From positions 1 to 64,000 of the forward strand of contig VIRH01000105.1 in the NCBI GenBank assembly GCA_008107755.1: DNA of 64,000 nt. The letters run 5' to 3'. The notes below the pieces were generated by a model. That model was not told the origin of the DNA. It saw only the letters and a program-made list of their open reading frames with translations, and ran no database searches. This document shows positions 1-64,000 of the stretch, one piece after another. The translations under genes and the position numbers were made by a program. The DNA is from Rhodobacterales bacterium. GTDB lineage: Bacteria; Pseudomonadota; Alphaproteobacteria; Rhizobiales; Stappiaceae. How positions within the stretch are numbered: the stretch's first letter is position 1; every line of letters starts with the position of its first letter.

Positions 1-1486
1 TGTTGAGAACGTACGGTTTGCGCTCGGATGTAGCGGCGGAATTTCCACCGCTGACGCCGGAGGGCTGTTGGTAAGCTAGAAGCGCAGCTTCGCCCGAATT
101 GGCTTGCAACGCAGCGATATCCGCCTGCGCCTGCGCAAGATCCTGCACAACCTGAAGGGCACTTAGCGTGGCTTCGTCGTCAACGCCATCCGCCACCTTG
201 ATGATGTACGGGGCGATAACAGCCTTGGCTCGGGTTTCATCCGAGGTTCTAGCCACAAGCGAGGCATCCAAGATAATGCCGTCGGCAGAAACATTTGACC
301 CGTTGGCGCGGGCAACGTACTGCGGCAGCGTCACTTCCTCACCGCGCTTGAACACACCTTCCGCCGTATCTAATGCGTTGGCGCTGCTTGTCGAGGTATG
401 GCTAATTTGGCCGTATAGCTGCTGAAGTGCGTCTTCCTGCACCTCGCCCACAGCATTAGCAGCGTCAGGGTTCAACACACCGTCAGCGTCAAGACCACGG
501 ACCACGCGGCCTGCAACAGCCGGATAGTTCGCCGTCGTGCTGCCATCACCGTTACCGTGTGGGAAGACGCGGATCGTCGTGCCGTCCCCGGTCGGATTGG
601 CGGAAAGCGTGATTTGCGACGGGCTGTCAACAGAGAGGATTGTGGTGCCAGGCGGGATATTCTCGCCTTCGACCGGCCACCCGGCCTTGAGCTTTTGCGG
701 GCAGACAATACCGGTGACCACCGGATCGCCATCGGAAAAGCTGACAGTGAACTCAGGAGCGAGAACGTCGAAAAGCTGCGGGAACATAGCGCGGGAAAAG
801 ACCTGGCCGACTCTGTCGACAAGCACCCAATACTGATTTGGAGGCCTTAGCGAAAACCACGGTGCCATGAAGCCGACCGGGACACGGCCAGAGCCAAGCA
901 CTTCAGCAGCGCCGGCGATCGCATCGTCTCGCGCCTTTTCAGCGCCGATCCTTGCCTGATTGGCTGCCTCCTTTAAGAGCTGCACGTCACTCTTGATTTG
1001 GTCTATAAGTCCTTTCGCTTCCTCTACATCTCCCAGGACCGAAACCGCCTGCTCAGCAGCCTCGACCGCTACCGCTGCCGCCTCCAGAACTTCGATGCTG
1101 TTTTGAGCATCTACGTCTCTGCGCAGTTCCTGGAGCGTGAAGGTGATTTGCGCGTGGATCTTGGCAAGCGCGGGGATGCTGATACCGGCCCCCTTCGAAA
1201 GGGCAATGCTGCGTTCATGAAGGCGCGCACCGACTACGCGAAATTCCTTCGTTTCCGACTGAATGGGGTTGAAAGTAACCGTGAAATAGTCGGCATCGTC
1301 CGGCCCCTTGCTGACAGTGAAAGCGTCCGTAGGCAACCAGAGGCTTTCCCCGATATCGCGCGTTTCGATGCGCACATCGAGCGGGTCGAAAATCTTGAAA
1401 TCGAACGGCCCATAGGTCGCATCGATACCGTTGAAGGCAATGGCATCGCTGACGCGAAAACTCCGCTCTACGGGAAATTCAGTCAT
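1..1486 (-). CDS. Phage tail fibre protein (partial, runs off the left edge)
   Basis: An open frame runs from ATG at 1486 to the window edge with no stop (495 codons seen). The N-terminal ~130 residues (MTEFPVERSFRVSDAIAFNG...) read like the tail-attachment domain of T7-type fibres. An alanine- and glutamate-rich stretch that should form a coiled coil follows (about residues 125-190). Then comes a collar-like region with GRVVRGLD and VGEVQEDALQ, a pattern common in phage tail fibres. It is the last visible gene of the late operon, as in T7. The receptor-binding C-terminus is not in the window. GGAG lies just before the start, inside a hairpin loop. The fibre role is inferred from position and domain layout. 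Confidence 0.8.
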   Translation of the reverse strand, partial: MTEFPVERSFRVSDAIAFNGIDATYGPFDFKIFDPLDVRIETRDIGESLWLPTDAFTVSKGPDDADYFTVTFNPIQSETKEFRVVGARLHERSIALSKGAGISIPALAKIHAQITFTLQELRRDVDAQNSIEVLEAAAVAVEAAEQAVSVLGDVEEAKGLIDQIKSDVQLLKEAANQARIGAEKARDDAIAGAAEVLGSGRVPVGFMAPWFSLRPPNQYWVLVDRVGQVFSRAMFPQLFDVLAPEFTVSFSDGDPVVTGIVCPQKLKAGWPVEGENIPPGTTILSVDSPSQITLSANPTGDGTTIRVFPHGNGDGSTTANYPAVAGRVVRGLDADGVLNPDAANAVGEVQEDALQQLYGQISHTSTSSANALDTAEGVFKRGEEVTLPQYVARANGSNVSADGIILDASLVARTSDETRAKAVIAPYIIKVADGVDDEATLSALQVVQDLAQAQADIAALQANSGEAALLAYQQPSGVSGGNSAATSERKPYVLN

Positions 1487-1514
1487 GGTCCGGCTCCATT
1501 GTGACCGGACCATG
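1484..1514 (-). promoter_or_regulatory. Inverted repeat containing the tail-fibre RBS and start codon
   Basis: CATGGTCCGG and CCGGACCATG form a perfect 10-bp inverted repeat with an 11-nt loop. In the minus-strand transcript the loop carries GGAG, and the 3' arm ends in the AUG of the tail-fibre gene. The structure could hide the start codon from ribosomes. No T-run follows, so it is not a standard terminator. Confidence 0.6.
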
Positions 1515-1530
1515 ATGGATTGCAGACAGA

Positions 1531-1541
1531 AGGGTTAAGTG
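1531..1541 (-). promoter_or_regulatory. CACTTAACCCT motif upstream of the tail fibre
   Basis: The minus strand reads CACTTAACCCT in the 59-bp gap before the tail-fibre gene. The identical 11-mer lies at 13741-13751 ahead of the major capsid gene. The CACTTAAC core recurs at 20240-20247 and in the repeat array at 33.15 kb. It may be a promoter element or binding site; its function is unknown. Confidence 0.4.
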
Positions 1542-1545
1542 GTGC

Positions 1546-4065
1546 TCATGACCCCGGGCGCGTGATATCAAGATCCGGAGCCCGCTCCGGCAACACCTGG
1601 CCGGGTGACCACCATGTGTCCGTCCCGATATCGGAAACATACCGGCCCCGGCGACGGAATGCCTTTTCAGCATTCGGATCGGTCAACCGCCGAAGGCTGT
1701 CCATCAACACGCGGTCATAGGCCAGCCGGAAGAACCAGAGCGAACGGCCAGGCATATTCTTCGCCACGAACCGGCGGGTTTCCTCGGCCGCGTTCGTCGT
1801 GTCGCCTGTTGCGAATTGCACGGCGTTGCCGAATGTCAGGTTTGTAAAATCGGTTGCAAGCTCGGCCACTGGCCCGCCGAGCGTCTGGCCGATCCCGCCG
1901 CCAAAGCGGTTCAGATCACCCAGGATAAAATCTCCTGCGATTCCCAGGCCGCCGCCCTGCATGAATGCCTGACCGGCAAACGCGAGCGGGTTGCCGTCTT
2001 TCCCCATGATCGGGCGCGGATCCCGACCGGCGATTATGTCTTTCAGCCAGAGAGAAATCGCCCCTCCGAGCGCCGTGGTCAGCGAGATCGCCGCGACGTA
2101 GCGCGCGCCGGCCGCCCTGGAGGCTCCGAATTCACGCATGGCGCGGGATCCATAGAGAAGCGCATAGGTGACGGCAAAGCTCTTGAACATCCCGGCCGAT
2201 CGAATGACCTCGCCCCAAAGCGTCCCGGGTTGTGATCCGAAGCGGGAGAAGGCACGCCCGCGCAGCGTGCCGCTCGGCACCGCGTATTCCGTCTCCTGGA
2301 GGATCATTTCCAGAACCCGTTCCGCCAGATTTTCATCAACGGCCGCGATCTCCTGCGGCCGCAGAAAGCTCGCCCCGTCTCTCTTATGAAGCGCAGACTT
2401 GCGGATCGCATCCCAATCCTCGGCCGTGAAGCCCCAGCGCTCCAGTGTCCTGGCCGTCGCCTTTTCCAGCGTGCCGCTTCTGGCCGCCTTTAATTCGGCC
2501 AGGCTCTTGCCCGCTCTGTCCGCAAGCATGCCCTGAAAGCTCAGACCAAAAGAGTGGCGGCCGGCCTGCGTCCAGGCTGTCAATCCTTGCCAGGCTAGAA
2601 CTCGATCCGGCAGCACCTGGCTCCATTCGGGGCCTGATAGCGTACCTAGATAACGCGCCTCGGTTCCGAAGACATGCATGGCGCTGTCCAGGATCAGACC
2701 GCTGCGCACCGCCTCCATTCGATCGGCTTTCTTGATCTGGCCCGCCAGGTCGCGCAAAACCGGCAAGGCGGGGATCCCGGCAAACCGTCTTGAGATCATC
2801 TGATAGATCGGATCTGTCGGCACGGCAGACGCGGCAGCAGAACCGAGAATGGAAGAGGTAAGCCAGTTTCTCGTGATAGAAAGACCGTTTGCCAGATTCG
2901 TATCCACGGCAACTTCTGAATTGCCCCGATAAGCATCCCACATGTTCTCTATCGTCTTGATTTTTCCACGGGCACGACTGTCCGCCCGGCCGCTTCGCCC
3001 CGCGAAAGGCACCGCTTGCCCCGTTTTCTTTGCCTGCCCGGTCTTTTCGATCCGCTGTTTCAAAAAGGTCAGCATGGCATTCGGGTTCGGCCCGAGACGT
3101 TCGACGGCCGCAATGTCCCGCGCCATGGCGTTGATATGGTTCATCATCGACGCGAACGGATTGCCCTGACCGAAATCGCGCTGATAGGCCAGCCAGTCCT
3201 CCGGGGACTTGAAGATCAGGAACCTGTGTTCGCTATGCTGCGCGGCAACCGCACCCCGGCCGAAGGGCGCCTGGCTTGGCTCCCGCGAAGCCCAGCCATT
3301 GGTCACGATGTCGCTCCAGATGCGGTCCAGGATCCCGTCCAGTTCTTCTTCCAGGATTTCATCGCCCGTCACCGGATGGCGCATGCGGGACAGATCTAAC
3401 CGTGGCCGGATCGCCTCTTTCCAGGGCTTTTTCTTGGCCTTGAGCAAGGCTTTCGGATCATGGGACTGCGGCAGGCCCCAGCCTTCCAGCTTGCCGATGT
3501 CGCCGCCAGCCTTGTTGAAGCGCACGCGCAGACCGTCCGCCACTTCCGCCCAGGCGTCGGCCAGGGCCTTGGCGGCTGGATCGCCGGTATGCTCCCCGAA
3601 AGCCTCGCGCACGACATTATCGAGGTCGGCCGCGTTCGGCGTCCGGCCTGTCAGGGCGGTGCGTTCGAATTTCTTCAACAGCTCGGTCAGCTCGGCATGG
3701 GCCTGACCGATAATGGCTTTGCGCAAGCCTTCCATGGACTGGAAAGGTGCCGTTCCATAGTGCTCTATGAGCGCAATCGTGCCTTCTGCCAGGTCCGCTT
3801 CGCCGCCGGCGGTGCGATATGCCAGGCTGTCTTTCAAAGCACGTTTCTGCGCCAGGGCCTGGAGCAATAGTCGGCGCTTTTTCAGCGCGGCGTCAGCCGC
3901 CATCCGCCGGGCCGTCGCGGCTTGAGCATCCATATGCGCGGTTGCCGTGCCACGGGTCCGGGCTTTCTTCCGATACCCCTCATACATGTTGCGGATCCAG
4001 GCCGCTTCGCGTTCGGTGATTTCGCCCTGGTCGAGAGCGGAAGTCAGGCAGTTGTCCAAGCTCAT
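1546..4065 (-). CDS. Internal virion (DNA ejection) protein, 839 aa
   Basis: A large phage structural protein between the other internal proteins and the tail fibre, the place of the gp15/gp16 ejection proteins in T7. A central stretch (GWGLPQSHDPKAL, then HRFLIFKSPEDW, GQGNPFASMMNHI and GPNPNAMLTFL) is a pattern I associate with long virion proteins of podoviruses. The C-terminal third has hydrophobic segments (AISLTTALGGAISLWL) that could insert into the host envelope. The start at 4065 is chosen because ATGA overlaps the upstream stop; an ATG at 4077 is possible. I see no catalytic motif. The family is fairly clear; the ejection role is inferred from position. Confidence 0.65.
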   Translation of the reverse strand: MSLDNCLTSALDQGEITEREAAWIRNMYEGYRKKARTRGTATAHMDAQAATARRMAADAALKKRRLLLQALAQKRALKDSLAYRTAGGEADLAEGTIALIEHYGTAPFQSMEGLRKAIIGQAHAELTELLKKFERTALTGRTPNAADLDNVVREAFGEHTGDPAAKALADAWAEVADGLRVRFNKAGGDIGKLEGWGLPQSHDPKALLKAKKKPWKEAIRPRLDLSRMRHPVTGDEILEEELDGILDRIWSDIVTNGWASREPSQAPFGRGAVAAQHSEHRFLIFKSPEDWLAYQRDFGQGNPFASMMNHINAMARDIAAVERLGPNPNAMLTFLKQRIEKTGQAKKTGQAVPFAGRSGRADSRARGKIKTIENMWDAYRGNSEVAVDTNLANGLSITRNWLTSSILGSAAASAVPTDPIYQMISRRFAGIPALPVLRDLAGQIKKADRMEAVRSGLILDSAMHVFGTEARYLGTLSGPEWSQVLPDRVLAWQGLTAWTQAGRHSFGLSFQGMLADRAGKSLAELKAARSGTLEKATARTLERWGFTAEDWDAIRKSALHKRDGASFLRPQEIAAVDENLAERVLEMILQETEYAVPSGTLRGRAFSRFGSQPGTLWGEVIRSAGMFKSFAVTYALLYGSRAMREFGASRAAGARYVAAISLTTALGGAISLWLKDIIAGRDPRPIMGKDGNPLAFAGQAFMQGGGLGIAGDFILGDLNRFGGGIGQTLGGPVAELATDFTNLTFGNAVQFATGDTTNAAEETRRFVAKNMPGRSLWFFRLAYDRVLMDSLRRLTDPNAEKAFRRRGRYVSDIGTDTWWSPGQVLPERAPDLDITRPGS

Positions 4066-6125
4066 GACAGTTTGCAAGCCTTTACGAGATCAGAGAGATA
4101 ATTGCCCCGGTCCGCTTCCTCCAGGGCGTCGGCCACCGTCCGGCTTTCAGCCGTCACAAGGCCGTCGTCCTGGACAAACAGCAGGTCGGAGATTTCGTCA
4201 TCCGGCGATAATTGCCCTTCAAGGGCCGCGACCTGGTCAGCCGCTTCCGGACTGTCCGGCTCAAAGGGATCCGCCTTGGCAGGCCTCGCCGGCGCGGCCT
4301 GGCTCGATGCCGACGCTCGCCCAGGCGCACCCACCTCGCGGATATCACCCAGCTCGGCGCGGGCAAGAGCCCTGCCCGCCTCCAGGCGGCCGCCGGCGCG
4401 GGCATCAGCTTTACGCTGGATAGCGTTGAACGCCCTGCGGGCTTCACGAAGCTTCTTGCGCGCCCGCTTGACCTGCTTTTCAGGACCAATGCGGAAATTG
4501 CGCTCCGTGCGCTCCAGAACGTCTTCACCGATCGTTTCAACAATGCTGCGCCGTTCGGCCTCCAGATCCGCCCGACGCTTCGCGGGGATCTCGCTGTTAA
4601 GCTCGTCCTCGATCGCACGCACGCGGGCAGCGGTTTCCGGGTCAATGTCTTCCAGCGTGTCCGCCATGGTGCGGGCATTCAGCGGATTTTCCAGATCCGC
4701 GACAGTCTTTTGCGCAGCTTCAAGATCTGCCCGGGCACGCTCGAAATCTCCAGCAAGACGCGGATCCTCCGCAAGTTCCCTATCGCGTATGAACCTTGCG
4801 AAGTCTTCCGGATCAGAGGCATCGAGCGTTTCCGCGAACCTGTCCGCGCGCTCCATCATCCTGCCGAAGTCGGCGGACAAGTCGTCCCCCAGCTCGGCAC
4901 GGATGGCCCGTATGACGGTACGATTTTCATCAAAGACATCGAGCGCCGCCCTGGTCGCCGCCGGCAGGCTGTCGCGGATGGACAATAGATCGTCCGCGAT
5001 CTTATCAGGGTCAGGCTTGGGGAGTGCAGCTTCGAACCTTCGCGACCGAACGCGACGGATTGCGCCTGGCGTTTCGATTGCGCCCCGCAACGTGCCGCCG
5101 ACCAGCCCGCCAAACAGGGTTGCCGCCGCCACATTCTTCACGCCCTCCCCGAGGCCATGAGGCAGGCCAGCATCTTCGCGCCATTTTTGAACGAAGGGCT
5201 GCATGGCGGCCTCTGTCGATCCTGCAACAAGCGCTTCGCGCCAGGTCGTCGCCAACACCTTGCCCGCGACCGTCCGCGCGCTGCCGGCACCAAGCCCAAA
5301 AGGCAACGTCAGGATTGTGGCCGGATCCTGGAAAGAGCCGCCTATTCCACCGGCCAGGCCCGCACCGAAACCGGCCCAATCATCCCTGGTCGAGGACAGC
5401 ACCTGGTAACGTTCATCGGCGGAACGCGCCTTTTCCTCGGCCGCCTTCTCTATCCCTTCCAGGCGGAACGGCTCAAGGATCTCGGCCTGGTCCGGATGCT
5501 GCTCGATGATTTCGGCAATTCGCCGCTCCCATGCTTGATAAGGATCCCCGCGAATGGGATCCCGATGCAAAGGCGTAGACTGCGTGTCGAGCTGCGGGTT
5601 TTCCAGCTCGATCCCGGTAGCTTTACGGATTGACTTGACCGCATCGTCAAATGCTTCGGTGCGCGACAGGATGCGGGCATTCAGGTTGTCAACGTAGACA
5701 GCCGTTTCCCGGGCCGCGTTGGCGATCGCCGGCAAGCCGGCTTCGCCGTCAAAGACCTCTGCGTCTGCCGGCTCTATTGTGCGGAAAAAAGAGCTGGCTT
5801 TGCGAGGACGTTGGTTGACCGCGCCGGCCCCGCCCTGCTCGGATCTCACCCGGTCGGCCGCTTCTGCTTCGTCTAGCGAAGTGAACCGCTTGAACGTTGG
5901 ACCATTGCGACCTTCGAAAGCGGACATGGCTCCAAGGATGGTTTGCTCGTCACCCTGATCAAATTCGACAGGCCCATCAGCACCCATCCAGAGCGACGGC
6001 ACGTTGACCCAATTGCCATCCCCGAGCTGCCAGGTCGTCGTCAATTCGGTGGAATGGCTCCCATCCGGATTTTCTCGGCGCTCGCCAGGGCGAAACGGCC
6101 GCAGTTCGGCAAGACCGGAAGCCAT
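4062..6125 (-). CDS. Putative internal virion protein, 687 aa
   Basis: The second of three consecutive large virion proteins. The N-terminus (~residues 1-70) has an ELTTTWQLGDGNWVNVPSLW segment, like a short domain found at the start of some podoviral internal proteins. The middle holds a glycine/alanine-rich hydrophobic stretch (GFGAGLAGGIGGSFQDPATI, then a second near AAATLFGGLVGGTL) suited to membrane insertion. The C-terminal half is charged and helical (long Arg/Glu/Ala runs). The stop of the upstream gene overlaps the start as TGATG, so 6125 is preferred over an ATG 87 bases upstream. It probably travels in the head and is ejected with DNA. No enzyme motif was recognised. Confidence 0.55.
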   Translation of the reverse strand: MASGLAELRPFRPGERRENPDGSHSTELTTTWQLGDGNWVNVPSLWMGADGPVEFDQGDEQTILGAMSAFEGRNGPTFKRFTSLDEAEAADRVRSEQGGAGAVNQRPRKASSFFRTIEPADAEVFDGEAGLPAIANAARETAVYVDNLNARILSRTEAFDDAVKSIRKATGIELENPQLDTQSTPLHRDPIRGDPYQAWERRIAEIIEQHPDQAEILEPFRLEGIEKAAEEKARSADERYQVLSSTRDDWAGFGAGLAGGIGGSFQDPATILTLPFGLGAGSARTVAGKVLATTWREALVAGSTEAAMQPFVQKWREDAGLPHGLGEGVKNVAAATLFGGLVGGTLRGAIETPGAIRRVRSRRFEAALPKPDPDKIADDLLSIRDSLPAATRAALDVFDENRTVIRAIRAELGDDLSADFGRMMERADRFAETLDASDPEDFARFIRDRELAEDPRLAGDFERARADLEAAQKTVADLENPLNARTMADTLEDIDPETAARVRAIEDELNSEIPAKRRADLEAERRSIVETIGEDVLERTERNFRIGPEKQVKRARKKLREARRAFNAIQRKADARAGGRLEAGRALARAELGDIREVGAPGRASASSQAAPARPAKADPFEPDSPEAADQVAALEGQLSPDDEISDLLFVQDDGLVTAESRTVADALEEADRGNYLSDLVKACKLS

Positions 6126-8893
6126 CAGAAACCACCTCCACCGGAGTTTGCGTTGCCACCTCGGAGACGCCGCTCCTGGCCGGTTCGGAGCCGATTGAGA
6201 TCCAGCTCCCAAAAGCCACCGGCAGGATCGGCCATGTACTCAAGCCGGCCGGACCGCTGTTTCGCCACGCGGTAGACACCGGGCGCGACCGCATAAAGAT
6301 TGGCGCTGCGAATGTCATCTGCGGTCACAGACACGCCGAATTCGCTTAGACGCGAAAGGGGCGCTCCCATCTGTTTCAGATCCTGATCCGTCAGATCCTC
6401 CAGAACGTCTTCCACTTCCTCCAGGGTCCAGCCAGGAGGCAAAAGAAAACTGTCGCCGTTGAGTTCAGCGAAGCCGCCACGCTGGCCGCCCGGAGAGGAC
6501 ACCGCGCCGGCGGCCTCATTGAGTGCGCTACGGTAGATTTCCGCCGCCTCGGGGCTGTCGGCGTCAACGCCAGCTTCTGCGGCCCGGCGGCGCGCGATCG
6601 ACATTGCCCCTTGCTCGACTCGGTTCGCATCGTCTGGCTGGAGCTGCGAAAGGGCGCCGCCCATCACATCAGCCGTCACGACGCGCCGCTGCTTTTTCAC
6701 CGGGTTTTCGAGGCGCTTTCCATCAGGGCCGGGCTGGTTACCCAGGATCGCGTCTTGTGCAGCGCCTGGACTTCCATCAAGAGCAAATACCAAACCGGCC
6801 CATTCCGCTTCCGGTGCCGTTTCGCGCAGTTCGCGCAGCATGTCTCCGGAGACATCGCCGCCGGCTTCCACGATGCCGGCAATCAAACCCAGGCCTGTAT
6901 CCGTATCCGTGCGGATCAGCTCGGCAATCTCGGCCGTTTCCGTTCCGGTGAAATACTTCGGTGCGATCCCGAAGCGATCGGCCACCGCATTCGCAGTGTC
7001 GATCCGTCCCTTGACGGCCGACAGAGCGCCACTGGCCTGAAACTCGTCGAGCAATCCAGGCACAACCGGCACAGCGCCATAGCGTTCGGCAAGCGCAAGC
7101 GGATCCTTGTCCAGGGACTTTTCCTGACGCGCGATCAGATCACGGGCAAAAGCCAGATCATCCCGGTTCACAGTGCCGTCCGGACCTTTCAGGATTTCCT
7201 CCAGTTTCTGGCGAACAGCAGCCGGAGGGTTTGTCTTGAGAAGCTGCGCTACGCGCATGCGGTTCAACGCGGATTGCCCGACCGTCTCGGCGTAGGGCGA
7301 TGCCTGGAGATTGCGCTCAAACTGCGTCACCTCCTGCGCCGGGATCGTCTCGCCTTCGAGGATCCGGAGAGCCAACGCATCGCCGTCACGCTTGAGGGTG
7401 TTTGTCGTGGTGCGCTCGGCCGTCTTCGTGTCTTTCGTCAGCTTGTCGAGGCCGGCATCAATCCGGGCGTAGCTTTCGCGATCCACATTCGAAAGCTTGC
7501 CATCGGAATAGTCTTTTGCCATCTGCGTTCGCATCTCGGCAATTTCATCGGAAGTCTTGCCGTCCGCCTGTCCCAGGTAAAAGGCCACGGACGTGTCGCG
7601 CATGGAGCTGGCCTTGTATCGGTCCGCCTCGGCCTGGGACATGAGCCCGCGCGTGACTGCATTGTTGTAATGCTCGTCAATTGAATTTTGGATCCCGAAC
7701 AGGTCTTCCGCGTCCCGTTCGGCTCCCGCATTCTGGCCCGCCAGAAACCGGGCCTTTTCTTCCTCAAGGGTATCAATCCGACCTAGAAATTCCTCCCGGT
7801 CCTTTTGCTCCTCGCGGATCCGCGCAGCTTCGCGGGATCGCTCCAGCATGTTCAGCGCTTTTTGGTCAAAGGCCGCCGAGTAGTCCCCCGCGATCTCGTC
7901 AAAGACATGGTCGCGCAAATGAGCCTCTTTCAGCTCGCCAAGCGACTTGTTCAACATGGCAGGATCATCGGCATAGGCGTTATAGACCGCCGTCATGTCC
8001 TGCTGCATGGCTAGGTCAAGTTGCTGGAGGTAAGTGCGCGTTCCGGCAACGTCATAGGCGCGCCCCCGGATCGTCGCGCTCCCCGTCGGCCGGAATCCCC
8101 CCGGCGCGGCCGCGCGAACGGGCACCGCCTCTCCGACAGGCGTTATGCGCATCGGCCCGTCCCGGGCGGCATCGTCAATCGCGACACCGGACAAGCCTTT
8201 GGCATAAGCCAGCCGGTTGGAATAGCCGTGACCGGCGGTCGGGTTTTCGCGCGTGTATCCGGCCGGCCGCTCGAAATGCATGAACGCTGCAACCGCTTCG
8301 TCCAGGTTCGTCGCATTTCGCAGGGCATTGCCGGCATAGCTTTCGCTGTTCGCCAGCTCGTGCATGACAAAGTCAAGCTGCGCCTCAAGCGTGTCCCAGC
8401 TTCGACCGCTCCGGGCAGCGAAGCGTTGACCATTCACAAGGCGATCACCCCTGTGCTGGAACGCGCCTTTGGCCGTTCCATTGTCGCCAACCGCAGCCAG
8501 ATCAAAGCCGCTTTCCTGCATCCCATGACCGGCAATCGCTGCGGCCTGGTACGGCTGGAGCCCGTGTTTCTGGATCAGATAATCGCGCGCGGCAGCAGCT
8601 CGCTCGTTGCTGTCCTTCTCGCCGACCACAATTCCCCGCGGTGCGGTGCCGGCCGTGACGGTTCCCGCCTGCGGCGCGCCGGCCAGGGCGTCCAGCATCC
8701 CTTGGCGTTCGCCCTCAATAGCGGCCTGACGGTCGGCAAACTTCCCGGTTTCGCTTGCGAGACGCGCCCAACCAGCGGCGACACGGCGTTCCAGATCGCC
8801 GCCATCCCGAGCCACTGAGAGCAACCCCTCGGCTTTGGCCCCCTGCGGCCGAAATTGACGGTACCGCACCTGTTGACGTTGTCTGTTTGCCAT
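6125..8893 (-). CDS. Internal virion protein with phage tail lysozyme domain, 922 aa
   Basis: Residues ~95-230 match the phage tail lysozyme / lytic transglycosylase type: a helical start, then GHGMQESGF with the likely catalytic Glu at about 127, then GDNGTAKGAFQHR. This domain would open the peptidoglycan as DNA enters the cell. The remaining ~700 residues are mostly helical and charged, as in T7 gp16, where a transglycosylase also sits near the N-terminus. The start at 8893 has AGGGG just upstream and begins 4 nt after the previous stop; an in-frame ATG 90 bases upstream would overlap that gene. The lysozyme part is well supported. Confidence 0.75.
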   Translation of the reverse strand: MANRQRQQVRYRQFRPQGAKAEGLLSVARDGGDLERRVAAGWARLASETGKFADRQAAIEGERQGMLDALAGAPQAGTVTAGTAPRGIVVGEKDSNERAAAARDYLIQKHGLQPYQAAAIAGHGMQESGFDLAAVGDNGTAKGAFQHRGDRLVNGQRFAARSGRSWDTLEAQLDFVMHELANSESYAGNALRNATNLDEAVAAFMHFERPAGYTRENPTAGHGYSNRLAYAKGLSGVAIDDAARDGPMRITPVGEAVPVRAAAPGGFRPTGSATIRGRAYDVAGTRTYLQQLDLAMQQDMTAVYNAYADDPAMLNKSLGELKEAHLRDHVFDEIAGDYSAAFDQKALNMLERSREAARIREEQKDREEFLGRIDTLEEEKARFLAGQNAGAERDAEDLFGIQNSIDEHYNNAVTRGLMSQAEADRYKASSMRDTSVAFYLGQADGKTSDEIAEMRTQMAKDYSDGKLSNVDRESYARIDAGLDKLTKDTKTAERTTTNTLKRDGDALALRILEGETIPAQEVTQFERNLQASPYAETVGQSALNRMRVAQLLKTNPPAAVRQKLEEILKGPDGTVNRDDLAFARDLIARQEKSLDKDPLALAERYGAVPVVPGLLDEFQASGALSAVKGRIDTANAVADRFGIAPKYFTGTETAEIAELIRTDTDTGLGLIAGIVEAGGDVSGDMLRELRETAPEAEWAGLVFALDGSPGAAQDAILGNQPGPDGKRLENPVKKQRRVVTADVMGGALSQLQPDDANRVEQGAMSIARRRAAEAGVDADSPEAAEIYRSALNEAAGAVSSPGGQRGGFAELNGDSFLLPPGWTLEEVEDVLEDLTDQDLKQMGAPLSRLSEFGVSVTADDIRSANLYAVAPGVYRVAKQRSGRLEYMADPAGGFWELDLNRLRTGQERRLRGGNANSGGGGF

Positions 8894-8897
8894 TTGG

Positions 8898-9494
8898 TCA
8901 GCCCCTTTGCGCGACGTCGAGACCGAACGAAAGCCCCTGTTGAAGGGCGTTCTTCCGTGCGGTCTTTTTTGCCCGGCGTCCACTCAACCGGTATTGCGAC
9001 GATCGTTCGTCAAGTCGGTTCAGTCTGGTTTCTTCAGTCGCGTTTTCAGTGGTCAAGGCGCGATCCGCATCCCGGAACGCTTCCTTTTTCGCCTGCGCAG
9101 GCGTTCCGAAACTCAGATCAACGCCGGATGCGGCAAAAGCGGTTTCCTGTTCGGAAACGGCCTCCAGCAGATCTTTCTTGATGCTGGTGCGCCTATCTAT
9201 GGATTGCAGCGTTTCCAAAGGCTTTTCGGCTTGCGCGTCTACCGCCTTGGCTTCGTAAACATCCGCATCCTGGTCGCCCGCCTCAATCGTTGACATCATG
9301 CCAAGCAAGGTGGCCCCGCCTTGCAGGATCGTCGTAAGCAGCGATCCACCACTGGCGGCCGCCGCGCCCGCAGCACCCGCTGTGCCCGCAACGGCTGCAC
9401 CGCCCGCTGCCGCAGCACCGGCCGTGCCGGCAGCTGCCGCACCGGCTCCCCCGCCGGACATAAGAGGCCCCAAAAGGGCAAATGCCATTTGCAT
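8898..9494 (-). CDS. gp14-like internal virion protein, 198 aa
   Basis: The N-terminus is a hydrophobic Ala/Gly-rich stretch (MQMAFALLGPLMSGGGAGAA followed by ~40 small residues), then helices rich in Glu, Lys and Arg. Size, layout and position (after the tail tube genes, before the large internal proteins) match T7 gp14, an ejected protein that inserts into the outer membrane. The start ATG overlaps the previous stop as TGATG. An in-frame extension upstream to 9914 lies entirely over the tail gene and is rejected. The function rests on layout and position. Confidence 0.6.
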   Translation of the reverse strand: MQMAFALLGPLMSGGGAGAAAAGTAGAAAAGGAAVAGTAGAAGAAAASGGSLLTTILQGGATLLGMMSTIEAGDQDADVYEAKAVDAQAEKPLETLQSIDRRTSIKKDLLEAVSEQETAFAASGVDLSFGTPAQAKKEAFRDADRALTTENATEETRLNRLDERSSQYRLSGRRAKKTARKNALQQGLSFGLDVAQRG

Positions 9495-11602
9495 CAGAGT
9501 TTCGCCTCCGGAGTGTAATCGCGGACCCGCAGCATGCCCGGGCGCGTTTGAGTGATGACAACTGTCGGCCCCATGACATGGCCGGGCATTCCCGTTCTGC
9601 GAACCTGTTGTGTTTTCGGCGGGATCGGCTTCGACATGTCGTCGCCTGCTTTGACCAATGGCCGGTCCCGAGGGGGCGACCCGTTGGCACCCATGGCAAT
9701 GCTTTCCGTATCGATCACATGCGCAATCACGGAATGGACGCGGCCTGGCCGATGGATGATTTCTTCGTTTGGCAGCATCTTGAAGAGCGGCAACCCTTCG
9801 TAAAGTGGCGGTTGCCAGAGCCCGGCGGTTACACTCTCGTAAGGGTCGCCGAGGTCGATCGTGCCGCCCGAAACGGTGTAGGGGCCGAGAATGTAGCCAT
9901 CCGCACGCGCCCACACTTCCCGGCCTTCCAGGTGCTCAAGGCCGGAGAATTCGCCGGCCAGGTCGGTAGATCCGCGAACAGCACTTTGAAACAGGTTGAT
10001 ATCCTGTTCCTCCATGACTTCATGGGTCACAGTGCCGCCCCGATCGATCGTCAGCCAGACCTGGTTCTGACCATCGACTGACGCCCCGACGACCTTTCCC
10101 GCGTCGGCCGCGATCCACTCGCAGAAAGCAACAATGTCCTGGTTCTTGATCACAACAGCGAGAACCAGGCGGCCGAAGGCGTCCCATAACCACAAGCGCC
10201 CGGCGTCCTGGTTTCGAACTTTCTTTTGCAGAGTGCCCCCATTCACGTCACGGATCAGATGCGAGGCGAGAAGACTTTCCGGGTCGGCGCTGAAGTTGGT
10301 CGCAACATCGTCATAGACCATGGAATAAAGCGCCTGGCCGATATCGAAGTTTTCCGGCTCGTCAATTTCCCGGCGGCCGGAAGACACGAAGAAGACACGC
10401 CCTTCCATTTCGAAAGGCGGGATCTGCGGATGAATGCCATGGCGAGACGTGCGCACCCAATTGACCGGCTCGTCTGCCTTGATCTGGCGGTTAGACACGA
10501 ACCACTCCCCCTGATCCGTGAAGCCAAGCAGGTAAATGCCCTCATAGACGAACCGCACGCGCTCGGACGTTTCGGTGCGCAAGGCCTCCAGGCGGGCGGC
10601 ACTGTCGCCGGCCGCCTCGATATTCAGGTCGAAATATTCTCCGACCCGCGACATGGCGACCGCCCCACCCCGCGCCTTCGGCCCGTGATAGATCGCCCGG
10701 TCCTGGAACAGATCGACGCCTTCGAACCAGCCTCGATCCGTGCTCACAAGCGGTTCGCCGTGCGTCTTTCCAATTTCACGGTGATACGACAGGACCGATG
10801 CTTCGGCCGTGTTCAGGATCCGCGCATTGACCGAGTATTCAGCTCCGGACAGATCACCGCCAAATGTGATCCGCATCAGGCGATACCGAGCTTGACCTTT
10901 GGTCCCCTCGTCGGAAACCGAGACGCCATCACTCATGCTCGGCAACTCGCGCAACTGCGCCTGTAGCGCCGCCGTGAAATCGGGCCAACCGCCGCCTAGA
11001 TTTGTGATCTCGATACTGTCGATGAATTCGCCGTCTACATCGACATCAATAACCACGCTGGTGATGCCGTCCGACCAGCGAATGCCGATCTCCCAAACAT
11101 CGTCATCCTTTTCGTATTCGCCGCCGAGATCCACATCAGGCAACTTTTCATAGGGCCAAAGGTCAACAGTCCAGACAGTGTCATCGTTTGGATCGCGGAA
11201 CAGACGAACGGTTTCAAGATCCTGGTTGAAGACACCAAAGGTGTTTGCCTCGCCGTAGAATTTCAGTTCAGGCAGAAGATCGGCCGTGATCGCGGCGATT
11301 TCCTTGGTTGCGACTTTCACCCGATCACTCCGGAAGATATCCACCCGGCCGGGAGAAAAGATCAGCGTATAGGACAGCGTGGGCGTCACTTTCAGCACGC
11401 CGTGTTTCACATTGGCAGATGCCGCTATGCCCGCCAGTACGGTCCCAGGCATAAGACGAAAGCCGGACTGCGGGACCGGCTCGACGTTCTTCATTTTCTT
11501 CGCTGCGGAATACCATTGTTTCAGCGTCACCTTGCCTTCAAGGTCCGGGCTGAACTCGCCGGCATTGCAGGAACTCTTGAGCGTTCCGGGCTGGCTGGTC
11601 AT
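9494..11602 (-). CDS. Tail tubular protein B-like (nozzle), 702 aa
   Basis: Large beta-rich protein with the characteristic start of gp12-type nozzle proteins: a GEFSPDLEGKVTLKQW segment, then a MKNVEPVPQSGFRLMPGT segment near residues 37-55. In T7 relatives this protein forms the tail nozzle below the adaptor ring. It follows the gp11-like gene with no gap (stop 11603, start 11602) and precedes the gp14-like gene, exactly the T7 order. Its length is in the family range (about 650-850 aa). The C-terminus is basic. The call rests on order and the N-terminal signature. Confidence 0.75.
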   Translation of the reverse strand: MTSQPGTLKSSCNAGEFSPDLEGKVTLKQWYSAAKKMKNVEPVPQSGFRLMPGTVLAGIAASANVKHGVLKVTPTLSYTLIFSPGRVDIFRSDRVKVATKEIAAITADLLPELKFYGEANTFGVFNQDLETVRLFRDPNDDTVWTVDLWPYEKLPDVDLGGEYEKDDDVWEIGIRWSDGITSVVIDVDVDGEFIDSIEITNLGGGWPDFTAALQAQLRELPSMSDGVSVSDEGTKGQARYRLMRITFGGDLSGAEYSVNARILNTAEASVLSYHREIGKTHGEPLVSTDRGWFEGVDLFQDRAIYHGPKARGGAVAMSRVGEYFDLNIEAAGDSAARLEALRTETSERVRFVYEGIYLLGFTDQGEWFVSNRQIKADEPVNWVRTSRHGIHPQIPPFEMEGRVFFVSSGRREIDEPENFDIGQALYSMVYDDVATNFSADPESLLASHLIRDVNGGTLQKKVRNQDAGRLWLWDAFGRLVLAVVIKNQDIVAFCEWIAADAGKVVGASVDGQNQVWLTIDRGGTVTHEVMEEQDINLFQSAVRGSTDLAGEFSGLEHLEGREVWARADGYILGPYTVSGGTIDLGDPYESVTAGLWQPPLYEGLPLFKMLPNEEIIHRPGRVHSVIAHVIDTESIAMGANGSPPRDRPLVKAGDDMSKPIPPKTQQVRRTGMPGHVMGPTVVITQTRPGMLRVRDYTPEAKL

Positions 11603-12259
11603 TTAAAAAGCTCCGTGCCAGTCACCGGCACACCGTCCGCCATAGCCTTCGTGCGCACCGCTAAGAGGTTCGGCATTTGCGATCGAAGAACCGAGCGGCG
11701 CGGATGCCTTGTCCTGTGCAAGCAGCCGGCCGAACTTTCCGCCTGCCCCTTCCTGGGACGGCGTTCCGAAGGCTTCCCGGTGCTTTTCGGCTTTCATGTC
11801 GCCATTCTGGAGAAGCGGCACAGCAAGATAACCGGCAAGAGCCGTGACGAAGGCGTCGCGCCAGCCAGGATCCCAAGTCGCCGGCTCGGTGATGACCTTG
11901 CATCGCGCCCAGATATTGCGCTCGTTGCTCAGGATCAGGCTGCCCTCGCGGTCGAAATTGCGCAGCGGCTCCGGACTTTGACCGGCGCTTCTCATGATCT
12001 TCAGAGGCGGACCGACGCGATCGCCCGGAAGGGCATGCGCGTAAGCCCAGCCGGTTTCCGGAGCATCCGACAGCGGATTTAGTTTCCGCGTCCGCCGGAA
12101 ATCCTTCCAATCGCCGAGCGAGACGCAACGATCAATTGCCCGTTGCCAGCTTTGATTGACCGCGTCCGTCAGATCCGGATCATCGTCCTGGGAAAACGTT
12201 GTGAAATGGCCGATTTCGCTCAGCGCCATATTCACGATAGAGGCCTTGTCTATGATCAT
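11603..12259 (-). CDS. Tail tubular protein A-like adaptor, 218 aa
   Basis: The start, MIIDKASIVNMALSEIG, followed by DLTDAVNQSWQRAIDRCVSLGDWKDF and later RNIWARC, is typical of gp11-like head-tail adaptors (tail tubular protein A). The adaptor makes a ring between portal and nozzle. T7 gp11 is ~196 aa, so size fits. The start at 12259 was chosen because the upstream in-frame ATG (12298) has no ribosome site. It lies between the small structural gene and the nozzle gene. Confidence 0.75.
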   Translation of the reverse strand: MIIDKASIVNMALSEIGHFTTFSQDDDPDLTDAVNQSWQRAIDRCVSLGDWKDFRRTRKLNPLSDAPETGWAYAHALPGDRVGPPLKIMRSAGQSPEPLRNFDREGSLILSNERNIWARCKVITEPATWDPGWRDAFVTALAGYLAVPLLQNGDMKAEKHREAFGTPSQEGAGGKFGRLLAQDKASAPLGSSIANAEPLSGAHEGYGGRCAGDWHGAF

Positions 12260-12315
12260 TTCACACCCCGGGAGAGAAAACGGCCGGGCCACTCGCAAGG
12301 CCCGGCCGGTCAGGT

Positions 12316-12588
12316 TCAGGCAGCGGGCGTCAGGTCTTCGGTTTCAACGTCACCGGTAGCCGGAACGGCATCGACACGCACAACAACGAATGCCTGCGTG
12401 CCGTCGGCATCCACGACAGCCTCAATGATGTCGCCTTCCTGCAAGGTCGTGCGCGCTTTGTTGAAATAGCCATCGGCGACAACCTCCGCCTTTGCGTCGT
12501 TCGTCGCATACTTGAACCAGCAAATGTGCGAGTTCGCGGAAATGTGGGTTTCGTGAAACCGCGACAGGGATTTGATATTCAGAGCCAT
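12316..12588 (-). CDS. Small structural protein next to major capsid gene, 90 aa
   Basis: A 90-residue beta-rich protein directly after the capsid gene. It has a YATNDAKAEVVADGYFNKA segment and a GDIIEAVVDADGTQAFVVVR segment. Short proteins with this plan (T-x-D-x-A-x-V-x-x-x-GYF, then GD.I) often follow capsid genes in podophages, perhaps as capsid decoration or assembly factors. A strong AGGAGG precedes the start. The gene is real by RBS, position and codon use; its role is not known. Confidence 0.65.
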   Translation of the reverse strand: MALNIKSLSRFHETHISANSHICWFKYATNDAKAEVVADGYFNKARTTLQEGDIIEAVVDADGTQAFVVVRVDAVPATGDVETEDLTPAA

Positions 12589-12626
12589 TTCGGCCTCCTG
12601 GAATTCGTTTCGATTGTGGGAGGATT

Positions 12627-12646
12627 GAGGGGCTGCAAGGCCCCTC
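12627..12646 (-). other. RNA hairpin between capsid gene and next gene
   Basis: GAGGGGC and GCCCCTC form a perfect 7-bp stem with a 6-nt loop, 11 bases after the capsid stop codon. No T-run follows on the minus strand. It could slow transcription or protect the 3' end of capsid mRNA. Confidence 0.4.
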
Positions 12647-12657
12647 TAAAGCGCCGG

Positions 12658-13602
12658 TCAGGCCGGTCGCGTTGCGCGGTGCTGTGCCTTGAAACGCAGA
12701 CGCTTCACACCTTCGGGCAGGATCCCTACAGCGGCGCCGGAAAGACCGACCTTGCCGAGCATGGGCGTGCCTTCCATTTCCGGATGCATGGAGATGGACA
12801 TGTCTTCCTGGTTCCACTCCATCTCCGCGCCCATGGCGTCTTTGGTCCACATGAACGTGTCCAGATAGCCGTCGGTATCGTAGGGCAGATTTCCGGACCC
12901 GGAGCCGAACTTGCCGGTTCCGAGATAGAAATACTTGTCGGGGAGAGTGAACAGATGCACACCCCGGAAGGTGCGCTTGCGAACGTTCGACATCCGCGCA
13001 AAGGGCATATCCTTGTCGCCGATGTAGTCCATGTTCGAGAATTCTTTGTACATCTCGAGCTGGTCCATCCAGGCTTCCGGGATCGGATAGTAGATATCCT
13101 CCTCCGAACCGGTGCCGGCAATCGCGCTACGCGCCTGGATCACATCGATCAGGTCGATGGTCGTCGTCCCATCGCCAATCGTGTCGATGGTCGTCGGCGC
13201 ATCCGGCAGGGAGGATCCGTTGGTGGCGAAGGCGTTCATCGCGTCGATTTTCAGCGTGTCCCGCTTGAAGCGGATCGCCTTCTGCATTTCCTTGCCGACA
13301 GCCGACTGCTCGGAAGGCCCTTGCTTGCGGAAGTCCTGGACACGCATCCAGGCAGCGCCCTCGAAATCCTCGGCGGCGACTTCAACCATGGAAAGCGACG
13401 GGCTGGAGGTCTTGACCTTCTGGATCGCTCCGGAAAGCTTGTAGATGAGGATCTCACCGCCCACGACGGGGAACTTGATTTTTCCTGCGCCGCCGTCGCC
13501 GCGCGTCATCGTGTCATCCAGCAACCCACCCCGAACCTTGTTGCGTTCGCGGATCTGGGCTCGAATGAGTTCCTTATACCAATTTGGAGCTTGAGCGGTC
13601 AT
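12658..13602 (-). CDS. Major capsid protein, 314 aa
   Basis: The protein lies directly after the scaffold gene, the normal place of the major head protein in T7-like genomes. It starts MTAQAPNWYKELIRAQIRER and contains GEILIYKLSGAIQKVKTSSP, then a long alpha helix region, then DDIYYPIPEAW-like and GVHLFTLPDKYFYLG segments that fit an HK97-fold subunit. The length (~314 aa) is close to T7 gp10A (345 aa). The start has a strong AAGGAAGG site. I see no slippery site for a longer minor form. Confidence 0.75.
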   Translation of the reverse strand: MTAQAPNWYKELIRAQIRERNKVRGGLLDDTMTRGDGGAGKIKFPVVGGEILIYKLSGAIQKVKTSSPSLSMVEVAAEDFEGAAWMRVQDFRKQGPSEQSAVGKEMQKAIRFKRDTLKIDAMNAFATNGSSLPDAPTTIDTIGDGTTTIDLIDVIQARSAIAGTGSEEDIYYPIPEAWMDQLEMYKEFSNMDYIGDKDMPFARMSNVRKRTFRGVHLFTLPDKYFYLGTGKFGSGSGNLPYDTDGYLDTFMWTKDAMGAEMEWNQEDMSISMHPEMEGTPMLGKVGLSGAAVGILPEGVKRLRFKAQHRATRPA

Positions 13603-13756
13603 CTGGACCTTCCTTGTGATCGAGTTAACAAATCACCGAAGGGCCGATTGGCCGGAAGGCGGCAGCTCCGGGAGGGGACTGCCGCTTGGTCCAGTTCGAT
13701 CCGCACCGGTGCGCACGTTCAAGCGTGCCACCGGCCGGACAGGGTTAAGTGCGCGG
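13603..13756 (-). promoter_or_regulatory. Capsid gene leader with shared motif and two hairpins
   Basis: This 154-bp gap is the longest within the operon core. The minus strand starts with CACTTAACCCT (13741-13751), identical to the motif before the tail fibre. Then come an imperfect ~10-bp hairpin around GGTGCGCACG / GCGTGCCACC (13709-13733) and a perfect GCGGCAG / CTGCCGC hairpin (13659-13685). This suggests separate promotion or RNA processing for the capsid gene. Confidence 0.4.
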
Positions 13757-14695
13757 CTATTCGCCGTGGTGTTTCTTGAAGTCCGCAAGCAGGGTGTCAT
13801 AGCTCTTCTGATCGAACTTCGAATTCCCAGGTGTATTTTCAGGAAGACCGGCCCGCCGGGTGAGTTCGGCCGCCGTGTCCTGCCCGGTCGCACCGCCGTT
13901 CCCGACTTGCGGGCCAGGTCCGCCGCCAATCTTCGCCCGCATCGCTTCGAAGAACGCATGACCTAGGGAACTGTCCCCCAGCTCGACCTTGACATGCTCG
14001 GCCATTTCCTTGGAAACGCCGCTTTTCTGGTCACCGGAAAGCAGGTCAAGCCAGCCGAAATTTTCGTTCATCCGCTTTTCGCGGGCCTGCTGTTGCTCGG
14101 CCGGCGACAGGCTTTTGGCATGGTCCGGCGTCAGCGCCTCCCTTTCGGCCTCGATATCAAGAGGTTCTTCCAGAAGCCCGGCATCCTGCGCGGCTGCATA
14201 GACCTCGGCTGTAATGGCCTGAAAGGATTCTGCCGACATGTTGAGGGCCTTCGCCTTCTCCGCTGCCCGGGCAAACACGGGATCCTGGGCCAGCTCGGCA
14301 ATGTGCGGCCGGAGCGTTTCCGGAATGCTTTCCTCGTTAAAGGCGGAGTACGCGGCAATATCCTCGGGTGCGCCGGCGATCTGCGCGGAGTAGCCGTCAA
14401 TCGCGGCCTTCATCTTGTCGATGGTTTCCTGGTCAGTCTCGCCCAGGTAATCTGCGGACAAGCCTTCGGGCCGGTAGTTCTGCGGGGCATCGCCGTCGGC
14501 CGCCGGATCCGGAGCACCGCCGCCGGCCGCAGGATCCGGAGCACCTCCGCCGGCCGCAGGATCCGGAGCAACGCCGCCGGCCGCAGGATCCGGAGCACCG
14601 CCGCCGGCCGCAGGGTTCGGAGCACCGCCGCCGGCTGCGCCGGATCCGTCACCCGTATCAAAGCTCAGGAGATTGAAAAACTTGAACCTGTCCAT
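13757..14695 (-). CDS. Scaffolding protein, 312 aa
   Basis: An acidic, helical protein between the portal-side genes and the major capsid gene, the position of the capsid scaffold. The N-terminal ~65 residues carry five 9-residue repeats (consensus APDPAAGGG). The rest is rich in Glu, Ala and Gln and ends in a basic helix (NSKFDQKSYDTLLADFKKHHG), the usual capsid-binding tail of scaffolds. The start at 14695 has GGAATAAGAAC upstream and slightly overlaps the region before the upstream stop at 14700; a longer in-frame start at 14767 lies inside that gene. Sequence composition and order support the call. Confidence 0.75.
   Translation of the reverse strand: MDRFKFFNLLSFDTGDGSGAAGGGAPNPAAGGGAPDPAAGGVAPDPAAGGGAPDPAAGGGAPDPAADGDAPQNYRPEGLSADYLGETDQETIDKMKAAIDGYSAQIAGAPEDIAAYSAFNEESIPETLRPHIAELAQDPVFARAAEKAKALNMSAESFQAITAEVYAAAQDAGLLEEPLDIEAEREALTPDHAKSLSPAEQQQAREKRMNENFGWLDLLSGDQKSGVSKEMAEHVKVELGDSSLGHAFFEAMRAKIGGGPGPQVGNGGATGQDTAAELTRRAGLPENTPGNSKFDQKSYDTLLADFKKHHGE
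14506..14640 (-). repeat. Five 27-bp tandem repeats in the scaffold gene
   Basis: Units begin at 14506, 14533, 14560, 14587 and 14614, each about GGATCCGGAGCACCGCCGCC followed by GGCCGCA. They encode nine residues each and keep the frame. Unit number can vary by slippage, giving length variants of the scaffold N-terminus. Confidence 0.85.
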
Positions 14696-14699
14696 GTTC

Positions 14700-15059
14700 T
14701 TATTCCTTTTCCAGGAGTTGCTGGCCGCGAACGATCTCGGCCAGAATGACGGCCGCGAAACCGTCAATGCCTTCTTTTTGCTTTGCGTGAAGCGCGACGG
14801 CCTCCAGGCTCTGACCCTGCGACGTGAAATGCTGGCGAAGGGAGATATCCATCATCCATTCGAGAACGGCCCGCCCGCCCGGATAAAGCAGGAGTTTCGC
14901 CAGCGTCTTGGCAACTTCATCGGGTGCCTGGAGCCTTTCGCGCGGAACAACCGGTTCCATCAGCTTGTCGATCCCGACGAAGCCCGGGCCAGCGACCTGG
15001 TCGAGCATCATGTCCAGCGGCTGCGAAAGGCGCTTGCCGAATTGCGGACCGCCACTCAT
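14700..15059 (-). CDS. Conserved phage protein between portal and scaffold, 119 aa
   Basis: Small helical protein starting MSGGPQFGKRLSQPLDMMLD. Its start overlaps the portal stop as ATGA and its stop lies 5 bases before the scaffold start, so the three genes are translated in close succession. I do not recognise the family. The sequence shows alternating amphipathic helices and no metal or nucleotide motif. A head-assembly factor is likely from position alone. Confidence 0.6.
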   Translation of the reverse strand: MSGGPQFGKRLSQPLDMMLDQVAGPGFVGIDKLMEPVVPRERLQAPDEVAKTLAKLLLYPGGRAVLEWMMDISLRQHFTSQGQSLEAVALHAKQKEGIDGFAAVILAEIVRGQQLLEKE

Positions 15060-16663
15060 GCCGCCTGCGCCTGGTTTGCGATCATGTCGGGCGCCTTCTC
15101 GGCCATCCGCTGACCGAACAGCTCAATGACCTGGGCCATCTTGCGATCCTGGATTTCCTTCGCCCTGTCGGCTTTCTGCTGTTCGTCGGGGATCAGTTCC
15201 TTGTCGATCTGAAGACCGCTGGCGACCCGCTCCATGATCTCGTCTAGGTTCGCGTACAGCTCGACCTGGTCAGGGCCGGCGACGGCACCGACGAACTCGA
15301 TGTAGTTGGCGATAGACGCCAGCCGGTCAGCATTCAGAGCGGCTGCCATCGGCGATTGCACTTCGGTCGTGTAGAGAAGCTGATCAAGCTGGACCGGCAG
15401 TTGGCTGAACAGGCCGAAACCGTGCAGGATCTCCGTTGCGCGCGGCACGATCACCGGCATGATTTCGCGCACCAGACGGCCGAACGCACCGATATGAATG
15501 TCCGCTTTCTGCCGCAGCCTGGCCGTGATCTCGCTGGCGGCCCGGGGCGTGCCAGAGTAGTCAGGAAGGCGCGTGTCCAGCATCGCTTCGCGAATCTGAT
15601 CCTGGTAATTGCCGATCAGCATGCGCGCCACGTCCTGGCGGCCGCTGGCCGTGTCCAGGCGCTGCACGTCGGGGCCGAGCATTCCACCCGTAGACTGCAT
15701 GGACCACATTTCGCCCGGCGCGATCCGGACCGTATCCGGATTGAACGTGCCGCCGGCGCGGTATCCCCAAATGCCGAGCATCTGGATCGCGGCCGCCTTC
15801 AGGGCGATCTCCTGCGCCTTGTTGACCGTGCGGATCGACGGCAGCGCCGTGAGCACGACGCCACGCCCATAGGCTTCACCGGGCACCCGGTAATAGCGCG
15901 GGACCGCGATTGGCTGAGTGCGGTACTGCTCGTGATCGATATGGGTTTGCTCGTTCTCGATATAGGCGACAAAATGCCAGCCGTAGCGCCAGCCGCGCGG
16001 ATCCCGGAAGAAATCCTGAATGACAGTCAGTTTCTGGCTTGGCTTGTTCCGGTGGCGGTCGATAAAGGCCGGCTCGAAACTGCCATGCGCAAACTGTTCG
16101 CGGAGCTGGTCATAGGTCATCTGCTGTTTCCAGGAAACAAGCAGCGGCTGACCGACATGATCGACCGTGATTGCGATCTGATCGAAGGGGATCGCCGCAA
16201 ACATGAGCGGCCTGTCCGGCGTGCCCTTCAGCGGCAGGATCGCTCCGGTTCCAACGGCAAGATCAATGCACGTCTCATGGATGGCCGTATCAAAATCTCC
16301 GGCCAGAAAGAACGGGTGCAGCATCTTCGATTGCCGCCCCAGGATCCGGTTGTAGGACTTCGTTTCCTCCTTCCGCAGAGCGGCGGCAGTCACCGGGCCG
16401 GCCTGGATTGAAAAGGTTGGTTGCCCGGAGGGGAACAGATCGCGCTGGAGGTTTCCGGCGAAATGCATGGCGCTGGTCGGTGCCGTCATGTCGTAGAGAT
16501 GATCGAGCTGAAGGCCCACGCTGCCATTGCCGCCCGGTCGGCGCATCGGCACCGCCCAGCGATAAGCCTCGTCGTAGAGCGCCGTCCAGCCGGTCCGGTC
16601 GTTCCAGGCCTCTTTCGAGCGTTCCTGGAGCCGGGAAAGCGGCATTCCAAACGACGAACTCAT
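15056..16663 (-). CDS. Portal (head-tail connector) protein, 535 aa
   Basis: Resembles T7 gp8-type portals: N-terminal helical region with ERSKEAWNDRTGWTALYDEA and HLYDMTAPTSAMHFAGNLQRDLFP, the early helix and FP motif of this family. The middle includes the crown/wing region (VPRYYRVPGEAYGRG, then ALPSIRTVNKAQE), and the C-terminal helical region has GTPRAASEITARLRQKADIHIGAFG. The length equals T7 gp8 (536 aa). Twelve copies would form the ring through which DNA is packed. It overlaps the small gene before it and the one after it by 4 bp each. Confidence 0.9.
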   Translation of the reverse strand: MSSSFGMPLSRLQERSKEAWNDRTGWTALYDEAYRWAVPMRRPGGNGSVGLQLDHLYDMTAPTSAMHFAGNLQRDLFPSGQPTFSIQAGPVTAAALRKEETKSYNRILGRQSKMLHPFFLAGDFDTAIHETCIDLAVGTGAILPLKGTPDRPLMFAAIPFDQIAITVDHVGQPLLVSWKQQMTYDQLREQFAHGSFEPAFIDRHRNKPSQKLTVIQDFFRDPRGWRYGWHFVAYIENEQTHIDHEQYRTQPIAVPRYYRVPGEAYGRGVVLTALPSIRTVNKAQEIALKAAAIQMLGIWGYRAGGTFNPDTVRIAPGEMWSMQSTGGMLGPDVQRLDTASGRQDVARMLIGNYQDQIREAMLDTRLPDYSGTPRAASEITARLRQKADIHIGAFGRLVREIMPVIVPRATEILHGFGLFSQLPVQLDQLLYTTEVQSPMAAALNADRLASIANYIEFVGAVAGPDQVELYANLDEIMERVASGLQIDKELIPDEQQKADRAKEIQDRKMAQVIELFGQRMAEKAPDMIANQAQAA

Positions 16664-16875
16664 GCCACGCCACCGAGCGTCTGGCCGGCATCTTCAAACA
16701 GTCGCCGACCCTTCGGAGCCCGCCGGCGGATCGCCCCGCTCGTTTCCCTGTCCGCCTCATTCTGTTGCTGGAGCTGGCGCTCCTGCGCGATCCGGTTCGC
16801 TTCGCGGCTTTTGCGCGCATCTTCCGTCGCAGATCCCGCTGTCGCCTTCTTCCCGCCGCCAAAAATTGCGCCCAT
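16660..16875 (-). CDS. Small gp7.3-like phage protein, 71 aa
   Basis: Starts MGAIFGGGKKATAGSATEDA, then a Gln/Arg-rich helix, then GAIRRRAPKGRRLFEDAG. Short proteins with a glycine/lysine N-terminus and a GRR-type C-terminal motif sit just before the portal gene in T7-like phages; T7 gp7.3 is a virion and tail-assembly component. The stop overlaps the portal start as ATGA. Its first 119 bases overlap the 3' end of the upstream gene in another frame. The family link is by pattern and position. Confidence 0.6.
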   Translation of the reverse strand: MGAIFGGGKKATAGSATEDARKSREANRIAQERQLQQQNEADRETSGAIRRRAPKGRRLFEDAGQTLGGVA

Positions 16876-17272
16876 TTTGTTTGCTCCCGCTGAAAACCCA
16901 TTTGCCAGGCGTGTCGGGATCTGGCGTGAAGCCTATCAGGCGCACCATTCGCTCCCCCGGTTTGTGCCCCGGGCGGACGCGGGCCGACACAATACGGTTA
17001 GTGTTGGCGACACCGGTCACGGTTAAGTGCGTGATGCGAAGGATCTGGAGCATGTAGCGGCGTGCCTTCGGGCTGACCGAGAAGCAAAGCTCATATTCCT
17101 GGCTATCGCAGGGAAAGAGGTAGCCGACGCACAACAGATCGTCGCCGGCATAAACCGCGACCGTCTCGGCTTCGGATCGCATTCGGATCATGACCTTGCG
17201 AGCGTACCTGGTCGGCGGTGATAGCGTCAGGCAGTCGTCATAGGTTGCCGGCGAAACAACGCGCAGTTTCAC
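16757..17272 (-). CDS. gp13-like (GNAT-like) virion-associated protein, 171 aa
   Basis: The N-terminal ~130 residues (KLRVVSPATYDDCLTLSPPT, YELCFSVSPKARRYMLQILR, VTGVANTNRIVSARVRPG, MVRLIGFTPD) follow the plan of T7 gp13 and related GNAT-like phage proteins: a short alpha/beta domain with a late V-N-T-N segment and a final hydrophobic strand. The start is probably GTG at 17272, overlapping the large terminase stop as GTGA; TTG at 17275 is the alternative. The last ~40 codons overlap the next gene out of frame and look unlike a folded domain (RNFWRREEGDSGICDGRC). In T7 the gp13 gene lies after the tail tube genes, so the place here differs. Confidence 0.5.
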   Translation of the reverse strand: MKLRVVSPATYDDCLTLSPPTRYARKVMIRMRSEAETVAVYAGDDLLCVGYLFPCDSQEYELCFSVSPKARRYMLQILRITHLTVTGVANTNRIVSARVRPGHKPGERMVRLIGFTPDPDTPGKWVFSGSKQNGRNFWRREEGDSGICDGRCAQKPRSEPDRAGAPAPATE

Positions 17273-18864
17273 CAAAGCTTGGTGTCCTGCATTCGATCGC
17301 GGTTTACTGATTGCTGCGGTCGACGTTGCCGCATACCCACAACGTTGTCCGGCCGGCCGAGCTTCGCCGCGTCATCGATCACACCATAACGGCCGCGATG
17401 CCCCAGGCAGACATATTGCAAGGCGTCATGCGGGTGCGAATACATGTTTTTCTTGACCGCCAGGACATCGGTTTCGCCCGCGCTGGCCTGCTTGGTAAGC
17501 TTATAGTGCGCCGCGAAACCACCAATGATCATGTCATTGCCTGGATCGATCTGCATGCGTTCGGTATTGCCGTCGATTGGGGCGCCCAGGTACCAGCGCA
17601 CCGCATCATGACGGATCGACGGCTCATTCGAAGGCGCCGGCATAATGTTGAGCGTCAGGGCACGAGCTACCGTTTCCATGAAACTCAGTTCATCGTTTTG
17701 CTTGTCAGCCCCCCAGAATGCAGACGGATCCGCCCAGGCTTCCGAGATCGGAAAGCCCGCGAAGTCCTTCAGAAGAACTTCCAGGATCATCTCCGAGAAC
17801 CTGGACGCCCCGGTGCCCGGCTGCGCGCAGATCTCGCGCAGGATCAAAAGCTGGCCGTTCGGCAGAAACTGGACGATAACGGCCGCAGGACAGCCGCCGG
17901 CGTCCAGGCCAATGGCAATCGGGAGGCCCTCACGCGGCAGAAGACGGCCGCTTGCCCGGTGCCGGCGCAGGTTGAATTCCGGATAGACCGGCTTTCCGTC
18001 GCGGGCATATCCGAATTCGCTGTGAACGAGCCGCTGCGTGTCGTATTCGGTCTGCGTTGCCAGCTCTAGCTCATAGGAGGAACGCGGCTTGCCCACACGG
18101 TTTTCGGCCTCTGCGGTCAGGCCGCCCGGTTGCCAGAAGAAATTGAAGCCCGGTTTCTTTTCCTTGACGTGGTACTTGTAGACCCAGTTTCCGAGATCGG
18201 GCGGGTTGCAGTCGCACCAGACCATGCGCGGCAAGATGATTTCCCCCGGTTCCCAGGTCATCCCCATCAGCTCGAAAGCCTTCCGCCCGTCCTTGGAAAC
18301 CCGCTCCAGTTCGGACGGTGCGATCATGTCCACGGAAGGATAACGGCCGGTCCGTTGGAGCATGAGCGACGGAACGCGCTCGTTCAGCATGTCGCACTCG
18401 TTCAGCCAGGCGGCCGTGACCTGATAGCCCTTGATGAACTTCTCGATGTTTTCATCGCCGATGGCGCCGGTTTGCATCTCGAAATCGATCTTGATCTCGC
18501 CGGCGCCGGGCCGGTTCGCCTTCCATTGCAGCCGATGCTTGACCGGCCGGTCCTGGCCGCCCTCGTAATGGACCGTGAAGGGATGATCTTTCGGGAAGGC
18601 ATCGTGCCAGCTATCCAGGGCGGTACGAGCGAAATCGCGGTAGGTGTCGCGGATACAGGCCACGCGCACACGCACCCAGCCATCTTTGCAAACGGGCAGA
18701 TATTCCGCCGCCAGCTTCGGCCCCTTGTAGACCGAGGCAACGGTCTTCCCGGAACCCGCCGGCCCCATGATCGTGTCAATCGGCCCGAGCGAATTGAGGA
18801 ACGCCGCCCCCACCGGCCCGGGCGGCTTGTACCTCTGAAAGTCAATTGCGGGTTTTTCACCCAT
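17269..18864 (-). CDS. Terminase large subunit, 531 aa
   Basis: The DNA-packaging motor. The N-terminal ATPase has the Walker A motif GPAGSGKT at ~33-40 and a Walker B-like VTAAWLNECD near 150-160. The C-terminal nuclease has IAIGLDAGG (first acidic residue) near 320, and further acidic residues in EAWADPSAFWG and SHPHDALQYVC. The length is usual for this family. In T7 the terminase genes come after the tail fibre; here they open the late operon. A 380-bp gap separates it from the small-subunit gene. Confidence 0.92.
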   Translation of the reverse strand: MGEKPAIDFQRYKPPGPVGAAFLNSLGPIDTIMGPAGSGKTVASVYKGPKLAAEYLPVCKDGWVRVRVACIRDTYRDFARTALDSWHDAFPKDHPFTVHYEGGQDRPVKHRLQWKANRPGAGEIKIDFEMQTGAIGDENIEKFIKGYQVTAAWLNECDMLNERVPSLMLQRTGRYPSVDMIAPSELERVSKDGRKAFELMGMTWEPGEIILPRMVWCDCNPPDLGNWVYKYHVKEKKPGFNFFWQPGGLTAEAENRVGKPRSSYELELATQTEYDTQRLVHSEFGYARDGKPVYPEFNLRRHRASGRLLPREGLPIAIGLDAGGCPAAVIVQFLPNGQLLILREICAQPGTGASRFSEMILEVLLKDFAGFPISEAWADPSAFWGADKQNDELSFMETVARALTLNIMPAPSNEPSIRHDAVRWYLGAPIDGNTERMQIDPGNDMIIGGFAAHYKLTKQASAGETDVLAVKKNMYSHPHDALQYVCLGHRGRYGVIDDAAKLGRPDNVVGMRQRRPQQSVNRDRMQDTKLW

Positions 18865-19244
18865 TCCCGGCTCCCTAAAACCGCGCCGCGCACCCCGCGC
18901 CCGCGTTCCCGAGCCCTAGGATGGCCGCGCGACAAACCAGTTCAGTGCTCGCCAGGGCGAACAGATTGGAAAAGGCCGTGTGTGTGAGGACGCACTCCCC
19001 CGGGGAGGGGCGCGGATTTGATTTTTGAAGGCCGGGATCCGGACGGCGCGGCCTGGACGGAAGGCACCCCCGGGGGGCGCGACCAGGCTGGCGGATCCGC
19101 CGACCAAAACCGGCCGAGCTGGAAACCGCCTCGACCTGCCCCACTGATTTTCAATCAGCGGATCGAGCGGGATTTATTCAATGATATCAGAATGATAGCA
19201 ATTTCGTGCGACCACGGATCGCAGGTCGCACGAAGGTCGGAAAC
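18865..19244 (-). other. Non-coding spacer between the terminase genes
   Basis: No credible gene. It holds a GC-rich element twice, CCCCCGGGGAGGGGCGCG at 18997-19014 and CCCCCGGGGGGCGCG at 19067-19081. It also has a small hairpin CTGATT-TTC-AATCAG at 19144-19158 and the 10-bp inverted repeat at 19204-19233. Its place between terS and terL makes it a candidate packaging or recognition site; this is inference. Confidence 0.45.
19204..19233. promoter_or_regulatory. 10-bp perfect inverted repeat after terS
   Basis: TCGTGCGACC and GGTCGCACGA are separated by 10 nt, 11 bases downstream of the terS stop. No T-run follows on either strand. The GTGCGAC/GTCGCAC core is the same as in the repeats beside the attachment site at 36940-36976, so one protein may bind both. 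Confidence 0.5.
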
Positions 19245-19904
19245 CTAAGTGTCTGATTTATCATCACTTTCGGCAACCGTTCCGGTAATCGACATGAAGC
19301 CGTCATTGCTGCCCTTGGAAGGCGCAAACCCGCCGTTGTCGATGATCAGGACGTGCAGGTTCTCGGTCCGCTTGATTTCCTCGGTCGGCCGCTTGCTCTC
19401 AAAATACGGCATCAGCTCGACGTTGGCCTTGCGGATCAGCTCCAGCGCCTCGGCAGGCGTACAGCTCGCCTCGACCAGCTCGCCCTTGCGCGGCCCGCTC
19501 TTTGCCGTGTACGGCCGCGACAGCTCGGCCGCCAGCTTGTGCGGATCGGCGTTCGCCAGGTCGGCCAGGTTCAAGCCCGGGTGTCGATAGCCCATCCGGA
19601 GCAACGTATCCCGAAACTGTTGATTTGCCTTGTTTTTCGATCCCCTTGGCCTCCCGCGCCCTTTGTTTTCCGCGAAAGTTTCCGCGACATGCGCGACAGG
19701 CCCGGAGAACAGCGAAGGCTCATCATCGAACAGATCGGAAGGCTCCGGATCGGCTTCCGGCTGGATCTGCCCGGCCAGGTCATCGAGCGCGGCCTGGGCG
19801 AAGGCGGTCTGATCGCCGACCTTGGCGGATTTCTCGGCATCCGGCTCCAGGCCGCGCGGTGTGTGTGCCCCTGCAATCGTCTCGTTTCGGTCATCGTCAG
19901 CCAT
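19245..19904 (-). CDS. Terminase small subunit-like protein, 219 aa
   Basis: Contains GRGRPRGSKNKANQQFRDTL, a basic AT-hook-like entry into a helical domain, then NLADLANADPHKLAAELSRP and SCTPAEALELIRKANVELMP. This plan is found in small terminase-like proteins of podophages. The N-terminal ~90 residues are acidic and probably flexible. It lies upstream of the large subunit. I prefer ATG at 19904, preceded by GGGGATC, over ATG at 19922, which lacks an RBS. DNA recognition for packaging is the expected role. Confidence 0.7.
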   Translation of the reverse strand: MADDDRNETIAGAHTPRGLEPDAEKSAKVGDQTAFAQAALDDLAGQIQPEADPEPSDLFDDEPSLFSGPVAHVAETFAENKGRGRPRGSKNKANQQFRDTLLRMGYRHPGLNLADLANADPHKLAAELSRPYTAKSGPRKGELVEASCTPAEALELIRKANVELMPYFESKRPTEEIKRTENLHVLIIDNGGFAPSKGSNDGFMSITGTVAESDDKSDT

Positions 19905-19932
19905 CGCCGATTTGATCCCCATTTGTTTATTC

Positions 19933-20180
19933 GGTTAGATCGCGGGCGACAGATCCGGCCGTTTCTAACCGCAACCTAACCGAGAAAACCCAATGAATTC
20001 AGGAATATAATTCCACGGGTTAGAAGTTAGAGGGTTAGGAATTCCTGCGTGTATGCGCGCGCGCGCGTTCAAGAGTTTCTCCTAACCGTTCCAACCGGCT
20101 AACCGCATTCCATACCTCATTGTTTTGATTGATATTTTCCGGTTAGAAACGCTTCTAACCGCTTCTAACCGCTTCTAACC
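19933..20180. repeat. Iteron-like cluster of TTCTAACC sites
   Basis: About eleven copies of TTCTAACC/GGTTAGAA or one-mismatch variants lie near 19933, 19963, 19974, 20018, 20033, 20080, 20097, 20141, 20153, 20163 and 20173. The last three are exact 10-bp direct repeats of GCTTCTAACC (20151-20180), one per helical turn, and the first pairs with GGTTAGAA at 20141 as an inverted repeat. An alternating GC run (20055-20068) lies inside the cluster. It may be a replication origin, a packaging site or an operator upstream of terS. Confidence 0.75.
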
Positions 20181-20239
20181 GGCTGGCCGGATCCAGGCCG
20201 CGCCAGCCGCAAATCACAGCCTCACACGCTCCCCCGGGC

Positions 20240-20531
20240 GTTAAGTGTCCGCGCCGACACTGACCAGGCCACACGGTCAGGCTGAAGACGCGCGAATGCA
20301 CGGCTTTGTCGCCCCTATCCACATCGGCGCGGACTCCGCTTAAGCCCAACCGGGCGCGGGTAGAAATCAATTAAATGCGGTGCCGAATTCTCAAGGTATT
20401 TACTGGCAAGGAAGCCGGGCACGGGATCGATTGCTGACTCAAAGCTGGAAGTTTTCGAACTTTAGGCGTGAAGACTCGAAGAACACTCGTTAGGTTGTGG
20501 CCTCTTACCCGCCTTTTCATCTGGTGCATTC
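20240..20531. other. Gap between iteron cluster and mod
   Basis: No gene is seen. The minus strand has CACTTAAC at 20240-20247, which could serve the late operon. The right part (20340-20531) is AT-richer and should hold the mod promoter, but I cannot pick one out with confidence. Confidence 0.35.
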
Positions 20532-23500
20532 ATGTCCGATAGCCTTTCCGATCTCATCCTTTCTCTCACGCCTGAAGACGGTTCCTCTATCGGCAACGGC
20601 GCGTTGGTCGCGCTCCTCCGCGAGCAACTGCCTAATTTGACCGAGGAAGAATACGAGGCGGCACGGGACGAATTGATTGAAGAGGGACTGCTGGAGCGCG
20701 GCCGTGGGCGTGGAGGCTCCGTGTTCCGGAATATCCATTCTGCCGAGGACGAAGATGAGACTGAGGAAAACGACGAGGACTTCGAACTCGCACCGACAGA
20801 CGAACCTACTCCCCGACAGCGAAAGGCAAGCGCAAAAAAGAAACCTGCCCGCAGGTCGAACGGGGCTGTCCAGGTTCTCAGTTACCGCCATAAGGAAAGC
20901 CGGGTGAACAACCCGGAAGTTGGCATGGTCCATGCGGATACTGATCCGGATGGAGAAAAAACCTCATGGGCCTATGACCCGCATCTGGATCCGGTCCTGA
21001 ATTTCGACAGCGCCCGCGCCGGGGTTGAACGGCTGATCGAAAACGCACTCGCGTCGGAAGATCCGGACCGGATGAAAGAGGCGCTGACGGAGCTCAAAAG
21101 ACTTCAGACTCCGTATCTGAACTGGACCGGCAAAGCGGAAAAAACCAGCTTCGAGGTCGACACGGTCTCCCTCCATGTTCATGAGCGAGTGGATCCCGCA
21201 ACGATCCTCGCAAACGCGGCAAAACGGTTTAAGGGAAAAGACGGCGCAGCGCAGTGGCAGCAAGCGGACCTGTTTGCCGCACCGTTCGAAAATCTGCCGC
21301 TGAGACAGGCGCTGGATTTCTATCATCATGAAAAAGGCTGGTCCAACCGCCTGGTGGCTGGTGACTCCCTCCTTGTGATGAACTCGCTGCTCACCAAGGA
21401 GAGCATGGGCGGCAAGGTCCAGATGATCTATATCGACCCTCCCTACGGCATCAAATATGGGTCAAACTTCCAGCCCTTCACAAACAAACGCGACGTCAAG
21501 GACCGCTCGGATCAAGATCTCACCCAGGAACCGGAAATGATCAAGGCGTTCCGGGACACCTGGGAGTTGGGCATCCATTCATACCTCACCTATCTCCGTG
21601 ACCGGCTGATTCTTTCGCGAGAACTAGTGACGGACACTGGGTCCGTGTTCGTGCAGATTTCGGATGAAAACCTGCACCATGTTCGCGAAATGATGGACGA
21701 GATTTTCGGTGTTGAAAACTTCGTGGGTATCATTTCGTTCCGAAAGACCACTGGGCAGGCTGGAAACTTCTTACCCGACACGAATGATTACATCGTCTGG
21801 TATGCGCGGGAGAAAGACGCCGCAAAGTTCAATGTGGTGTATCAAGAGCGGGAGGGTTTCGGCTGGGTGAACTACGATTTCATCCGGCACGATGAGGTTG
21901 CCTTCCGAAAGATGACGAAAGCTGAGAAAAACAATCAAGAAAAGTTGCCAAAGAGTGCCATCATTTACCGGCGCTCGCCGCTGACCTCAGCTTCCAGCAG
22001 CGAATCAACATTGATGCCTTTTGACGCGTTCGGTCAAAGATTCAAACCAGGAAAAGGGGGCTGGAAGACGAATTCTGAAGGGCTGTGCAAGCTTCATCGC
22101 AGCGGGCGATTGGAAAGCTATGGAAGCACCCTCGCTTTCCGTCGATACACAAACGACTTCCCGTTCTTTCCCTACTCGAACAATTGGACGGACACTGCGA
22201 GCGGAGGATATGGCGCAGACAAGACATACGTGGTCCAGACAAACGCAAAGGTCATTGAACGCTGCCTCCTGATGACCACTGACCCAGGCGACTTGGTGCT
22301 TGATCCAACGTGTGGCTCAGGCACAACTGCATTCGCTGCCGAAAAATGGGGGCGGCGCTGGATCACCTGCGATACCTCGCGTGTCGCAATCACGCTCGCC
22401 AAGCAGCGGCTGATGACCGCCAGTTTTGACTACTATGCGTTACGCTACAGCCAAGAAGGCCTGAAAGGCGGCTTCGACTACGAAACCGTGCCGCATATCA
22501 CGTTGAAAAGCATTGCCAACAATCCAGACATCGACACGATCTACGACGAGGATCATCCCAAGATCGAGGCGGCACGGAACGGTCTGAATGCTGCACTGAC
22601 CTCCACCCCGCCGAAGCCGCTCAAACCAACGCAAGGTGTGCGCAAGGGCAAGCCTGTGGACTTCACCAAGGGAGAGACCCTGCACGAATGGGAAGTACCC
22701 TTCGATTGGCCGGATGACTGGCCAGAGGCCGCACGCGCATCGTTCGATGCCTTCCATGCTGCCCGGCGCTCCATGCAGCGCCGCATGGACCAATCCATCG
22801 CCGATCATGCCGAGCAGGAAACGCTTTACGACAAGCCTCGGGTGGACACCTCGAAACGTCGCATTTGCGGCCCCTTCTCCGTCGAGGCCGTGCCTGCCCC
22901 AACAGTCCTGTCCCTCGACGAAAACTTCGGTCCGGAAGAAGCCGACGCGAGCATCGCACGCACTGGAGAGACGTCACGCCAGTCACTTTGGCGCGATGAA
23001 CTTCTGAAAACAGGCGTGCGGGGCAAGGGTGGCAACATGATGCACTTTGCCGAATTCGAAACCTTGCCGTCAACAAGGTACCTGCATGCCAGCGGTTCAT
23101 TGGCTGATACGGGTGAACGGGTCGTTGTGAGCTTCGGTCCGGAACACGCGGCGCTGGAACAGCGTCAGGTGGAAGAAGCCATGAATGAAGCCTACGCGCT
23201 GATGCCAAAGCCCAAGTACCTGCTCTTCTGTGCATTCACATTCGATCCGGAAGCGGCGAAGGACATCGATGAGATGAATGTTCCGGGCATGACGTTCCTG
23301 AAGGTCCAGATGAACACCGATCTCCTGACCGAGGACCTGAAAAAGAAGCGTGCTTCCAACGAGAGTTTCTGGCTGATGGGCCAGCCGGAAGTCGAATTGC
23401 GCAAGCGCGACGACGATCTGTGGGAGGTCGAGGTTCATGGCTTCGATTATTTCAATCCCAAGTCCGGAGAAATCGAAAGCGGCGGCAAGAAGCAGATCGC

Positions 23501-23756
23501 TATGTGGTCTCTTGATACCGACTACGATCAGCGCTCACTTATGCCGCATCAGGTGTTCTTCCCCATGGCGGACAGCAAAGGCGGCTGGAACCGCCTGAAA
23601 CAGACTGTGCGAGCTGAACTAGACGAAGACCTGCTTGAACAGTTTCACGGGGCTGTCTCCCTTCCCTTCGAGGCAGGAGACAACAAGCGGATTGCGGTCA
23701 AGATCGTCGACGACCGGGGGATTGAATCCCTCAAGATCGTGCCTCTGGAGGGCTGA
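20532..23756 (+). CDS. mod: Type III restriction-modification DNA methyltransferase (Mod), 1074 aa
   Basis: The methylation and recognition subunit of a type III system. The catalytic motif DPPY is in MIYIDPPYGIKYG (~residues 298-310), and the SAM-binding motif is in DPTCGSGTTAFAAEKWGRRW (~590-610), the beta-class order used by Mod proteins. The protein is longer than most Mods (~600-700 aa). The first ~75 residues look like a winged helix ending GLLERGRGRGGSVF, and ~400 residues follow the SAM motif. Res begins 3 nt after the stop. The pair is on the plus strand, against all surrounding phage genes, and has somewhat lower GC. Target sequence is unknown. It would methylate host and prophage DNA. 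Confidence 0.88.
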   Translation: MSDSLSDLILSLTPEDGSSIGNGALVALLREQLPNLTEEEYEAARDELIEEGLLERGRGRGGSVFRNIHSAEDEDETEENDEDFELAPTDEPTPRQRKASAKKKPARRSNGAVQVLSYRHKESRVNNPEVGMVHADTDPDGEKTSWAYDPHLDPVLNFDSARAGVERLIENALASEDPDRMKEALTELKRLQTPYLNWTGKAEKTSFEVDTVSLHVHERVDPATILANAAKRFKGKDGAAQWQQADLFAAPFENLPLRQALDFYHHEKGWSNRLVAGDSLLVMNSLLTKESMGGKVQMIYIDPPYGIKYGSNFQPFTNKRDVKDRSDQDLTQEPEMIKAFRDTWELGIHSYLTYLRDRLILSRELVTDTGSVFVQISDENLHHVREMMDEIFGVENFVGIISFRKTTGQAGNFLPDTNDYIVWYAREKDAAKFNVVYQEREGFGWVNYDFIRHDEVAFRKMTKAEKNNQEKLPKSAIIYRRSPLTSASSSESTLMPFDAFGQRFKPGKGGWKTNSEGLCKLHRSGRLESYGSTLAFRRYTNDFPFFPYSNNWTDTASGGYGADKTYVVQTNAKVIERCLLMTTDPGDLVLDPTCGSGTTAFAAEKWGRRWITCDTSRVAITLAKQRLMTASFDYYALRYSQEGLKGGFDYETVPHITLKSIANNPDIDTIYDEDHPKIEAARNGLNAALTSTPPKPLKPTQGVRKGKPVDFTKGETLHEWEVPFDWPDDWPEAARASFDAFHAARRSMQRRMDQSIADHAEQETLYDKPRVDTSKRRICGPFSVEAVPAPTVLSLDENFGPEEADASIARTGETSRQSLWRDELLKTGVRGKGGNMMHFAEFETLPSTRYLHASGSLADTGERVVVSFGPEHAALEQRQVEEAMNEAYALMPKPKYLLFCAFTFDPEAAKDIDEMNVPGMTFLKVQMNTDLLTEDLKKKRASNESFWLMGQPEVELRKRDDDLWEVEVHGFDYFNPKSGEIESGGKKQIAMWSLDTDYDQRSLMPHQVFFPMADSKGGWNRLKQTVRAELDEDLLEQFHGAVSLPFEAGDNKRIAVKIVDDRGIESLKIVPLEG

Positions 23757-23759
23757 GGC

Positions 23760-26537
23760 ATGTCACTGATCATCAACAGGCCGTGGGAGCGGCCGGTACA
23801 GCATTGGGTCGAAGGCAAGGGCGGCAAGCTGGAAATCAAACCGGAACGGCGCCCCGCCAGCTACGAGGTTTTTGACGCGCGGAACAACACCAAGCGGACC
23901 GAAGTGCTGGATATGGTCAACACGATCCGCACGCGTGTCGATCAGTGGCGCGATGACGGCTATCCAGGCATCACCATTGTGACCCGCAAGCTTCTGGAAC
24001 ACTGGCACGATGAGACGGCGCGTCAGCACCCCTTCTATTTCTGCCAACTCGAAGCCATCGAAACCCTGATCTGGTGGGTCGAAGGGGCAGAAGCCTACAA
24101 GCAAGGCGTCCATATTCCAGGCGACGGCGGCCCGTGGGAGCGGCTCTGCAACAAGATGGCCACCGGATCGGGAAAAACCACCGTGATGGCCATGATCATC
24201 ACATGGCAGGTTCTCAATGCGCTGACCTATCCAAAGCGGACCAAAGAATTCAGCCGTGTGGTTTTTATCGTCGCGCCGGGCTTGACCGTCAAAGGCCGTT
24301 TGCAAGTGCTGATGCCAAGCGAAGGAAGTTACTACGACGAGTTCAATCTATGCCCATCGGAGGCCTTGCGGCAGAAGCTGAACCAGGCGGAAATCCTGAT
24401 TGATAACTGGCACAGTCTTATGCCGTTAAAGGATGTGCAGCGCTCGGTCGTGAAAAAGGGCAAGGAATCCGACGAAACTTACGCCCGACGGGTTCTGGGG
24501 AAATTATCCAGCTACAAGGACATCATCGTTATCAACGATGAAGCCCATCACGCCTATCGCAAGCCACCTGAACTCAAGATTTCCAAAAAGGAAGCTGAAG
24601 AGCAAGGCATAGATCTTGACGAGGCAACCCGCTGGATCGAGGGGCTGGACCGGATCCACAAGACCCGCAGGATCAACCGATGCTTCGATCTCTCTGCAAC
24701 CCCCTTCGCACCGACGGGCAAGAAGAGCACCGATACGGCTCTGTTCGACTGGATCATCTCGGACTTCGGGCTGAACGACGCCATTGAAGCCGGTCTGGTC
24801 AAGACGCCACGAGTTGTGGTTCGCGATGATGCTGTTCCGGATGCAAGAACCTTGCGTTCAAGGCTCTATCACATCTATCGCGACGCATCCGTTTCCGAGG
24901 ATCTGAATCGAGCAAAGGCAGAACCGCACGAAGCTCTGCCCAAGCTCGTCCAGGACGCATATACGCTGCTTGGAGCCGACTGGCGGGAAGCTTATCGGCA
25001 GTGGCAGGAGGCTGGACACCACTCGCCGCCAGTGATGTTGACCGTCTGTAACCGCACCGAAACCGCGGCTCGTATAGAGCATTACTTCAATCAGGGTGAT
25101 GCCCATTGGCCGGAACTTCAGGCTCCGAACCGGACACTACGTGTCGATTCAAAGGTGCTCGATAAGGCAGAGATAGGGGAAGCCGCGACCTCGGACACGG
25201 CCTACGACAAGCGCCTCAAGGCGATTGTCGCAGCTGCGGATATTCCGGACACACGGAAAACGCTTCTCGACGCAATGAAGAAGGAAGAGTTGCTCCGGGA
25301 GATCATCGACAATGTCGGCAAGCGCGGTCAGGCAGGTCAGGATCTCCAGAACGTCATTTCAGTCGCGATGCTTTCGGAGGGCTGGGATGCCAAGAACGTA
25401 ACCCACATCATGGGATTGCGGGCATTCACCTCGCAGTTGCTCTGTGAGCAGGTTGTTGGGCGCGGGCTTCGACGCGTTTCCTACGACACCGACGAGAACG
25501 GCCTGTTCATTCCCGAATATGTAAACGTCTTCGGCGTGCCGCTCTCCATCTCGGAAACGGCAGAAGGTGGGGAAGCCCCACCGGCACCAAAACCGACAAC
25601 ACAGATCGAAGTGCTCGCAGATCGTTCGAGACTGGAAATCAGATGGCCGAATATTCTTCGCGTTGAAACCGTGACCAAGCCCCAACTGACCGTCGACTGG
25701 GGAACAGTCCCGCAGCTCGTTCTTGACCCCGCCAGCACGCCGATCAGCGCAGAACTTGCGCCCGCCCTCGGTGGCGCAACGGATTTAGGCAAGGTCACAG
25801 CGATTGACCTGGAAAAGCTCCCGGAGGGTTTCCGGCTGCAAAGGATCGTCTTTCAGGCCACCCGGAAGGCCTTCGCTGAATTGGGCCACGGGTTTTCTGG
25901 AACCCCGGACTATCTCGCCGCTCAGTTGGTGCGGATCATCGAAGCCTTCTTGCAATCCGATCGGCTGGACATCCCTTCCCTGTTTCATTCCGATCCGCTC
26001 CGCCGGCGAATTCTGATCGCTTTGAATATCGACCTTGTCGTTCAACATGTCCTGCGAGGTGTTTCAGAACAAAATACCGAAAGCCTTACGCCGATTTTTG
26101 ATGATGAGAACCCGATCGGATCCACCGGCCAGATGCGGACCTGGTACACAGCCAAGCCATGTGTATCAACAAACAAGTCGCATATCAGTCACGTGGTCGG
26201 GGATTCAGCATGGGAGGGGCATGCCGCCAACATATTGGAGCCCCGCAAGGATGTTGAAGCTTACGCCAAGAACGACCACCTCGGATTTCAGATCTATTAC
26301 ATGTGGGCAGGCTCCCGGAGACGTTATGTTCCGGATTTCCTGATCCGCTTGACGAACGGACAGACCCTGGCGCTGGAGATCAAGGGAACTGACAGCCCCC
26401 AGAACAAGGCAAAACGAGACGCCCTCTCCGAATGGGTGAAAGCGGTCAATTCGGCAGGTGGTTTTGGTCAGTGGGCATGGGATGTGGCATTTGCTCCAGA
26501 GCAGATCCACGATGTGATTAGCCGCCATGTGGTGTGA
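23760..26537 (+). CDS. res: Type III restriction endonuclease (Res), 925 aa
   Basis: SF2 helicase-nuclease partner of Mod. Motifs in order: Walker A ATGSGKTTVM (~135), DEAH in IVINDEAHHAYR (~255-266), LSATPFAP (~311), motif VI EQVVGRGLRR (~563-572), and a C-terminal PD-(D/E)xK nuclease with YVPDFLIRL and ALEIKG (~857-875). All parts needed for restriction are present and the frame is intact, so the system should be active. It needs Mod for target recognition. In a prophage it would cut unmethylated incoming DNA, as the EcoP1 system does for phage P1. It ends 114 bp before the convergent helicase gene. Confidence 0.9.
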   Translation: MSLIINRPWERPVQHWVEGKGGKLEIKPERRPASYEVFDARNNTKRTEVLDMVNTIRTRVDQWRDDGYPGITIVTRKLLEHWHDETARQHPFYFCQLEAIETLIWWVEGAEAYKQGVHIPGDGGPWERLCNKMATGSGKTTVMAMIITWQVLNALTYPKRTKEFSRVVFIVAPGLTVKGRLQVLMPSEGSYYDEFNLCPSEALRQKLNQAEILIDNWHSLMPLKDVQRSVVKKGKESDETYARRVLGKLSSYKDIIVINDEAHHAYRKPPELKISKKEAEEQGIDLDEATRWIEGLDRIHKTRRINRCFDLSATPFAPTGKKSTDTALFDWIISDFGLNDAIEAGLVKTPRVVVRDDAVPDARTLRSRLYHIYRDASVSEDLNRAKAEPHEALPKLVQDAYTLLGADWREAYRQWQEAGHHSPPVMLTVCNRTETAARIEHYFNQGDAHWPELQAPNRTLRVDSKVLDKAEIGEAATSDTAYDKRLKAIVAAADIPDTRKTLLDAMKKEELLREIIDNVGKRGQAGQDLQNVISVAMLSEGWDAKNVTHIMGLRAFTSQLLCEQVVGRGLRRVSYDTDENGLFIPEYVNVFGVPLSISETAEGGEAPPAPKPTTQIEVLADRSRLEIRWPNILRVETVTKPQLTVDWGTVPQLVLDPASTPISAELAPALGGATDLGKVTAIDLEKLPEGFRLQRIVFQATRKAFAELGHGFSGTPDYLAAQLVRIIEAFLQSDRLDIPSLFHSDPLRRRILIALNIDLVVQHVLRGVSEQNTESLTPIFDDENPIGSTGQMRTWYTAKPCVSTNKSHISHVVGDSAWEGHAANILEPRKDVEAYAKNDHLGFQIYYMWAGSRRRYVPDFLIRLTNGQTLALEIKGTDSPQNKAKRDALSEWVKAVNSAGGFGQWAWDVAFAPEQIHDVISRHVV

Positions 26538-26650
26538 GCCCTTCATCCAAAGGAAGCTTGCTGGTGGACAAATCAGTCTAGCAAATGTCTGGAACAGCTG
26601 TTCCTGAGACCTGTGCAGACCAATCCGTAAACAGCTCCAACCTCGCCTCC

Positions 26651-28507
26651 TCACTCCCCCTTCCCAACCTTGCGGTCATAAGCCGCCAGATCCACCAGCA
26701 AACAATGTTTCGGGCTGCGCTGGATCTTCACCGTCTTGGCACGCGGACCGCGCAACACGATGTCTTCCGGCGCCTGTTTCAGGGCAGTTGCCCAACCGCC
26801 CTCATAGAAATCGCTGTCCTGGAACACCTTGTTAAGGGCGGGGTGCTTTGCCGTGGGCACGGCCAGGTAAGGCCCCTCCCCGGCGCCGCTCGCCTTCACC
26901 AGGCCGAGGCCGGCCAGCGCCAGCCGGTCGCGCGCGCCGCCCAGGTCGAAAAGCCCGGACGTTCCCTTTTCGAATTCCAGCAACACCGTGCCGACCGTCA
27001 GTTTTTCGCCGCTGCGGTGCGCATCGATCGGAGCGGCCAGAAGATACTCCAGGCACTCCAGCCACTTCTCGACCTGTTCGGTGAATTCGCTTGCCAACGC
27101 GGCTTTCAGATGCTCGGCCAGGCGCGTCTGGTCGCTCACTTCCAGGCCGATTTCCTCCAGCGCGTCCTGGCCGACCACCAGCTCGGCCGCCGCAAGCAAC
27201 GTGCCGTAAGTGTCCATGGCACGGGCATCGCAGCCCGCCAGGTGCAGCGTCTTTTTCCAGTCCGGCAGGATCCGCTGGCCGAATTCCTCCCAGCCGTCCA
27301 TGATCTGCCGCAGGATCATGCGGCCGTCCGTATCGTGCACGACAGGTTCCTTGCCGTTGCCGAGCTCCAGCTTTTTCAGGTTCAGGATCGCCATGCGGGT
27401 CTTGTCCTGGACGCCCATGGGCGGGGGGATGATGGCCGAGAACATGAAGCAGTTTCGCGCCTGAAACGTCGTTCCCTCATGGTTCGCGCCGCCTCGCGAC
27501 ATGCGCCCGCCGGACGAAGCCAGGCGCGCCAGCTCGATGACGGCCATCGCCTTGGAAGATCCTTTCTTGGCTTCCAGTTCGTCCACCGTCACCGGCAGGC
27601 TGTCCTGTTTGACATGCTGGTAGATCCCGGCCGCCGTGGTATCGACCAGGGCGAACAGGGAATTGTGCAGGATCGCCTGCGTGATCTTGTGCAGCGTCGA
27701 TTTGCCGACGCCGGCGCCGCCCGTCGTGAAGATCGCTGGGCGCCAGGCCAGCGCGCCCCCCATATAGGCGCACACCAGCCAGCCCAGGAACAACACGGGA
27801 TCCAGATATGGCCGCTCCCAATTCCAGCTCTTGAGCGTCGTCAGGATCTCGACGGCTGGGCTTTCGTCTGTTGCAACGGCCGTTTCCCAGGGCCGGTCAA
27901 CGTCGGGCGCGCGGGTATAGAGATAGCCGCCCAGCTCGCCCGGTTCGGCCGCCTGCAGCTCGCCCTTGTCGTCCACCATCCAGAGATATTCGCCCGAGTT
28001 CCAGACGAAGCGGCCGTTCTCGGCCAGCCAGCCGCCACGGCCGCGCACCGCGCGCTCCGGATCGAACAGCCCGCGCCGCTTGCCTTCCTGGACGAGGCAG
28101 ATCATCGCCTTGTCGCGCTCGACGCGGTCCACGATCTGCGCCGTGATCTCGTTGCCCTCGGCGTCTTCCGTCTTGATTTTCTTGAAGGCGGGCCAGGCCC
28201 AATACATGTAGTTGACGAACGGCGCGAACAGGCTCGCCAACACGTGCATGTCCCATTTCTCGACCGCGTGCAGCTGGCCGCTGGCCGAGACAATGAACGT
28301 CGTGTTGCCGTCGTGGCCGAGCACCTTGGCCGGGCAGTTCGGCGGCATACGGTCCCAGGGCGCGCCCATCCACCGGCCGGGCCGGATCCCGTCGCGTTCC
28401 TCATTCGGATCGGGATCGGTCAGGTCCGCCCGTTCGGCCAGCCGCCGCTCCGCGTCCCTGAAATGCGCCTGGATCGCGGCGAGCCCCGTTTGCGTCTTCC
28501 GTGCCAT
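26651..28507 (-). CDS. Phage replicative helicase-like P-loop ATPase, 618 aa
   Basis: The central ATPase has Walker A GGAGVGKST at ~263-271 and an acidic VTVDELEAKK (~300) as Walker B. It is followed by a GANHEGTTFQARNCFMFSAI segment, which fits the sensor region of phage helicases related to the virulence-associated E and P4-primase helicase groups. The N-terminal ~240 residues are probably the primase-linked part and the C-terminus may bind DNA. It lies downstream of the primase gene in the same operon. It should unwind phage DNA in replication. Exact family is uncertain. Confidence 0.65.
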   Translation of the reverse strand: MARKTQTGLAAIQAHFRDAERRLAERADLTDPDPNEERDGIRPGRWMGAPWDRMPPNCPAKVLGHDGNTTFIVSASGQLHAVEKWDMHVLASLFAPFVNYMYWAWPAFKKIKTEDAEGNEITAQIVDRVERDKAMICLVQEGKRRGLFDPERAVRGRGGWLAENGRFVWNSGEYLWMVDDKGELQAAEPGELGGYLYTRAPDVDRPWETAVATDESPAVEILTTLKSWNWERPYLDPVLFLGWLVCAYMGGALAWRPAIFTTGGAGVGKSTLHKITQAILHNSLFALVDTTAAGIYQHVKQDSLPVTVDELEAKKGSSKAMAVIELARLASSGGRMSRGGANHEGTTFQARNCFMFSAIIPPPMGVQDKTRMAILNLKKLELGNGKEPVVHDTDGRMILRQIMDGWEEFGQRILPDWKKTLHLAGCDARAMDTYGTLLAAAELVVGQDALEEIGLEVSDQTRLAEHLKAALASEFTEQVEKWLECLEYLLAAPIDAHRSGEKLTVGTVLLEFEKGTSGLFDLGGARDRLALAGLGLVKASGAGEGPYLAVPTAKHPALNKVFQDSDFYEGGWATALKQAPEDIVLRGPRAKTVKIQRSPKHCLLVDLAAYDRKVGKGE

Positions 28508-28590
28508 TCACAATTCCGAAGTCAAAAAAAGCCGGGCACGAGAAACCAGAGCCCGGCAGGAAGTGCGGCAGTATGGCCGCACGGAGAGGA

Positions 28591-29283
28591 TCAGCGGCCT
28601 TTTGCCGTCTCGGTCAGGGCGAAAGGACCTTCCGTCAGTTCAAGTGTGGTTTCGTCCAGCGGCACCTTGCGCCGCATGGGCTCCGGCTTCCGCGCGGCGG
28701 CCGCTTCCACCGCCGTCAGGTAGGCGTCCGACTTGCGCAGCACGGTCCGGAAGATCTCGGCCGCATAGAGCCCCAGGGCGCGGTCCCACTCGAAGGGAAT
28801 GCGCATCAGCTCCAGATGTTTCAGCATGGCGGCCGCCGCACAGTCCGGGCTCTTGCGCACCAGGTAGCTGATCGAAACGCACTGCTCCAGCGTCAAGCCA
28901 AGGACCACTTCATAGTCCCAATTGCCGATCATCCACCTGACCGACCCCATCTGCGCGTTGTAGCCCGCCCAGATCGCCGGATCGTCGGGCTTTACGGTCC
29001 CCTTGAGGTCGGCCAGACCGAGGTCCATACCCCTCAAGGCGTAGGCTGTGGCATCGGCGGTATGGGTCGGATCGTTCACCACGGCAGCCACTCCCGAATA
29101 TCCCTCAGCGCCCTTGTCTGCCGCTGAATGCACATCGGCGGTGCCTGCCACGCCCAATGCGGCGTGATCATCCGGCTGTTCTGCGGCATGTTCACCGGCA
29201 CCAACGGCCTCGGCTGAGCCCTCTTTTTCCGGCTTCGCTTGATCTTCCGGTTCTGCATTTTTCGTCCCTTTCGCCATTCTCAT
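28591..29283 (-). CDS. Unknown protein in the replication operon, 230 aa
   Basis: The N-terminal ~75 residues are low-complexity and acidic (Ala, Glu, Asp). The C-terminal 150 residues are helical with GLADLKGTVKPDDPAIWAGY, MIGNWDYEVVLGLTLEQCVS and RKSDAYLTAVEAAAA. I do not recognise a family. The start overlaps the primase stop as ATGA and the helicase starts 84 bp after its stop, so a replication accessory role (loader or single-strand binding partner) is possible from context only. Confidence 0.55.
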   Translation of the reverse strand: MRMAKGTKNAEPEDQAKPEKEGSAEAVGAGEHAAEQPDDHAALGVAGTADVHSAADKGAEGYSGVAAVVNDPTHTADATAYALRGMDLGLADLKGTVKPDDPAIWAGYNAQMGSVRWMIGNWDYEVVLGLTLEQCVSISYLVRKSPDCAAAAMLKHLELMRIPFEWDRALGLYAAEIFRTVLRKSDAYLTAVEAAAARKPEPMRRKVPLDETTLELTEGPFALTETAKGR

Positions 29284-30443
29284 TCTCCCTTTCCAAGGTC
29301 GGCAAAATCGCTGCCGAGGTGCGACAGCATCAGGTCCAGAGGCTTGCCGGTGGCCTCAAGCGTGTTGAGCGCATTGCGCAATTGCCCCTGCGCATGGGCG
29401 TTGTTCCAGTCGTTCTCGCCGGCGACGATCACGCTGGAGACGAACGCAAAATCCACGGGCGCCGCGCCGATCCCGTTGATGGAACCGCAGGCCCACACAC
29501 GGGCCTGGGGCACGGCACGCGCGACGTGCAGCGCCGTTTCCCGGCCCTCGGTCAGGATCAACGGATGCGGCTCGGTGGAGTGCTCGGGCGGTTTGCCTTC
29601 CGGCCCGTGCGAGATACGCATGACAGCGCCCTTGTTCGGGCATTTCATCAGCCGCGGGCTTCGCGGCTTTCCGCTCGGCAGCGGCGGCAGCTTCGCCTTG
29701 TCCGGGATCAGCGGATCCAGGAAGGTCACATGATGATCGATGAATTGGCCGAGCGGCCCGCGCATGGCGGAAACGATGGCCGGAAAGCGCGGGCCTTCCT
29801 TCACCTTCCGGAACTGCCGGGTCGCCGGATCCCGCCGCCATTCGGCCAGCGGCCAGTATTCCACGTCGGGCAGATAGCGGAATGTCGTCTTGTCCAGATG
29901 CTCGATCCCGTCCAGGTCGATCCCGCGCGTCTCGATGTCGAACCGGCGGGCATGCATCTCGGCCGGGGAGCCGCTGCCGTAGACGGCACCGGACAGGAAA
30001 AGCTTTTCGGCCTCGCGCCGCTTGGCGGCTTCCTTGCGCTGTGCGGCCGCGTCGTTCTTCTCGGCCGCCACCTTCGCCTGGCGCTGGAAGTTGCGCCGGT
30101 CCTCGGCCGACATGGTGCTAAGGCCGAGAAAGTCCTTGGCGAGCCGCATCGCCCCGGCGAAATCCGTGCCGTGCACATACTGGAACAACGTGAAGATGTC
30201 GCCCTTGTCGCCGGAACGGAAGTCCTTCCAGGATCCGACGATCCCGGAGAGATAGACGTTCAGTTCGGGCGTCTGCCCGGGCTTGTCCATGACCGGATTG
30301 TTCGCTTTCCAGGTCCGGCCGATGCGCCGACCGTCCGGCAGCAGCTGCCGGCACACGTCCTCGACGCGTGCAACCAGCATCTGCTTGATTTCCAGAACCT
30401 CGGCGCGGCCACCGCCTTTATGCTTGAAATCAGCGCCACCCAT
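29280..30443 (-). CDS. Phage DNA primase with Toprim domain, 387 aa
   Basis: The N-terminal ~100 residues (RVEDVCRQLLPDGRRIGRTW, then GSWKDFRSGDKGDIFTLFQY) are usual in alphaproteobacterial phage primases. The Toprim domain is C-terminal: LILTEGRETALHVARAV (~296, catalytic Glu) and VIVAGENDWNNAHAQGQ (~348, acidic metal site in place of DxD). No zinc-finger cysteines are visible at the N-terminus, which is odd for a full primase. The start codon lies in a CCATGG palindrome. It opens the replication operon. Confidence 0.75.
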   Translation of the reverse strand: MGGADFKHKGGGRAEVLEIKQMLVARVEDVCRQLLPDGRRIGRTWKANNPVMDKPGQTPELNVYLSGIVGSWKDFRSGDKGDIFTLFQYVHGTDFAGAMRLAKDFLGLSTMSAEDRRNFQRQAKVAAEKNDAAAQRKEAAKRREAEKLFLSGAVYGSGSPAEMHARRFDIETRGIDLDGIEHLDKTTFRYLPDVEYWPLAEWRRDPATRQFRKVKEGPRFPAIVSAMRGPLGQFIDHHVTFLDPLIPDKAKLPPLPSGKPRSPRLMKCPNKGAVMRISHGPEGKPPEHSTEPHPLILTEGRETALHVARAVPQARVWACGSINGIGAAPVDFAFVSSVIVAGENDWNNAHAQGQLRNALNTLEATGKPLDLMLSHLGSDFADLGKGE

Positions 30444-30492
30444 GGCTTACCTCCACAGGTTGAGACGAGGAAGAAAACTCTATGGGAGCGAG

Positions 30493-31200
30493 GTGCGTTT
30501 GAAAGAAGATCGAAGCTGGGTCGTGCCGTTGGCATTCGTAACTTTTGGCGGCATTCTCTTCGCCGCCATTGGTCTGTTTTTGAAGCTCGAACACTTGCTG
30601 CTTTCCGATCGCGGCAGTGCTCTGGTCGCTTGGTTGACTTTGCTTTTCACCGTTTTCGCAGCACTTGCAGCCCTGATGGCCCTCGGGATCGCTCTTAATC
30701 AAATGAAAGACAGTCGGATACAAACCGAAATTGTTCAAAGAAAGGAACTTAGCGAGAAGATCTCCACAATAAAAAAAGCTGATCTCGCCCACCTTCAAAT
30801 TGAGCATAAGTTTAAAATTATTATTAATTGCATTTCTTCCGGCAACGAAGAACACTACCTTCCTGAAGAAGCCACACAAAAACTCTACGACGACCTTAAA
30901 GAACTTCGTATAAAGATAGTAGATTTTCAATACCGGGATACATTCAAGGAGATTTACCCGGAGTACGATATTTTTTACGCTTTCCAAGAAACGCTTGACG
31001 CACCAATGTCTTGGCTTCAAGAGAAAATCGATTCCGGGGGATTTAGCGAAACAAGCAAGGATGACAAGCATCACATAATAGAAAAAATGGAAGAGTATAC
31101 TATACTTAAAGATATAATTGATAAAAATATTGAAATAAACCTTATTAAGACCGAGGACAAACTTGACGAGATTACTCTGAGAGCACTCAGAGGAGGCTAA
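30493..31200 (+). CDS. Two-helix membrane protein of unknown function, 235 aa
   Basis: Two adjacent membrane segments (~10-35 and ~43-68: VPLAFVTFGGILFAAIGLF and ALVAWLTLLFTVFAALAALM) are followed by a helical cytoplasmic part rich in Lys, Glu and Ile, beginning with a likely coiled coil (QMKDSRIQTEIVQRKELSEK). The 3' two thirds are clearly AT-richer than the neighbours, a sign of recent transfer. I chose GTG 30493 because GGGAG lies 4 nt upstream; an in-frame ATG at the left overlaps the primase gene. It may be a lysogenic conversion gene, for example for superinfection exclusion. That is a guess from layout. Confidence 0.65.
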   Translation: MRLKEDRSWVVPLAFVTFGGILFAAIGLFLKLEHLLLSDRGSALVAWLTLLFTVFAALAALMALGIALNQMKDSRIQTEIVQRKELSEKISTIKKADLAHLQIEHKFKIIINCISSGNEEHYLPEEATQKLYDDLKELRIKIVDFQYRDTFKEIYPEYDIFYAFQETLDAPMSWLQEKIDSGGFSETSKDDKHHIIEKMEEYTILKDIIDKNIEINLIKTEDKLDEITLRALRGG

Positions 31201-31215
31201 ATTCGAGGAAATCAT

Positions 31216-31725
31216 CTAAAGCCCCCCTATGGCAGTCTCGACCAACCGAAACAGAGGCACGTCTTCCGGCTCGCAGGCGTCCTCGACGCGGCCCATGGCC
31301 AGCGACACGGCGGCGGGCGTCAGGCCGGTTGCGGCCGCAAGCTGTTTCTGGGGAACCCCGCACACCGTGTGCGCGATGTAGAGCGCCTTGGCGCGTAGGT
31401 CGGCTGCCCGCTTCCACACCGGATCGAAGGTCGCGCGGCGGCTCGGCTCCTGGGAAAGCACGTCCTCGATCTTTACCCCTTCGGACATGCACACGGAGAG
31501 AAGGCACAGGCGGTAGATCATGGCGGGCAAGGTCGTTGCCTCCCCCCGCTCATGTCTGGACAGGGCGATCTTCAGCTTGGCGATTGTGTCAGCTCGGGGA
31601 TGCTTCTTGCGCGCGACCAAATCGGAATAGTGGTTCGAATTGATCCCCGCGAGCGTAGTCAGCTTGTTCGCTGAAAGGCCGAGTTGCCGACGCTTGCGTT
31701 CGATCTGCCAAAACGCGTCCGTCAT
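31216..31725 (-). CDS. Phage regulator with N-terminal XRE-type HTH, 169 aa
   Basis: Residues ~5-60 form a Cro/CI-type helix-turn-helix (RRQLGLSANKLTTLAGINSN, then a conserved KKHPRADTIAKLKIAL end). Residues ~115-155 hold a second HTH-like unit (IAHTVCGVPQKQLAAATGLT then PAAVSLAMGRVED), which looks like the DNA-contacting part of replication initiators or MarR/sigma-type HTH proteins. It follows the 93-aa gene with a TGATG overlap. It may be a secondary repressor or early regulator of the phage. Confidence 0.65.
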   Translation of the reverse strand: MTDAFWQIERKRRQLGLSANKLTTLAGINSNHYSDLVARKKHPRADTIAKLKIALSRHERGEATTLPAMIYRLCLLSVCMSEGVKIEDVLSQEPSRRATFDPVWKRAADLRAKALYIAHTVCGVPQKQLAAATGLTPAAVSLAMGRVEDACEPEDVPLFRLVETAIGGL

Positions 31726-32006
31726 CAGAGTTCACCCGCCTGCTGGAGAGCAGTTACGCGTTTCGCTTCAATCACTTTCTTGTAGAGATGCAGCGTCGCC
31801 GGCGCATCGCCCCTGCGGCAGGTAATCGACAGGATGCGCGTCTCGCTGTTCCAGCCGGCTTCGCAGATCGTGACGCCCTTCCAGCCGTAGCTGGCGGCCA
31901 TCCAATTCACGTCGTCAAGCATGGATCGGTGGAACTCCGTCGGATCAATGTCGTCAGGCATCCGATCCGCGATGTTAATTTCTTCGACTGAAGATGGACC
32001 GGACAT
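31725..32006 (-). CDS. Unknown small phage protein, 93 aa
   Basis: An acidic N-terminus is followed by a beta-rich middle (VTICEAGWNSETRILSITC) and a basic helix. Its start overlaps the Cro-like stop and its stop overlaps the next start (TGATG), so it is part of a three-gene early operon transcribed from the cro-type promoter. No family recognised. Confidence 0.55.
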   Translation of the reverse strand: MSGPSSVEEINIADRMPDDIDPTEFHRSMLDDVNWMAASYGWKGVTICEAGWNSETRILSITCRRGDAPATLHLYKKVIEAKRVTALQQAGEL

Positions 32007-32236
32007 CAGTTAGCCTCGACAGCATCGGTTGCGAACCGCCTGTCCCAAGCTCTGAAAAGCTGCTCTGCGGTAACTTCACCACCAGTCGCAGCCGAGATCT
32101 TTCTGACGTTACGCGGTGAAGGGTTCCGGAGAAAATATTCCCAATTGATATACGTAGACAGAGAACAACCAATTCGTTTGGCGGCAGTTTTCTGAGTTAA
32201 ACACTTGCTTCTTCGCCAGATTTTCAAGGGATGCAT
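32006..32236 (-). CDS. Cro-like HTH protein, 76 aa
   Basis: Short basic protein with an HTH (TQKTAAKRIGCSLSTYINWE) at ~14-33, the size and layout of Cro-type regulators. It is the first gene of a leftward operon and faces the CI-like gene across a 116-bp gap with an inverted repeat, the standard arrangement of a lysis-lysogeny switch. Expected role: turn off the repressor side during lytic growth. Confidence 0.7.
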   Translation of the reverse strand: MHPLKIWRRSKCLTQKTAAKRIGCSLSTYINWEYFLRNPSPRNVRKISAATGGEVTAEQLFRAWDRRFATDAVEAN

Positions 32237-32285
32237 GCAGGCGCTCCTGGGAGGGAGGTGACGTATCTGCTTGCAAAAATAACTC

Positions 32286-32309
32286 GATTTGAGATATTTT
32301 AGTCAAATC
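32286..32309. promoter_or_regulatory. Operator candidate in the cro-cI gap
   Basis: GATTTGA and TCAAATC form a perfect 7-bp inverted repeat with a 10-nt spacer. A further ATTTGAGA half-site lies at 32321-32328. Both are in the AT-rich gap between the divergent regulators, so they are probably bound by one or both. Confidence 0.6.
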
Positions 32310-32352
32310 CAAATTTCCCTATTTGAGAAATAATTGTGGATTGGCTTCGTGT

Positions 32353-32709
32353 ATGCTGTATCTCGTAATGCTAAGTTTCCCGCACAAAAACAACAAATAT
32401 CCCATATATTTATGGGAATGGCGGAAGCACCGCGGCCTAACTGCAGTACAACTCGCAGAGCGCACAGGAATTACACAGGGCATCTTGTCGGCACTGGAAA
32501 CGGGATCGCGCCGAGCCAACATGGATCACCTGACAACAATAGCAAAAATACTCGACGTCTCAGTCGCCCAACTATTCCGCTCACCAGAAGACCCGCTTAA
32601 CGAAATCGAACTTGCTATTGTCAGACTAAATGAAGCGAAGAAGAAGCAAGCGGTTAAAGTATTGAGCGCATTCTTAGAACCAGACAGCTCCGAAGCCGGC
32701 TCTGGATAG
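32353..32709 (+). CDS. CI-like phage repressor (XRE family), 118 aa
   Basis: A classical XRE helix-turn-helix is at ~25-75: WEWRKHRGLTAVQLAERTGI, TQGILSALETGSRRANMDHL, then TIAKILDVSVAQLF. The protein lacks the C-terminal peptidase domain of lambda CI, so RecA-driven self-cleavage is unlikely. It is transcribed away from the cro-like gene. The start is uncertain: ATG 32353 or ATG 32368; neither has a good RBS, so the mRNA may be leaderless or regulated. It is the best candidate for the repressor that keeps the prophage silent. Confidence 0.65.
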   Translation: MLYLVMLSFPHKNNKYPIYLWEWRKHRGLTAVQLAERTGITQGILSALETGSRRANMDHLTTIAKILDVSVAQLFRSPEDPLNEIELAIVRLNEAKKKQAVKVLSAFLEPDSSEAGSG

Positions 32710-32732
32710 AAATGCAGAAATCGACTGACTTG

Positions 32733-33104
32733 CTAGTTTGAACACCAGTCAGCTTTATAGCTTGGCGTCCAGATCCGCGCCAATCCTTCTGAAGTGAGTA
32801 CGGACCCGACCGACCGTCCGTCCGCAAGAATCACCCAAACCAGCGGGCGACCAAATGCGTCCTCAGTTCCGGAATAGAAAACCTTCACCCCTGGCGTAGC
32901 CAACAGCTCCTTCATACGAGCGGTGGCCGCCCTCCCAAGCTCAAGCTCTTGCTGGCACTTCGGACGCCAGGTCTCCGGCGCATCATATCCGGAGATATTT
33001 GGGCGACCATCTCCCATATCTCGCATGTTCTCACCGTCGCATTTTATGGTATCGCCATCGACCGCAAGCAACGATGTGCAGATGATTACCACTTCGGTGT
33101 TCAT
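32733..33104 (-). CDS. Staphylococcal nuclease-like (SNase) protein, 123 aa
   Basis: Matches the thermonuclease fold: LAVDGDTIKCDG at the start, ISGYDAPET (the first catalytic Arg is usually near here), LGRAATARMKELLAT, EDAFGRPLVWVIL (second Arg motif, D-x-x-GR) and LTSEGLARIW at the end. There is no clear signal peptide, so it probably stays in the cytoplasm, unlike secreted relatives. ATG 33104 has a strong GGGGGGGAG site; a longer in-frame start at 33188 reads through repeat DNA. It converges with the CI-like gene. It may degrade DNA or take part in phage metabolism. Confidence 0.7.
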   Translation of the reverse strand: MNTEVVIICTSLLAVDGDTIKCDGENMRDMGDGRPNISGYDAPETWRPKCQQELELGRAATARMKELLATPGVKVFYSGTEDAFGRPLVWVILADGRSVGSVLTSEGLARIWTPSYKADWCSN

Positions 33105-33150
33105 GCTCCCCCCCAACTTAACAGCACCGCACGACCCTCCCAGCGCCGCG

Positions 33151-33320
33151 CACTTAACAAAACCATATGGCTTTTGCGACCGCCACACTTAATAAAACCA
33201 TACGGCTTTTGCGGCCGCCGCACTTAATAAAACCATACGGCTTTTGCGGCCGCCGCACTTAACAAAACCATACGGCTTTTGCACCCAACCGCACTTAACA
33301 AAGCCGTACGGTTTCGAAAC
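33151..33320 (+). repeat. Five 35-bp direct repeats
   Basis: Units start at 33151, 33186, 33221, 33256 and 33292 (spacing 35, 35, 35, 36). Each starts CACTTAAC or CACTTAAT and continues with AAAACCATACGGCTTTTGCG. Units 2 and 3 are identical; unit 5 diverges after 17 bases and holds a perfect CCGTACGG. A decayed unit occupies 33115-33150 next to the nuclease RBS. There are no unique spacers, so it is not a CRISPR. It resembles iterons of replication or partition loci or a multi-site operator. Confidence 0.85.
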
Positions 33321-33435
33321 ATCGCCACCAACAACATCACGCAATGCGAAATTTCGAACGTTTCGATATCGAAACAAAATAACGCTATTTGAAATATTTT
33401 TTAATTGACAAAAAATATCTCATTAAGGGATATTT
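33311..33435 (+). promoter_or_regulatory. Promoter and palindromes before the small-gene operon
   Basis: TTGACA at 33405-33410 and GGATAT at 33428-33433 are 17 bp apart, a good sigma-70-type promoter for the gene at 33468. An inverted repeat AAATATC/GATATTT (33413-33435) covers the -10 box and may be an operator. Upstream are GTTTCGAAAC (33311-33320) and the 16-bp perfect palindrome GTTTCGATATCGAAAC (33360-33375). Confidence 0.6.
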
Positions 33436-33467
33436 GCTCCGTCACCAACTCGACGGAGAGCGGCATT

Positions 33468-33788
33468 ATGCAAAGCACCACTGCACAGACCAGCCAGACA
33501 AGGGATCTGGTCATCGGACTGGACGAGCTGGCGAATGTATTGGGTAAAACGCCGGACTATCTGAAACGAAACTGGCTCAAGCTTCACCAGAAGCTTGGAA
33601 TGCCGCGAAAGCATCCCGCTGCGTTCATCTGGCCGCGTGGAGCCATCAACGTATGGCTGACCAGCCAGGCATATGTCGAAGCTGTTCCCGGAAACGACAA
33701 CACAGGCGACCTTCCGCCCTCGCTGCACGAAACCCGTGTCGCCGAACAGCGCGCTGCCCTCCATGCCAGCATGGGGGTAGGCGAATGA
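33468..33788 (+). CDS. Putative HTH protein (AlpA/Xis-like?), 106 aa
   Basis: ATG 33468 has GGAGAG at the right distance. The middle has IGLDELANVLGKTPDYLKRN, the winged HTH layout of small phage regulators such as AlpA or excisionases, then a PAAFIWPRGAINVWL segment. It is the first gene of a plus-strand run that ends with the integrase, so control of excision or of this operon is likely. Its own promoter has an inverted repeat it might bind. Confidence 0.5.
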   Translation: MQSTTAQTSQTRDLVIGLDELANVLGKTPDYLKRNWLKLHQKLGMPRKHPAAFIWPRGAINVWLTSQAYVEAVPGNDNTGDLPPSLHETRVAEQRAALHASMGVGE

Positions 33789-34072
33789 CCACCCTTCACA
33801 CTTTGGGACTGACCCCGTCGCACCTGACACCGGCCGCGCGGGATCTCGTTCTGGCGATCCGCAACAACTCCTGCGCCTGGAGAATCCGGCGCGGATGGTC
33901 GCCCAAGGGCCAACGCGGCAAGGGCTTTGCCGCTTCCACCGCAGACAAGCTGATCGGCCAGCAGCTCGCAGCCATCGCCCATTCCAAAGGGCCACCACGA
34001 CTGGTTCTTTCGGCGGCCGGCGAAGAAATGGCAAGGGCAATCCTCGCGAACCGGAAAGCGAAAGCCGCATGA
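33785..34072 (+). CDS. Unknown small phage protein, 95 aa
   Basis: Starts MTTLHTLGLTPSHLTPAARD with ATGA overlap to the gene before. Basic, helical, with WRIRRGWSPKGQRGKGFAAS in the middle, which may bind nucleic acid. No family recognised. It is co-translated with its neighbours. Confidence 0.5.
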   Translation: MTTLHTLGLTPSHLTPAARDLVLAIRNNSCAWRIRRGWSPKGQRGKGFAASTADKLIGQQLAAIAHSKGPPRLVLSAAGEEMARAILANRKAKAA

Positions 34073-34287
34073 GCACCGATCTTCTCCTGTTCACTCTTAT
34101 GCAGGCCCGTTTGCGCGCCCTCGGCAACGATCTGGAGTTCCCGCCGGAGCTTCGCGATCAGACCGCGCCGCTGCTCGCCCTTGCCGAAAGCAGCATACGC
34201 GAGGCGCGCACCCTCTACGGACGCATCAACGCTATTCACGACAACAACACAGCCAAACGGCTGAAAAGCCCTGGCGGCACACAATGA
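34069..34287 (+). CDS. Unknown small phage protein, 72 aa
   Basis: Helical, starts MSTDLLLFTLMQARLRALGN and contains a second amphipathic helix (LLALAESSIREARTLYGRIN). ATGA overlaps link it to the genes on both sides, which supports its reality. Function unknown. Confidence 0.5.
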   Translation: MSTDLLLFTLMQARLRALGNDLEFPPELRDQTAPLLALAESSIREARTLYGRINAIHDNNTAKRLKSPGGTQ

Positions 34288-34541
34288 GTGATTCATGGGG
34301 TGCTCTGGATCCGCAGAAGATCGCAGCCCTCTCTATGATGGCCGCCGCCGCGCTGGCGCTGCTTTCGGGTGCGGTCATTGCCCTTGCCATCCTCCTGCCC
34401 GAAAGGCGGGAGCGCCCGAAGCCGGATCCGTTTTTGCAGCCAGGATCCTGCGAAGGCTTGCGCGTCGGCCTTTGCCCGCCGCGTGCCCGGCACACACAAG
34501 AATCGGGAGGTGAAACCTCCCGGCCGGGCTCATCTCAATAA
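34284..34541 (+). CDS. Small membrane protein, 85 aa
   Basis: One strong membrane segment (IAALSMMAAAALALLSGAVI then ALAILLP) is followed by a basic, proline-rich tail. The start overlaps the stop of the previous gene as ATGA. It could be a spanin- or holin-like protein by size, but it is not near lysis genes. The C-terminal ~35 residues may be fortuitous reading into the spacer. Confidence 0.45.
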   Translation: MSDSWGALDPQKIAALSMMAAAALALLSGAVIALAILLPERRERPKPDPFLQPGSCEGLRVGLCPPRARHTQESGGETSRPGSSQ

Positions 34542-34603
34542 GACCAAGAAAATTCCAGGCTTCGGGCGCTCCCACAATTCTCGTGTCCGTTCAGGCCCAA
34601 CTC

Positions 34604-34637
34604 CACCGGAACCGCCCGCCAATGGTTCCGGTGTTTT
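34604..34637 (+). terminator. Intrinsic terminator after the small-gene operon
   Basis: CACCGGAACC and GGTTCCGGTG pair perfectly over 10 bp around a 10-nt loop and are followed by TTTT. It lies 63 bases past the last small gene and 64 bases before the next start. Confidence 0.7.
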
Positions 34638-34700
34638 CATGTCAACCTTCGGGCGGTCATTCGTATCGCATAGGCCGCCCGCTTTTGTTGGAGTACCGGA

Positions 34701-34922
34701 ATGAAGATCCTGCGGCGAAACAATGGCGATTGGCTCATGGAGCACAACGGCGCCGAAGCCCCTTATGACGTGGTCTGTCACGTGGAAGGAAAGTTCAGCG
34801 TGTTCGACATGGACGACGATATGGGAGACGATCCGGTTGCATCCCTTGAGAACAGGGAAACGGCCGAGCGCCTGACGCAGAAACATTTCGAGCGCACGGC
34901 CGAAGGAGGGCTCGGGCGATGA
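34701..34922 (+). CDS. Unknown protein coupled to integrase, 73 aa
   Basis: Starts MKILRRNNGDWLMEHNGAEA; acidic and beta-rich with a Asp-rich FDMDDDMGDDP run. Its stop overlaps the integrase start (ATGA), so the two are translated together. It could be a recombination directionality factor by position, but it lacks an HTH and is not basic, so I leave the function open. Confidence 0.55.
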   Translation: MKILRRNNGDWLMEHNGAEAPYDVVCHVEGKFSVFDMDDDMGDDPVASLENRETAERLTQKHFERTAEGGLGR

Positions 34923-36298
34923 AACGCAAGATCTCCATTCCCTACGTCGATTGGCGCGATGGCCGTCCGCGTTTCAAACCCGGAGCTCGTCTCCGTTCAC
35001 TTGGTTTTGTCAGTCAGGATTTGCGCCACCCGGAAAGCGGCAGGATCCCACCGGCCAAGTTGAGCCCCGGCACGAAAAACAGCGGAGCATGGTTCCAACC
35101 AGGCGAAGCCATGGACTGGTCAACCGCTTTCGCCAAAAGGATAGATGCGCTTCAGAATAAAGCCTCCGTGGAGAAAGCAGAAGACGCGCCGGCCAAGCGA
35201 AAAAACCGGCGCGCTCGTCCGGCTCCGGCGACCGCGCCCAAGGGCACCTACCCGCTCAGCCGGCTCAACGAGGATTGGCAGCGCTCAGACGAATTCCACG
35301 ATCTTGCCGAGAAATCCCGGAGGGACTACGCCAGCAAGATGCGCGCGATCGAACAGGACGCACCCGACGTTTGGGCGAGCGAGATCGACGCACTCGACCG
35401 GCAGATTATCAAGGCAATATACAAACGCGCCCGGGCCACGCGCGGCAACGCCATGGCCCGATCCATGATTCGCATTCTGTCCTCGGCCATCACCTGGGGC
35501 CTGGACGAAGGCAAATTCAAGATCGTGGAAGTCAACCCGGCACTCCGGCTCAAGATGAAATCTCTGGATCCGCGCGTCCGTTTCGCCAGCCGCTTCGAAC
35601 TGGAAACACTTGTCAGCGCGGCCGACATGGTCGGTCGCCCGGACATGGGCGACAGCTTCATTGCCGCCGTCTGGTCCGGCCAGCGCCAGGGCGACCGTCT
35701 GGCGCTGGAGTTCAAGTCGAAGCTCAAGACGCGGCTGGTCTGCAAGCAGTCCAAGACCGGCGCCATCGTCAACATGCCGATTGCTCCGGAGTTCGAACGC
35801 CGCCGCACGGCCGCGGCCGCGCGCAGGCTTGCCGCCGGCATCGTCAGCAATCATCTGATCCTTTTTGAAAAGACCTGGCGGCCATTCCAGCAGGACACCT
35901 ACCGCCACTATTTCAGCGAGATCCGAAAGATCGCGGCTTTCGGGCTTTGGAAGCTCAAGGACGGTACGCTCCGCTGTCCTGTCAACGAACGGTTCAAGCA
36001 CCTGAACCACGTCACGGCAGGGCCGGTGCCCGCACCAAATCAAGGCACATGTCTGGTCGAGCCGAGCCGCTCACTTGCCGACTTTCAGGAAATGGATTTC
36101 CGCGACACGGCCGTGACCTGGCTGGCCCTCTCGGGCGCGACCGTTCCGGAGATCTGCGCTGTCACCGGCCATTCCGTCCAATCCGCAACGCAGGTGCTCA
36201 GGCACTACCTGGCAATGCACCCAGACATGGCCGACAGCGCCATTTCCAAAATGGTCACGTGGTACGAGAAGGACGGTGAAACCGAGATAGGTTTTTAG
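34919..36298 (+). CDS. int: Tyrosine recombinase (phage integrase), 459 aa
   Basis: The N-terminal ~100 residues are a variable arm-binding region; a SAM-like core-binding domain follows (~110-210). Catalytic residues: Arg in WSGQRQGDRLALE (~253), Arg in DFRDTAVTWLALSG (~395; here FRDT replaces the common LRHT/LRGT), GHS (~415), and the Tyr nucleophile in LRHYLAMH (~430). It would insert and excise the phage at tRNA-Lys 750 bp downstream. It is oriented toward the attachment site, as usual. No frameshift is seen. Confidence 0.88.
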   Translation: MKRKISIPYVDWRDGRPRFKPGARLRSLGFVSQDLRHPESGRIPPAKLSPGTKNSGAWFQPGEAMDWSTAFAKRIDALQNKASVEKAEDAPAKRKNRRARPAPATAPKGTYPLSRLNEDWQRSDEFHDLAEKSRRDYASKMRAIEQDAPDVWASEIDALDRQIIKAIYKRARATRGNAMARSMIRILSSAITWGLDEGKFKIVEVNPALRLKMKSLDPRVRFASRFELETLVSAADMVGRPDMGDSFIAAVWSGQRQGDRLALEFKSKLKTRLVCKQSKTGAIVNMPIAPEFERRRTAAAARRLAAGIVSNHLILFEKTWRPFQQDTYRHYFSEIRKIAAFGLWKLKDGTLRCPVNERFKHLNHVTAGPVPAPNQGTCLVEPSRSLADFQEMDFRDTAVTWLALSGATVPEICAVTGHSVQSATQVLRHYLAMHPDMADSAISKMVTWYEKDGETEIGF

Positions 36299-36613
36299 AG
36301 ACGGGTCAGGCTGGAGATCAACAAATCGCAAAACCAGGCGATCGAGGTGGCTGCGGTTTAGCACCTGTTAATTTTGACGATAGATTCCCTGTCCGCAGAC
36401 ACCTGTTGATATCGCAAAGGTTGTAGGGGGCCGAGGGGCAACCCAAGAAACGGGACCCGCCCAATGCCCGCTCAAGAGTGCCTGCCGACACGGACAGGCG
36501 TAGCGTAGGATTTGCTCTGACGGTTTCCCCAACCGCACCGCTCACCCGTTATAGCCCGGCCGCCCTGGCTGGGAGGAGATTGGAGCGGGTCCTGGCAACA
36601 AAGGACCCAGACA
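36299..36613 (+). other. Gap after integrase
   Basis: No convincing gene, terminator or repeat. Contains scattered GC-rich hairpins only. It separates int from a small downstream gene. Confidence 0.35.
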
Positions 36614-36826
36614 ATGCCAACCCTTTATGATGCCTACCGCCTGACTCAAGAGACGACGGAACCCCTCGCAGCCTTTCTCGACCTTCTGGCATGCTTCGCC
36701 AATGAGGGAGACAACGAGAAGTGGCTGCGGAACAGGTACTTTGTTGCACGGATGGCACTGGAATACAGCACCCGCCTCCGCGATCTTCAAGCGGATCTCG
36801 ACAGTTTGGCGATCAGCGAAAAGTGA
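36614..36826 (+). CDS. Small helical protein near attachment site, 70 aa
   Basis: Helical protein MPTLYDAYRLTQETTEPLAA with acidic composition. An AAAGGA lies 10 nt before the start. Codon use fits the rest of the phage. No family recognised. It is the last phage gene before the tRNA. Could be a shadow reading, but the RBS and sequence quality favour a gene. Confidence 0.45.
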   Translation: MPTLYDAYRLTQETTEPLAAFLDLLACFANEGDNEKWLRNRYFVARMALEYSTRLRDLQADLDSLAISEK

Positions 36827-36939
36827 CCTGCTGCCTCCCCGCATGCCCGTCTAGTGATCATGCTGCCCGCATGACCGACGCCACGCAAATTTGCTGGCGT
36901 TCAGAGTCCTAATTCAGACAGAACAGGAACAGAACAAAG

Positions 36940-36976
36940 CGTGCGACGTCGCACGGTCGTCGCACGCCGTCGCACG
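36940..36976. repeat. Phased GTCGCACG repeats beside the attachment site
   Basis: GTCGCACG occurs at 36948, 36959 and 36969, spaced 11 and 10 bp, preceded by its complement CGTGCGAC at 36940 which makes GTGCGACGTCGCAC a perfect palindrome with the first copy. Spacing of one helical turn suggests cooperative protein binding, as for integrase arm sites or excisionase sites. Confidence 0.65.
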
Positions 36977-37047
36977 TTCACGTCCTGTTCACGGCGCACA
37001 AACTGCGCTTTAGCGCAATTTCATCTTAGATTTCAAAGGGAAGTTGA

Positions 37048-37123
<76 letters not shown>

Positions 37124-37532
37124 GAGCGACAGGGCCGCGAGAAACGCGCGGCGCGTCGAATTCGGCGGGTATATAGCGACTGGGCGCCGGGCGCAATGGG
37201 GTATCTTGATATTTTTTCACCTCGTCGCACATATGCTTACCGGCATTGGCAAATTCCCGATATCGAAGGAAAGAAGATGTTGCGCGGGCGGTCTTTCGGG
37301 AAATTTTCAGAAAGATCGGACTTCTTTCGCGCAATATTCGGATTTTAGGGTTGACCGGGGAAAACCGCCTGACTAGTGTGCCGCGCACCGGATGCGGATG
37401 GACATGACGCTTCCGGAACGGACTTGCAAATGCCTGTCGCGCCGAAGGGCCATGCGGGCGATGCTCAAAGTCCGGTACCATGTCCCACACGGGCCAAGGC
37501 GGCCTGCAGTATCAAAGGACCGGGTCGGCAAG
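37124..37532 (+). other. Gap between tRNA-Lys and the ilv leader
   Basis: No gene supported. It should contain the promoter of the tRNA (near 37124-37170, minus strand) and that of ilvBN (plus strand). I see no clear boxes. Confidence 0.35.
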
Positions 37533-37586
37533 ATGATGTCGCTCATTCTAGTAGTGGTAGGAACGCGCGCCCTCCAGGCGGGATAG
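37533..37586 (+). CDS. ilv leader peptide, 17 aa
   Basis: The short frame MMSLILVVVGTRALQAG starts after AAAGGA and contains a run Leu-Ile-Leu-Val-Val-Val, including CTA and GTA codons that are rare in this high-GC genome. A T-run terminator follows at 37615-37640, then ilvB. This is the layout of transcription attenuation controlled by branched-chain aminoacyl-tRNA supply: fast translation favours termination, stalling at the Leu/Ile/Val codons favours readthrough into ilvBN. Confidence 0.85.
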   Translation: MMSLILVVVGTRALQAG

Positions 37587-37614
37587 TCCCGCTCGGACAG
37601 GATGGCGCGCGATG

Positions 37615-37640
37615 AAGGCTCCCCCAGGGGCCTTTTTTTT
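37615..37640 (+). terminator. Attenuator of ilvBN
   Basis: AAGGCTCCCC pairs with GGGGCCTT (CT bulge) and is followed by TTTTTTTT. It lies 28 bases after the leader peptide stop and 131 bases before the ilvB start. Confidence 0.8.
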
Positions 37641-37771
37641 ATTGCTGCCGTCCGGACCGAACGCCCTCCCCCCCGGACCTTTGAAACCGCATGCCGCCCG
37701 GCGGACAGAACAACGATCACGAGAGCCAAGGCCTGACCCCTCAGGCCGACGAATGCAAGGACGAGACGAAA

Positions 37772-39547
37772 ATGACACGGGAAATGACCGGCGCCGAAAT
37801 GGTCATCCAGGCGCTGAAAGACCAGGGAGTTGATACCATCTTCGGCTACCCGGGCGGTGCAGTGCTTCCCATCTATGACGAGATCATCCAGCAGGAGGGG
37901 CTGGAGCATATTCTCGTACGCCACGAACAGGGCGCAGGACACGCCGCCGAAGGCTATGCCCGCTCCACCGGCAAGCCCGGCGTTGCCCTGGTGACGTCCG
38001 GTCCCGGCGCGACCAACATGGTCACCGCGCTGACCGACGCCATGCTGGATTCCATTCCGCTGGTTTGCATTTCCGGGCAGGTCCCGACCCATCTCATCGG
38101 CAACGATGCCTTTCAGGAGTGCGACACGGTCGGCATCACCCGGCCGTGCACCAAGCACAACTGGCTGGTCCGTGACGTCGACGATCTGGCGCGCGTCCTG
38201 CACGAGGCATTTTATGTCGCGACCTCCGGCCGTCCGGGCCCGGTCGTCGTCGACATTCCGAAGGACGTCCAGTTCGCCACCGGCACCTACCAGGGCCCGA
38301 CGCCGAACCCGGCCGCCGCGCATAAGAGCTACCGTCCGCAGATCAAGGGCGATGCCGCCTCGATCCGCATGGCCGCGGAAATGATGGCAGCGGCCAAGAA
38401 GCCGGTGCTTTATACCGGCGGCGGCGTCATCAACTCCGGCCCGCAGGCCTGCCAACTGCTGCGCGAACTGGTCTCGCTGACCGGATTTCCGATCACCTCG
38501 ACGCTGATGGGCCTCGGCGCCTATCCGGCCTCCGGCGACAATTGGCTTGGCATGCTGGGCATGCACGGCACGTATGAAGCCAACATGACCATGCACGACT
38601 GCGACCTGATGGTCTGCATCGGCGCGCGCTTCGACGACCGTATCACCGGCCGCACCGACGCGTTCTCGCCCGGCTCGCGCAAGATCCATATCGACATCGA
38701 CCCGTCTTCCATCAACAAGACGATCAATGTCGATCTGCCGATCATCGGCGATGTCGCCCACGTGCTGGAAGATCTGGTCCGGATCTGGCGCTCCTCCTCC
38801 ATGAAACCGGATGCTGCCGCGCTGAAGGACTGGTGGAAGGAGATCGACCAGTGGCGGGCCCGCAATTCGCTGGCCTACAAGCCGAACAACGACGTCATCA
38901 TGCCGCAATACGCGATCCAGCGGCTCTATGACCTGACCAAGCACCGCAAGACCTTCATTTCCACGGAGGTCGGTCAGCACCAGATGTGGGCGGCGCAGTT
39001 CTATGGCTTCGAGGAGCCGAACCACTGGCTGACGTCCGGCGGTCTCGGCACCATGGGCTACGGCCTGCCGGCGGCCATCGGCGCGCAGGTCGCGCACCGC
39101 GATGCGCTGTGCGTCGATATTGCCGGCGATGCCTCGATCCTGATGAACATTCAGGAAATGTCGACCGCTGTTCAGTTCGGCCTGCCCGTCAAGGTGTTCA
39201 TCCTGAACAACCAGTACATGGGCATGGTCCGCCAGTGGCAGCAGCTGCTGCACGGCAACCGGCTGTCGCATTCCTACACCGAGAGCCTGCCCGATTTCGT
39301 CAAGCTGGCCGAGGCCTATGGCGGTGTCGGCTTCCGCGTGGAGAAGCCGGGCGACCTGGATGGCGCCATCGAGGAAATGATCGCAGTCGACAAGCCGGTC
39401 CTGTTCGACTGCCGCGTCGCGAACCTCACCAACTGCTTCCCGATGATCCCCTCGGGCAAGGCACATAACGAAATGCTGCTGCCGGATGAAGCCAACGACG
39501 AGGCGGTCGCCAATGCGATCAGCGCCGAAGGCAAGTCCCTCGTTTGA
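37772..39547 (+). CDS. ilvB: Acetolactate synthase large subunit, 591 aa
   Basis: Catalytic subunit of acetohydroxyacid synthase, which makes acetolactate and acetohydroxybutyrate for valine, leucine and isoleucine. The ThDP-dependent layout is complete: GYPGGAVLPIYDE near the start, the catalytic Glu in HEQGAGHAAEGYARS (~residue 50), a central FAD-linked domain, and the C-terminal ThDP/Mg motif GDASILMNIQEMSTAV to NNQYMGMVRQWQ. ATG 37772 has AAGGA upstream; it aligns with the usual start (MTREMTGAEM). The in-frame start at 37691 would add 27 unusual residues. Followed by ilvN. Confidence 0.95.
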   Translation: MTREMTGAEMVIQALKDQGVDTIFGYPGGAVLPIYDEIIQQEGLEHILVRHEQGAGHAAEGYARSTGKPGVALVTSGPGATNMVTALTDAMLDSIPLVCISGQVPTHLIGNDAFQECDTVGITRPCTKHNWLVRDVDDLARVLHEAFYVATSGRPGPVVVDIPKDVQFATGTYQGPTPNPAAAHKSYRPQIKGDAASIRMAAEMMAAAKKPVLYTGGGVINSGPQACQLLRELVSLTGFPITSTLMGLGAYPASGDNWLGMLGMHGTYEANMTMHDCDLMVCIGARFDDRITGRTDAFSPGSRKIHIDIDPSSINKTINVDLPIIGDVAHVLEDLVRIWRSSSMKPDAAALKDWWKEIDQWRARNSLAYKPNNDVIMPQYAIQRLYDLTKHRKTFISTEVGQHQMWAAQFYGFEEPNHWLTSGGLGTMGYGLPAAIGAQVAHRDALCVDIAGDASILMNIQEMSTAVQFGLPVKVFILNNQYMGMVRQWQQLLHGNRLSHSYTESLPDFVKLAEAYGGVGFRVEKPGDLDGAIEEMIAVDKPVLFDCRVANLTNCFPMIPSGKAHNEMLLPDEANDEAVANAISAEGKSLV

Positions 39548-39571
39548 GCCCGGGCATAAGGACCAATTGAA

Positions 39572-40144
39572 ATGAACGCACAGAACGTTGATGCGCCTTC
39601 CGCCTACTTCCTGGCCGAAGTCAGCAACGAGATCGAAACCCACACGCTGTCGCTCCTTGTCGACAACGAGCCCGGTGTCCTGGCCCGTGTCATCGGCCTT
39701 TTCTCCGGCCGGGGCTACAACATCGACAGCCTGACCGTATCCGAGACGGAGCACGAGAAGCACCTCTCGCGCATCACCATCGTGACGACGGGAACGCCGA
39801 TGATCATCGAGCAGATCCGCCACCAGCTCGACAGGCTGGTGCCCGTTCACCGGGTAACCGACCTGACCGTCCGCGCCAGACGCGCCAATCAGGACAAGCC
39901 GCTGGAACGCGAGCTTGCCCTGGTCAAGGTGACCGGCACCGGCGAAAAGCGCCTGGAAGCCCTCCGCCTGGGCGATGCCTTCCGAGCCACCGTCATCGAC
40001 GCGACGACCGAACATTTCGTGTTCGAGATCACCGGCCGTACGTCGAAGATCGAGCAGTTCATCACCATCATGAAGCCGCTCGGCCTCGTCGAAGTTTCCC
40101 GCACCGGCGTCGCCGCCCTCCAGCGCGGCCCGGAAGGTCTCTGA
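39572..40144 (+). CDS. ilvN: Acetolactate synthase small subunit, 190 aa
   Basis: Regulatory subunit of acetohydroxyacid synthase. The N-terminal ACT domain has THTLSLLVDNEPGVLARVIG and FSGRGYNIDSLTVSETEHE, the valine-binding surface; the C-terminal domain has RLGDAFRATVIDATTEHFVF and ITGRTSKIEQFITIM. Length is slightly above the usual ~165 aa because of an N-terminal extension. It lies 24 bp after ilvB in one operon under the leader attenuator. Confidence 0.95.
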   Translation: MNAQNVDAPSAYFLAEVSNEIETHTLSLLVDNEPGVLARVIGLFSGRGYNIDSLTVSETEHEKHLSRITIVTTGTPMIIEQIRHQLDRLVPVHRVTDLTVRARRANQDKPLERELALVKVTGTGEKRLEALRLGDAFRATVIDATTEHFVFEITGRTSKIEQFITIMKPLGLVEVSRTGVAALQRGPEGL

Positions 40145-40169
40145 GGTTCTGACACGTCGTTACACAATG

Positions 40170-40202
40170 GACCCGCTGCAGAAATGCGGCGGGTCTTTTT
40201 TT
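40170..40202 (+). terminator. Terminator after ilvN
   Basis: GACCCGC and GCGGGTC pair over 7 bp and are followed by TTTTTTT. It lies 26 bases after the ilvN stop. Confidence 0.85.
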
Positions 40203-40274
40203 GTTGCTTGATGGAAGAGCCTTCCTGGCTTCGGGATGTGAAACAAGCGGAAATCCGGACCGCAGGCACCAAGC

Positions 40275-40757
40275 GGCCCATCCTTCGAGACAGCGCATCC
40301 GCGCTTCCTCAGGATGAGGAGGCGTTTGTGGCCAGTTCAGCAGTTCGGGCCGAAAGCTACATTCCTCGCCTTCCCCACAACCTCATGCTGAGGAGGACCG
40401 AAAGGGACGTCTCTAAGCATGGGCGGCAGCCTCGGCGTGTCTGGCCCATCCTTCGAGACAGCGCATCCGCGCTTCCTCAGGATGAGGAGGCGTTTGTGGC
40501 GAATTCAGCAGGTTGATGCCGAAAGCCACATCACCCCCGCAACCTCATGCTGAGGAGGTCCGCAAGGGCCATCTTGAAGCATGGGCGGCAGCCTCGGAGT
40601 CTTTGGCCCATCCTTCGAGACAGCGCATCCGCGCTTCCTCAGGATGTGGAGGCGTTTGTGGCGAGTTCAGCAGGTCGCTGCCGAAAGCTACATTCCTCCC
40701 CCCCCCCACAACCTCATGCTGACGAGGACCGCAAGGGCCGTCTCGAAGCATGGGCGG
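40275..40757. repeat. Array of short interspersed inverted repeats
   Basis: Two ~46-bp elements alternate. Type A (GGCCCATCCTTCGAGACAGC...CTCAGGATGAGG) lies at 40275, 40443 and 40605. Type B (CCTCATGCTGAGGAGGACCG...TCGAAGCATGGGCGG) lies at 40381, 40543 and 40712. Type B is close to the reverse complement of type A, so each pair can fold into a long hairpin. The unit period is ~165 bp. Such elements are scattered between genes in many alphaproteobacteria. Confidence 0.85.
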
Positions 40758-40876
40758 CATGTTTCGACTTGGGGGGCAGGCGAAATGGCACGCTTGTAAG
40801 TTTCATGTAGTCGAACTCCGTGATTCCAGAATAACCTGAACGCCCAAATGACCTATCCTCAAGCGCGGCAATATCA

Positions 40877-41161
40877 ATGAGCGCAATCCTTTACATTCTG
40901 AGATGCTCGAACGGCAGCTACTACACCGGAACGACAAGGAAGGCCCTTGAGTCCAGGGTCAGCGAACACCAGCAGGGAACGCATGACGGCTACACGGCGC
41001 GCCACCGCCCGGTGGAACTGGTCTTCAATTGCCACTTCGAAAACATCACCGATGCCATTGCCTGTGAACGGCAGATAAAGGGGTGGCGGCGCGAGAAGAA
41101 GGAAGCGCTGATCCGAGGGGAGTTCGACCTTCTGCCGTCTTTGTCGAAGCGAAAGGCATAG
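40877..41161 (+). CDS. GIY-YIG family nuclease-like protein, 94 aa
   Basis: Starts MSAILYILRCSNGSYYTGTT, containing the ILYIL and YYTG version of the GIY-YIG signature, then RVSEHQQGTHDGYTARHRPV, then AIACERQIKGWRREKKEALI with the conserved Glu. It has the catalytic domain only, like the many short UPF0213/YhbQ-type proteins. No DNA-binding extension is present. It sits inside the repeat field with repeats on both sides. Substrate unknown; DNA cleavage or repair is expected. Confidence 0.85.
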   Translation: MSAILYILRCSNGSYYTGTTRKALESRVSEHQQGTHDGYTARHRPVELVFNCHFENITDAIACERQIKGWRREKKEALIRGEFDLLPSLSKRKA

Positions 41162-41207
41162 TCGGAGAGATAGCGCTGGCTGAAGGGCAACAACTCTGGA
41201 CAGAGCA

Positions 41208-41443
41208 TACGTGGCAGCCTCGAAGCATATGGCCCATCCTTCGAGACAGCGCATCCGCGCTTCCTCAGGATGAGGAAGAGTGAGCGGAGAGTTCAGCAGG
41301 GCGGGCCGAATGCCACATGCCTCACCTCCCCCCAACCTCATGCTGAGGAGGACCGCAAGGGACGTCTCGAAGCATGGGCGGCAGCCTCGGAGTCTGTGGC
41401 CGATCCTTCGAGACAGCGCTCCCGCATTTCCTCAGGATGAGGG
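41208..41443. repeat. Second block of the interspersed repeats
   Basis: A truncated B element (41208-41230), an A element (41231-41277), a B element (41336-41380) and a variant A element (41398-41443) follow the GIY-YIG gene. They match those at 40275-40757. Confidence 0.8.
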
Positions 41444-41657
41444 GGAATGTGCGGAGAGGTCAGCAGTTCAGGGCTGAATGCGGCTCCTGCCGGATCCGGC
41501 GCTGCGCTGGCCCGAGAAGCCTCATTCCCTCTCCGCCGCCCGGCGGCATTATAGTGCTCCCACCTAGACGCGACGTGAATGAGCGCGTATACGACACCCG
41601 CAATTCAGCGTCGGACCGGCGCGATTCAAATCCAATGATCAAAAAAGGCATTTCGCC

Positions 41658-42902
41658 ATGATTCACGGTCTCTCCCGGCCGAAAAAACAGATCCGCTGGC
41701 TGCTGCTGGAAGGCATTTCGTCGACCGCGAGCGCCGTTCTGGAGAAAAACGGTTATGACAACGTGGAAATCCTGCCAGGAGCACTGGAAAAGGACGCCCT
41801 GATCGAAAAACTGCAAGGCGTGCAGATGCTCGGGATCCGGTCCCGGACCCAGGTAACCGAGGAAGTGCTGGATGCCGCGAAAGCGCTGGTGGCCGTCGGC
41901 TGTTTCTCCGTCGGCACCAATCAGGTGGACCTGAACGGCGCACTGACCCGCGGCATTCCCGTGTTCAATGCCCCGTTCTCCAACACCCGCTCCGTTGCCG
42001 AGCTCACGATTGCCGAAATCGTCATGCTCATGCGCGGCGTTTTTCCCAAGTCCTCGGCCGCCCATGAAGGGCGCTGGCTGAAGAGTGCGGCCGGCTCGCA
42101 CGAGGTGCGCGGCAAGACCCTTGGCATCATCGGCTACGGCAACATCGGCACGCAGCTTTCCAACCTTGCCGAAGCCATGGGCCTTCGGGTCATCTACTAC
42201 GATACGGTCGACAAGCTGCAGCACGGCAACGTGATGCCCATCGACAGCCTCGACAGCCTTCTGGAACAATCCGACGTCGTCTCCCTGCATGTTCCCGACA
42301 CCGCCGCAACCCGTGGCATGTTCGGTGCGGAGCAGATTTCGAAGATGAAGAAGGGCGCCTTCCTCATCAACAACGCACGCGGCAAGGTCGTTGATATCGA
42401 CGCGCTCGCCGAAGCGCTCAAGTCGGGGCATCTGGCCGGAGCTGCGGTCGACGTTTTCCCGGTCGAGCCGAAATCGAACAAGGACGAGTTCGTCTCCCCG
42501 CTTCGCGGCCTGGACAACGTGATCCTGACCCCGCATGTCGGCGGATCGACCGAGGAAGCACAGGACCGCATCGGCGAGGAAGTGTCGAAGCGTCTGGTCG
42601 AATATTCCGACGTCGGCTCGACCATCGGTTCCGTCTCCTTCCCGCAGGTGCAGCTCTCCAAGGGCACCGATGCGACCCGCTTCATTCAGGTGCACCACAA
42701 CGCGCCGGGTGCCATGCGCACCCTGAACGATCTCTTCACCCGGCATGATCTCAACATCAGCGCCCAGTACCTGCAGTCCCATCAGGACATCGGCTACGTG
42801 GTGATGGATGTCGACAGCCGAGTGGAAGACCCGGTCAAGATCCTTGAGGAAATCCGGGCCCTGCCGAACACCATTCGCGCGCGCCTGCTCAACCGGGTCT
42901 GA
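41658..42902 (+). CDS. serA: D-3-phosphoglycerate dehydrogenase, 414 aa
   Basis: First step of serine synthesis: oxidises 3-phosphoglycerate with NAD. Rossmann motif GKTLGIIGYGNIGTQL at ~150-165; active-site Arg in NNARGKVVD (~240), Glu in VDVFPVEP (~270) and His in LTPHVGGSTEEAQ (~293). The C-terminal ACT domain (~340-414: HHNAPGAMRTLNDLFTRHDL) suggests serine feedback. The length matches the E. coli type (410 aa) and it lacks the extra domain of the long alphaproteobacterial SerA type. Confidence 0.93.
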   Translation: MIHGLSRPKKQIRWLLLEGISSTASAVLEKNGYDNVEILPGALEKDALIEKLQGVQMLGIRSRTQVTEEVLDAAKALVAVGCFSVGTNQVDLNGALTRGIPVFNAPFSNTRSVAELTIAEIVMLMRGVFPKSSAAHEGRWLKSAAGSHEVRGKTLGIIGYGNIGTQLSNLAEAMGLRVIYYDTVDKLQHGNVMPIDSLDSLLEQSDVVSLHVPDTAATRGMFGAEQISKMKKGAFLINNARGKVVDIDALAEALKSGHLAGAAVDVFPVEPKSNKDEFVSPLRGLDNVILTPHVGGSTEEAQDRIGEEVSKRLVEYSDVGSTIGSVSFPQVQLSKGTDATRFIQVHHNAPGAMRTLNDLFTRHDLNISAQYLQSHQDIGYVVMDVDSRVEDPVKILEEIRALPNTIRARLLNRV

Positions 42903-42924
42903 CGCGGATCACAGGAACGACCGG

Positions 42925-42952
42925 AAAGCCCCGCCCTTCGGTGGGGCTTTCT
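42925..42952 (+). terminator. Terminator after serA
   Basis: GAAAGCCCC and GGGGCTTTC pair perfectly over 9 bp. Only a short T-rich tail follows (TTTCTTC). Confidence 0.65.
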
Positions 42953-43103
42953 TCGTTCGGGCACTCGCAAAGCCCCTTTGTCTTCCTGCAGAAAAACTGC
43001 CTGAAACCTTCCATCCGCCTGCACGTCACCGCCGGACATTCAACGTCATGGCCGGCTCCCGGTTGCAACGGGAGAGAGACAATGGCCTGGAAGGGACAGG
43101 ATC

Positions 43104-43583
43104 ATGGAAGATTGCGAATACCGCCATTTTGTCTGGAATTGGCTCTGCGGCGACAAACTGAAGTATCGGATCTTTCTGGAGACAGCCGTTGCCGGCCTCG
43201 TGGTGGCCGGCGGCATGGCGATCGTCAGAGAAACAGATGCAAGCGACCTTGCTTTGTTCGTCGTGCTGGGAGCGCTGGCTGGAGCGGTCGCAGGTCTCGC
43301 CTTGTCCGGTTGGTTCGGTCGCCCCGGCTACGCGGGTTGGTGCTGTGCCTTCCTCGCCTCGCTGATGGCCCCATCCCTCGGTGGGGCGGTCGCCGGAAGC
43401 CTGATTTTTCCGGGAGCAGGAACCATTGCGGGGTTTTTGTTGGCTCCCCACGTGATCGTCCTGCACCCCGTAACATCTGCCCTGTGGGCCATTTGTTTCG
43501 TCAGTATCCACCTGCACGTCCTCTCCATGCGCGATCGGACCGACGTCAGCCCCTCCAGGGTCGATGAAACGATATTCGATTGA
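43104..43583 (+). CDS. Small integral membrane protein, 159 aa
   Basis: Four hydrophobic segments (for example TAVAGLVVAGGMAIV, ALFVVLGALAGAVAGLALSG, CCAFLASLMAPSLGGAVAGS, LHPVTSALWAICFVSIHLHV). An AGGGACAGG ribosome site precedes the start. No family recognised. It converges with the diguanylate cyclase gene. Confidence 0.7.
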   Translation: MEDCEYRHFVWNWLCGDKLKYRIFLETAVAGLVVAGGMAIVRETDASDLALFVVLGALAGAVAGLALSGWFGRPGYAGWCCAFLASLMAPSLGGAVAGSLIFPGAGTIAGFLLAPHVIVLHPVTSALWAICFVSIHLHVLSMRDRTDVSPSRVDETIFD

Positions 43584-43620
43584 ATGGCCGGTTCTCGACC
43601 TTCGCTGCAAGGCAGCTGCC

Positions 43621-44886
43621 TCAGGCCGTGTCGTCGAGCCCGGACGCATAAACGCGGTTTCGACCCTGGCTCTTTGCCTCGTAAAGGCGTCGATCCGCAT
43701 TGCGAAACAACTCGCTCAAGCTTCGACCATCAGCCGGTGCACTTGAGATGCCGATGCTCACCGTCACCTTTTCGGAGAAATAAATGCTGCTGAACCGGTC
43801 GATGCTCTTTCTCAGCCGCTCGGCGAGCGACTTTGCCGCTTCCAGGGGCAGAGCCTCGCATAGAAGCACAAATTCCTCCCCCCCGATCCGGTACAGGTGA
43901 TCTTCGCTCCTGAGGTTCTCGATCATCAGCCGTGCGATTGCCTTCAGCACCTCGTCGCCGACCTGATGGCCAAGCCTGTCGTTTACCTGCTTGAAATGAT
44001 CGACATCGATGACGAGCAGCGACAGCGGACGCCCATCTCCCAGGTTCGCCTTCAGGATCGCCGGGCCCTGCTCGTCATACTGGCTGCGATGCAGCACGCC
44101 GGTCAGATGATCGCGGGTCGAGGCTTCCAGCAAGTCATAGTAGCGCTCGCGATAGGTCAGCGTGGCAAAGACGTCGCGCAGGGGCCGGTTGGAAATCCAG
44201 CGATCCTCCTCGCCGAAGTACTTCAGGTAAAGAACGAAGAGAACCGTGTAGACAATGGTGGCGCTCATCTTGGCGACCCAGCCGCCAAGGAAGACATTCC
44301 ACGGAGCGCCGGAAACGTAATGGAGCGCCAGAAAGAACCCGGCCTGATCGAAGGACAGCACAAGGGCTCCGCAGACCAGAAAGCGAAGCACCAGATGGCG
44401 TCCGAACCGGTCTCCAAGGAACTCGTAGAGAACGATGATCAGGATGGCATCCACGAAGAGCAGAAGCGTACCCCAGACCATCAGGAACCCCATCTCGTCC
44501 ACGAAGGCGATGTCGGGCAGCCTGCCCGCCGAGACGGCGACCGTATCGTGGTTCCTGAGAAGGATCACGAGGCCGACCATCAGGAAGTTGCCGATCAGGA
44601 GACCGTAGATCGGCTGACGGGCGACAAGGGCATCCTCCCGAATGTAAAGCAACAGGATCATCAACAGTTTGCCGGAGAATAGCACGGTCGAACCGGGTGA
44701 GATGATGCCGAAGGGAAGCTGAATGTAGAAGACGCTCGCCAGATAGGTCTCCAGAAAGTGCATGACCCCGATCGCGCACATGAAAACGCCGACGCCCGCA
44801 GCCCTGCGGCCATGCAAAAGCGCCATCATCACGGCGAAATAGAGCGCAGCCTGCGCCAAAAGAAGGAGCGTATTGGTGAGAGCCAT
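43621..44886 (-). CDS. Membrane-bound diguanylate cyclase (GGDEF), 421 aa
   Basis: Makes the second messenger cyclic di-GMP from two GTP. The N-terminal ~220 residues hold six to seven membrane segments, a likely sensor. The GGDEF domain (~255-415) has DHLTGVLHRSQYDE, then VDHFKQVNDRLGHQVGDEVL and the active site RIGGEEF (~333-339). There is no EAL domain and no clear RxxD inhibitory site (five residues before GGEEF is EDHLY), so product inhibition may be weak. The signal is unknown. Confidence 0.88.
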   Translation of the reverse strand: MALTNTLLLLAQAALYFAVMMALLHGRRAAGVGVFMCAIGVMHFLETYLASVFYIQLPFGIISPGSTVLFSGKLLMILLLYIREDALVARQPIYGLLIGNFLMVGLVILLRNHDTVAVSAGRLPDIAFVDEMGFLMVWGTLLLFVDAILIIVLYEFLGDRFGRHLVLRFLVCGALVLSFDQAGFFLALHYVSGAPWNVFLGGWVAKMSATIVYTVLFVLYLKYFGEEDRWISNRPLRDVFATLTYRERYYDLLEASTRDHLTGVLHRSQYDEQGPAILKANLGDGRPLSLLVIDVDHFKQVNDRLGHQVGDEVLKAIARLMIENLRSEDHLYRIGGEEFVLLCEALPLEAAKSLAERLRKSIDRFSSIYFSEKVTVSIGISSAPADGRSLSELFRNADRRLYEAKSQGRNRVYASGLDDTA

Positions 44887-45076
44887 AGGCGAGAGCTAGC
44901 AATGGAGGGAAACTTGCACGTTAACTATATGCAGCGATTCTGGCCGTCCTTGAAACCCGAAACGCACCTCCCCGCCAGAAATTAGACAAAATTGTGGCGC
45001 GGCAAAGCTGTGGCAACAGTCACCAGCCTCTCACTCTCCTTGCGTGACCCCGATGACGAGGTTGCCTGGAAAGGCG

Positions 45077-45703
45077 TCATTCTGCCGGATCGATGACCAG
45101 CAGAAGACGCGCCGGGCTGCCCGAAACCATGGCGGGCGACCGGTGAAGGAGGCCGGTTGCCTCCTCGCCCGGCCATGTCCGTCCGCGGAACAGCCCGACA
45201 GAACCGCCCGGCAAAGCGCGGATCCGTTTTTCGTCGTCCGGCGCGCAGTCTGAAACATACTCACTGCCACCGCCTCTGTAGGCGCAAAGCAGGCGGGCGG
45301 CGACGTTGTCGACATGAAACTTCGGACACATGATCTCGCTCGAAACATCCAGGCGCACCCGCACCAATCGTATGTCGAGCACTTTGGCAAACATCAGTGC
45401 CCGTGCAGCCGCATCGCTTGCCAGCATGTCGCGTTCAACGCACAACGGTGTCCTGTAATTCTCGCAGGCGGTGATGACGGCCGCCTCTACCAGATGGACA
45501 GGAACAACCGTGCGCAGAACCGGCAAGTGCTCGTCGGCGAGACCCGCGAGCCATGTCCGGAAGGCGTTCACGGGGTCTCGTTTCCAGATCACCGCGGCAA
45601 CCCCTGGCAGCCCGATATCGTCCAGAATGTCTGGCGTCCGCCCGACGAGTACATCCCGGGCGACGGGGGCCCTGCCGGAAAGTCCGGCTTGCAGGGGCCT
45701 CAC
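45077..45703 (-). CDS. DUF1826 protein, 208 aa
   Basis: Contains the usual DUF1826 end [20 protein letters not shown] and VIDPAE, and [20 protein letters not shown] in the middle (His and Asp that could hold metal). It begins with GTG overlapping the stop of the zinc-linked GTPase gene (GTGA), so both share one mRNA under the Zur box. DUF1826 genes are often next to COG0523 genes in zinc regulons. Exact function unknown. Confidence 0.75.
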
Positions 45704-46914
45704 GCCGCCTGCTCCTCGCGGCGCCAGGGCGCAAAGGGATCGGGCAGATCCCGAAAGGCTGACAGGTCATCGCCATGGGTTTCATCGAGAAGGCAATCAT
45801 CGAGACGCGCTTTCAGCGCGGGCCAGTCGATACCCGCACCGATGAAAACGATCTCCTGACGCCGGTCACCGAACGGCTCCACCCAGCGAGACCTAGCAAA
45901 TTCCCGTGCGCGCGGATCCTGCGGCCAGCGGCTTTCGGGAACCGATGCCCACCAGCGGCCGATCGGGCTGACGCTGGACAGCGCACCGGCCAGCGAAAAC
46001 TCCGCGACCCAGTCCGGACGCGTCGCCAGCCAGAAGTGCCCCTTGGCGCGGATGACGCCTGGCAGGGCGCCGTTCAGCACCGCGTGGATCCTGGCCGGTT
46101 CGAAAGGCCTCTGCGCCCGGTAGACGAACGACGCAACGCCGTATTCTTCCGTTTCCGGCACATGGTCCGCAAAGCCATAGAGTTCCTTGGCCCAGAGCGG
46201 GTGCTCATGCGCCTTCTGGAAATCGAACAGACCCGTGTTCAGGATTGCTGCGGCGGGCACTTCCGAATAGTCGACCTCCAGAATCCGGGCATCCGCGTTC
46301 AGGCTGCGAATGATCTTGCGCGCGGCATCGACCTGCTCCGGCTGCGCCGCACTCACCTTGTTGAGAACGACCACGTCGGCAAATTCGATCTGGTCGGTCA
46401 GGAGATGCACCAGCGTCCGTTCGTCCTCCTCGCCAAGCGTCTCGCCGCGATCGCTCAGAAAGTCATGGCTCGAGTAATCCTTCAGAAGATTGACCGCATC
46501 GACGACCGTCACCATCGTATCTAGCCGCGCCACATCCGCCAGGCTGTCGCCCGCTTCGTCGCGGAACTCGAATGTTGCGGCGACCGGCAGCGGTTCGGAA
46601 ATTCCGGTGGATTCGATCAGCAGGTAGTCGAATTTCCCTTCCCCCGCGAGCCGGCGCACTTCGTTCAGAAGATCATCGCGAAGCGTGCAGCAGATGCAGC
46701 CGTTGGACATTTCCACCAGCGTTTCCTCGGTCTGGCTGAGCTCCGCTCCGCCCGCGCGCACAAGATCCGCATCTATGTTCACCTCCGACATGTCGTTGAC
46801 GATCACAGCGACCTTGAGCCCTTCCCGGTTGTTCAAAACCCGGTTCAACAGGGTGGTCTTGCCGGCGCCGAGAAAGCCGGAAAGAACGGTGACGGGAAGA
46901 CGGGTATCGGACAC
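45700..46914 (-). CDS. COG0523 (CobW/ZNG1-type) GTPase, 404 aa
   Basis: G3E-family metallochaperone GTPase. Walker [10 protein letters not shown] at ~12-20, the metal-binding CxCC motif in [15 protein letters not shown] (~72-76), ESTGISEP (Walker B region), VVLNKVSA (NKxD-like, base recognition) and a C-terminal CobW_C domain with FWLATRP. The Zur box overlapping the promoter shows control by zinc, so it probably passes zinc to essential proteins when zinc is scarce. It is transcribed with the DUF1826 gene. Confidence 0.88.
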
Positions 46915-46932
46915 GGAAGCCTCCTTCAGGTT

Positions 46933-46952
46933 TGTAATGTTATTACGTTACA
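46933..46952 (-). promoter_or_regulatory. Zur box upstream of the COG0523 gene
   Basis: TGTAATGTTATTACGTTACA: arms TGTAATGT and ACGTTACA match in 7 of 8 positions. It fits the known alphaproteobacterial Zur pattern and ends 18 bp before the start codon. Confidence 0.8.
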
Positions 46953-47124
46953 TATCTGACGAATGTCTGACTGGCAAGCGGCAGAAACGTCTGGCGACGG
47001 AAAGCCGGTGACATGTCAGTCTCGGGCAACCGGCATCGGACTGAGGTATTGCCTCAACTGGAAGTTCTCGCCCTGGTTTGCTATCGATACGTCAGTCCCA
47101 TAAAGAGATGGTTTGCAGAAGCCG

Positions 47125-47574
47125 ATGCCCGACACCGTTTCCAGCCTGCCGGAAGAGGTCCCTGACGCCACGCCTGAAACCGGTGATCGCAACCTGATCG
47201 TGTTCGATGCGCACTGCATCTTGTGCTCCGGCTTCGCGCGGTTCATGGCCAACCATGACCATCACGCGGGATACCGTTTCGTCAGCGCCCAGTCGCAGCG
47301 CGGCCAGGAACTCTACCGCCGCCTTGGCCTCGATCCGGCATTGATGGAAACGAACATCGTCATGCTAAACGGTCGCGCCTATACGAAGATGGCCTCCTTC
47401 ACGGCCGCGATGAAAAGCATTGGCTGGCCCTGGCGGGTCCTCACCGTGCTGGACATCCTCCCCCGTCCCTTTGCCAATTGGCTCTACGACCGGATCGCCC
47501 GCAACCGCTACCGGTTCGGCCGGCGATCCTGCGCCCTGCCGTCAAAGGAGCTCAAGGACCGGCTGCTTGACTGA
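47125..47574 (+). CDS. DCC-family (DUF393) thiol-disulfide oxidoreductase-like protein, 149 aa
   Basis: The DCC signature is in NLIVFDAHCILCSGFARFM (D, then CxxC), followed by YRFVSAQSQRGQELYRRLGL and a C-terminal helix set with WPWRVLTVLDILPRP and LYDRIARNRYRFGRR, all normal for this family. Predicted thiol-disulfide enzyme in the cytoplasm; substrate unknown. Its stop overlaps the start of the next gene, so the two are probably co-translated. ATG 47125 is chosen over TTG 47113. Confidence 0.8.
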   Translation: MPDTVSSLPEEVPDATPETGDRNLIVFDAHCILCSGFARFMANHDHHAGYRFVSAQSQRGQELYRRLGLDPALMETNIVMLNGRAYTKMASFTAAMKSIGWPWRVLTVLDILPRPFANWLYDRIARNRYRFGRRSCALPSKELKDRLLD

Positions 47575-49294
47575 GGCGCGGGCGCGGAAGCGCGTCGTCA
47601 TTCTGGGAGGCTACGGCGTTTTCGGCGGAAAGCTGGCGGAAGCATTGCTCGGAAAGACCCGGTTCGACGTCATCGTCGCCGGCAGGTCCCTCGCCTCGGC
47701 GACGAGCTTCTGTGAGCGCCACGGCGGCTGCCCCGCGCGCCTCGATCGTACTCTGTCCAGTTTCGCAGAGGATCTGGCGTTGCTGTCGCCGCATATCACT
47801 GTCGATGCAGCGGGTCCCTTTCAGGCTTACGGGGACAGCCCCTACGCTGTCGCCGAGGCAGCCTTGCAGGCAGGCAGTCACTACCTTGACCTTTCAGATG
47901 ATGCCGCCTTCGCAAGCGGCTTGTGCGTCTTTGATCGAGCGTTCAAGGACAGGTCTCTGGTCGCTCTGTCCGGCGTTTCCAGCGTTCCGGCGCTCTCGTC
48001 GGCCGCGGTCGAAACGCTGAGAAAGGATCTCGGCCGCATCGACACCATCGAAACCATCATCTTGCCGGGTAACCGCGCGCCGCGCGGATTGTCGGTGATC
48101 CGGGCCATCCTTTCTCAGGCAGGACAGCCTGTTGACGAGTTTCGCGGCGGACGCCATGTGACTGTTCCTGGCTGGTCAGGCCTCGAGCGGCGCACGCTTT
48201 GGACCGATGGGAATTCCAGACTGTCTCCAAGATGGAGCAGCACGATCGGCGCCCCGGACACTGCGCTTTTTCCAAAGCGCTATGGCGCACTTTCGGTTCG
48301 CTTTCGCGCCGGTCTGGAACTCGGTCTTCTGCACATCGGTCTCTGGTGCCTGTCGTGGCCCGTTCGTCTTGGCCTGTCGACAACCCTCGAACCTCTCGCC
48401 GGCGTCATTCGCCATGCCGCAGGCTGGTTCGAGAACTTCGGTTCGGACCGGGGCGGAATGGAAGTCCGGATCGGCGGACTGGACCACACTGGCCGCCCCT
48501 TCGTCCGTATCTGGACTCTCACGGCAGGCGCAGGGGATGGCCCGCATATCCCGGCCGTACCGGGTGCCATCCTTTGCAGTCTCATTGATGAAGACAGGAT
48601 ATCGCCCGGGGCACGCCCCTGTGTCGGCGAGTTCGATCTTCGTGAAGTGGAAGAAGCCACCGGCCATCTGGAGGTCGAAACCGCGTCAAGATCCGACGAG
48701 ACGCCCACAGTCTTTCAGAAGGCACTGGCGCAGAACTTTTACGAACTCCCCGCACAGGTCCGCGAGTTGCACACCGTCTTGGATCTGCGGCATTGGTCCG
48801 GCAAGGCACGGGTGAGCCGTGGCAAGTCCACGTTCGGCGATCTGATCTGCCGGATGGTCGGATTTCCCGAAGCCGGCGAGGACACTCCGGTTGCCGTCAC
48901 GATCGAGCAAAAGGGTGAAGCCGAAATCTGGAAGCGAACCTTTGGCGGCAGGAAATTCAGGTCGGTGCTCTCCCCGTCCGGGGCACCAGGTTCGGGAAGG
49001 GTGTCAGAGCGCTTTGGCCCCTTGTCCTTTTCGATCGATCTCCGCGTGAGCGACGGAAAGCTCCACTTTCCGGTCTCGCGCGGCACCCTCCTCGGCATTC
49101 CGATTCCTGACTGGTTGCTTCCGATCAGCGAAACCACCGAGCAGGTTCAGAAAGATACCTTCAGCTTTGATGTGAAAGTGTCGATGCGCGGGATCGGACT
49201 GCTCGTCCGCTATCAGGGCTGGCTGCGCCCGGACCACATTCCGGGAGAAACGAGGGAAGACGCGCCGGCTTCCGCCGACTTGCCGGGCTCGTGA
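47567..49294 (+). CDS. Saccharopine dehydrogenase-like protein with DUF4166 domain, 575 aa
   Basis: Residues ~8-130 form an NAD(P)-binding Rossmann domain (VVILGGYGVFGGKLAEALLG, then TVDAAGPFQAYGDSPYAVAE). The C-terminal ~180 residues look like DUF4166: QNFYELPAQVRELH, SGKARVSRGKSTFGDLICRM, SERFGPLSFSIDLRVSDGKL. The start is probably TTG 47567 with AAGGA upstream, overlapping the DCC gene. The domain pair is known in proteobacteria; its reaction is not. The DCC partner suggests a joint redox function. Confidence 0.75.
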   Translation: MTEARARKRVVILGGYGVFGGKLAEALLGKTRFDVIVAGRSLASATSFCERHGGCPARLDRTLSSFAEDLALLSPHITVDAAGPFQAYGDSPYAVAEAALQAGSHYLDLSDDAAFASGLCVFDRAFKDRSLVALSGVSSVPALSSAAVETLRKDLGRIDTIETIILPGNRAPRGLSVIRAILSQAGQPVDEFRGGRHVTVPGWSGLERRTLWTDGNSRLSPRWSSTIGAPDTALFPKRYGALSVRFRAGLELGLLHIGLWCLSWPVRLGLSTTLEPLAGVIRHAAGWFENFGSDRGGMEVRIGGLDHTGRPFVRIWTLTAGAGDGPHIPAVPGAILCSLIDEDRISPGARPCVGEFDLREVEEATGHLEVETASRSDETPTVFQKALAQNFYELPAQVRELHTVLDLRHWSGKARVSRGKSTFGDLICRMVGFPEAGEDTPVAVTIEQKGEAEIWKRTFGGRKFRSVLSPSGAPGSGRVSERFGPLSFSIDLRVSDGKLHFPVSRGTLLGIPIPDWLLPISETTEQVQKDTFSFDVKVSMRGIGLLVRYQGWLRPDHIPGETREDAPASADLPGS

Positions 49295-49478
49295 GATCGC
49301 CTTCGCCAGCCGCTTTTTGCTGTCACGCCCCGGCATCTGCATGTCCTCAGGAGCAAAGCGGAAAGATTGTCCCTAGGGACAATTCCCCGTTTGACTTCAA
49401 CGACTTTAGACCCAATCTTGCAATTCTGGGCCTATCGCCTGAATCAGATTGTCAGCGACTTCATCCGGAATTTCAGAA

Positions 49479-50228
49479 ATGTCTGCCGCCTCGCGCCTCT
49501 CAGTCAACGTCAATGCCATCGCCATGCTGCGCAACCGCCGCGACCTGCCCTGGCCGAGCGTCACCGGGCTTGCCGCGCTGGCGATGGAAGCCGGTGCCAA
49601 GGGCATTACCGTGCACCCGCGCCCGGACGAACGGCACATCCGCAAGACCGATGTCTTCGACCTTGCCGAACTGATTGAGGAGCGGTTCCCGAACAAGGAA
49701 CTCTGCCTTGAGGGCTACCCGTCACCGGACTTCCTGAAGCTGGTCGAGGAGGCCCGGCCGGAGCAGGTGCTCTTCGTGCCGGACGACCCGACGCAGAACA
49801 CGTCAGATCACGGCTGGGACTTTTCCAAAGACACCGGCAACCTGGAAACCGCGATTGCCGCCGCGAAGGAATGGGCCGTGACCGTTTCGCTGTTCTGTGA
49901 TCCCGATCCGGACGCACCGGCACATGCAGCGCGTCTTGGCGCGGAACGTATCGAGATCTACACCGGCCCCTACGGCGCCTGTCACGCGTCGCCCGATCAG
50001 GCCGCCAGGGAACTGGACAAGGTGGTCGCAGCGGCCGAAGCGGCCCGCGACGCAGGGCTCGGTGTCAATGCCGGTCACGACCTGACGGTCGAAAATATCC
50101 CGCCGCTGATCGAGCGCGTCCCGTTCATCCGGGAGATGTCGATCGGCCATGGCTTCACGGCGGATGCGCTGGTCTACGGCTTTGCCGAAAGCGTCAAACG
50201 GTTCCGCAGCGCCATGGGCGAACTCTGA
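49479..50228 (+). CDS. pdxJ: Pyridoxine 5'-phosphate synthase, 249 aa
   Basis: Last step of de novo vitamin B6 synthesis: condenses 1-deoxyxylulose 5-phosphate and 3-amino-2-oxopropyl phosphate. TIM-barrel motifs are intact: LSVNVNAIAMLRNRR, GITVHPRPDERHI (active-site His), CLEGYPSPDF, VTVSLFCDPD, IEIYTGPYG and GLGVNAGHDL to EMSIGHGFTADAL. The ATG at 49479 fits the family start; an in-frame ATG 10 codons upstream is less likely. The length is normal. Confidence 0.95.
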   Translation: MSAASRLSVNVNAIAMLRNRRDLPWPSVTGLAALAMEAGAKGITVHPRPDERHIRKTDVFDLAELIEERFPNKELCLEGYPSPDFLKLVEEARPEQVLFVPDDPTQNTSDHGWDFSKDTGNLETAIAAAKEWAVTVSLFCDPDPDAPAHAARLGAERIEIYTGPYGACHASPDQAARELDKVVAAAEAARDAGLGVNAGHDLTVENIPPLIERVPFIREMSIGHGFTADALVYGFAESVKRFRSAMGEL

Positions 50229-50281
50229 TCCGCTTGCGCATCTGATATCCGCAACTGCCCGTCTGGTCGAAGCGCCCCTGG

Positions 50282-52003
50282 TTACGAGGGACGCAGCGCC
50301 TCGACATCCTCATCCGCCTCCGAGGACGGGCTGACACCCAGCATGACCGCCGAGCGTCGAATGATGTTTGCCGCGATCGGAGCCGCGCTGAAGCCGGCTG
50401 TTGCGGAGCGTTCGGAGTTTTCCCTCTTCGGCTCGTCGATGATCGTCAGAACGACATATTGCGGATCCTCGATGGGAAACGCCGCGACGAAGGCGTTGAA
50501 GTTCTTGTCTTTCGAATAGCGCCCATCAACAACCTTTTCCGCAGTACCGGTCTTGCCGCCGACATGGAAGCCGGGCACGGTGCCGCGCTTTCCCGAACCG
50601 CCACGGGCCGTTGCATTCAGCCTGTAGAGGTACCGCATGTCCTGGCTGGTTCTTGCATCAACGACCTGACTGGAAACCGCCAGCGCCTCTTCCTGGTCCC
50701 TGGGAAAGAATGTCGGCGGCATCAGACGCCCGCCGTTCATCAGGGCAACAACGCCGGCAGCCGTCTGCAGCGGTGTCGTTGAAAATCCGTGCCCGAAGGA
50801 TGCGGTGATCGAATGGACCTTTTTCCAGACCCTCGGCTCCTGAGGCGACGCCACCTCCGGCAGTTCCGTCGAAATGCGGTCGAGCAGACCGATCCGCTTC
50901 AGGAACTCCCGATGCCCCTCGATGCCGACAACTTCCGCCTCCAGCGCCGAGCCGATATTCGAGGAGTAGATGAAGACCTCCGGAACGGTCAGCACCCGAT
51001 GCTTGCCGTGAAAGTCGTGAACGGTCTGGCGGCCGATCCGGATAGGCCGGCTGGCGTCGAAGGTACTGTCGAGCGTGACCTGGCCGCTATCGAGTGCCAT
51101 TGCCGTGGTGAAGCTCTTGATGGTCGAGCCCATCTCGTAAAGGCCGGCGGACATGCGGTTCAGTTTGTCCGGCCGCAGCGCATCGATCGGATTGTCCGGA
51201 TCGAAATCTGGCACGGAGGTCATGGCAACGACCTCGCCGGTCTTGGCATTGATAACGACTGCCCCCGCCGCCTTGGCGCGGAACCGGGTCATTGCATCGA
51301 TCACTTCATCCCGGACGATGTGCTGGACACGCAGGTCGATCGACAGCCGCACCGGCGCCAGGTCTCCCGACGTCGCGAGCCCCAGCATCTGAAGGTCGGC
51401 AAGCCCCTGATCGTCTATGTATTTCTCGAGGCCGGAAATGCCCTTGTTGTCCAGATTGGTGAGCCCGAGGATATAGGACGTGGTTGCCCCGGCGGTGTAA
51501 AGACGTCTCGTTTCCGTCCGGAAGCCCAGGCCCGGCAGGCCGAGATGCATGATCGCGTCGCGCTGTTGCGGCGAGAGCCGGCGGCGAAGCCAGATGAAGC
51601 CCCTGTCGCCGCGCAGCTTCTCGAATGTGTCCGCCCGGTCTAGATCGGGAAACACTGTCGCAAGTCCTTCGACCACCTCGTCCGCATCGATTATCCGCCG
51701 TGGCTCCGCATAGAGCGAATAGGCCTTGATGTCCGTTGCAAGCAGAACGCCGTTTCGGTCGAGGATATCAGGACGCGCCACCGTCGGGCTGATCCAGGGA
51801 CTGCCCACATCCTCGACATTCTGCGAGGCAAGATAGACGAGCCGGCCGCCGATGGCCGCGAACACGCAAACAAAGGCAAGCATGACGACCCGGGCACGAT
51901 TGCGCATGCTGCCGTAACCCGCACCCGAGATGCGGCGCTGAAACGTCCTGCCCGACAGGACCATGCCGACGTCGGGGTCTCCGAGACTTTTCAGCGAAGT
52001 CAT
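50282..52003 (-). CDS. FtsI-type penicillin-binding protein, 573 aa
   Basis: Septal-type peptidoglycan transpeptidase. A membrane helix is at ~38-55 (VVMLAFVCVFAAIGGRLVYL), a PBP dimer domain follows, and the transpeptidase has SxxK as STIK (~295), SSN (~346) and KTGTAEK (~482). All catalytic residues are present. It is not in a division-wall cluster, so it is likely a second FtsI paralogue, which alphaproteobacteria often carry. A cytoplasmic tail of ~35 residues precedes the helix. Confidence 0.9.
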   Translation of the reverse strand: MTSLKSLGDPDVGMVLSGRTFQRRISGAGYGSMRNRARVVMLAFVCVFAAIGGRLVYLASQNVEDVGSPWISPTVARPDILDRNGVLLATDIKAYSLYAEPRRIIDADEVVEGLATVFPDLDRADTFEKLRGDRGFIWLRRRLSPQQRDAIMHLGLPGLGFRTETRRLYTAGATTSYILGLTNLDNKGISGLEKYIDDQGLADLQMLGLATSGDLAPVRLSIDLRVQHIVRDEVIDAMTRFRAKAAGAVVINAKTGEVVAMTSVPDFDPDNPIDALRPDKLNRMSAGLYEMGSTIKSFTTAMALDSGQVTLDSTFDASRPIRIGRQTVHDFHGKHRVLTVPEVFIYSSNIGSALEAEVVGIEGHREFLKRIGLLDRISTELPEVASPQEPRVWKKVHSITASFGHGFSTTPLQTAAGVVALMNGGRLMPPTFFPRDQEEALAVSSQVVDARTSQDMRYLYRLNATARGGSGKRGTVPGFHVGGKTGTAEKVVDGRYSKDKNFNAFVAAFPIEDPQYVVLTIIDEPKRENSERSATAGFSAAPIAANIIRRSAVMLGVSPSSEADEDVEALRPS

Positions 52004-52507
52004 AGATGATCAATCCTTGTGTAGGTGGCAGCAACGTGCGCGTCACGAAACACTGTCGAGGAGGGAAACGTCGGCAGGCGACTGAGGGCGCATCTTACAG
52101 ACGCTCGGCAAGCATCACACCGGGTAACGCAAAATGATAAAATTTACCTAAATCAAACGTAAACTTTTAAGCACCCTGTGGAGATCTCCCCGCCGATTTG
52201 ACACGCAAATCCAGCGCGCCGAAACCCGTGAGCGCGGCACCAGAAACATCGCACAGGGCCGGTCGAGTTGGGCCAGCGCGTCGTTGAAACGGATAGTTTT
52301 CCGATGAGGGTTGCCGTCTCTCCGTGGCCAATGACCAGCGCGGCGAGGTTCGCGCCAACGGCAATCGCCAGGGCATGAAAGTTGCGACCGATCAGCCAAT
52401 CAGGATTGAGAGGCGCCGGCTCCTTGCGTTCTCCCGCGCCCAAGTCGAGCGGCCAGGGACCGGGAGGAACGCATCTGGAACCGGTGCCCTGGCATAACGG
52501 ATGTTTC
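52004..52507. other. Gap between PBP and siderophore reductase genes
   Basis: About 500 bases with no supported gene. Two overlapping minus-strand frames of 83 and 96 codons exist, but neither has an RBS or a recognisable domain. The part near 52060-52150 is AT-rich and could hold the PBP promoter. Confidence 0.4.
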
Positions 52508-53305
52508 TTACGCCGCCTCGGCCCGCTTCATTTTCTGATGCTCGTCCTCGACCAGCCCGATTTTCCAGTACCCGGAAATATAGGTGTCCTTCTTCGGAAC
52601 GCCGCGCACGTTGTGCAGATGATCACGCAGAGCCCGGATGACCGAGCTTTCGCCCGCGATACAGGTCTGCATGACGCCGTCGGGCCAATCCATGTTGGAG
52701 ATGAAATCGACCTGGGCGGTGGACGGACTGTGGGTGTCGGGATGAAGCAGCCACACGATCCTGACGCCGGCCGGCGCCGAGATCTCCCGGATGTCGGCTT
52801 CGGTCGGCACTTCAAACAAGACAACACCTCTGGCATCGGCCGGCATCGCCTCAAGCGTTGCCTCAACGACGGGCATGGCCGAAAGATCCGCCGCGAGCAG
52901 GTACCAGTCGGCGTAGAACTCCGTGATCTTAGGCGCGCTTGGTCCGAGAAACCCCAGAAAACTGCCGGGGCCGGCCGCCTGGGCCCAGCGCGTTGCCGGG
53001 CCCTCGTCACCATGCGCAACAAAGTCGATATCAAGTTCCAGAGCGTCCGGGCGGAACGAACGGACCGTGTAGGTCCTGATCGGATGGACCCGTTCCTCCG
53101 GACCATCGAGTGCGAAATGCGCCTCGAACGTCTCCCTGCTCTCCCCGTCCCGAGGCAGGACGATCTTGCAGTTGGCGCCTTCATGGTTTTTGGGAAAGCC
53201 CTCAAGCTCCGGGCCTGCAAAGGTCACGCGGATGAAATTGGGGCTGAGATAACGGGTGGACTGAACGGTGAGGAAGCTGGGACGGCTGCGGGGACGTTTT
53301 GCCAA
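52508..53305 (-). CDS. Siderophore-interacting protein (FAD-dependent ferric reductase), 265 aa
   Basis: Releases iron from ferric siderophores by reduction in the cytoplasm (ViuB/SIP family). N-terminal FAD-binding barrel: LSPNFIRVTFAG, then HPIRTYTVRSF with the RxYTxR flavin signature; the NAD(P)H-binding part has WYLLAADLSAMPVVEATLEA and the C-terminal QTCIAGESSVIRALRDHL and GYWKIG. A TGA-N9-TCA iron box lies 20 bp upstream, so it is probably induced in low iron. No siderophore genes are next to it. Confidence 0.9.
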   Translation of the reverse strand: MAKRPRSRPSFLTVQSTRYLSPNFIRVTFAGPELEGFPKNHEGANCKIVLPRDGESRETFEAHFALDGPEERVHPIRTYTVRSFRPDALELDIDFVAHGDEGPATRWAQAAGPGSFLGFLGPSAPKITEFYADWYLLAADLSAMPVVEATLEAMPADARGVVLFEVPTEADIREISAPAGVRIVWLLHPDTHSPSTAQVDFISNMDWPDGVMQTCIAGESSVIRALRDHLHNVRGVPKKDTYISGYWKIGLVEDEHQKMKRAEAA

Positions 53306-53325
53306 AGGGCACCTCTAAGATAACA

Positions 53326-53340
53326 TGAGCTTTAAACTCA
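53326..53340 (-). promoter_or_regulatory. Iron-responsive operator (RirA type)
   Basis: TGA-N9-TCA (TGAGCTTTAAACTCA), the known rhizobial RirA operator pattern, inside a wider ATGAG...CTCAT inverted repeat. It precedes the siderophore-interacting protein gene. Fur- or Irr-type regulators are possible alternatives. Confidence 0.65.
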
Positions 53341-53470
53341 TATTTATCACCCACGGCCCCGCGTTTAAAGAGATCTCTCGTCGCAAAATGTATCAGCCCG
53401 TGTCGGGAAGGCGTTGCGGCCGCCGGACCGCTGCAGGAAAACCGGGATCGTCCATGCATGACCGCCGTGA

Positions 53471-53965
53471 TCAGTCACGGATGATCGGCTCCTTGAGATC
53501 TTCAGGCTTCTTGTCCTTGATGATGTCCCAGTTGAGCGTTGCCTTGTTGATATAGCCGGGTACGTCTTCCTCGAAACGCTCCTGAACTGTCAGGGAGTTG
53601 TTGAGGTAGAGCTTGCCGTCGACGATGGACCAGGCTTCCGGCACCACCGGGACCTTGAACCCCATGGCCGCGCCGAAGGCACAGAATCCGCCATACTGCG
53701 GCGCGTATTTTGCCGGATCGGCAAGGAAGGTGTCCCGGTTTTCCGCTGACGCGAATTGCCAGGTCACATCGTCATACTCTGCCGTGTAGTCGTCGGAGCC
53801 GGCGACCGGCTTGCCTTGCGTGAAATAGGCGACCGGGTCCGTACCGCCGATCGCGACACCGGATTTGGTAAAGGTCGTGATCTCGTCGGCCGACGCCGAC
53901 ATCGCGGTAGCGGAGAAAAGCGCTGTCAGTCCGAGGAGGACGGACTTGGAGGTATAAAGCGGCAT
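53471..53965 (-). CDS. Exported YHS-domain protein, 164 aa
   Basis: Signal peptide MPLYTSKSVLLGLTALFSAT to SASA, cleaved near residue 26. The YHS domain has GVAIGGTDPVAYFTQGKPV and WQFASAENRDTFLADPAKYA to PQYGGFCAFGAAMG. YHS domains often bind metals; here the usual Cys/His positions are partly kept (GGFCAFG). ATG 53965 follows GGAGACG; longer in-frame starts lie upstream. It is a periplasmic protein of unknown role near an iron gene. Confidence 0.8.
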   Translation of the reverse strand: MPLYTSKSVLLGLTALFSATAMSASADEITTFTKSGVAIGGTDPVAYFTQGKPVAGSDDYTAEYDDVTWQFASAENRDTFLADPAKYAPQYGGFCAFGAAMGFKVPVVPEAWSIVDGKLYLNNSLTVQERFEEDVPGYINKATLNWDIIKDKKPEDLKEPIIRD

Positions 53966-54114
53966 GATCGTCTCCATGACCAGGAAAAGCAGGTTGTCGA
54001 CGCCCCGTGTTCCGGCGGCGCTGCCAGACAATGCGCCGGGGCATGAAACAACACCAATCACCCTTGATCACAGCACGGATAGGCGCCCGCGAGAAAATCG
54101 TGAAGCCTGCCTCG

Positions 54115-54720
54115 TTACAGACCGGGAAGTCCGTCGCCTGCCTGAGGATCCCTCGGTGCGACCAGTCCGAGGGTCAGATAGATCGCCCGCTCGATATCGG
54201 CTTCCGAGATCGAGACACTCCGGATCAGCATCCTGAAATAGATGAACCCAAGAAGGAGGTCGATGCGGGCCTCCATATCCGTTTCGAAGGGCGTGGCGAT
54301 GAAGATCTGGCGCATGATGAGCCGCCGGTTCTCCTCCGCTTCGTCCAGAACCCGGGCAAGAGCGGGCAGATGGCGGTAGGGAACAAGCGCGCGGATCGCA
54401 CCGCCCAGAGGCGTTTCCTGAAGGGCCTCAAGCGTGTTGAGAAGGCAGCGCCTCAGGTCTTCCGCAACACTGCCGCGCTGGGGCGGCGCCGGATTGGCGA
54501 CGGCGAGTGCATGTTCGACCGCTGCGGCGAGCAGGTGCGACTTGTCGCGATGACGCCGATAAACCGCCTGTTTGCTTGTCCTTGCCCGGGTAGCGATCGC
54601 CGAGATTGTCGTCTTTTCGTAGCCGTTTTCCGAAAGCTCGGCGAGCGTTGCCGTCAGCAGGGCCGAGGTGACACGGCCATCCTGAGGTCGACCGGCAATT
54701 GTCGCCTCCCCCTCAGCCAT
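54115..54720 (-). CDS. TetR-family regulator, 201 aa
   Basis: The N-terminal HTH is ALLTATLAELSENGYEKTTI to SAIATRARTSKQAVYRRHRD, the standard TetR pattern. The C-terminal part (~85-200) is the helical ligand domain. It overlaps the darcynin-like gene by 8 bp and shares its promoter, which has an inverted repeat likely to be its own operator. Ligand unknown. Confidence 0.85.
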   Translation of the reverse strand: MAEGEATIAGRPQDGRVTSALLTATLAELSENGYEKTTISAIATRARTSKQAVYRRHRDKSHLLAAAVEHALAVANPAPPQRGSVAEDLRRCLLNTLEALQETPLGGAIRALVPYRHLPALARVLDEAEENRRLIMRQIFIATPFETDMEARIDLLLGFIYFRMLIRSVSISEADIERAIYLTLGLVAPRDPQAGDGLPGL

Positions 54721-55069
54721 CGTTCGCGGCTTCATAATCCTGGAAGCCGTTCTCGATGCCGATACTGACATGGACGATCCGCGCAAACGGCCGGCTGAAG
54801 ATCTCGGTGTCGCGCAATTCCTCCCAAAGATGATGATAGGCCCGCATGTCCGAAAACCGGCAGATGGCAAAATCCGTGTATCCCCCCGAAAGCGCATCCG
54901 CATCGAACCACTCGAAGGTCACACCCGGATGCCGGGCCAGGATTTCGCCAATAGCGGCAGCATGTGTCTGCCGCTCGTCGCGAGAAAGAGCCAGCCACGC
55001 CGGCTCGAACGCAAGATAGACAATTGCCGCCATCGGCAGCGGGCGCAGGGTGTCGGCAATTTGGGACAC
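54713..55069 (-). CDS. Darcynin-like protein, 118 aa
   Basis: Small alpha/beta protein: VYLAFEPAWLALSRDERQTH, then VTFEWFDADALSGGYTDFAI, then YHHLWEELRDTEIFSRPFAR and IVHVSIGIENGFQDYE. The order and the final GIENGFQDYE match darcynin-type proteins. Their function is not known. It is first in a two-gene operon with the TetR regulator and is probably its main target. Confidence 0.6.
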   Translation of the reverse strand: MSQIADTLRPLPMAAIVYLAFEPAWLALSRDERQTHAAAIGEILARHPGVTFEWFDADALSGGYTDFAICRFSDMRAYHHLWEELRDTEIFSRPFARIVHVSIGIENGFQDYEAANDG

Positions 55070-55082
55070 GCATCAACTCCAA

Positions 55083-55106
55083 TTACGGTACTATATGTAA
55101 CCGTAA
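55083..55106 (-). promoter_or_regulatory. Operator candidate before the darcynin-TetR operon
   Basis: A 24-bp inverted repeat with 7-bp arms TTACGGT and ACCGTAA and a symmetric TATA centre lies 14 bp before the start codon. Its size fits TetR operators, so autorepression is likely. Confidence 0.65.
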
Positions 55107-55228
55107 TATAGCGAACGTGCTCGGGGAGCAATTGGAACTTCTTGTCACGCTCCTCTCCAGGCAGCTAACAGGAGGCAGGAAAAGGCGGCTGACCCCGCCC
55201 CCGCAGTCAAGACAGGAACGAGGACCAC

Positions 55229-55516
55229 ATGTCTGTCGATACCAACACGGTAAAACGCGTCGCCAAACTGGCTCGCATCCGGGTAAGTGATGACGACGCC
55301 ACCCGCATGACCGGCGAACTGAACGCCATCCTGGGCTTTGTCGAACAGCTGGACGAAGTGAACATCGAAGGCGTCGAGCCGCTGACCTCGGTTGTCGAGC
55401 AGACGATGAAGAAGCGCGCCGACGGCATTACGGACGGCAGCAAGGCCTCCGACATCATCCGCAACGCGCCGGCCTCTGAAGACAATTTCTTCATGGTGCC
55501 GAAAGTCGTCGAATAA
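55229..55516 (+). CDS. gatC: Glutamyl-/aspartyl-tRNA amidotransferase subunit C, 95 aa
   Basis: Small stabilising subunit of the GatCAB enzyme, which converts Glu-tRNA(Gln) or Asp-tRNA(Asn) to the amide form. Typical sequence: [40 protein letters not shown], then PLTSVVEQ and the C-terminal [17 protein letters not shown]. Start has AGGACC upstream. gatA follows 57 bp later. Confidence 0.93.
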
Positions 55517-55573
55517 GCACGATCCCGCCAGCACGATGATGACGGCCGTGCGCGGCCCAGCAGAGATGAATTC

Positions 55574-57058
<1,485 letters not shown>

Positions 57059-57067
57059 GGCCCGCAC

Positions 57068-57084
57068 GGCAGGTCTGACCTGCC
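57068..57084. other. Short palindrome after gatA
   Basis: GGCAGGTC and GACCTGCC meet around one base, 10 bases after the gatA stop. No T-run follows, so termination here would have to be factor-dependent. Confidence 0.35.
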
Positions 57085-57285
57085 TTGAAACGACAGGCAA
57101 CGGCATGAATGCCATGGCATGACGAAACCGAGCGCCGGGGAGGCACTCCCCCGCTCCTCGCCGCAGGGCATGCCCCTGCGAGCCATGCCTCTGCGACCAA
57201 TGCCGTTGCCTCCGCAGATATAATGAGTCACGCTGCTTCAGTTTCCCGGAACGGACTTCCGACTTGACCCAATGGCCCCTGCTGC

Positions 57286-58392
57286 ATGCATGACATCGAA
57301 ACACTGGTGAGCGGCGCCGGGGCCGTGGGGCTCGCCTGCGCAAGGGCACTTGCGATGTCGGGGCGCGGCGTCATGGTGCTGGAGCAACATGGGCTGATCG
57401 GCTCTGAAACGAGTTCCCGCAATTCCGAGGTCATCCATGCCGGCATCTATTATCCGAAGGATAGCCTGAAAGCCCGGCTGTGCGTGCGCGGCAAGGAGTT
57501 GCTCTACCGCTTCTGTGCCGAGAACGGCGTTGATCACGAACGGATCGGAAAGCTGATCGTCGCTGCCAATGAGGCACAACTCTCCGTCCTTGACGCAATT
57601 CGGCAAAAAGCCGCCGCAAACGGCGTCGGCGATCTCGTCTTTCTGGACCGGCAGACGCTGACGACACAGGAGCCGGCGCTGGCCTGCACTGGTGGGTTGC
57701 TGTCCCCCTCCACCGGTATCATCGACAGCCACGGCTTCATGCTGGCGCTTCAGGGGGGCCTGGAGGCACATGGCGGCGAGGTCGTGCTGAATGCGAAAGT
57801 CGAGACGATGGAGACCCTTGATGGCGGTGGCTATTCGGTGCGTGTCGCTGACGGTGACGGCGACGGCTATCCCCTCACCTGCCGCGAGTTGATCGTTGCA
57901 GCCGGTCATGGCGCACCCGGCCTGATGGGCTCCCTTCCGGCCGCTCAGGCACCCAGGGCGTTCCTTGCCAAGGGCAGCTATTTCCGCCTTCAGGGAAAGG
58001 CTCCATTTTCACGCCTCATCTATCCGGTGCCTGAGCCCGGCGGGCTCGGCGTCCACCTGACCCTGGATCTTCAGCATCAGGCCCGCTTCGGTCCGGACGT
58101 GGAATGGCTGAAGACAGTCGACTACAGGGTCGATCCGGCACGCGGCGAACGTTTCTACTCCGCCATCCGTTCCTATTGGCCGGACCTGCCGAACGGTGCC
58201 CTTCTTCCGGACTACTCCGGCATTCGCCCGAAGATATCCGGCCCCGGCGAAATTGCGGCGGATTTCCGCATTGACGGGCCGAGCATGCACGGGCTCGAGG
58301 GACTTGTGGCGCTTTATGGCATCGAATCGCCGGGCCTCACCGCGGCATTGGCGATCGGCGAATATGTCGCCGCTCTAACCCGCCAGAATTGA
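57286..58392 (+). CDS. LhgO-like FAD-dependent oxidoreductase, 368 aa
   Basis: DAO-superfamily flavoenzyme. The FAD-binding start is LVSGAGAVGLACARALAMSG followed by VMVLEQH; then SSRNSEVIHAGIYYPKDSLK, the pattern of L-2-hydroxyglutarate oxidases, and near the end YSGIRPKISGPGE and GLVALYGIESPGLTAALAIG. L-2-hydroxyglutarate or a related 2-hydroxy acid is the probable substrate. It is transcribed alone, 227 bp after gatA. Confidence 0.85.
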   Translation: MHDIETLVSGAGAVGLACARALAMSGRGVMVLEQHGLIGSETSSRNSEVIHAGIYYPKDSLKARLCVRGKELLYRFCAENGVDHERIGKLIVAANEAQLSVLDAIRQKAAANGVGDLVFLDRQTLTTQEPALACTGGLLSPSTGIIDSHGFMLALQGGLEAHGGEVVLNAKVETMETLDGGGYSVRVADGDGDGYPLTCRELIVAAGHGAPGLMGSLPAAQAPRAFLAKGSYFRLQGKAPFSRLIYPVPEPGGLGVHLTLDLQHQARFGPDVEWLKTVDYRVDPARGERFYSAIRSYWPDLPNGALLPDYSGIRPKISGPGEIAADFRIDGPSMHGLEGLVALYGIESPGLTAALAIGEYVAALTRQN

Positions 58393-58602
58393 ACCCAAGG
58401 GTTGAAAATAATCGAAAAAGTTTTGAACCAAACGAGCGCACTGACGTTTGTCTGATGTACGTAAGCCGTGCAAATGCTGCAACGCACAGAAATGCCGCTT
58501 TTTGGTCCGCATTTGTCCTTAAATTCGCTGCAGTGGCATTGCTGAGTCAAAACCGGGTGTCAAAACAAGAACGCTATAAATTCAACGAGGTGGGCGAGCG
58601 TT
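58393..58602 (+). other. Gap before the glucan operon
   Basis: No gene is supported. AT-richer than the flanks and likely to hold the opg promoter. Confidence 0.35.
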
Positions 58603-60195
58603 GTGATCAATCGGCGCGTGTTTTTATCGGCAACAGCTCTTATGGCTGGTTCGCTCGCGAGCGGCCATTATTCGAGCGTAATGGCCGCAGATAATACCGC
58701 AGGCGCGCAGGAGGGCTCAGCCCTTCACGCAGGTGGAGAATTCTCCTTCGATCAGCTGATCGAAAAAATGAAGAAACGGGCGTCGCAGGCTTATGCGCCA
58801 AACGCGCCGAAATTGCCGCAGAAGGTTGCGGAGCTGGACTACGACCGTCATCGGGCGATCAGATACCGGCCCGATCATGCCCTCTGGAAAGACACAGCGA
58901 GCAACTATCAGCTCCAGGCTTTCCATCCGGGCTGGCTCTACAAGGAGCCGATCGAGCTTTTCGAGATCGCCGATGGCAAGATCAGGCCGCTGACATTTAC
59001 CAGCGCGGACTTCGAATACCGGGACCCTCTGAACCCGGACGACTTCAAGGATCTGGAACTGCCCGGGATCGCCGGGTTCAGGCTCCACAATCCAGTAAAC
59101 ACGCCGGAATATTTCGACGAACTGCTCGTCTTTCTCGGTGCAAGCTATTTCCGGGCACTCGGAAAGGGAAATGTCTACGGACTTTCCGCAAGAGGCCTGG
59201 CTGTAGATACCGCGATTGCGGGTCCGGAAGAGTTTCCTCGGTTCACGCGCTTCTATCTGGAGCGGCCGGCTGACGGATCTGCGGAAATGCGGCTTTACGC
59301 CGAACTGGAAAGCGAGCGCGTGACAGGCGCCTACCAGTTCACCGTGAAGCCCGGTGCGAACACGATCATGGAAGTCGATGCGCATGTGTTCCTGCGCGAC
59401 GACATCGAGCGTCTCGGCATTGCGCCCCTGACATCGATGTTTCTGTTCGGTGAGAACGACAGCCGAGGCTTCGATGACTACCGGCCGGAAGTGCATGACA
59501 ACGACGGCCTGCTGATCCTGCGCCGAAACGGGCAGCGTCTCTGGAGACCGTTACGCAATCCGAACGCCCTGTCGCTGTCTTTCTTCAGCGAGGACAACCC
59601 GTCCGGGTTTGGCCTCCTGCAGAGGGACCGGGCGTTCGATAACTACCAGGACACGGAAGCCAAGTACCAGCGGCGTCCGTCCCTTTGGATCGAACCGGTC
59701 AACGACTGGGGCCAGGGACACGTGATGCTGGCGGAAATCCCGGCGGAGAAGGAAATCTACGACAACGTCGTGGCTTTCTGGGTTCCCGAGAACGGCTTGA
59801 AAGCCGGTTCGGAGCACCGCTTCGCCTATCGCATGATCTGGGGCGGAGAGCCGGAACCCGGCACGGAACTGGCCCGGATCGTCAGAACGGGAACGGGACA
59901 TGGCGGCGCGGCCGCTTCCGACCCGGATCCCAAATTGCGCAAGTTCGTCGTCGAATTCGAAGGCGACGCCTTGTCTCAACTCGGTGCCGAAGCACCCTTG
60001 ACGCCCCGCATGACGATCCAGAACGGATCGGTCACGCACCAGCACCTCCAGCGCCTCGAAAGTGGATCGTGGAGAATCGTGCTCGATGTGGAGCGAGAGG
60101 ATACGAGCACAGCCGTGGAATTCATCCTGGCCCTGCAGCTCGACGGCGCCGACGTGACAGAAACATGGATGTATCAGTGGAGTGGAAAACAATGA
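58603..60195 (+). CDS. Periplasmic glucan biosynthesis protein (OpgG/OpgD family), 530 aa
   Basis: Helps build the osmoregulated periplasmic glucan backbone. The family pattern is clear: FSFDQLIEKMKKRASQAYAP, LDYDRHRAIRYRPDHALW, FHPGWLYKEPIELFEI, then LGASYFRALGKGNVYGLSAR and FLFGENDSRGFDDYRPEVHD with the acidic site, and RDRAFDNYQDTEAKYQRRPS. The N-terminus has a twin-arginine signal (NRRVFLSATALMAGS), as OpgD has. The GTG start follows a GAGG-type site. It opens an operon with opgI- and opgH-like genes. Confidence 0.9.
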   Translation: MINRRVFLSATALMAGSLASGHYSSVMAADNTAGAQEGSALHAGGEFSFDQLIEKMKKRASQAYAPNAPKLPQKVAELDYDRHRAIRYRPDHALWKDTASNYQLQAFHPGWLYKEPIELFEIADGKIRPLTFTSADFEYRDPLNPDDFKDLELPGIAGFRLHNPVNTPEYFDELLVFLGASYFRALGKGNVYGLSARGLAVDTAIAGPEEFPRFTRFYLERPADGSAEMRLYAELESERVTGAYQFTVKPGANTIMEVDAHVFLRDDIERLGIAPLTSMFLFGENDSRGFDDYRPEVHDNDGLLILRRNGQRLWRPLRNPNALSLSFFSEDNPSGFGLLQRDRAFDNYQDTEAKYQRRPSLWIEPVNDWGQGHVMLAEIPAEKEIYDNVVAFWVPENGLKAGSEHRFAYRMIWGGEPEPGTELARIVRTGTGHGGAAASDPDPKLRKFVVEFEGDALSQLGAEAPLTPRMTIQNGSVTHQHLQRLESGSWRIVLDVEREDTSTAVEFILALQLDGADVTETWMYQWSGKQ

Positions 60196-60593
60196 CCCTG
60201 CCATATGAAAACAGCTCGGCCGCCGCTCACGCCGAAACCAACGTACAGCTTTCCGTGTTCGAGGAAATCCGTGTCGTGCTTGATCGTCCCGATCTTTCCG
60301 ATGCAGCTCTATCCGACACCTTGAGCGACTATCGCGCCATCACGCCTGCTGGCCTGGAGGGAAGCGATATCGCGGAAGGCCGCGGCACGCCGGAGAGCCG
60401 GCAGGAAGCGATGCGCACCATGCCGGTGCCTGCGCCGGTCCACGCTCTCGACATGCCGGTTCACGACCTGAACCCGCCGCTCGGTGTCCGGTTCGCGCCG
60501 GTCATCGCCCGGTGCCAGAACGCGCTCCAGTCCATTGCGCCGCTCATGAAGCGGGTTCCGATAGCCGCCGCTGCCCGCGTCAAGGATCATTAA
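60192..60593 (+). CDS. OpgI-like small protein between opgG and opgH, 133 aa
   Basis: Starts MTLPYENSSAAAHAETNVQL with an ATGA overlap to the OpgG/D stop. No membrane segment or known motif; proline-rich in the second half (TMPVPAPVHALDMPVHDL). Rhodobacter sphaeroides has a gene of unknown function, opgI, in this place between opgG and opgH; I assign the name by position only. It could supply the cytoplasmic N-terminal part that OpgH has in E. coli. Confidence 0.55.
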   Translation: MTLPYENSSAAAHAETNVQLSVFEEIRVVLDRPDLSDAALSDTLSDYRAITPAGLEGSDIAEGRGTPESRQEAMRTMPVPAPVHALDMPVHDLNPPLGVRFAPVIARCQNALQSIAPLMKRVPIAAAARVKDH

Positions 60594-60609
60594 GACGAGG
60601 ACTGGCTTG

Positions 60610-62412
60610 ATGACGCCAAACGGATCGGACCCCGAGACAATTTCCTTCAGAAGGCTGGCGATGCTCATCATCGCCAGCTGCCTGACCATTGCCGCCTCCT
60701 ACATGTTTGCGATCGTCGTGCAGGCGGATGGTTTCGACTGGCTGGATGTCGTTCGCATCGCCCTCATGGCTATCGCCTCCTTCTGGCTGGCCTGGGGCGG
60801 ATGCATCGCGCTCTTCGGCATCCTGTTTCCTGTCGAGGAGCAGCCTCGGGTTTCCGGGGAGCCGGAGGGGCGCACCGCCATTCTGTTGCCGATCTACAAC
60901 GAAGCCACAGGACCTGTCTTTGCGCGCCTTGCTGCGATCATGCGGTCGGTCGACAAGCTTCCCCATAGCGGCAAGTTCGATTTCTTCGTTCTGTCTGACA
61001 CCACAAAAGCCGATGTCGCCGAACAGGAAAAGCTGGCTTATGAGGCTCTCCTCAATCGAAGCCAGGCAGGCGGTCGGCTGTTTTATCGCCGCCGCGAGAA
61101 GAACATCGGCCGCAAGGCCGGCAACATCGCCGACTTCCTGACGACGTCAGGGGGCGCTTATGACTACATGCTGGTTCTGGACGCGGACAGCCTGATGGAC
61201 GGCGACACCATTCTCGAGATGGTGCGCCGCATGGAAGCCGACCCGCGCCTCGGGCTGTTGCAGTCCCTGCCGCAGATTATCGGTCTTCATACGCTCTTCG
61301 GCCGCCTTCTCCAGTTCGCCACCAGCCTTTACGGGCCTTACTTCGCGCGTGGTCTCGCTGCCGTGCAGGGACACGAGGGCACATTCTGGGGGCACAACGC
61401 CCTTATCCGTACACGTGCCTTCGCCGCCTCCTGTGGCATGGCTCCCCTCACCGGCAAGCCTCCTTTCGGCGGTCATATTCTCAGTCACGATACCGTCGAA
61501 GCTGCAATGCTTGCACGCGAGGGCTGGAAGGTCCGCCTTGATCCGGATCTGACGGGTTCCTATGAAGAAGCGCCCGCGAATATGGTGGACTATGCAAAGC
61601 GTGACCGGCGCTGGTGCCAGGGCAACCTTCAACACAGCCGCATTCTGGCAGCGCCCCGTTTCCGCTTCTGGAACCGCGTGTCTATCCTGCAGGGTGTCTT
61701 CGCCTATCTGGCGTCGCCAATCTGGTTCCTGTTCCTGTTCGCCAGCCTTGCCGCCCCCATGTTCGCATCGCCCCCGGTCTATTTCGACGGTCGCTCGCCC
61801 TTCCCGGTCTTTCCCTATCCGGAAACGACCACCGCACTTGCGCTGCTCTTCGGGCTGGTTGCCCTGCTGATCCTGCCCAAGCTGCTTCTCGTCCTGAGGG
61901 CCCTGGTTGGCGGAACCACGAGGGATTTCGGTGGGCCGATCCGCCTGTTCATCAGCTTTCTTCTGGAAATCCTGCTGACCTCCATCCTCGCACCGATCCA
62001 CATGATGTTTCATTGCCGGTCGGTCATTCAGGTCCTGACGGGTGCGGACAGTGGCTGGCCGACGGCCGACCGGGACGACGGCTCCCTGCCATTGTCCTCA
62101 TCCATCTCCGCCACGTGGTGGATGGTGCTGACAGGTGGGGCCGGTATCGCTTACTCGCATTATTTCGTGCCGGAGCTGTTCTACTGGCTTCTGCCTGTCG
62201 CCCTGCCGCTGGTGCTGGCTCCGATCCTTGTCTGGAGCACGTCTTCGCCGGCGTTGGGACGGTTGTCCGCAAAACTCGGTCTCTTCGCCGTTCCGGCCGA
62301 CCGCAGCCCGATTGCGATCGAAGCCGACATGCACACGATCCTGTCGTCGACGACTGCCGAAGAGGCGGACCTTTCCTTGCAGGAACAGATGAGCGGCGGC
62401 GCCACCGCGTAA
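60610..62412 (+). CDS. opgH: Glucan glucosyltransferase OpgH, 600 aa
   Basis: Membrane glycosyltransferase (GT2) that makes linear beta-glucan from UDP-glucose and exports it. Two membrane helices (~15-75) come first, then the GT domain with RTAILLPIYNEATGPV, VLDADSLMDGDTI (DxD site ~195), TFWGHNALIR and RDRRWCQGNLQHSR (Q/RxxRW motif), then about five to six more helices. It is ~250 aa shorter than E. coli OpgH (847 aa): it lacks the long cytoplasmic N-terminus that in E. coli also inhibits FtsZ. GAGGA precedes the start. Confidence 0.92.
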   Translation: MTPNGSDPETISFRRLAMLIIASCLTIAASYMFAIVVQADGFDWLDVVRIALMAIASFWLAWGGCIALFGILFPVEEQPRVSGEPEGRTAILLPIYNEATGPVFARLAAIMRSVDKLPHSGKFDFFVLSDTTKADVAEQEKLAYEALLNRSQAGGRLFYRRREKNIGRKAGNIADFLTTSGGAYDYMLVLDADSLMDGDTILEMVRRMEADPRLGLLQSLPQIIGLHTLFGRLLQFATSLYGPYFARGLAAVQGHEGTFWGHNALIRTRAFAASCGMAPLTGKPPFGGHILSHDTVEAAMLAREGWKVRLDPDLTGSYEEAPANMVDYAKRDRRWCQGNLQHSRILAAPRFRFWNRVSILQGVFAYLASPIWFLFLFASLAAPMFASPPVYFDGRSPFPVFPYPETTTALALLFGLVALLILPKLLLVLRALVGGTTRDFGGPIRLFISFLLEILLTSILAPIHMMFHCRSVIQVLTGADSGWPTADRDDGSLPLSSSISATWWMVLTGGAGIAYSHYFVPELFYWLLPVALPLVLAPILVWSTSSPALGRLSAKLGLFAVPADRSPIAIEADMHTILSSTTAEEADLSLQEQMSGGATA

Positions 62413-62442
62413 TCGATAATTTAATCAGGTAAAAATTGAGAG

Positions 62443-62470
62443 CGGCCGGATCAGTGCATCCGGCCGTTTT
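62443..62470. terminator. Terminator between opgH and the RHH gene
   Basis: CGGCCGGAT and ATCCGGCCG pair over 9 bp and are followed by TTTT on the plus strand. It ends opgH transcription and overlaps the last codons of the opposing gene. Confidence 0.8.
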
Positions 62471-62801
62471 CCGCTTCCAGGATGCCGTCCGCATCCAGAC
62501 CGGAGATCGGCAACCGTTTGTCGGCGGGCACGTCTCCCGAAAGCTGCAAGGCGAGATAGCGACCGCAGCAGACCCTCAGGAAACTGGTGAAGTTGCCAAG
62601 ATCATGGCCGGCGTCGACGCTCTCGTGATGCAGCTTGGTAATCAGCTGAACAACGTTCATCCGGTCCCGCTCGCCGATTTCCTCAAGCACCTTCCAGAAG
62701 AAATTCTCCAGCCGTACCGACGTCACCATTCCGTCGATACGCATCGACCTTGTCGCACTTTCCCATACGCTGGCATCGGCATCGATAAAAAGCTTACACA
62801 T
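62451..62801 (-). CDS. Ribbon-helix-helix (RHH_4) protein, 116 aa
   Basis: The motif TRSMRIDGMVTSVRLENFFW, then LEEIGERDRMNVVQLITKLH and NFTSFLRVCCGRYLALQL, is the conserved core of RHH_4 proteins common in Rhizobiales. A DNA-binding or regulatory role is assumed for the fold. ATG 62801 has GGAG upstream and matches the usual MC(K/R)LF start; an in-frame extension exists upstream. Confidence 0.8.
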   Translation of the reverse strand: MCKLFIDADASVWESATRSMRIDGMVTSVRLENFFWKVLEEIGERDRMNVVQLITKLHHESVDAGHDLGNFTSFLRVCCGRYLALQLSGDVPADKRLPISGLDADGILEAENGRMH

Positions 62802-62884
62802 CAGCATCTCCAGCAAGAGCACTGGCTCAGTATAGGATGAATGTTCGTCGAAGGGCACGCGTTGATGCGGCCCCCAAACTCATC

Positions 62885-62922
62885 AAAAAATCCGCCTGGG
62901 CTCCGGGTTGGAGCTCAGGCGG
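62885..62922 (-). terminator. Terminator downstream of the DJ-1/PfpI gene
   Basis: On the minus strand CCGCCTGAGCTCC pairs with GGAGCCCAGGCGG around a 5-nt loop (one mismatch) and is followed by A then TTTTTT. It lies 100 bases after the DJ-1/PfpI stop. Confidence 0.8.
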
Positions 62923-63022
62923 CCACCGAAGACTTCCGGAGACTTGTCGAGTGGGAATGCTCCGGGAGCGCGCGGCAAGTAGATTGCGGCCCCCTGCCCG
63001 GAAGATCCGCAATCTCGGCGTC

Positions 63023-63613
63023 TCAGGCGGCGGCCCGAGCTTGCGCGCCGGTCAGCACCGCGTTGAACTGTGAAAGCCATGCCGGATGCGCCGGCCATGC
63101 GGGAGCTGTAACCAGATTGCCATCGGTCACCGCGCCGTCGATGGCGATATCGGCATAGGTGGCGCCGGCAAGCTCGACCTCGGGCCGGCAGGCCGGGTAA
63201 GCCGAAACGGTGCGTCCTTCGATGCATTTGGCGGCGGTCAGGATCTGGGCGCCATGGCAGATGGCGGCAACGGGCTTGTCCTCGCTCATGAAGTGATTGA
63301 CCGCCTCAAGCACGCCGGCTTCCATCCTGAGATATTCCGGCGCCCGCCCACCGGGGATCACCAGAGCATCATAGGACGCGACATCAATCTCGGCGAAGGT
63401 CGCATTCAGGGTGAAATTGTGGCCCCGCTTCTCCGAGTAGGTCTGATCGCCCTCAAAGTCGTGGATGCAGGTCGCTACACTGTCGCCGGCTTTCTTGCCC
63501 GGACAGACCGCATCGACCTCGTAACCCATTGCCAGGAGCGTCTGGAAAGGGACGATGGTTTCATAGTCTTCGGTGAAATCGCCGGTGATCATCAGGATCT
63601 TCTTCGCACTCAT
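63023..63613 (-). CDS. DJ-1/PfpI family protein, 196 aa
   Basis: Rossmann-like fold with the nucleophilic-elbow Cys in [11 protein letters not shown] (~118) and a conserved Glu near the start (DFTEDYE). [16 protein letters not shown] is typical of the family. The position after the Cys keeps His, as in PfpI-type proteases/glyoxalase III-like enzymes. It may be a protein deglycase, glyoxalase or protease; the sequence does not decide. Followed by an intrinsic terminator. Confidence 0.88.
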
Positions 63614-63763
63614 GCTTCAAACCTCCCTCAGCAGAATTCGCGAGAGGAAAAGCGTAACAGGCGTCGAGGTAGAGCAGGTATTACGCGGATACTACAAGTA
63701 GAATTGGCACTCGGCGACCGCAATATTATCCGCGGCGGCGCGCTTTCCGGCAATAAAAGCAGA

Positions 63764-63791
63764 AAAGGCGGATGCGCCAGCATCCGCCTTT
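63764..63791 (-). terminator. Terminator after the partial gene at the right edge
   Basis: AAAGGCGGATGC and GCATCCGCCTTT pair perfectly over 12 bp with a 4-nt loop and a T-rich tail on the minus strand (TTTCTGCTTTTA). It ends the gene that stops at 63807. Confidence 0.85.
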
Positions 63792-63806
63792 CCCTTCTTG
63801 TTCGTC

Positions 63807-64000
63807 CTAATCGCGGAAATCGGGCTGTGTCCGATCGAGTTCCCGTTTCCAGTAATCGAAATGCGAATATCCCATCCCTACGTAAGGTTCCCACTCCGCT
63901 GCCGTCTTGGCGGCCAGATTGTCGGACATGATGGCGAGCGGTTGTCCGGCGCCATAGGCCTTCAGCAGGGTTTCCGCCGCACGCTCGAAAAAGTAGAGGT
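63807..64000 (-). CDS. 3' end of an unknown gene (partial)
   Basis: The last 63 codons of a minus-strand gene that begins beyond the window. The visible part reads LYFFERAAETLLKAYGAGQP, then LAIMSDNLAAKTAAEWEPYV, then a YSHFDYWKREL end. No family recognised. The following terminator and codon use support a real gene. Confidence 0.6.
   Translation of the reverse strand, partial: LYFFERAAETLLKAYGAGQPLAIMSDNLAAKTAAEWEPYVGMGYSHFDYWKRELDRTQPDFRD

What the first reader, a model, noticed from the sequence alone, without database searches (positions are those of the whole stretch)
33151..33320. Five 35-bp direct repeats next to the lysogeny region
Exact spacing (35, 35, 35, 36) and two identical units point to selection or recent expansion. 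Units have a fixed CACTTAA start and a CCATACGG core. They are non-coding and lie in a gene-free strip between the nuclease and the int-side operon, like an iteron origin, a partition site or a many-site operator.
Basis: seen in the sequence. Interest (0 to 1): 0.75.

Follow-up and report, generated by a model that had tools for sequence, protein, structure and literature searches.

The report
Phage repeat array with swappable core
A bacterial virus dormant in a marine bacterium carries a short row of repeated DNA docking sites whose core differs from virus to virus, apparently in step with the docking surface of one two-headed viral protein, so it is probably the place where the virus starts copying its DNA.

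Summary
In detail: five units start at 33151, 33186, 33221, 33256 and 33292, and units 2 and 3 are identical. Each unit is CACTTAA + 1 nt + a 16-bp near-palindrome + a linker. Twelve contigs (this one included) carry 2 to 6 such units beside a small xis-like gene, always in the same orientation. The heptamer is conserved; the palindrome is rewritten from phage to phage. In two near-identical prophages (L014/L027) the palindrome is swapped, and the homolog of window 31219-31725 has 15 of its 20 differences in 37 residues around its N-terminal recognition helix; the repressor head, the Cro-like recognition helix and the xis-like DNA-binding part are unchanged. That protein is predicted to be an XRE head joined to a DnaA-domain-IV-like fold, and sits upstream of a primase and a helicase resembling SCC/SaPI helicases. 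Best explanation: iterons of the phage replication origin, bound by this protein. That it binds the array is inferred (about 0.75); origin function is less certain (about 0.55). The covariation rests on a few close phages. Main rival: a many-site control element of xis/int. Nothing was tested at the bench. New variant of a known kind.

The parts
33151..33174 (+). unit 1: CACTTAA + C + 16-bp dyad (33159-33174)
33186..33209 (+). unit 2: CACTTAA + T + dyad (33194-33209)
33221..33244 (+). unit 3, identical to unit 2 over 35 bp; dyad 33229-33244
33256..33279 (+). unit 4; dyad 33264-33279
33292..33315 (+). unit 5, dyad variant AAAGCCGTACGGTTTC; dyad 33300-33315
33366..33425 (.). AT-rich stretch (82% AT), second least stable 60-bp region of window 1501-37040, 50 bp past the array; candidate unwinding element, but it overlaps the xis promoter
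33360..33375 (.). separate perfect palindrome GTTTCGATATCGAAAC between array and promoter; similar imperfect site in L005 and L009
   Evidence: read
33405..33434 (+). sigma-70-like promoter of the xis-like gene (TTGACA-18-GATATT)
   Evidence: consensus match only
33468..33788 (+). xis-like small protein (called excisionase-like from its position; function inferred), conserved next to the array
   Evidence: no Pfam or PHROG match in the window protein, weak HTH_17 match in 2 of 5 homologs
31216..31725 (-). candidate array-binding protein: N-terminal XRE/HTH_3 domain (about 1-60) and C-terminal DnaA-domain-IV-like fold (64-167)
29280..30443 (-). Toprim primase
   Evidence: PF13362, PF23639; phrog_510
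26651..28507 (-). replicative helicase; predicted fold closest to SCCmec Cch, with PriRep1 and the SaPI5 primase-helicase high in the lists
32323..32709 (+). XRE regulator (reg; likely start 32368); in L005 and L009 its stop codon lies inside the first unit
32006..32236 (-). Cro-like HTH_3 regulator
32733..33104 (-). SNase-type nuclease between reg and the array in this prophage; in L005 and L009 the array follows reg directly
34919..36298 (+). integrase (phrog_1 integrase family)
37048..37123 (-). tRNA-Lys next to the integrase; presumed attachment gene (attL not found in the window)

Best explanation
The array is a set of iterons, most likely the replication origin of this prophage. Shown by sequence: a conserved, asymmetric heptamer (CACTTAA), one base, then a 16-bp dyad whose sequence changes between phages; fixed orientation relative to the xis-like gene; one such place in the DNA held for each phage. 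Inferred with fair support: the dyad is bound by a dimer of the XRE head of the early protein at 31216-31725. Inferred with weaker support: the heptamer is read by that protein's DnaA-domain-IV-like half, or else by the C-terminal part of the helicase. Inferred from gene context: once early genes are switched on, the protein loads on the units, opens the neighbouring DNA and recruits the phage helicase and primase. Changing the XRE recognition helix together with the dyads would give each phage a private origin.
For: Same unit geometry in 12 contigs: the window and L005, L007, L009, L012, L014, L027, L029, L044, L056, L057, L065, the last with a CGGTTGA variant; in 12 of 12 the heptamer comes first on the xis-sense strand. 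Dyad-blind scans (analysed in 126, 128): of 131 loci held, 121 have a strict CACTTAA pair; 9 have summed symmetry 11 or more of 16, of which 8 lie in this phage group and 1 does not (L169); 0 of the other 112 have hth, xis or helicase homologs. L014 vs L027: the early HTH protein differs at 15 of 37 residues (23-59) against 5 of 142 elsewhere (Fisher 2.8e-8); CI residues 1-63 and the xis DNA-binding part are identical, and the Cro-like protein has no change in its recognition helix. L014 vs L056: 15/37 against 11/141; L027 vs L056: 19/37 against 10/141. Dyad distance follows distance in residues 29-39 after controlling for primase, partial r 0.42, p 0.0045. Fold: residues 64-167 match DnaA domain IV entries with Z 10.3-11.7, rmsd 2.2-3.2, 91-95 residues; profile against ten DnaA C-terminal domains E 5e-4, with other HTH alignments at 0.31 and 0.037. 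Helicase fold: SCCmec Cch Z 13.9 over 422 residues; PriRep1 and SaPI5 primase-helicase among the top Foldseek rows. No second unit at 17 of 24 or better in the held DNA of 11 phages. Prim+hel relatives in which no HTH or xis homolog was found (L066-L068) show no early-region array.
Against: No experiment. The helix-dyad correlation weakens with AF2 helix limits (30-37: partial 0.30, p 0.023) and vanishes when L027 and L056 are removed (0.12, p 0.24), so it rests on the close group. The middle and C-terminal part of the protein also correlates with the dyad (partial on primase 0.26, p 0.047; on the helix 0.27, p 0.038). Window vs L009 has different dyads without concentrated change (13/37 against 40/131, p 0.69). 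In L014/L027 the neighbouring gene (homolog of 31725-32006) also differs at 10 of 94 residues, spread along it, and is not excluded as a reader. The least stable DNA near the array is just downstream in 6 of 12 (4-92 bp) but also promoter DNA in some, overlaps the array in 2 and lies upstream in 4 (71-499 bp). In 6 of 12 the units lie inside the 5' end of the xis reading frame. L027 has no helicase match in held DNA and may be a defective prophage. Pfam Bac_DnaA_C does not match at E 0.01, and the tool warns that Z under about 13 can be common for helical folds. The array is 1.4 kb from the HTH gene, unlike ori-lambda. L015, L017 and L019 have distant HTH homologs but no array was detected.
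Confidence: 0.55

Rival explanations
1. Many-site operator: the same early HTH protein binds the array to switch the xis/int genes (activate or block) at induction; replication starts elsewhere.
For: The array always flanks or overlaps the xis-like gene in the 12 contigs. The protein's N-terminal half matches transcription-regulator families. In the window, L005, L007 and L009 a TTGACA promoter-like site lies 90-180 bp past the array.
Against: Position relative to the gene start is not conserved: in 6 of 12 the units are inside the xis reading frame. No unit at 17 of 24 or better elsewhere in the held DNA of 11 phages; in the window three weaker dyad matches (13 of 16) lie at 4132, 11200 and 24250, away from the early promoters. 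DnaA-IV-like half and primase/helicase neighbours.
Confidence: 0.26
2. Operator or stoperator array of the lysogeny repressor (reg, or CI in relatives).
For: In L005 and L009 the array begins at the stop codon of reg; reg is an XRE protein and its helix also varies.
Against: An S24-type CI takes reg's place in L012 and L014, yet arrays persist. L014 and L027 CI proteins are identical in residues 1-63, yet dyads differ. Other palindromes sit at the promoters (read).
Confidence: 0.06
3. Partition (centromere-like) site of a plasmid-prophage.
For: Tandem dyads bound by a dimeric HTH protein resemble centromere arrays in outline (recalled).
Against: The element has an integrase beside a tRNA; no ParA/ParB match among the 10 early proteins scanned.
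Confidence: 0.03
4. RNA-level element: serial hairpins or terminators insulating reg from xis/int.
For: The transcript of the window array folds better than 200 shuffles, z -3.5.
Against: Terminator-like sites in 32200-33600: 3 found, 1.8 expected. Dyads carry A-C mismatches in the window. The change in step with a DNA-recognition helix is not explained.
Confidence: 0.04

Closest known systems
Phage lambda O protein and ori-lambda iterons (PMC7466680, passages read)
   Same: Tandem units, each an imperfect inverted repeat, 4 in lambda and 6 in the Stx phages described, beside an AT-rich tract, bound by the O initiator encoded with another replication gene.
   Different: Lambda iterons are 19-bp imperfect inverted repeats inside the O gene; here each unit adds a conserved asymmetric heptamer, the array lies by xis, and the candidate protein is XRE + DnaA-IV-like.
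SaPI Rep and SCCmec Cch2 helicase-origin systems (PMC7581432, passages and one section read)
   Same: Helicase of similar predicted fold (nearest entry is Cch, which that paper calls a relative of SaPIBov1 Rep); short repeats as origin. The SCCmec putative origin repeat, 5' TACCACTTAAT, contains CACTTAA.
   Different: There the repeats lie just downstream of the helicase gene and the helicase C-terminal domain binds them (SaPI Rep, Cch2); here the array is about 4.6 kb from the helicase gene and changes with another protein. The shared heptamer may be chance; not tested.
DnaA domain IV and DnaA boxes
   Same: Predicted fold of residues 64-167; an asymmetric conserved box.
   Different: No AAA+ domain in this 169-aa protein; CACTTAA/TTAAGTG is not the DnaA box TTATNCACA (recalled); no Pfam DnaA match.
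KorA/TrfB of IncP plasmids
   Same: Weak sequence match of the C-terminal HTH.
   Different: Below the Pfam cut-off; KorA has a single HTH and binds a 12-bp palindrome (recalled).

Membership tests
iteron-type phage replication origin | tandem, regularly spaced repeat units | tested here: met
iteron-type phage replication origin | cognate initiator encoded by the same replicon | tested here: inconclusive
   site and recognition helix change together in the L014/L027/L056 group; not significant without L027 and L056
iteron-type phage replication origin | adjacent AT-rich unwinding tract | tested here: inconclusive
   least stable 60 bp within 500 bp: downstream 4-92 bp in 6 of 12, overlapping in 2, upstream 71-499 bp in 4; promoter DNA confounds
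iteron-type phage replication origin | supports autonomous replication | not testable with these tools
   needs a plasmid assay
lambda O / ori-lambda | iterons inside the initiator gene | tested here: not met
   array 33151-33315, HTH gene 31216-31725
SaPI/SCC self-loading helicase origin | iterons directly downstream of the helicase gene | tested here: not met
   helicase 26651-28507, array 33151-33315
SaPI/SCC self-loading helicase origin | helicase of the Cch/PriRep fold | tested here: inconclusive
   best row SCCmec Cch, Z 13.9 over 422 residues, rmsd 6.1, but an MCM homolog follows at 12.6; model pLDDT 78
DnaA domain IV (Bac_DnaA_C) | Pfam PF08299 match | tested here: not met
   not among the families matched up to E 0.01 by 13 homologs
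DnaA domain IV (Bac_DnaA_C) | domain IV fold | tested here: met
   top six rows Z 10.3-11.7 over 64-169, DnaA entries plus the origin-unwinding complex 8btg; next row 8.9 and over the other domain; predicted model, and Z under 13 is not conclusive for helical folds
lysogeny repressor operator | site changes with the repressor's recognition helix | tested here: not met
   CI residues 1-63 identical in L014 and L027, dyads different
partition site | ParA/ParB-type genes nearby | tested here: inconclusive
   none among 10 proteins scanned; small int-side ORFs not scanned

The most novel reading that the evidence does not exclude
A new class of phage initiator: a two-headed protein in which an XRE repressor-type head and a DnaA-domain-IV-like head read a composite iteron. 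The conserved heptamer keeps the replication machinery common, and the freely exchangeable dyad gives each phage a private origin (a replication-compatibility type) that can be switched by changing a short stretch around one helix.
Probability: 0.37. Interest if true: 0.78.

Novelty: new variant of a known kind. Interest (0 to 1): 0.6.

Why it matters
It links a repeat array to one named protein and to a specificity switch seen between near-identical phages. If it is an origin, it is a compact, testable initiator-origin pair from a phage group without a close relative among the 50,697 phage records searched (HTH protein: no match; helicase: 23 records, all below 60% identity). The matched sites and helices could serve as orthogonal origins or DNA-binding pairs, and would show how related prophages avoid interfering with each other's replication.

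Tried and rejected
A direct repeat of the tRNA end as attL: no exact 12-mer pointed to one in the window. More arrays of the CC..GG kind in genomes: 1 stretch, a Roseibium MAG, in the genome collection (one genome for each of 84,980 species); 2 of 87 family genomes by DNA, own included; 1 of 385 class genomes by the wider pattern, the own one. PDB and Pfam for the helicase by sequence: nothing useful. HTH protein among phage records: no match. Rfam in 24000-40000: only the tRNA and an sRNA family at 37.5 kb. Terminators and RNA folding: not convincing. AT-rich unwinding tract as decisive evidence: dropped, since its side and distance differ; the distances in my notebook entry 7 were measured from the wrong edge of the array and are corrected. 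Mantel statistic as independent proof: dropped, since it depends on the close group. The Fisher value printed leaves out L169 and is not used. Ten of the 96 loci have no strict CACTTAA pair and are outside the counts; one of them, L033, is the L007 contig of this phage group. L013 has a looser variant (CTACCGGTAG three times, no CACTTAA) and was left out of the 12 and of the statistics; L065 is in the 12 but not in the statistics, because no HTH gene was found before the contig ends. L006 showed no array, HTH or xis match, its held DNA ending about 3 kb upstream of the primase. L016 likewise holds only about 2 kb beyond its HTH gene. Odds: after checking, confidence in the best explanation went from 0.57 to 0.55, in the binding step from 0.8 to 0.75, in the operator rival from 0.25 to 0.26 and in the novel case from 0.38 to 0.37, because the neighbouring gene and the middle/C-terminal part also vary. 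Literature: listings only; none of the listed titles and abstract openings describes such an array or an XRE + DnaA-IV protein, and one search listed nothing for Roseibium or Labrenzia phages.

Full report
What is there. The window carries the right-hand part of a tailed-phage prophage, podovirus-like in my reading (terminase, head-tail adaptor, major head protein and tail proteins on the minus strand), ending at an integrase beside tRNA-Lys. The left end was not found in the window, which starts at the first base of its contig. The array lies between an SNase-type nuclease gene and an xis-like gene. The new point is the inner structure: CACTTAA, one base, then a 16-bp near-palindrome, then a variable linker of about 11 nt.

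Relatives. By DNA, 2 of 87 family genomes match, the own one and G059; a pattern scan of the genome collection found one stretch, on a Roseibium MAG contig whose length equals that of the G059 contig. Through the helicase and the HTH protein, more distant phages were found in viral contigs. Reading their xis regions gave 12 contigs with the same geometry, the window included. Dyads: window AAAACCATACGGCTTT; L005 AAACCCACGTGGGTTT; L009 AAATCCGAACGGGTTT; L007 AAAGTACCGGTATTTT; L012 AAATGTCCGGACATTT; L029 GAAAGTCCGGACATTT; L027 AAAAGTCCGGACATTT; L014 AAAGTAGCGCCACTTT; L056 AAAGTCCCGGGACTTC; L057 AAAAGTCATGACATTG; L044 AAACGCCTATGCGTTT; L065 AAAGCGTGTCCGCTTT. Most are one unit of several, which differ slightly within a phage; the L005 one is composed by eye from its six units. 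Copy number runs from 2 to 6 and spacing is 27, 35-36, 37/47, 48 or 70. The heptamer is CACTTAA in 10 of 12, CACTTGA/CACTCAA in L007 and CGGTTGA in L065. It comes first on the xis-sense strand in 12 of 12.

A control for selection. Of the 131 loci held, 121 had a pair under the strict heptamer. Nine loci had summed symmetry of 11 or more out of 16. Eight of these are in this phage group, each with xis and, on the same contig, the HTH protein; the ninth, L169, has no homolog. None of the other 112 loci has a homolog of the HTH protein, xis or helicase in its held DNA.

Which protein reads the dyad. L014 and L027 are close to identical in much of the early region (integrase, CI and a 170-aa protein at 96%, primase at 97%), yet their dyads differ at 8 of the 10 inner positions. 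The CI proteins are identical in residues 1-63, the Cro-like proteins differ at 10 of 101 residues but not in the recognition helix, and the xis-like proteins are the same in the DNA-binding part, differing mainly in the N-terminal part that the array itself encodes. The homolog of window 31219-31725 differs at 15 of 37 residues in 23-59 and at 5 of 142 elsewhere (Fisher 2.8e-8). L014/L056 (15/37 against 11/141) and L027/L056 (19/37 against 10/141) show the same; window/L009 does not (13/37 against 40/131). L012 and L029, whose dyads differ at one inner position, share the recognition motif SEKHYRRL; L027, with nearly the same dyad, has SERNYRRL on a protein only 58-59% identical to theirs. 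Over 11 phages and 55 pairs, dyad distance correlates with distance in residues 29-39 (rho 0.51, p 0.001; partial on primase 0.42, p 0.0045). On the same partial test xis (0.15, p 0.13), integrase (0.00) and the C-terminal HTH (-0.01) add nothing clear, but the whole middle and C-terminal part does (0.26, p 0.047). None of this is independent of the close group: with helix limits 30-37 the partial value is 0.30 (p 0.023), and without L027 and L056 it is 0.12 (p 0.24). In L014/L027 the gene just upstream of the HTH gene (homolog of 31725-32006) also differs at 10 of 94 residues, spread along it; it has no Pfam match and cannot be excluded. L027 shows no helicase match in its held DNA, so it may be a defective prophage and its helicase could not be compared.

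What the protein is. Pfam finds HTH_3 in 12 of 13 homologs. The predicted model (mean pLDDT 82.7, pTM 0.58) is all helical. Residues 1-60 match XRE/Cro proteins with Z up to 8.9, and residues 64-169 match DnaA domain IV with Z 10.3-11.7 in the top six rows, including DnaA domain IV bound to a DnaA box; the tool warns that such Z values are not conclusive for helical folds. Foldseek also ranks DnaA first, at a weak E of 0.01. By sequence, the C-terminal half against ten DnaA domains from the order gives E 5e-4 with probability 31%; two unrelated HTH alignments give 0.31 and 0.037. The PDB profile search lists KorA (E 0.0075) above DnaA (E 0.14). So the fold is probable and the homology suggestive.

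Why an origin. The protein is encoded upstream of a Toprim primase and a helicase whose predicted fold is nearest to SCCmec Cch (Z 13.9, 422 residues, rmsd 6.1; an MCM homolog follows at 12.6, the SaPI5 primase-helicase at 11.6), with PriRep1 first in Foldseek. PMC7581432 (passages and one section read) describes SaPI Rep and Cch2 as initiator helicases that bind short origin repeats through their C-terminal domains, and Cch as a relative of SaPIBov1 Rep. No second unit at 17 of 24 or better was found in the held DNA of 11 phages; in the window three dyad matches at 13 of 16 lie at 4132, 11200 and 24250. That fits a cis-acting start site better than a regulon. Relatives of primase and helicase in which no HTH or xis homolog was found at E 1e-5 (L066, L067, and L068, a 7.7-kb contig) have no early-region array. 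In lambda-like phages each iteron is an imperfect inverted repeat and the iterons lie next to an AT-rich tract (PMC7466680, passages read). Here the least stable 60 bp within 500 bp of the array is just downstream in 6 of 12 (4-92 bp), overlaps it in 2 and is upstream in 4 (71-499 bp), and in the window it is also promoter DNA. In 6 of 12 the array lies inside the 5' end of xis, and L015, L017 and L019, with distant HTH homologs, show no array. A control element for xis/int is therefore the main rival.

What reads the heptamer is open: the DnaA-IV-like half, or the helicase C-terminal part. The SCCmec origin repeat contains the same CACTTAA, and the heptamer also occurs once or twice in the late-gene leader of the window and 7 relatives. 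Both may be chance; neither was tested.

Verdict. A real, conserved cis element, with one good candidate binder, most likely the phage origin. New variant of a known kind: composite iterons with a conserved heptamer and an exchangeable dyad, and an XRE + DnaA-IV-like candidate initiator.

Noticed in passing
window 20020-20420 (minus-strand sense): Conserved late-operon leader upstream of the terminase: long inverted repeat ending at CACTTAA, then GGGGGAGCGTGTGAGG-like DNA and several CGGTTAGAAG-type direct repeats; the CACTTAA context was compared in the window and 7 relatives. Looks like a cos site with small-terminase repeats (inference).
   Followed up: partly
window 20532-26537: Type III restriction-modification pair (methylase and ResIII-type subunit) inside the prophage between late and early genes.
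   Followed up: partly
window 30283-31200; L005 5248-8152: ORF of unknown function between the HTH gene and the primase, matched by several diverged copies in a row in L005; no Pfam or PADLOC match.
   Followed up: no
window 33360-33375 and the promoters of L005, L007, L009, L012, L014: A second palindrome between array and promoter, and, by eye, separate phage-specific palindromic sites at the divergent and xis promoters (e.g. GTCACCTATAGTAAC in L005), likely the repressor operators.
   Followed up: no
L012 1694-1747, L014 4382-4442, L027 9489-9548: The units are read in frame as short peptide repeats (ALNK...) at the N-terminus of the xis-like protein, so a DNA site appears to be tolerated inside a coding sequence.
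   Followed up: partly
window 40275-40759: A 162-bp tandem repeat (2.9 copies) in the chromosomal flank.
   Followed up: no
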